Assembly: GCA_021324675.1 (NCBI GenBank)
Contig: JAJPIR010000305.1
Span: 1 to 34,974 of the forward strand
Source: Actinomycetota bacterium
GTDB taxonomy: Bacteria; Actinomycetota; Actinomycetes; Mycobacteriales; Pseudonocardiaceae
DNA: 34,974 nt
Reading direction: 5' to 3'
Positions 1 to 34,974 of this stretch are shown here, in pieces (position 1 is the stretch's first letter; the number at the start of each line of letters is the position of its first letter). A program made the translations under genes and the position numbers. The notes below the pieces were generated by a model. It searched no databases and was not told the origin of the DNA. It saw only the letters and a list, made by a program, of their open reading frames with translations.

Positions 1-553
1 AACGGCAGCTTGGAGGAAGTCGACCAAGAAAGCAAGCGAGCGACACCCGGCGACGGAGCGTGGTGTCGCCTTGCGTCTCCACGCCCGTTGCTGACCGGGT
101 GGACCCCTAACTTACCCCCTCCCGCACCGGATCACCCGAGTTCTTATGATCTTCTCAGGTTTTTCTCAGGCTTCTGACCTGCATCAATAGCAGCTTGCTC
201 AGAAAGGCTGGTCAGCGCGACGGGATGCCGTGTGCCCGGTTCGACGCCTGGAGGACGCCCGGAGGGGCCCTCGATCCAGTTGCAGAGCGTGACCATCACA
301 GTGTGTAATACGTTGGTAACGTACCGCTGTCGGGTGTTATTTCGACCTTTTCGCCACCGCTGGTTATGCATTCACTCGAGTGGGTGGAGATTGGCTCATT
401 CACCCGGAATAGCCGTCAGCGGAGGTCACACACGCGGTGAAACACACGGTGATCGGCGCGCCGAAGTGCGCACGGAGACGTGCAACGCGGGATAAACGTC
501 GGCAAGGGCCCTGAGAGAACTGCGATGCAGAAGCGATACAGCCGCTGCCCGGC
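1..553. other. Left-edge region, no gene recognised
   Basis: No reading frame here has a convincing start, ribosome site and family resemblance. Frames entering from the left edge close within about 180 bases and resemble nothing I know; one could be the tail of a gene outside the window. A short inverted repeat lies at 309-323 (TACGTT, 3-base loop, AACGTA) in an AT-richer patch and could be a regulator site, but no gene start is attached to it. The membrane-protein gene that follows ends at 554 on the other strand. Confidence 0.4.
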
Positions 554-871
554 TCAGGTAAGCCGTTGCAGCAGACGCACCACAATCCAGGTAACGACGA
601 GCCAGAACGCGGCGGCAAGGCCGTAGTTGACGACTACTCCGGTCCTGGCGTCGGCAGGGGTGAACAAGCCTCGAAAACCTATTTGCAGGCGGTCTGCCCA
701 CGAAGCGACGAGCTTCGTGATCGCATTGGCGGGGTTCGCGTCACCTAACGTCAGCACCACGTGCGCCACCAGGATCAGCACGGCGAGACCGCCAACGATG
801 CGGACCACTGTGGCGAGTACTGCGGCGATCCGGTGGCGCGTCGCGCGCACCGACGTGCGGCTGGAGCCCAT
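554..871 (-). CDS. Small hypothetical membrane protein
   Basis: The 105-aa product has two clear hydrophobic segments, about residues 14-40 and 83-103. They are separated by a hydrophilic stretch of some 40 residues with a short aromatic/basic patch (RLQIGFRGLF). The N-terminus is Arg-rich (residues 5-13), which favours an inside orientation. I recognise no catalytic motif. The gene runs divergently from leuA, with the tandem repeat and the leuA leader between them. The ATG at 871 lacks a strong Shine-Dalgarno, so the start is uncertain. The real-gene call rests on hydrophobic patterning and frame length; function is unknown. Confidence 0.6.
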   Translation of the reverse strand: MGSSRTSVRATRHRIAAVLATVVRIVGGLAVLILVAHVVLTLGDANPANAITKLVASWADRLQIGFRGLFTPADARTGVVVNYGLAAAFWLVVTWIVVRLLQRLT

Positions 872-952
872 GCCGGAGAGTCTGCCACGAGCGTCTCGGC
901 GCCTGCAGCCGCACTACCTGTGACGCCCCGTGACGTTCCTGAGACGTCCTGT

Positions 953-1041
953 CCAGGTCATAGTGATCCTCCAGGTCATAGTGATCCTCCAGGTCGTAGT
1001 GGTCTCCAGGTCGTCATAGTGGTCCTCCAGGTCGTCGTGGG
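953..1041. repeat. Imperfect tandem repeat upstream of leuA
   Basis: Four and a half units each begin CCAGGTC. Two identical 18-bp units (953-970, 971-988) are followed by a 17-bp unit (989-1005), a 21-bp unit (1006-1026) and a partial unit (1027-1041). The later units differ by A-to-G changes and small indels. The array lies in the divergent gap between the membrane-protein gene and leuA, about 35 bases upstream of the presumed leuA promoter. No hairpin or known operator is evident. The changing unit length suggests slippage and a locus that may vary between strains. Confidence 0.8.
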
Positions 1042-1077
1042 TGCGGCACTGACGTCTCTCACGATCCGGGAGACCGG

Positions 1078-1108
1078 TTGCGTACTGGGCGGTCGTCCCG
1101 GCTACGGT
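1078..1108 (+). promoter_or_regulatory. Probable promoter of the leuA leader transcript
   Basis: A TTGCGT hexamer (1078-1083) and a TACGGT hexamer (1103-1108) are 19 bases apart. The TACGGT box ends six bases before the GTG at 1115. That is the distance expected if transcription starts at or next to the leader-peptide start codon, giving a leaderless mRNA, which is common in actinobacteria. The -35 match and spacing are only moderate; the -10 position relative to the leader ORF is the stronger argument. Confidence 0.45.
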
Positions 1109-1114
1109 GCTCGC

Positions 1115-1156
1115 GTGGCATGCGCCCTCCTGCTTCGCTGCCGCGACGGGGTCTGA
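1115..1156 (+). CDS. leuL: Leucine leader peptide upstream of leuA
   Basis: This 13-codon ORF (GTG start, TGA stop) encodes M-A-C-A-L-L-L-R-C-R-D-G-V. It has three consecutive leucine codons, CTC, CTG and CTT, at 1127-1135. The codons just after the leucines form the 5' arm of a strong hairpin (1141-1179), so a ribosome stalled on the leucine codons would sit directly against that structure. This is the layout of ribosome-mediated attenuation. Leucine-codon leaders before leuA have been proposed for actinobacteria from comparative genomics. The -10-like box six bases upstream suggests leaderless translation. The ORF is short and untested, but codon content, hairpin and position before leuA agree. 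Confidence 0.7.
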   Translation: MACALLLRCRDGV

Positions 1157-1216
1157 CAACGACCGGCCCCCCGTCGCGGAGTTGCCCGCGCGCATCTGCC
1201 GGTCGGATTCTCCGAC
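1141..1216 (+). promoter_or_regulatory. leuA leader RNA structure (attenuator)
   Basis: A perfect 11-bp stem pairs 1141-1151 with 1169-1179 across a 17-base loop. Its left arm overlaps the last codons of the leader peptide. A second small hairpin (GTCGGA, TTC loop, TCCGAC) lies at 1202-1216. No run of U follows, so the control may be by Rho, by a pseudoknot or on translation rather than by a classic intrinsic terminator. How the two structures switch cannot be settled by eye. Confidence 0.6.
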
Positions 1217-1232
1217 TAGCCAAGGGCCGTAA

Positions 1233-3083
<1,851 letters not shown>

Positions 3084-3092
3084 CAAACACAT

Positions 3093-3131
3093 CGGGGTGT
3101 AACAGTAAGTAAGACTTACCGTTACACCCCG
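3093..3131. terminator. Bidirectional terminator-like hairpin
   Basis: A 17-bp inverted repeat (3093-3109 with 3115-3131, one mismatch, 5-base loop) lies ten bases after the leuA stop. It also sits ten bases before the end of the convergent DUF397 gene. Position and strength fit a terminator serving both strands; it lacks a long U tract. Confidence 0.75.
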
Positions 3132-3141
3132 ACAAACAGCG

Positions 3142-3345
3142 TCAAAGATCGAACTCGTCGTTCTTCACAGAGGAAACGAAATAAACCCACTCCCGTTTGC
3201 CGAACGCGAGCGGTTCACGGGTGCGGTCTGTGCTATCCCGCACGGCCCCTCCGCCGTCGGGAAGCAATGCCACCTCAACACAACCTCCCTGAGAACACCG
3301 GCTGCTCCTGCGAAATAGCAGTTCACTGCGGAGCGCGTCGGCCAT
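3142..3345 (-). CDS. DUF397 protein (first copy)
   Basis: The 67-aa product carries the DUF397 pattern: an RRSS start, a CVEVALLPDGG centre, VRDSTDRTREPLAF, and an EWVYFVSSVKNDEFDL tail. DUF397 proteins are small actinobacterial partners of XRE/DUF5753 regulators, as in the WhiJ-type and abaA-type loci of Streptomyces. Their biochemical role is poorly defined, and antitoxin-like or anti-regulator roles have been suggested. The ATG at 3345 follows a GAGGGAG ribosome site. The gene lies 77 bases downstream of the second DUF397 gene on the same strand and shares most residues with it, which suggests duplication. Confidence 0.85.
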   Translation of the reverse strand: MADALRSELLFRRSSRCSQGGCVEVALLPDGGGAVRDSTDRTREPLAFGKREWVYFVSSVKNDEFDL

Positions 3346-3422
3346 CTGAGCTCCCTCGCCTCGGCGGCCATGCCTGCTTGACCAGGGTAGCTGACGGGTT
3401 TCGAACTCAGAGACTGATCAAC

Positions 3423-3680
3423 TCAGCCGGACGCTGGCGACGTCTGAGGACCGACAGTCGGACTCGGTGAATGCGACGCAAAGTCGAACTCGCCATTTTT
3501 CACGCCGGAGACGAAATCGATCCACTCTTGTCGATCAAACGTGAGCGGCTCACGGGTGCGGTCTTTGGTGTCCCGCACGACAGCACCACCATCGGGCAGG
3601 GGCGCCACCTCCACACATCCCCCTGAACTGCACCGGCTGCTCGTGCGGTATGCCAGCGTGGGGTGGAACGCAACGGTCAC
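3423..3680 (-). CDS. DUF397 protein (second copy)
   Basis: The 85-aa product shares the SSRCS-GGCVEVA-LPDGG, VRD-DRTREPL-F and EW-FVS-VKN-EFDF blocks with its neighbour. It adds a short N-terminus and a 15-residue Ser/Pro-rich tail. The GTG at 3680 follows an AAGGAAGG ribosome site. The start is 18 bases after the stop of the XRE regulator gene, so the two are almost certainly cotranscribed. The pairing with a DUF5753-type regulator is the usual context of this family. The specific function is unknown. Confidence 0.85.
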   Translation of the reverse strand: MTVAFHPTLAYRTSSRCSSGGCVEVAPLPDGGAVVRDTKDRTREPLTFDRQEWIDFVSGVKNGEFDFASHSPSPTVGPQTSPASG

Positions 3681-3698
3681 TTGGTTCCTTCCTTTTCC

Positions 3699-4583
3699 TC
3701 AGTGATCCGGCAGAGCCGCAGTGATAAATGCCACGGACTCCTCAGCAGTCATTGACATGTCAACCAACTCATCGAACATACGTTCGTAGACCTCGACATC
3801 GTGTTCTTTTTCGAGGTAAAGATCACCCAGATGGCCCTCGACATACACAAGATCGTTGTCGTCGGAACCAGGGAAAGTTAGCACCCCGAAGGGACCTGTC
3901 GTCGCCGGGTGTGTCCCGACACTGAAGGGAAGCACTTGGATAGTGATGTTCGAACGTTGTGCGTCGTCGACCAACCTCTTCAACTGCGTTCGCATCACCT
4001 GCTTTCCCCCCACCACACGGTGCAAGGCACCTTCGTCAAGTATCAGGTGGACTCTTAATGGGTCCTCGTCAACGTAAAGCCGATCCTGCCGTCGCATCCG
4101 CAGTTCAACGAGGCGGTCAGTGGCGTCAGAGTCCGCAGTGGATAGTGTCGTCAAGACCGCGCGGGCGTAGTCTGCGGTTTGCAGCAGGCCGTGCACGACG
4201 GTGATCTCGAAAGCATGTACCTCGCTGGCGTCCTGTTCCAGAGCAACGTATCGACTGAAGTTGTCTGGCAGTAGTGGATCTTCAGGATCTGGGGCCAGGA
4301 CGTCAGAAAAGTTGTGCCACCAACCCTGGCGCTGCCCGTCCCGCACCCAGCGCATCAACCGGTCTCGATAGGCTTGGTCAGTGACGCCGTAGCGGTCAAG
4401 TAGGTCACGAACATCGCGACCTTTAGGGATGCCTTGGCCGGTCTCCAGCCTGCTGACCTTGGACACCGAACACTCGAGTTCTTTGGCTACCTCTTCGATG
4501 GTGAGTCCAGCCTGATCACGGAGCGCGCGAAGTTCGGCACCAAGCCGGCGCCGGGGCACCACTGGACCACGTACTGGGGACAT
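3699..4583 (-). CDS. XRE-family regulator with DUF5753 domain
   Basis: The 294-aa DNA-binding protein has an N-terminal helix-turn-helix around residues 15-70 (LGAELRALRDQAGLTIEEVA then VSKVSRLETGQ). The rest matches the DUF5753 ligand/partner domain: LEQDASEVHAFEITVVHGLLQTADYARAVL, an LILDEGALHRVVGG segment and FGVLTFPGSDDNDLVYVEG. The ATG at 4583 is preferred because GGTGGAGG lies seven bases upstream; an in-frame ATG at 4631 lacks one. Relatives act with DUF397 partners in development and antibiotic regulation in Streptomyces. It heads a transcript with the two DUF397 genes and faces the duplicated small-ORF cassettes, whose upstream palindromes are candidate operators. Confidence 0.9.
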   Translation of the reverse strand: MSPVRGPVVPRRRLGAELRALRDQAGLTIEEVAKELECSVSKVSRLETGQGIPKGRDVRDLLDRYGVTDQAYRDRLMRWVRDGQRQGWWHNFSDVLAPDPEDPLLPDNFSRYVALEQDASEVHAFEITVVHGLLQTADYARAVLTTLSTADSDATDRLVELRMRRQDRLYVDEDPLRVHLILDEGALHRVVGGKQVMRTQLKRLVDDAQRSNITIQVLPFSVGTHPATTGPFGVLTFPGSDDNDLVYVEGHLGDLYLEKEHDVEVYERMFDELVDMSMTAEESVAFITAALPDH

Positions 4584-4697
4584 CACGCGCCTCCACCTTC
4601 CGGCGACTTGGCCTGCGAGCAGGATGTCCAACCACGCACAGACCCGAAAGACGACACGCTACTCCTGTTCGGTGAATCGCATGAGTATTTTGTTTTT

Positions 4698-4707
4698 TGC
4701 AATTGCA
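4698..4707. promoter_or_regulatory. Palindrome TGCAATTGCA, copy 1
   Basis: This perfect 10-bp palindrome lies in the AT-rich gap between the XRE gene and the first small-ORF cassette, 128 bases upstream of its ATG. The same 10-mer recurs at 5244-5253 before the second cassette. It is a candidate operator, possibly for the adjacent XRE protein; binding is inferred only from the recurrence and position. Confidence 0.5.
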
Positions 4708-4834
4708 TAACGCTGTTGCCTACTGCATCCTAACGACGAGCTTGCACACCAGCTAAGCCCGGGTCTGCGTCGCTCCCCCACCCCCAGCTTGCGTCCGCGG
4801 CCCGACCATCGACCAAGGGAAAGGGGCGGCCGTC

Positions 4835-4939
4835 ATGTCGGCATCTCACCGGAGCGCGACACGCTTCCCCGAGGCCGAGCGAGTGGGCCACGGTCAGGAA
4901 ACGCAACGTCGTGGCGGGTCGCACCGCAGTGCACGGTGA
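4835..4939 (+). CDS. 34-aa micro-ORF, cassette 1 upstream gene
   Basis: The product is a 34-aa basic peptide beginning MSASHRSATRFPEA and ending in an Arg/His-rich RRGGSHRSAR. A purine-rich AAGGGAAAGGGG ribosome site ends nine bases before the ATG. The stop TGA overlaps the GTG start of the next gene as GTGA, the classic form of translational coupling. A homologous ORF at 5356 keeps the first 14 residues except one, keeps RRGG-HR near the end, and has the same ribosome site and the same overlap. Conservation in two adjacent copies is the main evidence that it is translated. I recognise no family. It could serve as a coupling leader or as a functional peptide. Confidence 0.65.
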   Translation: MSASHRSATRFPEAERVGHGQETQRRGGSHRSAR

Positions 4940-5202
4940 CCATCCAGGCTCTCGGCCTGATCCTGCTGGGCTGCCTGTTCGTCGGGATGTTGCTCGGGAC
5001 GACGTTCACCGTCCAAGCCATCCGGCCCGAGTTTCGGCGGCAAGCCGAGGAACGGCGCAGGCTCGATGCCGAGTGGCGGGTGATTCGGCAGGTACAGCAG
5101 GTGGTCCAGCCCAGGTGGTGTCCGCGTTGCGGGCATCTGATGGCGCAGGCAGCTTCGTACGCCGCAGTGGAACCAGTAGAGGAGGAGACGGATGATGACT
5201 GA
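4936..5202 (+). CDS. Membrane-anchored CxxC protein, cassette 1
   Basis: From the coupled GTG at 4936 the product is 88 aa. It has one membrane helix at about residues 4-29 (ALGLILLGCLFVGMLLGTTFTV), then a charged helical stretch (RRQAEERRRLDAEWRVIRQV), a CPRCG pair near residues 63-67, and an acidic tail EEETDDD. With only one CxxC, a complete zinc ribbon would need two molecules or other ligands. The open frame extends upstream to 4789, but the coupled start is preferred because the upstream part overlaps the micro-ORF in another frame. Its paralogue is the second gene of cassette 2. Function is unknown. Confidence 0.7.
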   Translation: MTIQALGLILLGCLFVGMLLGTTFTVQAIRPEFRRQAEERRRLDAEWRVIRQVQQVVQPRWCPRCGHLMAQAASYAAVEPVEEETDDD

Positions 5203-5243
5203 TGGCGCCGGCGGCCGCTAGCCTGCCCGGCTGAAGATGTGGG

Positions 5244-5253
5244 TGCAATTGCA
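5244..5253. promoter_or_regulatory. Palindrome TGCAATTGCA, copy 2
   Basis: This is the same 10-bp palindrome as at 4698. Here it extends to 12 bp (GTGCAATTGCAC, 5243-5254), 102 bases before the cassette 2 ATG. A TACACT -10-like box follows at 5265-5270. It is a candidate operator shared by the two cassettes. Confidence 0.5.
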
Positions 5254-5355
5254 CAGGGTGCTTTTACACTAGCTCGGGTATGGTCCCACCGGGCTGCCTC
5301 TACCCCAGGCACGTCCACCGAGCCAAGCACCGACCACGGGAAGGGGCATGCGGTT

Positions 5356-5451
5356 ATGTCGACCTCTCACCGGAGCGCGACACGCTTCCCCGAGGCACAC
5401 AACAGCCAGGGAATGCACCGTCGCGGCGGCAGGCACCGCCGAGCATGGTGA
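5356..5451 (+). CDS. 31-aa micro-ORF, cassette 2 upstream gene
   Basis: The 31-aa product begins MSTSHRSATRFPEA and continues through HRRGGRHRRAW. It is a close paralogue of the 34-aa ORF at 4835, with a matching GGGAAGGGG ribosome site upstream. Its TGA overlaps the start of the downstream gene (ATGGTGA). The nucleotide match in the first 14 codons includes both silent and non-silent differences, so the copies are not a very recent exact duplication. The Arg/His-rich C-terminus could bind nucleic acid or membrane phospholipid, but no function can be assigned. Confidence 0.65.
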   Translation: MSTSHRSATRFPEAHNSQGMHRRGGRHRRAW

Positions 5452-5687
5452 CCATGGCGGTAGTCGCTGCGGTCCTCCTGGTCTGCATCGGGGCGCTGCT
5501 TGGAGCCACCTGGAGCCGCCGGCTCTTAGAACGACGGCTTCACCAGGAGGCTGACCAGCAAGCCGAGGAACGTCGCATGCTGGCGAAGGAGTGGGCGGCG
5601 ATCCACCAGCGGCGAGGCGAGTGCCCCCGGTGCAGCGATCCGCTGCCAGGACCCCGCCGGATCACGTCGCGGACCGTATCCGACTGA
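5445..5687 (+). CDS. Membrane-anchored CxxC protein, cassette 2
   Basis: From the ATG at 5445 the product is 80 aa; a GTG at 5448 matches the start used in cassette 1. It has one membrane helix at about residues 4-25 (MAVVAAVLLVCIGALLGATW), a charged helix containing QAEERRMLAKEWAAI, and CPRC near residues 61-64. The layout and the QAEERR-L--EW-AI core match the first copy, but the acidic tail is replaced by a basic one. It is coupled to the preceding micro-ORF and converges on recR. A CxxC pair on a membrane anchor could bind metal or exchange disulfides; this is inference. Confidence 0.7.
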   Translation: MVTMAVVAAVLLVCIGALLGATWSRRLLERRLHQEADQQAEERRMLAKEWAAIHQRRGECPRCSDPLPGPRRITSRTVSD

Positions 5688-5710
5688 GTACCGCAATACC
5701 GTTGCAGCGT

Positions 5711-6306
5711 TCAGACCGCGCGGCGGCCGGACAGCGCGCGGCCTAGCGTTAGCTCGTCAGCGAATTCCAGGTCGCCGCCCATCGGCAACCCGGAGGCCAG
5801 CCTGGTCACCGACAAGCCCGGGAAGTCGCGCAACATCCGTGCCAGATAGGTGGCGGTTGCCTCACCCTCGGTGTTCGGATCTGTCGCAATGATCACTTCG
5901 GTGATGTCGTCGGCGCCGATGCGGGTCAGCAGTTCCCGGATCCGCAGCTGATCCGGGCCTATTCCAGACAGCGGATCCAGCGCTCCACCGAGCACGTGGT
6001 AGCGGCCGGTGAACTCGCGCGTGCGTTCCACCGCGAGCACGTCTTTGGGCTCTTCTACACGCAGACCACTCGCGGCTCACGGCGTGGATCCGCACAGATC
6101 CGGCAGGTCTGCTTCTCCGAGACCGTGCCGCAGATGGCGCAGAACACCACTCCGTCCTTGACCCGCTGCAGGGCCTCCTGCAACCGCGTCACGTCAGCCG
6201 GATCCGCGGCCAGCAGGTAAAAAGCCATCCGCTGCGCACTCTTGGGCCCGACGCCGGGCAGCCGCCCCAACTCGTCGATCAAATCCTGGACGACACCCTC
6301 GTACAC
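5711..6306 (-). pseudogene. recR: RecR recombination protein, frameshifted
   Basis: RecR works with RecO/RecF to load RecA at gaps. Two adjacent frames together make a full-length RecR. The first (GTG 6306 to a TAG ending at 6055) holds the helix-hairpin-helix ([17 protein letters not shown]) and the four-Cys zinc finger (FCAICG, CRIC) and ends VVCV. The second (to 5711) holds the rest of the Toprim domain, with [34 protein letters not shown] and [20 protein letters not shown]. The join at about 6056-6061 lacks one base relative to the VVCVVEEPKDV frame of homologues. The cause is a real mutation, recoding or a sequencing error. An in-frame ATG at 6339 is an alternative start. ybaB lies upstream on the same strand, as in mycobacteria. 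Confidence 0.85.
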
Positions 6307-6340
6307 CAGCCCATCATGCCGCACCCGCCCACCCGGCATC

Positions 6341-6406
6341 CCGCAGTCTGCATCCAGACTGCGGTAAAAGACCCGCGAAAAACAGCAGTCTGCATCCAGA
6401 CTGCTG
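6341..6406. repeat. Two identical-core hairpins between recR and ybaB
   Basis: Two 24-base perfect hairpins occur at 6341-6364 and 6383-6406. Each has a 10-bp stem and a CATC loop, and they share the core GCAGTCTGCATCCAGACTGC. They differ at stem position 2 (C versus A) with the matching change in the other arm (G versus T), so pairing is kept. They lie in the gap between ybaB (minus, upstream) and recR. No U tract follows either hairpin. Confidence 0.85.
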
Positions 6407-6429
6407 GTGATGCCGGTCGGCGCGGGGGG

Positions 6430-6774
6430 TTACATGCCGGGCAGGTTGAAGCCTCCGCTAGGGCCGCCGAGCGCGCTGGCCAGGGGGCCCATTTTCTCCT
6501 GGGTGAGATCTTGCAGGGCGCGATGCGCGTCAAGCATCGCTCCCATCACGAGATCTTGCAGGGTCTCCACGTCGTCGGGGTCGACCACTTTCGGGTCGAT
6601 CGTCACGCTGCGCACCTCTCCGGAACCGGCCAGCGTGACCTTGACCAGATTCCCACCAGCCTGGCCGGTGACCTCGGACTCGGCGAGTTCGGCCTGTGCG
6701 TGCATGAGATCTTGCTGCATCTTCTGAGCCTGCTGCAGGATCATCTGCATGTCAGGCGCTCCACCGGGTTGCAC
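6430..6774 (-). CDS. YbaB/EbfC nucleoid-associated protein
   Basis: This is a small DNA-binding protein of the YbaB/EbfC family, a tweezer-shaped dimer that coats DNA and is usually encoded beside recR. The product is 114 aa from the GTG at 6774, chosen because GGGAGGAG lies just upstream and because mycobacterial homologues start at this QPGG; an ATG at 6789 is less likely. Visible family features are the N-terminal helix [21 protein letters not shown], the strand motif [22 protein letters not shown] and [21 protein letters not shown]. The tail is Gly/Pro-rich. It probably shares a transcript with recR. Confidence 0.93.
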
Positions 6775-6885
6775 CGCGGCTCCTCCCATCGCTTCCGGGC
6801 CGCGCGAGGTAGCGGCCCGTGCGGCACAGGGTAGCCACTCAGAGCTCGATGAAACTGGTGCGGTAGGGCCTCACTTGGTCGTAGC

Positions 6886-8295
6886 GTGGTGCCCGTGCAG
6901 CTAACGAGGGCGCATCACACCCATCACGAAGCTGTACAGCGGCTGCAGGCCAGCTACCGAGCGATCCCTGCTGGGTCACCGGTACGGCTGGCCAAGCGAA
7001 CCTCGAACCTGTTCCGGCCGCGCGCGTCGACGGGTCAACCGGGCCTGGACGTGTCGGGATTGACCGGCGTGCTCGAGGTAGATCCCGCCAGCCGCACCGC
7101 CGAGGTCGCCGGGATGTGCACCTACGAGGATCTCGTCGCGGCGACGCTGCCTCATGGGCTGACCCCGCTGGTGGTCCCCCAATTGAAGACAATCACCCTG
7201 GGTGGCGCGGTCAGCGGGCTGGGCATCGAGGCGGCGTCGTTTCGTAACGGCCTGCCGCACGAGTCGGTCCTGGAACTTGACGTGCTCACCGGCACCGGGG
7301 AGATCGTCACGGCCAGCCCCGGCAATGACCACGCCCAGCTGTTCGCCGGGTTCCCCAATTCCTACGGCACCCTGGGCTACGCCACCCGGTTGCGCATCGA
7401 GCTGGAACCGGTGCGCTCGCACGTGGCGCTGCGGCACGTGCGGTTCGACGACCTCGACGAGCTGAGTGCCGCAGTGGCGCAGATCATGCAGACCCGGGAG
7501 TGGGACGGCGAGGACGTTGACTACCTCGACGGCGTGATGTTCTCCGCCGCCGAGTCCTATCTGACGCTGGGGCGGCGCGTGGACTACGCCGTCGGCGGAG
7601 CCGACAATCCGACCACCGGCCCGGCCAGCGACTACACCGGCATGCAGGTCTACTACCGGTCCATCCAGCAGCGCCGCCGCGATGTGCTGACCACGCACGA
7701 CTACCTGTGGCGCTGGGATACCGACTGGTTCTGGTGCTCCGGCGGCTTGGGAGCCCAGCACCCGGTGATCCGTGCTCTGTGGCCGGCCAAGCTGCGCCGC
7801 AGTGACGTCTACTGGAAGATCGTCGCGCTGGCTAACCGGTTCGATCTGGAGAACCGCTTCGAACAATGGCGCGGCCGCCCGCGCCGGGAACGGGTGATCC
7901 AGGACGTCGAGATCCCCCTGGAGCGCACCGCGGAATTCCTGCGCTGGTTCCTGGCACACGTCCCGATCGAGCCGGTGTGGCTGTGCCCGCTGCGCCTGCG
8001 TGGCAGGCGTTCGTGGCCGCTGTACCCGCTGAAGCCCGGACAGAATTACGTGAACGTGGGGTTCTGGTCCAGCGTGCCGATTGCCCCGGGTGGCACCGGG
8101 AGCGAGACCAACCGGGCGATCGAGCAGCAGGTCGACGTGGTGGGCGGACATAAGTCGCTGTACTCGGAATCGTTCTACTCGCGCGCCGAGTTCGACGTCC
8201 GTTACAGCGGCGAGCATTATGCGCTGCTCAAGCAGCGTTATGACCCGGACCGGCGGCTGCTGGACCTCTACTCGAAGGCGGTGCGACGTCGATGA
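6886..8295 (+). CDS. tmsA: FAD-binding 10-methylene fatty acid reductase
   Basis: The protein resembles mycobacterial Rv3719 and the TmsA/BfaA enzymes, which reduce the 10-methylene acyl intermediate to the 10-methyl (tuberculostearic-type) chain. The 469-aa product has an N-terminal FAD-binding type 4 domain: LDVSGLTGVLEVDPASRTAEV, TPLVVPQLKTITLGGAVSGLGIEAAS and FPNSYGTLGYATRLRIELEP. A long C-terminal substrate domain follows, as in DHCR24-like sterol reductases. The call rests on these motifs and on the tmsB gene, whose ATG overlaps this stop by four bases (ATGA). The GTG at 6886 has no good ribosome site; a GTG at 6895 with TAGCGT just upstream could be a leaderless start. Confidence 0.88.
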   Translation: MVPVQLTRAHHTHHEAVQRLQASYRAIPAGSPVRLAKRTSNLFRPRASTGQPGLDVSGLTGVLEVDPASRTAEVAGMCTYEDLVAATLPHGLTPLVVPQLKTITLGGAVSGLGIEAASFRNGLPHESVLELDVLTGTGEIVTASPGNDHAQLFAGFPNSYGTLGYATRLRIELEPVRSHVALRHVRFDDLDELSAAVAQIMQTREWDGEDVDYLDGVMFSAAESYLTLGRRVDYAVGGADNPTTGPASDYTGMQVYYRSIQQRRRDVLTTHDYLWRWDTDWFWCSGGLGAQHPVIRALWPAKLRRSDVYWKIVALANRFDLENRFEQWRGRPRRERVIQDVEIPLERTAEFLRWFLAHVPIEPVWLCPLRLRGRRSWPLYPLKPGQNYVNVGFWSSVPIAPGGTGSETNRAIEQQVDVVGGHKSLYSESFYSRAEFDVRYSGEHYALLKQRYDPDRRLLDLYSKAVRRR

Positions 8296-9620
8296 CCACT
8301 TCCCGAGAACGGCGCTACCCCACTGCGGCGCAGGCCCCGACGAGTACCGAGCGGCTGTCGCTGGCCGGGATCGTGGAGCTGCTCTCCGATGGCCGGTTCC
8401 CGGTCCGGTTCACCGCCTACGACGGCAGCGCGACCGGCCCGGCCGACTCCGAGATCAGCGTGCACCTGGCGACCCCGCGCGGGGCCACGTATGTGTTCAC
8501 CGCGCCGGGCGACCTCGGCATGGCCCGCGCGTACATCGCCGGTGATCTGCAGGCGTCCGGGGTGCACCCTGGTGACCCGTACGTGGCCATGCGGGTGATG
8601 GCTGACGAGCTGCGCTTCCGGCGACCGACCCTGGCGGAGCTGGCGTTGATCACCCGCTCACTGGGTTGGGAATTACTGCGACCGGTGCCACCACCGCCGC
8701 AGGAGTCGCGGCCTCGATGGCGGCGGACGCTCGACGGACTGGCGCATTCCCGCAACCGCGACTCCGTGGTGATCTCCCATCACTACGACGTCTCCAACCG
8801 GTTCTACGAGATGGTGCTCGGCCCGTCGATGACCTACACCTGCGCGGTGTTCGACCATCCCGAGGCGAGCCTGGAACAGGCCCAGGAACGCAAGCACGAG
8901 TTGATCGCCGACAAATTAGGGCTGCGGGCTGGGATGCGGTTGCTCGACGTGGGCTGCGGGTGGGGCGGCATGGTGCGCCACGCGGCGCGCCGCGGGGTAC
9001 GTGCGCTGGGCGTGACCCTGTCTGCGGAGCAGGCTCGTTGGGCCCAGCAGGCCATCGAGGCCGAGGGGCTGTCCGAGCTCGCCGAGGTGCGCCATCTGGA
9101 CTACCGGGACGCTCCGGGCCGGGAATACGATGCGATCTCCTCGATCGGGCTGCTCGAGCACGTCGGACTGCATTCCTACCCGTCGTACTTCAGGCAGCTG
9201 CTGGCCAAGCTGCGTCCCGGCGGGCGGCTGCTCAACCACTGCATCACCCTGCCGGACAACCAGACCAAGGCCCGCAGCGACGCGTTCATCGACCGCTACG
9301 TCTTCCCGGACGGTGAGCTCGCCGGCGCCGGCAAGATCATCACAGAAGCGCAGAACGCCGGCTTCGAGGTGCGCCACGTGGAAGACCTGCGCGAGCACTA
9401 TGCGCTGACGCTCACGCAGTGGAACGCCAACCTGGTAAGGCGCTGGGACGACTGCGTGGCTGAGGTCGGCGAAGCCACCGCCCGGGTTTGGGGCCTGTAC
9501 ATGGCCGCCTCACGGCTGTCCTTCGAGCGCAACGGCATCGAGCTGCACCAGGTGCTGCTGGTGCGTCCGGACGCCACCGGCAACGCGCACGTGCCCTTGC
9601 GGCCTTGGTGGCGCGGTTGA
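8292..9620 (+). CDS. tmsB: SAM-dependent fatty acyl methyltransferase, 10-methylene forming
   Basis: This cyclopropane-fatty-acid-synthase family enzyme transfers a methyl from S-adenosylmethionine to the double bond of oleoyl-phospholipid; with its reductase partner it yields 10-methyl stearate. The 442-aa product has an N-terminal domain with ATYVFTAPGDLGMARAYIAGDL. It continues with HHYDVSNRFYEMVLGPSMTYTCAVF near residues 160-185, the SAM loop LLDVGCGWGGM near 220, and IGLLEHVG and the YVFPDGEL segment typical of the family. It is translationally coupled to tmsA. In mycobacteria the same pair (Rv3719-Rv3720) sits next to dnaZX, whereas here an 8-kb insertion separates them. It ends 42 bases from the convergent multidomain gene. 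Confidence 0.9.
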   Translation: MTTSRERRYPTAAQAPTSTERLSLAGIVELLSDGRFPVRFTAYDGSATGPADSEISVHLATPRGATYVFTAPGDLGMARAYIAGDLQASGVHPGDPYVAMRVMADELRFRRPTLAELALITRSLGWELLRPVPPPPQESRPRWRRTLDGLAHSRNRDSVVISHHYDVSNRFYEMVLGPSMTYTCAVFDHPEASLEQAQERKHELIADKLGLRAGMRLLDVGCGWGGMVRHAARRGVRALGVTLSAEQARWAQQAIEAEGLSELAEVRHLDYRDAPGREYDAISSIGLLEHVGLHSYPSYFRQLLAKLRPGGRLLNHCITLPDNQTKARSDAFIDRYVFPDGELAGAGKIITEAQNAGFEVRHVEDLREHYALTLTQWNANLVRRWDDCVAEVGEATARVWGLYMAASRLSFERNGIELHQVLLVRPDATGNAHVPLRPWWRG

Positions 9621-9662
9621 TCCCCCGGCCCGGCGACATATCGGGGTACCAGGTGATGCCCG

Positions 9663-12600
9663 CTAAGCGACGCGGGCCGCACGGCCACGTTCGGGGCGCG
9701 GTTGCTCGATCGGGTAGCAGTAGGGCAGATTGTCGAGGGACTGGCCGGTAAAAAAGCGGATGAGCAGGTCCGCCATTTCCTCTGGACATTCCATGGGCAC
9801 CAGGTGATCGGCATCCTTGAAACTGGTGTAGAGGGCGCCGGGGATGGTCGCCGCTAATTTCCGAACGTACCGCGGCGGTGTGAGGACGTCGTGTTCGCCG
9901 GTGAACAGCAGCGTAGGACGGTGGAAGACACTGGCTTGCGCCTTGCGCGGCGGCGCCAGGACGCGATTTTGGACGTCGAGGTATCGCGCAGCTTCCCAGG
10001 GTGTCGCTTCGCGCAGTATCTTTTCCATCAAGGCGCGAGTTGCTTCACGGTTGCGGATGACAACGTCTGGTTTCAGGCACATGGTCGCTGCGACGATGAG
10101 ATCGACGAACCGGTCGAGCCGTCCCTGTTCCAGGATCCGGGCACTGGCCTCACGACCGGCGAGTACCTCGGCGGGGAATGAGTGGGCAGCACCGGCCATC
10201 GCTAGACGATTGATGCGATCGGGCCAGCGGTGTGCGAATTCATAGGCGATGGACCCCCCGTAGGACACACCGACCAGATTGATGCGCGGGATGGCGAGTT
10301 CATCGAGAAGATGGTTCAGGCAATCAGCGAGGAAGTCGAACCCATAGTCGCTCGACAGGTCGTCCGCGGTGCCCGACCCTGGAAGATCTGCCAGGATCAT
10401 GTTTCCCAGCGGGCGGAGTAAATGCTCGAGCCGTGGCATGGAATACATACCCTGGAATGCGCCGGTGATCAGCACGAGCGGCAGTGATTCCGGTGCCGCC
10501 CGGTGCTTGAGATAGCGATACGCGTACGTGATGCCCTGCCAGCTCAGCGTATCGGCGGCGGGCACGCCAGGGGCGCCGGCTAACCCAGCGATTGACCTGA
10601 TGGTGCGGGTGCGCAACACATCAGACCACCGAAGATCTCGACCCAGTTGCTGGCATACTCGCTGATGCATCTGAGCCATCTGTAAAGACGTTCCCCCCAA
10701 GTCGAAAAAGTCATCATCGCGCTGGATCGTGCGCAGCCCGAGGACATCGCGCCATACCGAGGCAACCCGCCGCTCAAGGTGTGATTGCGGCTGCGCCGGT
10801 TCCTCTGATGGGCAGGCTCCTTCGACCACTTCGCACGACGTCGGGGTGCCGTAACGGTCAAGCAAGCGGATCGGCGCCAAAACCCGGACCATCTGATCAA
10901 CATCATCTGGATCATTGACTCGAGCAACAATCTTGCGGGTCGACCGTGGCGGGCCCGCCATGTAGCGTCGGGTGGTCCGTCCGTCCGGATCAAGACCGAC
11001 CAGAACAAAAGAATGCGGCTGCGCGGCGGCAATGGACAGCGACAACAGTGCGTCCCGCTGGCTCATCATCTGGTAGCCCCGGAGTGGCGCCTGCCCAGCG
11101 AGCGCCATTCCCTGGCTGATGCCTGTTTCATACCACACGCTCCACCCGATGCTGCGGCATCCGGACTGGGTACCGGCGCGTGCGGCTTCAGTGTGCAGGT
11201 AATCGGCGAAAGCATCGAGCGCCGCGTTGGCCGCTGCGTATGGGCCCTGCATCACTCCACCAAAGGAACCAGTGGCGGAGGAGAAGAGCAGCAAGGGAAT
11301 GCCAGGCCGATCCATGAGGGCTCGATACAGGTTCCACGCCCCGCAGATCTTCGGCTCCAGTGCTGCGAGGAGTTCGTCGACCGTGCACCGCTGCAGTGAT
11401 TGCTCGGTGTAGTGGCCTGCCAGATGCACAGCTCCAGCGACCGCCGTCCTCCAGTGCTTTTCGGCCTGCTCGATGCATTCGCGTACTCGAGACTCATCGG
11501 TGACGTCTGCAACGGCGTACTGCACTTCAGCACTGAGCGCGTGCAATTCTTTGAGCGCCATCTCGTCGGGGCCACTGCGGCCAAGGAGCAGCAATTTCGC
11601 ACCATAGTGTGTTGACAGGTAGCGAGCGATCCGCAAGCCGATAGCTCCCAAGCCACCGGAGAGCACATAGAGACCACCGGTTACAAATGGCGAGACAGTG
11701 ACTGTCTCATCGACACGGTAAAGTGGGACCAGGCGAGGCACCATCCGGCAGCCGGCACGATAGGCAGCGTCCGGATCCGTGGTATCATCGTTGATTTCGT
11801 CAACAATTCGTTGCGCATTGGCGTTATTTTTGCCGATCTCCAAATCGAGGTGGTGACAACGCAGCCAAGGAATCTCTTGCGCTGCCGTCTTCAACAAGTT
11901 TCTCACGGGCGCCCGCGTGAAGGTGACCCGGTCCGCGCTCATTACGCGCTGGGTATGGGCGCCGACCACACGCAACGTCAAGGGTGAATCCCAATCGGCG
12001 ACGTCCAAAGCCGTCAGCAGATGGACCAACCAGCCGGTGCTCGCTCGGCAACTATCACGGATCGTCTGAGCATCCGGTAGCTGGACATAGTCGGCATAAT
12101 CCGACAAATGGAGCACATGCGCAGGGCCTTGGCCTTTCACTGCGCGCACCAGCCACCGGTAATGATCACTATTGTCCGCATCGATGACGAATACGTCGCT
12201 GGCCATGCGCTCGAAGGCAGCACCTGGTTGTGGGTGGACTGACACACACGGCTGTCCACGCCCGCGCAGAATCCGGCACAGTGCCTGGCCGAGGCCGAGT
12301 TGATCCATGAACACGACGACCGGCTCGCAAGCCTGCCCGGCGAGGCCCGGTACAACCGACTGGCTCCATGCCGGACGGTAGAACCAGGCGGGCAGCTCTG
12401 TACCCACCGCAGGCTCGGTCCGGCCGAGCAGCTTTGGCCCGTATTCCTCACTGAGCTTACTGCGCTGAATTTTGCCGAGGCCGGTCTTTGGAATGCCGGC
12501 GCGCTCGACCGGAACCAGATGATCCGGATTGACCCCGATCTCCCGCAGGATCGCCGAGCGTATGGTATGCAATGCTTGTTGTTCGTCCACGCCCGGTAAT

Positions 12601-14501
12601 AAGTGGAAAAAGACGGCGAGTTGATCGGTGCGGGAGCCTTCGTGCCGCACGGCGCAGGCAGCCGTGTAAGACCGATCGATAAAGGACAGCTCCTCTACCA
12701 CGGCCTCGATCTCATGGCTGGCGTAATTCGCCCCGTTGATGATGATAATGTCTTTAGCGCGCCCTGTGATAGTCAACCGCCCATCCCGCAGAAACCCCAG
12801 ATCTCCGGTATCGAACCAGCCGTCCGCAGTGAAGACCTCAGCGTTCACGGCGGGGTTCTCGTAGTAGCCCATGGTGACCACTGCGCCCTGGACATGCAGC
12901 CGCCCAACAGCACCCTCAGGCAGCAGCCGATCGTGCTCGTCGACAATACGCAGGCGGATCCCAGCGATCGGCCGCCCTACTTCGACGAAACATTGATTGC
13001 TACCTGCCGTTTTTACCGAAAAACGTTCCGAGTAGACAACACCGGACGATGTCTCCGCCATACCCCACACCGGCCACATGGCCGTGCCAGGCAAACCCGC
13101 GGGCTCCAGCATCTCCAGAAAGCGACGGGCGCCACGCGCAGAAATCGACTCGCCGGCATTGATGATGACCCGGACACACGACAGATCCCATCGGTACTCG
13201 CCCTTGCCGAGCCGATCCAACCGGTCAGTGACCAAGCCAAAGGCAAAATTCGGCGCCCAGCTCACCGAGGCCCGGTAACGCGACATCAGATCCAGCCAGC
13301 GCAGCGGATCTCCCAGCACATAATGCGTGGGGACATGCACCTGCGAGCAGCCCGCGCCGACGCTGTTCGAGTGCAGCATGATGACGCTGCCAACGTGGTC
13401 CAACGGCATCCAGTTGAGAACCACATCCGTGCTGGCCATGGACAGGTGATGGCTGGTTCCGGTGACCTGGGTCAGGATCGCCCGGTGGTGGTGCACCACC
13501 ACCTTGGGCGCCCCGGTGCTACCCGAAGTGAACAGCATCAACGCGGCGTCATCCGGTGAGCCCTCCCGGTACGGCTGCGCTGGGTCATTGCTGAGGAGGT
13601 CTTCCAGGCAAGCGATGGTGAGCTCACCCCATTTGCGGGTATCAGCAAAGTTACCCAACCCAGATTTGTGTGCGGCCACGGTAAGAATCGGCGGCTTATG
13701 CAAGGCACGCCACGCCGTCTCGACCTTGCTCACACCCGGGATGCCCTCCTCATAATCCACCGGAACAGCCACCAGCGCTGGCACATATCCACCGAACAGA
13801 CAACCCCACAGCCCGGTAAAGAAATGTCGGCTCGACTCCAGCTGCAGCAAGACGGTGGCGCCGGGTAACAGACCGAGCAGGCTTAAGCCCTTGGCAACCC
13901 GGCAGGCATCCCTCACCAGTTCCCGGTACGTCTGCACCCGCGCAACCCCGCCGGCGTCGACATGGATGATCGCGTGGTCTCCATAACGATTAGCGGACTG
14001 CAATAATAGCTCGACCATGGTCTCCGCGGTGCCGCACCCCGCCGCGCCGCCGTCGACGACAGATTTGACCACCGAGCGACCGTCGCCGATTCCCGATGCA
14101 TCGATTCTTGCCGCCGGTTGAACCTTATCGACGACATGGATGGCACCCTGGTTTCCCGTTGCGGTGGCGACACCAACTCGCAATCGACCTTTCCCAAAGG
14201 TACTATCGACCGTGCGTTGCCACTCATCCACTAAATTATCGTCGAGTACCGCAGGTCCACGCAATCCAAAATCGGCGATATCCAAAGCGGGCGGCAGGCT
14301 GCCGACTGTGACGACCGTCAGCGACCGTGCTGCCATCTGATAACGAGAGCGCACGAATTCAGCCAAGGTCGCTTCATCGAGCAATCCATCTGTCACAACG
14401 TAGGCCATCCACTCATCCCCATCTTTCTGCACAAGGAAACAGTCCCGAACCGTCGGGTACGACAGGATGGCGGAGCGAATCGACCGCTGGTTGTGCTGCA
14501 T
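9663..14501 (-). CDS. Acyl-AMP ligase / ketoreductase / carrier / hydrolase megaenzyme
   Basis: The 1612-aa multidomain enzyme starts at the ATG at 14501, where GGAGG lies seven bases upstream. Domains in order are as follows. First is a degenerate AMP-binding C-lobe (about 8-100). Then comes an acyl-AMP ligase (160-690) with LFTSGSTGAPK, WMPLDHVGS, WAPNFAFGLV, GWFDTGDLG, GRAKDIII and PKTGLGKIQR. Next is a type I PKS ketoreductase, structural half 705-925 and catalytic half 940-1180, with GGLGAIG, SSATGS and PYAAAN. A carrier domain (1240-1310) has DLGGTSL with Ser near 1272. Last is an alpha/beta hydrolase (1330-1595) with GVSYGG, GEHD and DADH. There is no ketosynthase, acyltransferase or condensation domain. 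The ligase looks like starter ligases of trans-AT PKSs. Activation, keto reduction on the carrier and release of a hydroxy acid is a plausible cycle; the substrate is unknown. Confidence 0.85.
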   Translation of the reverse strand: MQHNQRSIRSAILSYPTVRDCFLVQKDGDEWMAYVVTDGLLDEATLAEFVRSRYQMAARSLTVVTVGSLPPALDIADFGLRGPAVLDDNLVDEWQRTVDSTFGKGRLRVGVATATGNQGAIHVVDKVQPAARIDASGIGDGRSVVKSVVDGGAAGCGTAETMVELLLQSANRYGDHAIIHVDAGGVARVQTYRELVRDACRVAKGLSLLGLLPGATVLLQLESSRHFFTGLWGCLFGGYVPALVAVPVDYEEGIPGVSKVETAWRALHKPPILTVAAHKSGLGNFADTRKWGELTIACLEDLLSNDPAQPYREGSPDDAALMLFTSGSTGAPKVVVHHHRAILTQVTGTSHHLSMASTDVVLNWMPLDHVGSVIMLHSNSVGAGCSQVHVPTHYVLGDPLRWLDLMSRYRASVSWAPNFAFGLVTDRLDRLGKGEYRWDLSCVRVIINAGESISARGARRFLEMLEPAGLPGTAMWPVWGMAETSSGVVYSERFSVKTAGSNQCFVEVGRPIAGIRLRIVDEHDRLLPEGAVGRLHVQGAVVTMGYYENPAVNAEVFTADGWFDTGDLGFLRDGRLTITGRAKDIIIINGANYASHEIEAVVEELSFIDRSYTAACAVRHEGSRTDQLAVFFHLLPGVDEQQALHTIRSAILREIGVNPDHLVPVERAGIPKTGLGKIQRSKLSEEYGPKLLGRTEPAVGTELPAWFYRPAWSQSVVPGLAGQACEPVVVFMDQLGLGQALCRILRGRGQPCVSVHPQPGAAFERMASDVFVIDADNSDHYRWLVRAVKGQGPAHVLHLSDYADYVQLPDAQTIRDSCRASTGWLVHLLTALDVADWDSPLTLRVVGAHTQRVMSADRVTFTRAPVRNLLKTAAQEIPWLRCHHLDLEIGKNNANAQRIVDEINDDTTDPDAAYRAGCRMVPRLVPLYRVDETVTVSPFVTGGLYVLSGGLGAIGLRIARYLSTHYGAKLLLLGRSGPDEMALKELHALSAEVQYAVADVTDESRVRECIEQAEKHWRTAVAGAVHLAGHYTEQSLQRCTVDELLAALEPKICGAWNLYRALMDRPGIPLLLFSSATGSFGGVMQGPYAAANAALDAFADYLHTEAARAGTQSGCRSIGWSVWYETGISQGMALAGQAPLRGYQMMSQRDALLSLSIAAAQPHSFVLVGLDPDGRTTRRYMAGPPRSTRKIVARVNDPDDVDQMVRVLAPIRLLDRYGTPTSCEVVEGACPSEEPAQPQSHLERRVASVWRDVLGLRTIQRDDDFFDLGGTSLQMAQMHQRVCQQLGRDLRWSDVLRTRTIRSIAGLAGAPGVPAADTLSWQGITYAYRYLKHRAAPESLPLVLITGAFQGMYSMPRLEHLLRPLGNMILADLPGSGTADDLSSDYGFDFLADCLNHLLDELAIPRINLVGVSYGGSIAYEFAHRWPDRINRLAMAGAAHSFPAEVLAGREASARILEQGRLDRFVDLIVAATMCLKPDVVIRNREATRALMEKILREATPWEAARYLDVQNRVLAPPRKAQASVFHRPTLLFTGEHDVLTPPRYVRKLAATIPGALYTSFKDADHLVPMECPEEMADLLIRFFTGQSLDNLPYCYPIEQPRPERGRAARVA

Positions 14502-14711
14502 TTTTGAACCTCCATGCCATGATGTGGTCAAGTATTTAACCTCAAGGCGCTTTGGCGCATCGGATCCAGTTGCGGAGGTTTTGCAGTTCCGCGCCGGATG
14601 TTTCGGCCGACATTCACCCGATTGGGACGTCCGCCAATGTACTTTGCCAGCCGCTGCTCACCTCCTGTTGGTATGCGGTGATTTGGCCCGCGACGCGGAA
14701 AGGACATCGAG

Positions 14712-17615
14712 ATGCCGACACTGCAAGGGGGATGGCGTGTCCGTGACGGCAAACTAGGCGGAAATCGCGTCCGCGATGGGCAAGCAACCAACGTTGCGCC
14801 TTCGATATGCACAGCGGGGCCGGGAGCAGACAGGCTGTTGGAACGCGGCGCGGAGCTCGCGCGGATCGAGCAAGCGCTCGCGGCTCTGGACCACAGGCGC
14901 GGGAGCGCGCTGATCATTCAAGGAACCGCTGGAATCGGCAAGAGCAGTCTGTTGCGGGCGGTGTGCGGGCAGGCCAGCAAGCAGGGACTGCGCACGTTGA
15001 CCGCGCGGGGCAGCGAACTGGAACGCGACTTTGGCTTCGGCATCGCCCGCCAGCTACTCGAAAGGCCGTTGGTCTGCGCCGCCGATGCAGAAAAAACCGA
15101 GTTACTCACCGGTGCGGCGGCGCTTGCCGGCCCGGTACTGGGCCTCGCGGGACGGAGCGGAAATTCGTTTGCGGCACTACATGGTCTTTACTGGCTGGTC
15201 GCAAATCTCGCCGCGAAGGGCCCGTTGGTGCTGGCGATCGATGATCTGCAGTGGGCTGACGAGCCATCGCTGCGGTGGCTGGTGTATTTGTGCCACCGGT
15301 TAGAAGGCCTGCCGGTGCTGCTCGCGGCCACCACCCGGCCGCTGCGCCCCGGACACGGCCAGCTGCTGGCTGACCTGCTTACGGTCGGAAGTACACGGGT
15401 CCTGTGCCCCGGTCCACTCAGCGAGCCTGCGGTGGCCCGGCTGGTTCGCGATGGACTAGGGGCAGTACCCGATCCAGCGTTCGTCGCCGCGTGCACGCGA
15501 GCTAGCGGAGGTAATCCGTACATCTTGCGTGAATTGATTTTCGATCTCGCGGCAGACGCCATCGAGCCGGTCGCGGCGCGGGCCGCAGATGTGGCTGAGC
15601 GGCTTCCCAGCCAGGTGGAGCGGACGGTACTAGCCCGGTTGCGGCGCCTGGATGAGTCGGCCACACGGTTGGCGCAAGCGGTAGCGGTGTTAGGCGAGGG
15701 CACCGGATTGCGCCTGGCCGCAGAGATGGCGAACCTGGACATCAATGCTGCGGGAACAGCGGCGGATGCGCTGCTGACCGCGGATCTGTTCGACAAAGGC
15801 CGGCCGTTGCAGTTCCTGCATCCACTCGTGCGCTCAGCGGTGTATGAGCAGCTCGCACCCGGTGCGCGCGCCCAAGCGCATGCCCGAGCCGCGCGGTTGC
15901 TCGTCCGGGACGGGGCCGGTTGCGAGCAAATCGGCGCCCAGTTGCTGTTGTGTGAGCCAGCAGGTGACACGCAGGCCGTCGACGTGTTGCAAGCAGCTGC
16001 GGCGGCGGCCCTGGACCGCGGCGCACCCGAGGTCTCCGTTACCTACCTGCGCCGGGCGCTGGCCGAGCCACCTGCCGACAAGCACCGTGCCGCGGTGCTC
16101 GGCGAGCTGGGCGGGGCGGAACGGATCGCCCGCAATCCAGCCGCCCAAGTGCATCTGGAACAGGCTTGGCAGCACACCACCTGCCCCGTGACGAGGGCCC
16201 TGCTCGCCGAGCAGCTGGCTAATGTGCTGTATCACAGCTCCGAGTGGACGCGCTGCGCAGCCTTCCTGCGGGCCGCGCGGGCGGACCTCGGCGACCGGGA
16301 CCACAACCTGGCAGTACGCCTGTGCACCCTCGCCACCGTGCTGGACCTGCTCAGCCACTGCCCCACTGAAGCGCCCGAAGCCGCGCTTCGGCGGCTACGC
16401 GACCTTGCGGCCCGCAATTGTCCAGCCAGCCGCTGCGCGCAACTGTGCCTGGCGACGATCCTTGCCGTCCGCGGCCAGGATTGCCATGAAGTAGCCGAGC
16501 TGGTCGAGCGCGGGCTGGATGGCGGCCGCTTCGTGACCGAGGAAACCGGCGAGGCGGTGCCGGCGATGCTCGCCGTCTTTGCCCTGATCGCGATTGACGA
16601 GTTGGATCGAGCCGCTGCACTGGTCGAGACAATCCTGGCGGACTCCCGAGCACGGGGATCGGTGGTCGGCTGCCAGTCCGCTTACGGCCGTCGGGCCATG
16701 CTCGCGTTGCGGCGCGGTCAGTTGGCCGAAGCCGAGGCGGAAGCGCGCGCTGGGCTGGAGCTGGCTACCGAGTACCACCTGGCGCTGTCCATTCCCCTGC
16801 AGAGCGCCACCCTGGGGTGCACGCTGCTTGAACGCGGGGAACTCGACCAAGCGTCGGCTGCCGTCGAAGGGGTCGTGCTGCCGAACACCGGTCCGCCCGC
16901 CATCGCACTGTTGGAAACGCGGGGCCGGGTGCGGCTGGCCCAAGGGCAGCGCCAGCTGGCCATCGCCGACCTGCGCCAGTGCGGTCAGCTGGCCAGCGCC
17001 ATCGAGCCCACCCCCAACATGCACGCCTGGCGCTCGACGTTGGCACTCGCGCTGGTCCGTGACGATCTACCGCAAGCGCGGGCACTGGCAGCCGCGGAGC
17101 TGGAGTTGGCCCGCCGAGCCGGTGCACCGCGCGCGATCGGCATCGCCCTTCGTGCCTGCGGCCTGCTCGCCGGTGGCCGGCGCCGCATCGAGCTGCTCCA
17201 ACAGTCCGTCGCGGTGCTGGAAAGCTCATACGCCCGGTTAGAACTGGCGCGCTCGCTGACCGAGCTGGGTGCTGCGCTGCGCCGCGCTGGAGCATGTGTC
17301 GCCGCTCGCCCACCGTTGCGCCGCGCACTGGATATCGCCGACCGCTGCGGCGCCACCCCTTTGGTGGCACGCGCGCGCGACGAGGCGCTGGCCGCCGGCG
17401 CACGGCCCCGGCGGCCCAGGACCACCGGCGTGGACGCCCTGACCCCCAGTGAGCTGCGGGTTGCTCGCCTGGCCGCGCAGTCGCTGACCAACCGGGACAT
17501 CGCCCAAGCGCTGTTCATCACCAGCAAGACGGTGAGCGACCACCTCTCCAGCGCCTACCGCAAACTCAATATCACCTCGCGTGATCAACTCGCGCTAGCC
17601 ATGACTGTCCCCTAG
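14712..17615 (+). CDS. LAL-type LuxR-family regulator with AAA/TPR domains
   Basis: This large ATP-binding regulator (967 aa) belongs to the LAL/MalT-like class common in actinobacterial biosynthetic clusters. It has a Walker A GTAGIGKSS at residues 71-79 and a Walker B-like LVLAIDDLQWAD around 173. A long Leu/Ala/Arg-rich helical-repeat middle (about 400-880) looks TPR-like. The LuxR helix-turn-helix occupies the last 60 residues (TPSELRVARLAAQSLTNRDIAQ then TVSDHLSSAYRKLNI). The ATG at 14712 follows GGAAAGGA. It is divergent from the ligase-KR-ACP-hydrolase gene across 210 bases and is its obvious candidate activator. The first 40 residues look poorly conserved, so a later start is possible. 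Confidence 0.92.
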   Translation: MPTLQGGWRVRDGKLGGNRVRDGQATNVAPSICTAGPGADRLLERGAELARIEQALAALDHRRGSALIIQGTAGIGKSSLLRAVCGQASKQGLRTLTARGSELERDFGFGIARQLLERPLVCAADAEKTELLTGAAALAGPVLGLAGRSGNSFAALHGLYWLVANLAAKGPLVLAIDDLQWADEPSLRWLVYLCHRLEGLPVLLAATTRPLRPGHGQLLADLLTVGSTRVLCPGPLSEPAVARLVRDGLGAVPDPAFVAACTRASGGNPYILRELIFDLAADAIEPVAARAADVAERLPSQVERTVLARLRRLDESATRLAQAVAVLGEGTGLRLAAEMANLDINAAGTAADALLTADLFDKGRPLQFLHPLVRSAVYEQLAPGARAQAHARAARLLVRDGAGCEQIGAQLLLCEPAGDTQAVDVLQAAAAAALDRGAPEVSVTYLRRALAEPPADKHRAAVLGELGGAERIARNPAAQVHLEQAWQHTTCPVTRALLAEQLANVLYHSSEWTRCAAFLRAARADLGDRDHNLAVRLCTLATVLDLLSHCPTEAPEAALRRLRDLAARNCPASRCAQLCLATILAVRGQDCHEVAELVERGLDGGRFVTEETGEAVPAMLAVFALIAIDELDRAAALVETILADSRARGSVVGCQSAYGRRAMLALRRGQLAEAEAEARAGLELATEYHLALSIPLQSATLGCTLLERGELDQASAAVEGVVLPNTGPPAIALLETRGRVRLAQGQRQLAIADLRQCGQLASAIEPTPNMHAWRSTLALALVRDDLPQARALAAAELELARRAGAPRAIGIALRACGLLAGGRRRIELLQQSVAVLESSYARLELARSLTELGAALRRAGACVAARPPLRRALDIADRCGATPLVARARDEALAAGARPRRPRTTGVDALTPSELRVARLAAQSLTNRDIAQALFITSKTVSDHLSSAYRKLNITSRDQLALAMTVP

Positions 17616-17828
17616 ATCCGGCCGGCACTCCCGGCGATGAGGTACCTCCATGAACTGGGCGCTGTTCGCAGGGCACTCCAAGTAGCTCGATGATGCCGTG
17701 ATCTCTACGGAGCAGGCCATCACAAACGGAATGGGCCGTCACAACAGGCACTCTTCGGTGTTCGCTGCTCGGCCTGGCAAACGGGTACCGGGCCTGGGAC
17801 TTGGATACGCCGACTCACACCGAGCGGC

Positions 17829-19742
17829 TTACGAATCGATGCGCCGGGCTCCGAGCTGCTCAGCGAGTAGTTCCAGGGCCACCTGTTCGGGATCGAGGTG
17901 CTCGGAGTGCATCGGCTCATCCGCGGGCGGCGCCGGCACACCGGGTTCTTCGGAATCCGTGGGCTCGGGCGGTGCGGGCATACCGTGGTCCGGGGGCCGC
18001 GGCGGCACATCAATGCGCCTGCCAGCCGGTCGTTCAGATGAACGCTGCGGGGGCTGGTTGCCACCAGGACCGGTGGCACCCCCGGTGTGCTCGCAACGCA
18101 CCTGCCAGTCGACACCCAGCACGGTGCGCAGTGCATATTTGATCATCTCGATGTTGCGTTCCTCGCCCAGCCGGCGGGCCAGCGGGGCCGTAGGCAGGCT
18201 CAGCACCAGGGTGTCACCCTCGACAGCACTAGCAGTGGAGTTGCTGAACAACACCTGGGTTGCCCGGCTTTGCTCACGCACCGCGTCAAGCAGCGCCTGC
18301 CATACCCGCCGCACCGTCGCAGCGTCGAGCTGGCCCGGCGCCGGCTGGCCCTGAGCGTCACCTGCGGAGTCGGTGGCCGGCACTTCGGTGTGCCGCGCTT
18401 CGGGACGCGGCATTTCAGCGCGCGGTATCTCAGGGCGCGGTATCTCAGGGCGCGGTATCTCAGGGCGCGGTACCTCAGAGCGCGGCGCCTCAGAGCGCGG
18501 CGCTTCAATGCGCTTGGTGCCGGTCGGCGGCGGCGCCGGTGCACTACCTTCACTGACGGGCTGGTCTGTGGCCGAGGGGACGATGGTCAACCGCCGCTCC
18601 AGCCGCTCCAGCCGATGCAAGATGGCGCTGTCCCCCTCGGCCGCAGCGGGCAGCAGCATCCGAGCACAGAGCAGTTCCAGCAGCAAGCGGGGGGCAGTAG
18701 CACCGCGCATCTCGATCAGCCCGTTATGGGTGATCTCGGCGAACCGGGCGAGTGTGCCCGCACCCAGCGCTTCAGCCTGCGCGATCATCGTCGCGAGTTG
18801 ATCCTGGGGTGCATCGACCAGCCCTTGGCCGGCCGGTTCGGGGGCGACGCGCAACAACACCAGATCGCGGAAACGTTGCAGCAGATCGGTAGCGAAGCGC
18901 CGGGGATCGTGCCCAGCCTCGACCAACCGGTCGATGGTGGCGAACACGGTAGCTCCGTCCTGGACCGCCAGGGCAGAAACCATGTCGTCGATCAGCGCAA
19001 CGTCAGTAACACCGAGCAGCGCGACCGCGCGGGCATAGGTGACGCCTTCGGGACCTGCGCCGGCGAGTAATTGGTCCAGCACGGACAACGAGTCCCGGGC
19101 CGAGCCGCCGCCGGCCCGGATTACCAGGGGGTAGACCGCGTGCTCAATGGCGACGCCCTCGGCGGCGCATACCTGCTCCAGCAGCCCGCGCATGGTGCTG
19201 GGCGGTAACAGGCGGAACGGGTAATGGTGGGTGCGGGACCGGATGGTCGCCAGCACCTTCTCTGGTTCGGTGGTGGCGAAGACGAAGACCAGGTGCTCGG
19301 GAGGTTCCTCCACGATCTTGAGCAAGGCGTTGAAGCCCTGCGTGGTGACCATGTGCGCCTCGTCGATGATGAACACCCGGTAGCGGGACTCGGCGGGGGC
19401 GTAGAAGGCGCGATCCCGCAAGTCACGGGCGTCATCCACGCCGCCGTGGCTTGCCGCGTCGAGCTCGACAACGTCGATTGACCCGGGACCCTCCGGCGCC
19501 AGCGCGACACATGACGGGCACGTCCCGCACGGATCTGGGGTCGGGCCAGCTGCGCAATTCAGCGAGCGAGCCAGGATGCGCGCACTGGATGTCTTCCCGC
19601 ATCCTCGCGGCCCGGAGAAGAGGTAGGCGTGGTTGACCCGGCCGGCAGCCAGCGCGGTGCGCAGCGGTTCGGTGACATGATCCTGGCCGACCACCTCGGC
19701 GAAAGTCGCTGGGCGGTATCTCCGGTAAAGAGCCAGGGCCAC
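17829..19742 (-). CDS. dnaX: DNA polymerase III subunit gamma/tau
   Basis: This is the clamp-loader ATPase of the replicative polymerase. The 637-aa product begins LYRRYRPATFAEVVGQDHV. It has a Walker A GPRGCGKT (44-51), a zinc module with Cys 63, 72, 75 and 78, DEAH at 127-130, the NALLKIVEEPPEHLVFVFATTEPEKV segment, and the GGGSARDSLSVLDQ sensor region. Domain III follows, then a Pro/Glu/Arg-rich linker with a pentapeptide repeat (about 411-446) and a tau-like C-terminal domain (VRRVWQALLDAVREQSRATQVLF). The GTG at 19742 is ten bases after the siderophore-interacting gene's stop, so they likely share a transcript. No slippery site for a shorter gamma form was seen. Confidence 0.96.
   Translation of the reverse strand: MALALYRRYRPATFAEVVGQDHVTEPLRTALAAGRVNHAYLFSGPRGCGKTSSARILARSLNCAAGPTPDPCGTCPSCVALAPEGPGSIDVVELDAASHGGVDDARDLRDRAFYAPAESRYRVFIIDEAHMVTTQGFNALLKIVEEPPEHLVFVFATTEPEKVLATIRSRTHHYPFRLLPPSTMRGLLEQVCAAEGVAIEHAVYPLVIRAGGGSARDSLSVLDQLLAGAGPEGVTYARAVALLGVTDVALIDDMVSALAVQDGATVFATIDRLVEAGHDPRRFATDLLQRFRDLVLLRVAPEPAGQGLVDAPQDQLATMIAQAEALGAGTLARFAEITHNGLIEMRGATAPRLLLELLCARMLLPAAAEGDSAILHRLERLERRLTIVPSATDQPVSEGSAPAPPPTGTKRIEAPRSEAPRSEVPRPEIPRPEIPRPEIPRAEMPRPEARHTEVPATDSAGDAQGQPAPGQLDAATVRRVWQALLDAVREQSRATQVLFSNSTASAVEGDTLVLSLPTAPLARRLGEERNIEMIKYALRTVLGVDWQVRCEHTGGATGPGGNQPPQRSSERPAGRRIDVPPRPPDHGMPAPPEPTDSEEPGVPAPPADEPMHSEHLDPEQVALELLAEQLGARRIDS
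18406..18510. repeat. 15-bp in-frame repeats in the dnaX linker
   Basis: Seven consecutive 15-bp units run through this stretch. The three units from 18421 to 18465 are identical (CGCGGTATCTCAGGG) and the flanking ones diverged. On the coding strand they give the five-residue repeat P-R-x-E-x in the linker of DnaX. Repeat length is a multiple of three, so expansion or contraction keeps the frame. Confidence 0.9.
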
Positions 19743-19752
19743 GGCCGCGAGG

Positions 19753-20538
19753 CTACCGTGCGCCGCCGACGGTCTTCACGCCGCGAGGTGCACCTCCGGT
19801 GGGGTTGCCAACCGGATGCTGCCGGTCCCAGAAACCCTTGACGTACAGCGCCCGCCGATCGATGCCACGCTCGTTGAGCAGGTGCGCCCGGATCCGTCGC
19901 ACCGTCGGGGTGTGCCCGGCCAGCCAGATGTGCCCGTGCCCGGGCGGCCACTGCACTGCCCGCACAGCATCGTCGAGCAGCGTGGACGTGCCGGGCTCGC
20001 GGCCGTCGCGGTGCAGCCACCGGACCACTGGGGTAGCCGCGCCGGGCATTGGCTGCTCCTCGGTCGCGTCTGCGATTTCGACATATACGGCTACGCATGC
20101 ATGTGCTGGCAGCATCTCCAGGTAAGCCTGGATCGCTGGCAAGGCGGTCTCATCGCCTGCGAACACGTGCCAGTCCGCGTGCGGATCCGGCCGGTAGCGA
20201 CCGCTGGGACCGACGAACTCCAGGGGCTCGCCCGGCTGCGCGTGTCGCGCCCAATTGGCTGCCGGCCCATCACCGTGGAGCACAAAATCGATGTCCAGGC
20301 TTGGCCCCGAGCTACCGCTGCCACGGTAGTCACGCACCGTGTAGTCACGAGACGCTGGGCAACCGCTGACCAGATCAGGCACGTAAATCTTGATCGTTTG
20401 CCCTGGAACCGCAGCTAAGCCAGCCAGGCTGTCACCGCACAGCCGGATCCGGGTCATCCGGGGGGTGACCTGATTGACCGACGCAACCGTCGCGACCGTG
20501 GAGGCGACACGCCTGCGTACAGGAGCCTGCGGCGGCAT
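19753..20538 (-). CDS. Siderophore-interacting FAD reductase (SIP family)
   Basis: This cytosolic flavoprotein family reduces ferric siderophores to release iron. The 261-aa product has an N-terminal FAD-binding 9 domain: TPRMTRIRLCGDSL, VPGQTIKIYVPDL and the RDYTVRDYR flavin motif. A C-terminal NAD(P)H-binding SIP domain follows: HVFAGDETALPAIQAYLEML, IWLAGHTPTVRRIRAHLLNERGID and YVKGFWDRQ. The ATG at 20538 is chosen because GGAGGAGG lies eight bases upstream; the frame extends back to 20586. It ends ten bases before dnaX and is probably cotranscribed with it, an unexpected pairing of iron release with replication. No siderophore synthesis genes are in the window. Confidence 0.9.
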   Translation of the reverse strand: MPPQAPVRRRVASTVATVASVNQVTPRMTRIRLCGDSLAGLAAVPGQTIKIYVPDLVSGCPASRDYTVRDYRGSGSSGPSLDIDFVLHGDGPAANWARHAQPGEPLEFVGPSGRYRPDPHADWHVFAGDETALPAIQAYLEMLPAHACVAVYVEIADATEEQPMPGAATPVVRWLHRDGREPGTSTLLDDAVRAVQWPPGHGHIWLAGHTPTVRRIRAHLLNERGIDRRALYVKGFWDRQHPVGNPTGGAPRGVKTVGGAR

Positions 20539-20597
20539 CGAGCGTCCTCCTCCGGCGCTCCGGCGCGGCGACCTAGCCGGAGGCAACGACCAGCGGC

Positions 20598-20876
20598 CTA
20601 GCCTCCGGTGGCGGCGGAGTCATCCGCGTCAGCGGAGTCGGCAGCAAGTCGTGCTTCCGCCTCCCGGATCCGGGTCTGCAGTGCCTGGTATTCGTCGTTA
20701 TTAGCCAGCTTCTGCTTGACCTTGATATCGAACAGGTCCTTGGTTCGGATCGGTGACGTCCACTTCTCCTCTACCTCGGTGGCTGCCTGCTCCTTGACCG
20801 CGGCCATCCGCTCGCGTAGCTCATCAAGCTCCTGCCGCGCGACGTCCAGACCTTCCCCCGGATCCTGCTGGCTCAC
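20598..20876 (-). CDS. Small coiled-coil protein, unknown function
   Basis: The GTG at 20876 gives a 92-aa, highly charged, almost entirely helical protein. Heptad-like stretches are VARQELDELRERMAAVKEQA and YQALQTRIREAEARLAAD, separated by a WTSPIRTKDLFDIKVKQKL segment, and the tail is Asp/Ser/Ala-rich. The frame opens upstream to 21038, but that part coincides with the SRP RNA gene, so the later start is used; GTGGAAGG lies a little upstream. I recognise no family. It sits between SRP RNA and the SIP gene on the same strand. Confidence 0.6.
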   Translation of the reverse strand: MSQQDPGEGLDVARQELDELRERMAAVKEQAATEVEEKWTSPIRTKDLFDIKVKQKLANNDEYQALQTRIREAEARLAADSADADDSAATGG

Positions 20877-20906
20877 GTCACCGGCCCGCCTTCCACCCCT
20901 GCGAAT

Positions 20907-20999
20907 GAGGGGACCCCGCGCACCCGCCAGAGCATGCTGACCCTTGCTGCCTTCCGACCCTGGGGGAGTTCGCAAGATGGACGCCGCGCGGGGTCCATC
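20907..20999 (-). ncRNA. ffs: SRP RNA (4.5S, small bacterial type)
   Basis: Read on the minus strand, the transcript contains GGGTCGGAAGGCAGCAAGGG, the universally conserved Ffh-binding hairpin with its GGAA tetraloop. The outer ends pair: GGACCCCGCGC near 20997 with GCGCGGGGTCC near 20911. The predicted length of about 90 nt fits the short actinobacterial form. Ends are estimated from the pairing. A TAGACT box ending eight bases before the 5' end is a likely -10, embedded in a 15-base palindrome at 20999-21013. Confidence 0.93.
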
Positions 21000-21135
21000 C
21001 CCTAGTCTAGGGGCTACCCACTCGGCACCGCACGACACCCAGGGGGAGCCCGGCGAGCATCTCGGCCGACCCCCTCAGCAGCGGCAGCTACCTGCGGCTT
21101 TGGTGGGGAGCGACACTGCCGGTAACCTCGCGAGC

Positions 21136-21225
21136 GGAGGATTCGCCTAGTGGCCTAGGGCGCACGATTGGAAATCGTGTTGGGTGTTACAACCCTCGCG
21201 GGTTCAAATCCCGCATCCTCCGCCA
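21136..21225 (+). tRNA. tRNA-Ser (anticodon GGA)
   Basis: A complete class II tRNA is visible. The acceptor stem pairs GGAGGAT with ATCCTCC, the D arm is present, and the anticodon stem-loop is CACGA-TTGGAAA-TCGTG with anticodon GGA. There is a long variable arm (TGGGT...ACCC), a T arm GCGGG-TTCAAAT-CCCGC, discriminator G and an encoded CCA. It reads UCC (and UCU by wobble) serine codons. The DNA just downstream is degraded and contains transposase remains, consistent with the 3' side of a tRNA being an insertion-prone site. Confidence 0.97.
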
Positions 21226-21239
21226 CCTAGCAGCACAAA

Positions 21240-21549
21240 CACCGAACACCATGATTATTTGATAACGGGCATTTGTGCCGTTGGGTCTCGGATTGGGTCC
21301 ATCGTGGTCGTTCACGGCAGTACAGCTGACACCGGTTCCCCCTGTGACCAGCGGTCGTGTTGAGCACCAACTTCATCAGCCCGGTGAGCAGCACACCCGG
21401 CCCGACCAACCCCACCCACGGCACGGGCCTTGCCTACAAGTTCCCGGCCAAACTGCTGCTGATCAAACTGAGCCGTCATGGGCTCGATCATCTCGGTCAC
21501 AACCGATCCCTCCCGCCAAGCACGCTCGGCGTGTCAGGCCAGTGACACC
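21240..21549 (-). mobile_element. Decayed IS256-family element, 5' remnant
   Basis: Read on the minus strand from a GTG at 21500, the frame gives MTEMIEPMTAQFDQQQFGRE and then LVGKARA. After a frame change it continues as LVGPGVLLTGLMKLVLNT (in the 21227-21424 frame). Together these match the N-terminus of actinobacterial IS256 transposases (LVGPGGLLTGLTKTVLETAL in typical members). The catalytic DDE region is missing and the rest is out of frame. At 21531-21548 a GTGTCA...TGACAC inverted repeat lies about 30 bases upstream of the start and may be the element's terminal repeat. It cannot encode an active enzyme. Confidence 0.55.
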
Positions 21550-21710
21550 CTTTTTCACACAATCTCCGATTTGGCCAACAGGAAATCAGCAGATCCGTCA
21601 TCGAGAACCCAGGAACAAAAACAGTGCCTTCTTTGGCTGGCAATACTCTCCCGGTCATTCGATCCAGCCACTCGACTGGTCGCTAAACATCCCGAAGCAA
21701 ACCCGGAAAC

Positions 21711-21896
21711 CTACGAGGGCGGATGTGACAAATTTATGTTGTAGGGCACGCCACTCCAGGGCGCCACCTCCAGCACCGCACGAGCCTCGGCGAACGGGAC
21801 CAGCGCCTCAGCCGGAAGCGCCTCAACCTGCTGCTGTGACTGGTCGTCGATGGTGACCGTGTACGACGGGGCTACAGGCCCAGCCAGCCGGACCAC
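21711..21896 (-). pseudogene. Truncated RelE/ParE-like toxin ORF
   Basis: The 61-aa ORF reads SYTVTIDDQSQQQVEALPAE, then ALVPFAEARAVLEVAPWSGVPYN, and then departs into NINLSHPPS and stops. The pattern Y-V-x-x-D-x-A/S-x-x-Q-x-x-ALPAEAL...L-x-x-x-PW-x-G-x-PYN is that of small actinobacterial RelE/ParE-like proteins. Those continue with a strand-rich half (about 30-40 residues) carrying the active-site region, which is absent here. No antitoxin gene is adjacent. It is probably a gene fragment; a short functional protein cannot be excluded. Confidence 0.45.
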
Positions 21897-21920
21897 CGGA
21901 CCTCGATCAAGGGTGGAAGC

Positions 21921-23510
21921 CTAGTTGTGACCAAGACCTGAGGCGCGGGGACGGGTGAGGGTGAACTGGTCAACGGGGGTGAGATCACCGTATGGGCCGT
22001 TGACGGCGTAGTACGTGACGGCGATGGAGGTGGCTTGACCCGGTCGGCCAGGATCGACGTCAAACGCAGCGAAGCCGTAGGCGTGATCAGGATCGCGCAC
22101 CGCGGACCACGGGGCGTTTTCCATGACATAGATCGGCGGACGTTTGCCAGTGGCCGGGTCGGCTGGTCCGACTCCGGTGATCACCCGGCATTGAGCAGGA
22201 GTGAAGAACAGGTTGTTTGACGGCGCTGAGGTGCCTCCGCCGCCGATGACCATGTGCACGGTTCCGGCGCTGGTGTCGATGGTGTCGGTCCCGGTGGCCA
22301 CGGGCAGCGGGGTCAGGGTGTCATTGGATTGCTGGCCGCGGATGGGGTGTGAGCGTTCGTAATGGTGTTCGTGTCCACACACCACCAGATCGACGCCGTA
22401 ACGGTCGAACAACGGGATCCAGCTTTCGCGGATACCGCGATCAGCGCCGTTGAATTTGTCCACGGTGGAGATCACAACCTGGTGCATGCAGACCACGATC
22501 CAGTCGATGTTGGGATTGGCGCGGGAGGTGGCGAGCTCGGCCGCCAGCCACCGTTGCTGCGCGCCAGCAGAATAGCCGCGGACGTAAGTGTTACCACCAT
22601 CTTGATAACACACGTCGTCATTGTTGAGGCTGATGATGCGCACCGAGCCGGCGGTGAAGGCGTACCACAGGCCGCGGAAAGTGAGGTCTGCGCCGGAGTC
22701 AGGCACGGTGAAATAGGTTTGATAGGCACTATAACCAATCGGTCCGTTGCCGAGTTCGTTTTCGTGGTTGCCGGCTGCGGGCATCCACGGCCGGTACCGT
22801 GCCGAGCGTGAGTTGTTCTCAAACCAGTCCGACCAGGTGCGAATCCGGTCGGTGGCGAGGTTGGCGTAGCACAGGTCACCGTTGACCAGATGAAAAAGCG
22901 GTGCGATGCGTTCGACGCCGGCGGCAACGTCGGCACCGAAGGGCGAGCCGAGGTTGTCGTTGACATAGCTGGTGCCGACCAACTTGCCCAGCGTGGGGGT
23001 GCCCTGGTCACCGAAGCTGGTAAAGGTGAACGCCGCCCTACCGCGTGGCGCGGTGTGAATCGTGCCGAGTTCGGCGGCCGCGCCGTCGTGCACCGCGGCA
23101 TAGATGTAGTCGGTGTCCGGCTGCAGATTGACCAGTCGGGCATGGTGGACCTGTACTTCGGTACCCGACTTCGCGTCGCGGTAGGTCGAGGTGTCGGCAG
23201 GCTGTGTGTGTCCAAAGCCGTCCGTCGGGCTGCCCAGCTGCACCCGGGGGTTGGACACCGACGCGGTGGAGTGCCAGGAAACCACCACTTCGCGGGAGGC
23301 ATCCGCGCCGAACTGGGTGTGCAGGCCGGCCACCCGCGGCGCGGCGCGGCGGTCTGGCCGCTGCCACAACACCGGCGAGCCAGGAGAGGCCCACGTGGCA
23401 GGCGAACGCAGCAACACTGCACCACCGACGCCGAGGCCAGCCGCGCTGGCCAGCAGGGTCCGCCGGCCAACAACCGACCGGCGACTGCGCGGCATGAGTT
23501 GATCAGTCAT
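21921..23510 (-). CDS. Tat-exported purple acid phosphatase-like metallophosphoesterase
   Basis: This secreted binuclear metallophosphoesterase resembles plant-type purple acid phosphatases and mycobacterial Rv2577. A Tat signal (SRRSVVGRRTLLASAAGLGVGGAVLL) is followed by a fibronectin-like N-domain (VVVSWHSTASVSNPRVQLG). The catalytic domain shows metal-ligand motifs in order: FGDQG, NGDLCYAN, AGNHENE, CMHQ and GHEHHYERSHP. From the ATG at 23510 the product is 529 aa; ATGs at 23519 and 23552 are alternatives, and none has a strong ribosome site. A TACTCT box nine bases before 23519 could indicate near-leaderless initiation. It is divergent from another secreted phosphoesterase, which suggests a shared role in phosphate scavenging. 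Confidence 0.9.
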   Translation of the reverse strand: MTDQLMPRSRRSVVGRRTLLASAAGLGVGGAVLLRSPATWASPGSPVLWQRPDRRAAPRVAGLHTQFGADASREVVVSWHSTASVSNPRVQLGSPTDGFGHTQPADTSTYRDAKSGTEVQVHHARLVNLQPDTDYIYAAVHDGAAAELGTIHTAPRGRAAFTFTSFGDQGTPTLGKLVGTSYVNDNLGSPFGADVAAGVERIAPLFHLVNGDLCYANLATDRIRTWSDWFENNSRSARYRPWMPAAGNHENELGNGPIGYSAYQTYFTVPDSGADLTFRGLWYAFTAGSVRIISLNNDDVCYQDGGNTYVRGYSAGAQQRWLAAELATSRANPNIDWIVVCMHQVVISTVDKFNGADRGIRESWIPLFDRYGVDLVVCGHEHHYERSHPIRGQQSNDTLTPLPVATGTDTIDTSAGTVHMVIGGGGTSAPSNNLFFTPAQCRVITGVGPADPATGKRPPIYVMENAPWSAVRDPDHAYGFAAFDVDPGRPGQATSIAVTYYAVNGPYGDLTPVDQFTLTRPRASGLGHN

Positions 23511-23800
23511 GCTTTGCATCGTGAAGGCAGAGTATGACTGACCTCTCTTCATCCGGCGAACAACAGATGCCCAACAAATGGCCTCACTGCAAGCAGCGCC
23601 ACGCTCCGGATATCGAAGTCCTGTGTTCCTTTATCGGCCCGGCTCAGCCGCAGCCCGACCACGACCTGAGCAGAAAACTGGAAGTGTTGCCAACGCACCA
23701 ACGAAGGATTTTCCACCCCGGGTGAACCGATGTGCTGCAGCTGCGCCTCAACGACCTGCTCAGCAGACCCAAAACTCGGTGCCGCTTAGTGCGGTTCTGA

Positions 23801-23830
23801 TGCAAAGGTCGGCAAAGGTCTGCAAAGGTC
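23801..23830. promoter_or_regulatory. Three helically phased 10-bp direct repeats
   Basis: The decamer (T/G)GCAAAGGTC occurs three times with no spacer, at 23801, 23811 and 23821, and only the first base varies. A 10-bp period places each copy on the same face of the helix, as in tandem sites for response regulators. It lies in the 459-base divergent gap between the acid phosphatase-like gene and the phosphoesterase gene, about 140 bases upstream of the latter. It does not match the 11-bp Streptomyces PHO-box consensus. Confidence 0.55.
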
Positions 23831-23969
23831 TCTGTCTCTGTCCCCGGCGAACCCAGCATTCATCCCTCGTTCCGGCTCGACGTGCCGGTCGGTCACGGCG
23901 GGCCGTTAGGCAAGGGCTGCCCACCTCGTCACCGATCCCGGTCAGGTGACCGATTCCTTGGAGCAGCCC

Positions 23970-25181
23970 ATGCATTTATCCATTCGACGCCGTCTCGCCG
24001 CTACCGCGGCGGTGCTGGCTGGCGCCGTCGGCGCCAGCCTGGCCATGACCCCGCCAGCCGTTGCGGTCAACGGGGTACCCCGCTTCGACCACGTCGTGCT
24101 GGTGATGTTCGAAAACCACAGCGCAAGCTCCATCTACGGCAGTGCGCAAGCGCCCTACATCAATTCACTGGCCACCAACGGCGCGAAGTTCACCCAGTCG
24201 TTTGCCATCGAACACCCCAGTGAGCCCAATTACCTTGACCTGTTTTCCGGCTCCAACCAGGGAGTGACCGACGACTCGTGCCCGCACACCTTCAGCACCG
24301 CCAACCATGCCGCCGAGCTCATCGGCGCCGGGCTGACTTTCGGCGGCTACTCCGAGGGGCTGCCCGCAGTCGGCTCCACGGCCTGCACCTCCGGGCGCTA
24401 CGCGCGCAAGCACAACCCCTGGGTCAACTTCACCAACGTCCCGGCGGCCGACAACCTGCCGTTTAGCTCCTTTCCCACGGACTTCACCCAGCTGCCCACG
24501 GTGTCGTGGGTAATCCCGGACCTGTGCAACGACATGCACGACTGCGCGATCTCGGTTGGCGATAGCTGGCTGCAGACCAACCTGGGGGCCTACGCGCAGT
24601 GGGCCACCACGCACAACAGCCTGCTGATCGTCACCTTCGACGAGGATGACAGCAGGAGCAACAACAACATCGCCACCGTGTTCTACGGCGCCAACGTCAA
24701 AACCGGCGTCTACGACGAGCACATCAACCACTTCAACGTCCTGCGCACCATGGAAGACATGTACGCCACGCCGCATGCCGGTGCGGCTGCCACCGCAACC
24801 CCGATCACCGACGTCTGGACTACCTCACCAACCGCCACTCCGACACCCGCGCCGACGCCAACTCCGACGCCCAGCCCCACCCCGAGCCCCACGCCAACTC
24901 CCAGCCCGAACAACACTGTCACGGTGACCAACCCCGGCAACCAAACCGGAACGATCGGAACACCGGTCAGCCTGCAGATCCGGGCGACCGACTCCGCGCC
25001 GGGGCAGACCCTGGCCTTCACCGCCGTGAACCTGCCCCCAGGCCTGATGATCAACTCCTCGACCGGGCTGATCAGCGGCACGCCGACCAAGCGCGGCAAC
25101 TCCACCGTCACCGTCACCGCGACCGATACCACCAACGCCAGCGGCAGCACCACCTTCACCTGGACAATCCGCAACCACTAG
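23970..25181 (+). CDS. Secreted phosphoesterase with Pro-Thr linker and Ig-like domain
   Basis: This exported phosphoesterase is of the phospholipase C/AcpA type (PF04185-like). The ATG at 23970 follows GGAG. A signal peptide (RRRLAATAAVLAGAVGASLA then AVA) precedes the catalytic domain. That domain has FDHVVLVMFENHSASSIYG (the E-N-H-S nucleophile region), IEHPSEPNYLDLFSGS, PDLCNDMHDC, LLIVTFDEDD and YDEHINHFNVLRTMEDMY. A low-complexity linker of Pro-Thr and Pro-Ser repeats (about 290-318) leads to a C-terminal putative-Ig domain (GTPVSLQIRATDSAPGQTLAFTA...GLPPGL-type repeat, then SGTPTKRGNSTVTVTATD). The linker and Ig domain suggest display beyond the cell wall. A hairpin terminator follows the stop. 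Confidence 0.9.
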   Translation: MHLSIRRRLAATAAVLAGAVGASLAMTPPAVAVNGVPRFDHVVLVMFENHSASSIYGSAQAPYINSLATNGAKFTQSFAIEHPSEPNYLDLFSGSNQGVTDDSCPHTFSTANHAAELIGAGLTFGGYSEGLPAVGSTACTSGRYARKHNPWVNFTNVPAADNLPFSSFPTDFTQLPTVSWVIPDLCNDMHDCAISVGDSWLQTNLGAYAQWATTHNSLLIVTFDEDDSRSNNNIATVFYGANVKTGVYDEHINHFNVLRTMEDMYATPHAGAAATATPITDVWTTSPTATPTPAPTPTPTPSPTPSPTPTPSPNNTVTVTNPGNQTGTIGTPVSLQIRATDSAPGQTLAFTAVNLPPGLMINSSTGLISGTPTKRGNSTVTVTATDTTNASGSTTFTWTIRNH

Positions 25182-25208
25182 CCCGCCGCACACGGCACGG
25201 CAGATCAC

Positions 25209-25257
25209 CACCCGAGCGGCGGCGCCCTGGATTCTCCTGGGTGCCGCCGCTCGGGTG
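25209..25257. terminator. Strong hairpin terminator after the phosphoesterase
   Basis: A 19-bp stem (25209-25227 with 25239-25257, one G-T pair, 11-base loop) starts 28 bases after the phosphoesterase stop. It is also upstream of the end of the convergent membrane-protein gene at 25343. There is no U tract, as is common for terminators in high-GC actinobacteria. Confidence 0.75.
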
Positions 25258-25342
25258 CCCTTCCCCGTCCAGGCTGCTGTTGAGCCCGTCACACGGGACG
25301 AGATGGACCCTTGATGGGCCGGCTCGCCCGGGATGGGCAGAC

Positions 25343-25831
25343 TTACTCGCCCGAGAGCTCCGCCTCACGATTACGCGGTATCCAGCGCCGCAGCAGCAAC
25401 AGCGCCAGCACGGCAAACACGATGGCTGCCGCGGGCACCGGCCGTTGCCGCATTACCTGCGCCACCTGGCCAACGCGACCAGTTACTGGTTCAGGCACCT
25501 GCGTCCGCACCTGTTCGGTGAGATCCCTTGCCTGCCGCGTCAGCCCACTGGCGCTGTCCTGCACGGCTTCCTTGCTGTCGTGCAGCCTTCGCGTCACCTG
25601 ACCAACCTTGTCTTGCACCGTGTCCTTGGTGTCCGACCACACATCCCTGACAGCAGCAGGCACCTTCGCCTTGTGCGCCACCGCCTCTACCTTGCCGGTA
25701 AGCCGCTCACGACCATGGGCAAGACCTTCGCGGATACCCCGCGATGCATTCTGTAGTGACGTCTTCGCCCACTCAGACGGCGCCGTTGCGACCGAGACCG
25801 AGCGGGTGACCACAGGCGACGAGGTAGACAT
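25343..25831 (-). CDS. Single-pass membrane protein with amphipathic helical region
   Basis: The 162-aa product has a Ser/Thr/Val-rich N-terminus. A long charged helical region follows, with many Lys/Arg/Asp/Gln (WSDTKDTVQDKVGQVTRRLHD, ASGLTRQARDLTEQVRTQ). One C-terminal membrane helix (about 131-147, VPAAAIVFAVLALLLLRRW) precedes a short basic-acidic tail. The layout resembles DUF3618/YtxH-like stress-associated membrane proteins, but I cannot assign the family firmly. The ATG at 25831 follows a strong GGAGGGG site. It converges on the phosphoesterase gene. Confidence 0.75.
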   Translation of the reverse strand: MSTSSPVVTRSVSVATAPSEWAKTSLQNASRGIREGLAHGRERLTGKVEAVAHKAKVPAAVRDVWSDTKDTVQDKVGQVTRRLHDSKEAVQDSASGLTRQARDLTEQVRTQVPEPVTGRVGQVAQVMRQRPVPAAAIVFAVLALLLLRRWIPRNREAELSGE

Positions 25832-26428
25832 GGCGAACTCCCCTCCTTAATCGGTGTCCTAGCGGATAACAACGAGTTACCCTGTCTTCACCGTCTGTAA
25901 ACAACAGACTGCGGAAGAATTCGGTGAAGCCGAGTCCGGACAGCTGAAGACGCGATGACGGCCGGGCTCGGGGGAGGTCGGCCCGGCCGTCACGCTAGCG
26001 GTGATGAAACGCGACCCGTCACCTTCGGGCGGCCCGCGTTGGCTACTGTGGCCACCACAGGCGCGTCTGGTGGAGTGAGTGACGCGCCAAGAACGCAATC
26101 GCTGGAACTACATGATGGGACCATTCCATCCAACCCGGAACGCTGCAGCGCTGATCGGTCCCACTTGCCCGGCGAGCGGCCTGATCTGATCGGCTGCGCC
26201 GATACCCTTTGTCGAAGTGCCCTTCATTGACGGCGCCCACGCGCCTATGCTTCCGGCGGCGAGATGGCTAAAGGGATGACCCAGCCGCGCTCTCGAACCG
26301 GCAAAAGGAGCGCCGACGTGCGGTAGTCGATAGCTACATAACCGCCCTGCGGCGCGGTGATTCGAAGCTCTTTCTGCGTCATTTCTCGACAATTCCAAAA
26401 CTACGTTCACTCACATGGCAGCGTATTC
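25832..26428. other. Intergenic region with one strong inverted repeat
   Basis: No frame in these ~600 bases looks coding; short ORFs on both strands lack ribosome sites and residue patterning. A 12-bp perfect inverted repeat (25956-25967 with 25981-25992, 13-base loop) is the main structure and could be a terminator or a relic of a lost gene. The promoter and ribosome site of the 25343-25831 gene occupy the left end. Confidence 0.5.
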
Positions 26429-26764
26429 ATGGACAACCCGATCAACACTCCTATCGAACAAGCAGCGGCAGCGCTGGCCAACGCGGCAGCCATGCCGATG
26501 ACGGTGACGGACGAAGAGACGCTGACGCTGGTCCGTGACCTGGCGCGGATAGCTCGCCACCTCGGCGAACTCACCGCCGCGGCCCGCGACCGTTGGGCCG
26601 ACTGGGGAACAGTCACTCCACACCTCCAGCAGGCTGAGGCCCTCGCAGCCGACACCACACGATGTCTGAGCCACGCGGCGGGCACGTACGCCTTCCACGA
26701 CGCTCGAGTGCGGATTGGCTGCCGCGCCCTGGTGCACAACCACCTGTCAACGCGCACCGCCTAG
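26429..26764 (+). CDS. Small helical hypothetical protein
   Basis: From the ATG at 26429 the product is 111 aa and strongly helical. It has an Ala-rich N-terminal half (AAAALANAAAMPMTVTDEET), a middle LVRDLARIARHLGELTAAAR with a WADWGTV turn, and a C-terminal RIGCRALVHNHLST. The frame opens upstream to 26357, but the earlier residues look non-coding. No good Shine-Dalgarno is visible. I do not recognise a family. It converges on the Cys-rich gene that ends 12 bases later, so the two stops nearly touch. Confidence 0.6.
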   Translation: MDNPINTPIEQAAAALANAAAMPMTVTDEETLTLVRDLARIARHLGELTAAARDRWADWGTVTPHLQQAEALAADTTRCLSHAAGTYAFHDARVRIGCRALVHNHLSTRTA

Positions 26765-26775
26765 AGATAACCGGC

Positions 26776-27285
26776 CTACTCGCGCGGCATACATTCGGTA
26801 CAGGCAAACACCCGGACCGCGAGGAAACCAACAACCACGATCATCAACCGCGGACCGATCCCTTCTTCGATTCCGTCACCCACTCCGCAACCTGCACAGC
26901 TCGGGTGCTCGGGCGCCACGAGAAGGTGGGTGCATTCTTCGCACACCACCAAGTCCGGTAGCCACAAAGCCAGGTGCACTGGCGCCGGTCGCTCTGCCGT
27001 GGGGTCGTGCGGGCAGGTACGCGCGTGGCCATCCAGCCAGCGAGCAGCAGCCATCATGATCCCGAGTCGCAACCAGCCAGGCTGCTCGGCGAACCCCAAA
27101 TCCCGATGGTCGATCCCCGGTGCCTGCAACAGCCCACCGATCAGATCATCCCGCGCCGCGTCGAGCTGGTCTTCGCGTCCAACCGGAATCTGGAGGTCGG
27201 CCAGCAATTCGGCTTCCCGACCCTCGGTGATGGCCTCATCGATCCGCAGTATCAGATCGGTCAAGTTCGGTTCGGGAACGTCCAT
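26776..27285 (-). CDS. Cys-rich, probably zinc-binding hypothetical protein
   Basis: The 169-aa product has an acidic helical N-terminal half (LTDLILRIDEAITEGREAEL, then REDQLDAARDDLIGGLLQAPG). Its C-terminal half holds a likely metal site: H-x-R-x-C-x-H (HARTCPH), CEECTHLL and CAGCGVGD. A hydrophobic run, LMIVVVGFLAVRVFAC, leads to CTEC, giving eight cysteines in the last 80 residues. The ATG at 27285 follows GGAGAA. This fits a zinc-ribbon or treble-clef protein; no enzyme motif is visible. Possible roles are nucleic-acid or protein binding. Confidence 0.7.
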   Translation of the reverse strand: MDVPEPNLTDLILRIDEAITEGREAELLADLQIPVGREDQLDAARDDLIGGLLQAPGIDHRDLGFAEQPGWLRLGIMMAAARWLDGHARTCPHDPTAERPAPVHLALWLPDLVVCEECTHLLVAPEHPSCAGCGVGDGIEEGIGPRLMIVVVGFLAVRVFACTECMPRE

Positions 27286-27779
27286 GATCGTTCTCCTGGG
27301 CTAGGTTCTAGGCTTCATAAGAGCCGTCGGCTGTCCGTGTGTCGATGGAGTACTCACTGATGCTTACACCTGATCGTGGAGTGCCGTGCCACCGGTAACA
27401 CGCGCACTAGCTGCCAGGTCCCGCCAGACGCCGTTGACGGATGACCAAACCTGGTTGTGGACAACAAACTGCCGGTGCTCTTGCCCGAGCGCTGCGCTGC
27501 GGCAACCAGCAAGGGCAGATACAGTGTCAGCCCGGTGATCATGTCAGATATCCGTTTCAGCTCATCGTTGATCATGCCTGCTTTCCGCCGATGGTGGTCT
27601 GACCTCGGCCACAGCTTGCCGATCCTGGACGCGGCCAGCGGCGCGGACCGACCGGAAGGCAGCGGGCCTGCCAGGGCCCGCAGAAATCCTGTCCCGAGCA
27701 CAACGCAGCGGGATGGTCGGGCCGGACTTCCGGACGAGTGCTGCCCTATTGCATGCAGGCGTGCGCGGAGGAGGGGACT
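27286..27779. other. Gap with one doubtful small ORF
   Basis: On the minus strand a frame from 27575 to 27354 (73 aa) begins MINDELKRISDMITGLTLYL and then PLLVAAAQRSGKSTG, which looks protein-like. It then becomes Ser/Thr/Arg-rich. A neighbouring frame over the distal part reads FVVHNQVWSSVNGVWRDLAA then SARVTGGTALHDQV before a stop, also protein-like. A single frameshift near 27465 would join them. This may be a broken gene or coincidence. The rest of the gap shows nothing I can name. Confidence 0.3.
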
Positions 27780-28163
27780 GTGGGATTAACCAAGGTCTGG
27801 GTTAGAACGCTCAGCGACGGCTTGATTCGGGCTGACCACATCGTCGGGATCGACGCCCACCGCACGCCACCGCTGGCGGGTAAGCACGCCCACTGGCTAC
27901 TAGACGCCATCCTGCCGACTCCGGTAGGCAGCGGACGCGGTCCCGCATGGGACCTGTCCGCGCTGCACCGGACCCTGCTGCAGACCTCTGAGGAGCCGGT
28001 GGACGGGCCAGTGTCGTTGGCCCGCCTGCTCGCCCAACTCGATGCGATGGATGCCGCCGGGCTGATCATCCCCAGCATGGCTCCGGCTCCCGGAGACCCG
28101 TCGAGGAACTTCCCGCAGTTCTCCTTCGTGCCGTTCGCGACGGTCAACGACCCGAACCCCTAG
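27780..28163 (+). CDS. Hypothetical protein, 127 aa
   Basis: The GTG at 27780 follows a strong GGAGGAGGGG ribosome site and gives a 127-aa product. It begins GLTKVWVRTLSDGLIRADHI, has a middle rich in Leu and His (KHAHWLLDAILPTPVG, WDLSALHRTLLQ), and ends FPQFSFVPFATVNDPNP. The N-terminal strand pattern suggests a small alpha/beta domain; I cannot name the family. It converges on hsp20 with a strong hairpin between them. Confidence 0.7.
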   Translation: MGLTKVWVRTLSDGLIRADHIVGIDAHRTPPLAGKHAHWLLDAILPTPVGSGRGPAWDLSALHRTLLQTSEEPVDGPVSLARLLAQLDAMDAAGLIIPSMAPAPGDPSRNFPQFSFVPFATVNDPNP

Positions 28164-28222
28164 GCGCCCGGGATGGGGAAAACGCACGTCATGCGCGGCT
28201 ATCCGCGCACGCCGTGGTCTTT

Positions 28223-28252
28223 GGGCCAGCGGATCTGGGGATCCGCTGGCCC
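28223..28252. terminator. Hairpin between convergent genes
   Basis: A perfect 13-bp stem with a TGGG loop (28223-28235 and 28240-28252) sits between the 27780 gene and the end of hsp20. It is the right place and strength for a bidirectional terminator. Confidence 0.75.
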
Positions 28253-28281
28253 CGGACCGGCGACTAGCCCGCCGTGAGAGA

Positions 28282-28716
28282 TCACGCGGTGAGCTGCTTG
28301 TTCGCCCCGTCACCGGCACTGATCTCAACCTTGCGCGGCCTGGTGTGCTCGGCCACCGGGATCCGCAGCGTCAACACGCCGGCGTCATAACTGGCCTGGA
28401 TGTGCTCGGTGTCTAGCGCCTCGCTCAGGAACAACTGCCGGGCAAAAGCTCCGGAGGGCCGCTCTGCAACCTGAACCTCGACCCCCTCGCCGATAGTTGG
28501 CTTGCGCTCGGCCTTGACGGTCAACACATTGCGCTCTACCCCGACATCGATCGAGCCAGGATCGAGTCCAGGGAGATCCACGTGCACGATGAACTGGTCA
28601 CCGTCACGGTATGCGTCGATGGGCATCACCGTTGCCCGGCTCCAGGCGCCCTGCTGGCCGAATAGCTGCCGGGTCCATTGATCCAGCTCCCGAAACGGGT
28701 CGGTACGCATCAGCAT
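28282..28716 (-). CDS. Small heat-shock protein, Hsp20/alpha-crystallin family
   Basis: This ATP-independent chaperone holds unfolding proteins. The 144-aa product has a short N-terminal arm (MRTDPFRELDQWTRQLFGQQ). An alpha-crystallin domain follows, with MPIDAYRDGDQFIVHVDLPGLDPGSIDVGVERNVLTVKAER split over its strands and an ASYDAGVLTLRIPV (A-x-x-x-x-GVL-x-x-x-x-P) signature near residue 118. The ATG at 28716 is preferred because GGGAGG lies eight bases upstream; the frame continues to 28752. No CTTGAGT-type HAIR box for HspR was found upstream. An Hsp70-family gene lies at the window's right end, but the two are not linked. Confidence 0.92.
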   Translation of the reverse strand: MLMRTDPFRELDQWTRQLFGQQGAWSRATVMPIDAYRDGDQFIVHVDLPGLDPGSIDVGVERNVLTVKAERKPTIGEGVEVQVAERPSGAFARQLFLSEALDTEHIQASYDAGVLTLRIPVAEHTRPRKVEISAGDGANKQLTA

Positions 28717-29156
28717 CGTCGTTGCCTCCCTTCGCCCAGTTCTGCGTGTCAAGTACTCGGCGCAGCATCCTGCTGAACCACTTGCTACAACAACCGCTCC
28801 AGGTTCTCTATTTCAGCTATGACAGCTCGTCATGAAGAGCCTGAGCGTTTGGGCCGCTTCGCACGCGGTGCCTGAGCCTGCCGGACCCGCGCCGAGCGTC
28901 GCCTGCCCCCGGGTTGACGGGGCGAACAAGGCAGCCGGGCAGCGAAACGGCTGGTACGGCGAGTCCGCCCTGGTACGCACGGGCGGCGCGTCCGGCGGGG
29001 CGATATTACGACTGCAGCGGCATACTCACTGTGCTTGAAACTTGACACAAGCTCGCGTTTGGGATATAGAAAGGCACTAACTCGCGAGCTGTTCGGATGA
29101 GCACCTACTCGGATCAGAAGCGACCCGAGACGATGAGCTACCGGGAGTGATCGAGG
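28717..29156. other. Intergenic region upstream of hsp20
   Basis: These 440 bases hold the hsp20 promoter region and the ribosome site of the next gene. Two overlapping ORFs (28832-29038 plus, 28830-29048 minus) are Arg/Pro/Gly-rich and look like random high-GC frames. A CTTG...CAAG partial symmetry lies near 29036-29053, too weak to name. Nothing else stands out. Confidence 0.4.
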
Positions 29157-29456
29157 ATGCCGGACATGACGCCCCCGACATCGGCGGCGCCAGAGTTCGT
29201 GGACCTGGTTTGCGCCGACCAGGCTTTACTCCACGCGGAGTTCGAGGCAATTGTGGCTGCAAACTTCACGCCCTCTCCGCCAGGTGATCGGTTGCCAGGT
29301 GGCGGGTCCGGTGCGTTCAAGAAGGTCCCGACCAGCTTCGGCTGGCCCGTGGTGATCAATCGTGCTACCAGGAATCCCAGGCGCGCGATCAGCACCCTGC
29401 GCCGGCAACGCTCTCCTCCGGTACCTGCGTTGCGCACGGGATTGACTTCGGAGTAG
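29157..29456 (+). CDS. Small hypothetical protein, 99 aa
   Basis: From the ATG at 29157, with GGGAG ten bases upstream, the product is 99 aa. The N-terminal half (APEFVDLVCADQALLHAEFE, then AIVAANF) is a clear helical segment of a kind I have seen in actinobacterial hypothetical proteins encoded near mobile DNA. The C-terminal half is Pro/Arg-rich and looks disordered (RNPRRAISTLRRQRSPPVP). No function can be given. The first copy of the palindromic repeat begins 40 bases after its stop. Confidence 0.55.
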   Translation: MPDMTPPTSAAPEFVDLVCADQALLHAEFEAIVAANFTPSPPGDRLPGGGSGAFKKVPTSFGWPVVINRATRNPRRAISTLRRQRSPPVPALRTGLTSE

Positions 29457-29496
29457 ATCCGGCAGATCGAGACAAAGGTAGGTGATGCACCGATCA

Positions 29497-29561
29497 CCCG
29501 ACATGGAGACATATCGGGCCTGAAGGTGGCTATCAACCCCGGATGTGTCTCCATGTCGGGG
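29497..29561. repeat. ~65-bp palindromic repeat, copy A
   Basis: The outer arms are a perfect 15-bp inverted repeat (29497-29511, CCCGACATGGAGACA; 29546-29560) around a 34-base centre that contains smaller CCCCGG/CGGG segments. A related element of the same length occurs at 31022-31086. Copy A begins 40 bases after one gene's stop and ends 24 bases before the stop of the S33-type hydrolase gene. Size, palindromy and dispersal are those of a REP or MITE-like element. Confidence 0.75.
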
Positions 29562-29584
29562 CAGTAGGGGTAGCAACCAGGTAA

Positions 29585-31126
29585 TCAGGACTGAGTGAGG
29601 AAGGCGGTGACGGTGCTGCGGGCCATGAGGCTGCTGGACTGGGTGGAGTGGCCTGCGCCAGGGATGATCACGAGGCGGCCCCGGGGGGCGTGCGCGGCCT
29701 CTTGCTGCGCCCACGGCAGCGGCGTCGATAGGTCGTGATCGCCAGCAAGCAGCAACACCGGAACTGCGGGTAGGTCCCGACCGGCTGGGAAGGCAACCAC
29801 CGGCGTCGACGGCCACTGCTCGCAGGTCACCGCGATGCCATTGCCGGCGGCAGTGGCTCGGTCATACGGAAAGAAGGCCGCATCCGGCAGTGCGGCGACC
29901 GCGCGCTGGGTAGCTGCCTCCCGGCCGGGCACCGGGGTGGCGGCGTCACCCCATGGCCCGCGCAGATCCTCGCACAACGTGCTGGCATGCAGCCCCTGGC
30001 TCAGTTCATCGGCAGTAGCGGCCTGGTCCCTGTGCTGGGCGGCCACCATCGCATCCAACGCCGCGTAATCACCACGTACCGCGTCGTGCAAGGCGGCCGG
30101 GACGTCGGCCAGCTTTGGCGTGCCGATAGTCAGCGCGGTGAGAGTGTCGAGCAGCTCTGGGCCATCATGGCGGGCCTGCACCACCGTCGACAGATCCTGC
30201 GCCGGATCGGTCGGGCACCCGTTGTCCTGGCAGACCATCCTGAGCACCTCCGCGGTGCGGCTGAGGCTGGCCAGCTCCAAGGCGTCGAGGTTGTCATGCG
30301 GCACCACCGAGTCCAACACCAACCGCGACACCCGGTTCGGGTGAGTGACCGCGTAGCGTGCGGCGACGAACGTGCCGTAGGACACGCCGTCGATAGTGAG
30401 CTTGTCCACGCCTAGCGCCTGGCGTAATGCTTCCACATCGGCGACGGTGTCCTCGGTGGTGTAGAACTGCCGGTCCGGGCCGATCGCCTGCGCGCATGCC
30501 AGCACCACGCCAGCTGGTGGCACGGTCAAGTCGGAGCTGCCCATCACCTCTTGCAGGCGCGGGCACCGCAGCGCCCCGGCGCCGGTGCCGCGTTGGTCGA
30601 TAAAGACCAGGCGGTAATCACGCACCACGGGCGCGTCGAACATCAGGTTGGCCACGCTCGATGCGAAGGGCACCCCAGGCTGCCCAGGACCACCGGTCAG
30701 GAAGACAAGCACTCCGCGCGGCGCAACCGCGTTGTCGGTCATGGCGACCTGCAGTGCCAGCTGACCATCACGGCGCGGACCGGGATGCAGCCCAGCATGA
30801 TCCAGCGGCACGGTCAACGTCGCGCAGCTGAACGTGATGGAGCCGGCGTCAGTCGTGGTGCCGCCAGGTGCAGGTGAGGCGCACGGGTGGACCCCGCTCA
30901 ACACTCCAGGCGGGTCGGCTGCCGGTGCCAGCGGCCGGTCGGCCGCCGGTCGCGACAACGGACTCCCGCAGCCAACGAGACCAACGCTCAGGCACATCGC
31001 AAGCACGGCCGATGCCACCACCCCCGCATGGAGAGATTTCGGGGCGGAACAACCACCCGAAGCCCTGGTGTGCCTCCATGTCGGGGTACGAGGACCGGGT
31101 GGCTCCGGCGGCACTGAGGTCGGCAT
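29585..31126 (-). CDS. Exported S33/TAP-like alpha/beta hydrolase (lipoprotein)
   Basis: This secreted alpha/beta hydrolase is of the tripeptidyl-aminopeptidase (TAP/SlpD-like) class, predicted to cleave short peptides outside the membrane. Family signs are LVFLTGGPGQPG, RLVFIDQRGTGAGALRCP, IDGVSYGTFVAARYAVTHP (nucleophile Ser), the C-terminal TAP-like region LLLAGDHDLSTPLPWAQ (Asp) and PGAGHSTQ (His). A hydrophobic run ending LVGC near residue 53 is a lipobox. The ATG at 31126 (513 aa) is chosen because it supplies a basic n-region; a GTG at 31021 would give a signal with no positive charge. The n-region codons coincide with palindromic repeat copy B. The frame stays open to 31486, beyond the divergent CBS gene's start. 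Confidence 0.82.
   Translation of the reverse strand: MPTSVPPEPPGPRTPTWRHTRASGGCSAPKSLHAGVVASAVLAMCLSVGLVGCGSPLSRPAADRPLAPAADPPGVLSGVHPCASPAPGGTTTDAGSITFSCATLTVPLDHAGLHPGPRRDGQLALQVAMTDNAVAPRGVLVFLTGGPGQPGVPFASSVANLMFDAPVVRDYRLVFIDQRGTGAGALRCPRLQEVMGSSDLTVPPAGVVLACAQAIGPDRQFYTTEDTVADVEALRQALGVDKLTIDGVSYGTFVAARYAVTHPNRVSRLVLDSVVPHDNLDALELASLSRTAEVLRMVCQDNGCPTDPAQDLSTVVQARHDGPELLDTLTALTIGTPKLADVPAALHDAVRGDYAALDAMVAAQHRDQAATADELSQGLHASTLCEDLRGPWGDAATPVPGREAATQRAVAALPDAAFFPYDRATAAGNGIAVTCEQWPSTPVVAFPAGRDLPAVPVLLLAGDHDLSTPLPWAQQEAAHAPRGRLVIIPGAGHSTQSSSLMARSTVTAFLTQS
31022..31086. repeat. ~65-bp palindromic repeat, copy B
   Basis: This is a second element related to 29497-29561. The outer arms are CCCCGCATGGAG and CTCCATGTCGGGG, and the inner arm lacks one base relative to copy A. 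It lies at the 5' end of the S33-type hydrolase gene, either inside its first codons or directly before its start, depending on the start used. Together with copy A it brackets that gene. Confidence 0.7.
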
Positions 31127-31211
31127 CACACGGATGCTAGGACATCGTCCCTGGTGGGTATGGCCCTGCACGAGAGACCATGGAGTTACCTGCGGGATTG
31201 GGAGGGGACTG

Positions 31212-31655
31212 ATGAAGGTCGAGGAGATCCTGAAGTCGAAGAGCCGATCTGTCGAGACCATCGAGGCTGCCGCGACCATCGCCGAGGCGATAGGCCGGCT
31301 CAACGGGCCCCCACAGATCGGATCACTCATCGTTCCCGACGAGCTGGGGCAGCACCCGTTCGTCGGCCTGCTTACCGAGCGCGACATCATCCGGTGCCTG
31401 GGAAAGTACGGTTCCAAGTTGTTGACCATGAGGGTCGGCGACGTGATGTCCCGAAATGTTCCCACCTGCTCCCCGCAGGACAACATCGCTCGGCTGATGC
31501 GGCAGATGACCGCCTCCCGCTACCGCCACCTGCCGGTCGTCGATCGGGGCGAGCTCGTCGGCCTGGTCAGCATCGGTGACGTGGTGAAGGCCCGCATCGA
31601 GGAAATGGAGCTAGAAACGAACCTGCTGCGGGACCTGTACATCGCGCGCAGCTAA
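31212..31655 (+). CDS. CBS-domain pair protein
   Basis: The 147-aa cytosolic protein consists essentially of two CBS motifs forming a Bateman module, a sensor for adenosyl ligands such as AMP, ATP or SAM. The first CBS is IGSLIVPDELGQHPFVGLLTERDIIRCL (split over two strands) and the second is VGDVMSRNVPTCSPQDN...YRHLPVVDRGELVGLVSIGDVVKARIEE. The ATG at 31212 follows a strong GGGAGGGG site. It is divergent from the exported hydrolase and converges on the PQQ-dehydrogenase-like gene with only eight bases between stops. Stand-alone proteins of this kind are often stress- or energy-responsive; the ligand is unknown. Confidence 0.92.
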   Translation: MKVEEILKSKSRSVETIEAAATIAEAIGRLNGPPQIGSLIVPDELGQHPFVGLLTERDIIRCLGKYGSKLLTMRVGDVMSRNVPTCSPQDNIARLMRQMTASRYRHLPVVDRGELVGLVSIGDVVKARIEEMELETNLLRDLYIARS

Positions 31656-31663
31656 GGCTCGCT

Positions 31664-33085
31664 TTAACCGGCACCGGTAAAAGTGAACGCCAGAATCGCG
31701 CCCGGGTTGGCGAGCTTCTCCGTTGGTGGCCCGAATTTGGGGCCAGACAGGCCGTTGGCGTCGGTGGCGATGTAGACGGTCCGGTAATCCGGGCTCAGCG
31801 CCAGATCCCGGTAACGGTTGGTGGTCTTGAAGAATTGGGTGATGTCGCCCTGGACAGAACCGCCGTCCTGGGTGAGCCGCAAGCAGTACAGCGCTCCATT
31901 CTTCAGGCTGGTCACCAGCAAGGAGTTGCGCCAGCCGTCGTAAATTCCCTGGCTGGCGGGCACGTAGTCGATGCTCGAAGGCGCGATCGAGGGCCAGCAG
32001 ATATACGCCTGGTCACCACAGGCCGCGTCCTGGAAGTTGTACCCGTTGGGCACGGTGTACAGCGTCTTCAGCGGCTCTACATAGTCGGGACTGTTCCAGG
32101 CGGTCTCCGGCTGCTCGGGAACCGACGGTGGGATCACGAAATTGTTGTAGTGCAGGTCAGAACACGGCGGGTTGGTGGAGGCCGACCAATTCGCGTAGAC
32201 GTATGACTCGTCGTCCCGGAAACCGGACACGTAGGGCCAGCCATAATTCTTGCCGCCCTGGATCAGGTTGATTTCATCGTCGGCCTTGGGACCGTGTTCG
32301 GACGAATACAGCCGGCCCCCTGGGCCGAAGACGAGGCCTTGGGGATTGCGGTGGCCGTAGGAGTAGATATGGCTGCGCACTCCCTTGATCACCGGATTGT
32401 CCTGCGGCACGCCGCCGTCGAGGTTCAAACGAAGAGTCTTTCCGACATAGGTTGCCCAGTTGTGCGCACGAACGTCCTCGGCAGTAGGTATATCTTGCGC
32501 GCGTATCGGGTTGCAGAAACGCTGGAACTGGTTATTTCCCTGATCCCCGATGGAATAGTAGAGCTTCTGATCGGGGCCGACCACCAGGCGGCTGGAATTG
32601 TGATCAGTGCTCGCCGGGAGGCCCGTGATCACATCCGCCGGCTTGCTCAGCAGGTGCGCTACTGGATCGTAGGTGAACCGGACTATCTTGGCCTTCCGGT
32701 CGACCGCGGGACCTGGATCGGCATCGTAAGTGTACGTAAGGTACACGTCATCGCTGCCGTGCAGGAAGTTCGCCGGAAAGGCCATGCCGAGCAAACCGTC
32801 CTGGCTTTCGGTGGAATACACGTCGGGGATCGTGGCCACGGTGCTCTTCGACCCGTCCGACGGGTTTACCCGGGTCACGCGCTTACCCGTCTTCTCCGTA
32901 ACCCACAGGAAACCGTCGGCTCCCCAGGTCAACTCGTAAGGATCCGCCAAGCCGGTGGCTAGCACACGAAAGCTGAACGGTTCACCCGCCGGCACTGGTC
33001 CGGACGGCTGCGCCGGGGACGCCGTACATCCGCTGACCGACAATGCGAACAAGGCCGCGACGGCGAGGGATCGTTGCACGCGCAT
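31664..33085 (-). CDS. PQQ-dependent sugar dehydrogenase-like lipoprotein
   Basis: This exported beta-propeller protein belongs to the glucose/sorbosone dehydrogenase family (soluble GDH-like). The 473-aa product has a signal ending in lipobox VSGC (Cys near 20). Propeller motifs are GLADPYELTWGADGFLWVTEKTGKRV, SQDGLLGMAFPANF, STDHNSSRLVVGPDQKLYYSIGDQG (with the His-Asn expected at the active site), GHRNPQGLVFGPGGRLYSSEHGPKADDEINLI and KNYGWPYVSG. PQQ synthesis genes are not in the window, so cofactor supply is unknown. The ATG at 33085 has no strong ribosome site. Four Cys in the second half may form disulfides outside the cell. Confidence 0.9.
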   Translation of the reverse strand: MRVQRSLAVAALFALSVSGCTASPAQPSGPVPAGEPFSFRVLATGLADPYELTWGADGFLWVTEKTGKRVTRVNPSDGSKSTVATIPDVYSTESQDGLLGMAFPANFLHGSDDVYLTYTYDADPGPAVDRKAKIVRFTYDPVAHLLSKPADVITGLPASTDHNSSRLVVGPDQKLYYSIGDQGNNQFQRFCNPIRAQDIPTAEDVRAHNWATYVGKTLRLNLDGGVPQDNPVIKGVRSHIYSYGHRNPQGLVFGPGGRLYSSEHGPKADDEINLIQGGKNYGWPYVSGFRDDESYVYANWSASTNPPCSDLHYNNFVIPPSVPEQPETAWNSPDYVEPLKTLYTVPNGYNFQDAACGDQAYICWPSIAPSSIDYVPASQGIYDGWRNSLLVTSLKNGALYCLRLTQDGGSVQGDITQFFKTTNRYRDLALSPDYRTVYIATDANGLSGPKFGPPTEKLANPGAILAFTFTGAG

Positions 33086-33248
33086 CCGCTCATCGTGCCG
33101 GATGCAGGAGCCGGCGTGTCACTCAGGATCACCAAGGGACAGCGGACAGTAAGCCCTGGTGGACTCACCAACGGGTCGGTACGGGGTAGCCCGGCATGTG
33201 CGCGAGCGGGCACGCCGGCCCGTGATGGAAAACTGAATCCGTAGGGGC

Positions 33249-34043
33249 CTAATAGGGGTAGCGTGCGACCTGCGCGCGCCGGCCTTCGCTGCCGCGGATG
33301 ACCAACGCCACCACAACCCCGGTCAGAAAGCCCAGCACGTGGGCCAGGTAAGCGACCGATCCTGCCTGGGAGACCGCGTAGCCCGCGGTGTAGACCCACT
33401 GCAGCAAGAACCACAAGCCAAGCACGAGCCAAGCCGGCAGCCGCAGCGGGATGAACAGCAGAAACGGCACCAGACTCCACACCCGCGCCCGTGGATACAG
33501 CACCAGGTACGCGCCCAGCACGCCCGCGATGGCGCCGGAGGCACCGATGAGCGCGTCGGTCGACCCTGGGTTGGCAATCGCAAAACCGTAGGTTGCCAGC
33601 ATCCCGCACGCCAGATAGAACAGCAGGTACCGCAGGCGCCCGAACCGGTCCTCGACATTGTTGCCGAAGATCCACAAAAACAACATGTTGCCGAGGATGT
33701 GCAGCCAGCCGCCGTGCAGGAACATCGAGGTCAGCGCCGAGACCACCGGGCTTTTGTGGTAGCTCGGAGGGGTAAGGACGCAAGCGAGACCGCGTGGGCT
33801 GACCCCGACCTCGCCGTCGGCAACCACGGGCAACTGCTCGTTGTTTACCAGCTCGACCGGGATCGCGGCGTACTGGTCGAAAAACGCCTCCTGCTGGCAG
33901 GTGTGCGCCAGGCTGTCCGCACCAGTCACCGTGATCGACGCAGCTGGGGTAAGCAGGAAGACCACGAAATTCACCGCGATCAGCGCGTAGGTGACCCATG
34001 GGGTGCGCTGCACCGGGTTGACGTCACGGACAGGAATGACCAC
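33249..34043 (-). CDS. Rhomboid-family intramembrane serine protease
   Basis: This polytopic protease cleaves single-pass membrane proteins within the bilayer. From the GTG at 34043 the product is 264 aa beginning VIPVRDVNPVQRTPWVTYAL, the usual start of actinobacterial rhomboids; the frame extends to an ATG at 34136. It has about six membrane helices. Family features are the HGGWLHILGNMLFLWIFGNNVED segment (conserved H and N of helix 2), GASGAIAGVLGAYLVL with the catalytic Ser (GxSG), and AYLAHVLGFLTG with the catalytic His. A long loop after helix 1 contains two Cys (CQQ, ACV) that could pair. Substrates are unknown. Confidence 0.93.
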   Translation of the reverse strand: MVIPVRDVNPVQRTPWVTYALIAVNFVVFLLTPAASITVTGADSLAHTCQQEAFFDQYAAIPVELVNNEQLPVVADGEVGVSPRGLACVLTPPSYHKSPVVSALTSMFLHGGWLHILGNMLFLWIFGNNVEDRFGRLRYLLFYLACGMLATYGFAIANPGSTDALIGASGAIAGVLGAYLVLYPRARVWSLVPFLLFIPLRLPAWLVLGLWFLLQWVYTAGYAVSQAGSVAYLAHVLGFLTGVVVALVIRGSEGRRAQVARYPY

Positions 34044-34293
34044 CTCACCAGCTTGCCCGTACCGATCGCCAGCGTGGTGGATACGGCCCAAGAGTTTCTG
34101 GCTTTGATCCGAGGCGGACTGCGCGCCGGCGATCATCTGGGGCTGTGTGGCGACGACCGGCCGTCACGCTGCGGCGCCCGGCCGGCGACGAACACCATTC
34201 GACGTTCGGCCGGCCGGCCCCAGGGGCTTGCGACATTCTTGATCACCTAACAGGGCGGCAAGTTACTATTTCCCCACAGTTCTGGGAGACGCG

Positions 34294-34974
34294 GTGGGCT
34301 ACAGCCTCGGGGTAGACCTCGGCACGACGTTCGTCGCGGCCGCGGTCAGCGCTGCCAACCGTGTCAAGATGATCATCTTGGGCGATTATTCGGTGGTCAT
34401 ACCGGCGGCCGTCTACCTCCGCGAGGACGGGGTCGTGATCACCGGAGATGCTGCTGGTACGCGTGCGGTGAGCAGCCCGGAGCGGGTCGTCCGCGGGATC
34501 AAACGCCGGCTGGGCAACCCGACACCGGTGATCCTGGGCGGCCAGCACTACGACGTGACCGAGTTGCTCGGCGTGCTGCTGCACGACGCCGTCGACAAGG
34601 TGGTCAAGGTCCAGGGTGAGCGACCCGAGCAGGTGGTGTTGACCCATCCGGCCAACTGGGGTCCGTTCCGGCGGGCGTTGTTCGAGGAGGTACCCCGGCG
34701 CGCGGGCCTGGACAACCCGCCGCTGGTGACCGAGCCGGAAGCGGCAGCGGCCCACTACGCCGCCTCCCGAGAACTGGCGGATGACCAGATCGTGGCGGTC
34801 TATGACCTGGGTGGGGGCACCTTCGACGCCACCGTCTTGCGCAAGCAAGCCGGCAGGGTGGAGATCTTGGGCACTCCGGAGGGCATCGAGCGCCTCGGCG
34901 GGGTCGATTTCGATGAAGCGATCCTGTCGTTTGTCGACTACACCGCCGACGGGGCGCTCAGCGAGCTCGACTTG
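34294..34974 (+). CDS. Hsp70-family protein, 5' part (cut by window edge)
   Basis: A GTG at 34294 with GGGAG five bases upstream opens a frame that runs 227 codons to the window end without a stop. It encodes the actin-like ATPase fold of Hsp70: YSLGVDLGTTFVAAAVS (phosphate 1), RGIKRRLGNP, VLTHPANWGPFRRALFEE (the connect segment), LVTEPEAAAAHYA and VAVYDLGGGTFDATVL (phosphate 2), then LGGVDFDEAIL. Spacing is shorter than in canonical DnaK, as in the divergent Hsp70-like proteins that actinobacteria carry alongside DnaK. A TACTAT -10-like box lies near 34264. Its C-terminus and partner genes are outside the window. Confidence 0.93.
   Translation, partial: MGYSLGVDLGTTFVAAAVSAANRVKMIILGDYSVVIPAAVYLREDGVVITGDAAGTRAVSSPERVVRGIKRRLGNPTPVILGGQHYDVTELLGVLLHDAVDKVVKVQGERPEQVVLTHPANWGPFRRALFEEVPRRAGLDNPPLVTEPEAAAAHYAASRELADDQIVAVYDLGGGTFDATVLRKQAGRVEILGTPEGIERLGGVDFDEAILSFVDYTADGALSELDL

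Follow-up and report, generated by a model that had tools for sequence, protein, structure and literature searches.

The enzyme encoded at 9663..14501 on the minus strand of the window (the whole stretch of 34,974 nucleotides analysed, from a soil actinomycete) carries, in one intact chain, an N-terminal A-subdomain-like region, an adenylation domain (A), a ketoreductase (KR), a peptidyl carrier domain (PCP) and an alpha/beta-hydrolase. We consider it, with a probability of about 0.6, a self-contained keto-acid synthetase of a single module, which would activate an alpha-keto acid, reduce it on the carrier and release the product in cis. The A domain would adenylate an alpha-keto acid of the branched-chain or aryl pyruvate type, which would be loaded onto the phosphopantetheine arm of the carrier. 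Next, the KR would use NAD(P)H to reduce the alpha-ketone, after which the alpha-hydroxyacyl group would be removed in cis by the fused hydrolase, either as the free acid or by transfer to an alcohol. Keto acid in and carrier-bound hydroxy acid out is a well-supported prediction; release by the hydrolase is likewise predicted. In its first three steps the enzyme follows a known type, found in the free-standing A-KR-PCP proteins AerA and AulA, while the solitary, apparently mobile and self-releasing form is unusual.

The coding sequence runs from an ATG at 14501 to a stop at 9663 (1612 aa). With a GGAGG upstream of it, this ATG is a better start than the TTG at 14531, where the mechanical ORF begins (9663-14531, 1622 aa); residue numbers are counted from the TTG throughout. 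The plus frame over 9663-14501 is full of stops, and the coding strand is the minus strand. The span given by the first-pass annotation ends at the same ATG and is retained here, but that annotation left the strand unsaid and the N-terminal A-subdomain-like region unnamed.

Pfam models placed AMP-binding at residues 178-557 (169.9 bits, cut-off 29.9), KR (PF08659) at residues 953-1133 (131.8 bits, cut-off 22.6), PP-binding (PF00550) at residues 1255-1316 (41.3 bits, cut-off 20.8) and Abhydrolase_1 (PF00561) at residues 1351-1581 (69.4-76.1 bits, cut-off 25.8). No ketosynthase (KS) or Condensation (C) domain was found in the enzyme by this search, and none of the 6 KS-model places or 33 Condensation places in the genome lies on its contig (C295). 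The protein is free-standing and without a KS, as first described. A, KR and PCP follow each other in this order with all predicted catalytic residues intact, and the earlier statement that the motifs of all four activities are whole was confirmed at Lys687 of the A domain, K1061/S1085/Y1098/N1102 of the KR, Ser1282 of the carrier and S1423/D1548/H1576 of the hydrolase. Motif names and residue roles follow what we take to be common family knowledge, together with family alignments.

The A domain (residues 169-700; 12432..14027, minus strand), delimited by Pfam, StsA alignment and pocket comparison, contains the motifs A3 (TSGSTG), A5 (WGMAE), A7 (TGDLG) and A10 (Lys687). Its best match of solved structure is StsA (6ulw, E 1.7e-174), continuous through residues 169-1182 and thus spanning A and KR; McyG (4r0m) comes second. 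For the A domain alone the two are alike (406.6 bits for McyG vs 402.3 bits for the StsA A-domain entry). The pocket residues are V380, G381, I384, W425, N458, G460, V488, M491, S496, G497 and K687, and the ten-position code obtained by alignment is V-G-I-W-N-G-V-S-G-K. V380 falls at position 235 and M491 at position 325, where amino-acid A domains have Asp and Pro, respectively; a hydrophobic residue in place of Asp235 and a non-Pro residue at 325 are therefore both seen. In StsA, I306 replaces the amino-binding Asp and M415 the conserved Pro, according to the available portion of PMC11253843. The same Val and Met recur in each of the 14 further related A domains in the comparison, of which 13 belong to A-KR modules. 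Published codes are V-G-M-W-N-G-V-S-V-K for CesB-A1, V-G-M-W-N-G-A-S-V-K for PksJ and V-G-M-T-I-G-A-S-G-K for PyrG-A2 (PMC5238615, Table 1).

The likeness to trans-AT starter ligases such as PksJ, noted on first pass, holds for the pocket, with 7/10 code positions the same as in PksJ (PMC5238615, Table 1), but the whole architecture is that of A-KR-PCP depsipeptide modules. Models of fatty acyl-AMP ligase (FAAL) type reached 249.1 bits at best, far below their cut-off of 600; a FAAL identity was rejected, and the ligase appears to belong with the StsA/McyG A domains. The pocket code is no proof of keto-acid use, because McyG shares the V/M pair and most other pocket residues, and the side chain cannot be read from it, because the code is nearly identical across the A-KR modules compared. 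McyG acts on phenylpropanoids and is not known to carry a KR next to its A domain. It is the A-KR architecture and the pocket taken together that predict a keto acid as substrate; both features, of StsA type, support the first-pass suggestion that a hydroxy acid is made from a keto acid.

The N-terminal A-subdomain-like region (residues 17-110; 14202..14483, minus strand) is probably the N-half of a split pseudo-Asub, as judged from alignment with relatives and a profile match. In work on StsA ascribed to Alonzo et al. in 2020, the pseudo-Asub of such modules is said to be split in two halves flanking A and KR. Residues 17-110 align with the N-terminal region of 7 A-KR modules besides L007 (the 75%-identical relative described below), and 3 of the aligned relatives match PF13193 (A-subdomain) there. 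In the PDB, an 8-sequence profile of the region matched the A-subdomain of LgrA (linear gramicidin synthetase) with E 2e-20; StsA was not among the best 60 of 92 PDB matches listed. The window sequence alone reached E 0.0082 with the Pfam A-subdomain model, below the cut-off, and the L007 stretch gave no match to that model. The KR is made up of a structural subdomain (residues 720-945; 11697..12374, minus strand), placed by StsA alignment and by PF21394 at residues 758-910 (25.5 bits, just below the 26.9 cut-off), and a catalytic subdomain (residues 946-1140; 11112..11696, minus strand), which holds the PF08659 match, the four KR residues named above and the motif GGLGAIG. The post-KR region (residues 1185-1250; 10782..10979, minus strand) is by alignment the expected place of the C-half of the pseudo-Asub. 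It is about 20 residues shorter than in the 7 relatives, none of them StsA, so the split pseudo-Asub may be reduced. The carrier (residues 1251-1320; 10572..10781, minus strand; PF00550) has its Ser1282 in LGGTS.

Selection was estimated from one pair, window vs L007, by a simple counting method, and gave an overall dN/dS of 0.173. The value was lowest for the hydrolase (0.122), followed by the KR (0.168), the PCP (0.169), the A domain (residues 240-700; 0.179), the KR structural part (0.208), the N-terminal region (0.261) and the linker (residues 111-168; 0.302); the post-KR region gave 0.136, with a dS of 1.37 near saturation. All domains of the enzyme are under purifying selection, the hydrolase most. 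Such values (0.12-0.26 for the named domains, 0.302 for the linker), obtained with a relative at 75% identity, show that the ORF is not a chance one.

StsA, an A-KR-T initiation module, shares with the window enzyme the A-KR-carrier order, the continuous A + KR alignment and the matching key pocket positions, and the N-terminal region would fit the split pseudo-Asub ascribed to it. StsA acts in a keto-acid depsipeptide assembly line, whereas the window enzyme has no C partner and a fused hydrolase. AerA (aeruginosin), of A-KR-carrier make-up, loads phenylpyruvate and reduces it (available part of PMC10143770), and AulA (auriculamide) is a loading protein that activates 3-methyl-2-oxovalerate (PMC5238615). 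Both lack KS and C domains and use an alpha-keto acid, as predicted for the window enzyme, but they sit in NRPS clusters and hand their unit on to a C domain. An additional A domain is present in AulA, and no hydrolase domain is described for either protein in the portions available of PMC10143770 and PMC5238615. NatD (neoantimycin) is a single-module C-A-KR-T-TE protein in the available text of PMC6117356 and PMC11355689. The same-genus L035 encodes C-A-KR-PCP-TE with a canonical PF00975 thioesterase; both have the C domain that the window enzyme lacks, and the window hydrolase differs from the canonical TE of L035. L013 (Nostoc ATCC 53789) is, with NatD, a KR-module protein ending in a release domain, as is the window enzyme; we take it to be a CrpD-like terminal module, the CrpD name, its TE and its leucic-acid role being assumed. 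The window enzyme can be described as a NatD that lacks the C domain and ends in a different release domain, or as an AerA plus a hydrolase. In the limited set of open-licence literature searched, we recognised no A-KR-carrier protein that lacks a C domain and has a release domain fused to it. In the literature covered, partly available as excerpts, A-KR-carrier modules for keto acids belong to assembly lines that make depsipeptides or peptides. One that stands alone, with a release domain and a regulator of its own, would offer a minimal test bed for release, for trade to synthetases or for C-free self-joining, and could also serve as a compact source of chiral hydroxy acids.

A pattern scan over the contigs of 84,980 species, which reaches close relatives only, returned 5 loci: L007 (75% identity; the copy of genome G002), L008 (73%, C-terminal piece only; the copy of G006) and 3 distant partial matches. 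In a search of 11 genomes of the genus, dnaX was found in 9 at E 1e-80, and those 9 loci were read. The enzyme and a divergent LAL-type regulator identified by domain search (AAA_16 + LuxR HTH, 967 aa; 14712..17615, plus strand) form a two-gene cassette beside dnaX in 3 of the 9 (G000, G002 and, as a remnant, G006). It lies between dnaX and a CFA-type methyltransferase gene in G000, where it is intact, and in G002, where the enzyme gene is split over two frames. In G006, whose contig ends there, the enzyme gene is a remnant that covers residue 1115 onwards and contains a stop and a frame break; the C-terminal part of the regulator is matched there too. dnaX is directly next to CFA, with no cassette, in G001, G003, G005 and G008, and other DNA fills the interval in G007 (1.5 kb) and G004 (7.4 kb), making it a possible insertion hot spot. 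Absence of the cassette from the empty genomes could mean loss rather than lack of gain. By eye, the G004 insert (L054 2471-9863) holds ORFs for an HTH protein, an acetyltransferase-like and a Ser/Thr kinase-like protein.

Enzyme and regulator share the divergent promoter region 14502..14711, an intergenic span in which no sigma-70-like match was found. The promoter scan (3 promoter-like matches vs a mean of 1.5 in shuffles), the terminator scan (7 vs 5.8) and the repeat scan gave nothing of note. By eye, dnaX (17829-19742, minus strand) has a tandem PRPEI-type linker repeat that differs in L007 and L008. A FAD-binding oxidase and the CFA-type methyltransferase (6886-9620, plus strand) overlap by four bases and resemble what we take to be a 10-methyl fatty acid pair. 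They were rejected as pathway partners, because 6 genomes of the genus that lack the cassette keep the pair in the dnaX-recR interval. recR itself (5714-6324, minus strand) appears in the window as two tblastn pieces in different frames and is a single ORF in L007; this frame break or assembly indel calls for caution over single-base breaks in these drafts, including that of the L007 enzyme gene.

Further afield we compared 12 distant A-KR modules, 6 on plasmid records (L012, L013, L014, L080, L081, L082), taken among the matches listed (20 of 27), and 6 in genomes (L018, L035, L036, L037, L083, L084). Ten of the 12 are beside NRPS/PKS genes, as judged by annotation or further A-domain matches (for L037 by reading the adjoining ORF); of the others, L018 is a 5.4-kb contig and L082 shows ACP, MbtH and thioesterase only. 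Had the homologues always stood next to KS-containing genes as ordinary loading modules, the first-pass reading would have fallen; L007 and L008 have the same housekeeping neighbours as the window, while the setting of most of the distant modules weakens that reading. Discrete PF00975 thioesterase genes adjoin free-standing A-KR-PCP genes in L081 and L082. In the latter (978-9636; Pseudonocardia plasmid pFRP1-1), chlorinating-enzyme, ACP and MbtH genes are nearby, and no NRPS gene is annotated within 13.7 kb. In the A-domain tree the window and L007 pair on a long branch (100/100) and group with same-genus modules and one KR-less A domain (92/98, below the strict mark); in the KR tree the pair falls within an unresolved group of actinobacterial modules (91/96). 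One A-domain ORF, L085 5689-7344 (G007:C121), is 42% identical to the window A domain, with no KR match in the 12-kb stretch.

These relatives bear on an unlikely alternative, in which the enzyme would supply a starter in trans to the C domain of an NRPS elsewhere and the hydrolase would only clear misloaded carriers, like a type II thioesterase. The genome has C-domain matches (the 33 above), most of the distant modules adjoin NRPS/PKS genes, separate thioesterase genes accompany the modules of L081 and L082, and AerA (PMC10143770, in the part available) and AulA (PMC5238615) are themselves loading proteins. However, the contig is without a KS or C match and L007 shares the flanking genes, unlike the setting of AerA/AulA-type loading proteins, which are encoded beside the NRPS that takes their unit; the cassette sits among housekeeping genes, and the hydrolase is fused and the most constrained domain. 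The KS proteins of contig C325 were also considered as partners, and their domain make-up gave no lead. That locus (L039 6529-17995; G000:C325) encodes a pair of large PKS-type proteins: the first combines a nitronate-monooxygenase-type domain with KS-AT-KR, the second KS-DH with a terminal phosphopantetheinyl transferase domain (ACPS). They resemble a PUFA-type synthase.

The hydrolase (residues 1328-1600; 9732..10550, minus strand; PF00561 and family alignment) has S1423 in GVSYGG, with D1548 and H1576. The thioesterase model PF00975 reached 21.8 bits, below the 26.4 cut-off, and the domain does not appear to be a canonical NRPS thioesterase. The nearest PDB sequences are esterases and the nearest NCBI models enol-lactonases, with PHA depolymerases and a few acyltransferases, all far below cut-off; a structure model from 2 sequences (mean pLDDT 40.7) was unusable. 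Relatives at 29-37% identity are free-standing proteins (L071, L072 and L073 from Streptomyces). ACP and KS genes adjoin in 4 of the 9 loci read (L071, L073, L078, L079) and a KAS III gene in a fifth (L075), which fits action on carrier-bound acyl groups; no ACP, KS or KAS III was found by tblastn at 1e-4 in the other four (L072, L074, L076, L077). The link to carrier-bound substrates is suggestive only, because the hydrolases linked to ACP and KS genes show the lower identity to the fused one (29-34%), while among the four most similar (about 36%) L074, L076 and L077 have no ACP or KS neighbour and L075 has KAS III. The ACP-KS-hydrolase gene sets (L071 3149-5639; L073 6444-8873; L078 6028-8453; L079 7365-9797) encode a kindred hydrolase, but a free-standing one with a ketosynthase. 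A PCP-hydrolase query gave matches in 6/246 sampled genomes of the class and 8/396 of the phylum (overlapping samples, few candidates scored per genome), and among these the match ran through the carrier only in the window's own genome. The L007 copy is also hydrolase-fused, G002 being evidently outside these samples.

The esterase/lactonase-like character of the hydrolase, its score below the thioesterase cut-off and the scarcity of ACP/KS genes beside its closest free-standing kin count against the reading as a self-contained keto-acid synthetase, as does the waste of ATP on a free hydroxy acid obtainable with a dehydrogenase. That ATP would not be wasted if the hydrolase were an acyltransferase joining at least two hydroxyacyl units (linear or cyclic) or esterifying another alcohol. 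In fungal A-T-TE enzymes the TE joins two aryl alpha-keto acids with no C domain (PMC9047271, available part); these non-reducing NRPS-like proteins are also one-module and C-less, with an alpha-keto acid and a release domain, but have no KR, which here would give the hydroxyl. The lactonases, PHA depolymerases and acyltransferases among the nearest NCBI models point the same way, all at scores far below cut-off, and the shortfall against the Pfam thioesterase model speaks against ester formation, which we consider quite unlikely. A doubtful extension is a C-free one-protein ester synthase whose lactonase-like hydrolase joins hydroxyacyl units into a small, perhaps cyclic ester, made by an LAL-switched mobile two-gene unit, possibly as a signal.

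It is highly improbable that the enzyme is an ordinary starter ligase of the trans-AT-PKS or FAAL type that activates a fatty acid or another non-keto acid and whose KR is idle or beta-reducing. The A domain is equally close to McyG, and the PksJ KR structure (4j1q) is among the PDB matches at 99.7 bits, but the FAAL scores are far too low and the A-KR alignment is continuous along StsA. The PksJ KR reduces alpha and beta ketones. A trans-AT PKS loading module has a downstream ketosynthase, and there is none in the window enzyme or matched on its contig; an A-KR-ACP loading module within a PKS is described in the available text of PMC4551226.

Among the 3 copies found of the gene, one is split over two frames and another is a mostly missing remnant with a stop and a frame break, which counts against the synthetase reading too. 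The window copy, however, is unbroken over its 1612 codons, and the overall dN/dS of 0.173 indicates purifying selection, so that a decaying gene without present role is scarcely credible.

Between window and L007, the enzyme (from residue 237) has a dS of 0.87 and the regulator one of 0.71, against 0.25-0.35 for the flanking dnaX, CFA, FAD-oxidase and siderophore-interacting protein genes. The synonymous divergence of the cassette is thus 2 to 3.5 times that of its flanks, and the cassette therefore probably moved; exchange or separate acquisition in the two lineages is the simplest reading. The enzyme gene has a GC content of 61.1% and a GC3 of 69.3%, the corresponding values being 67.4-69.0% and 75.2-87.1% for the regulator, dnaX, CFA, FAD-oxidase and siderophore-interacting protein genes, and 63.9% and 81.6% for leuA.
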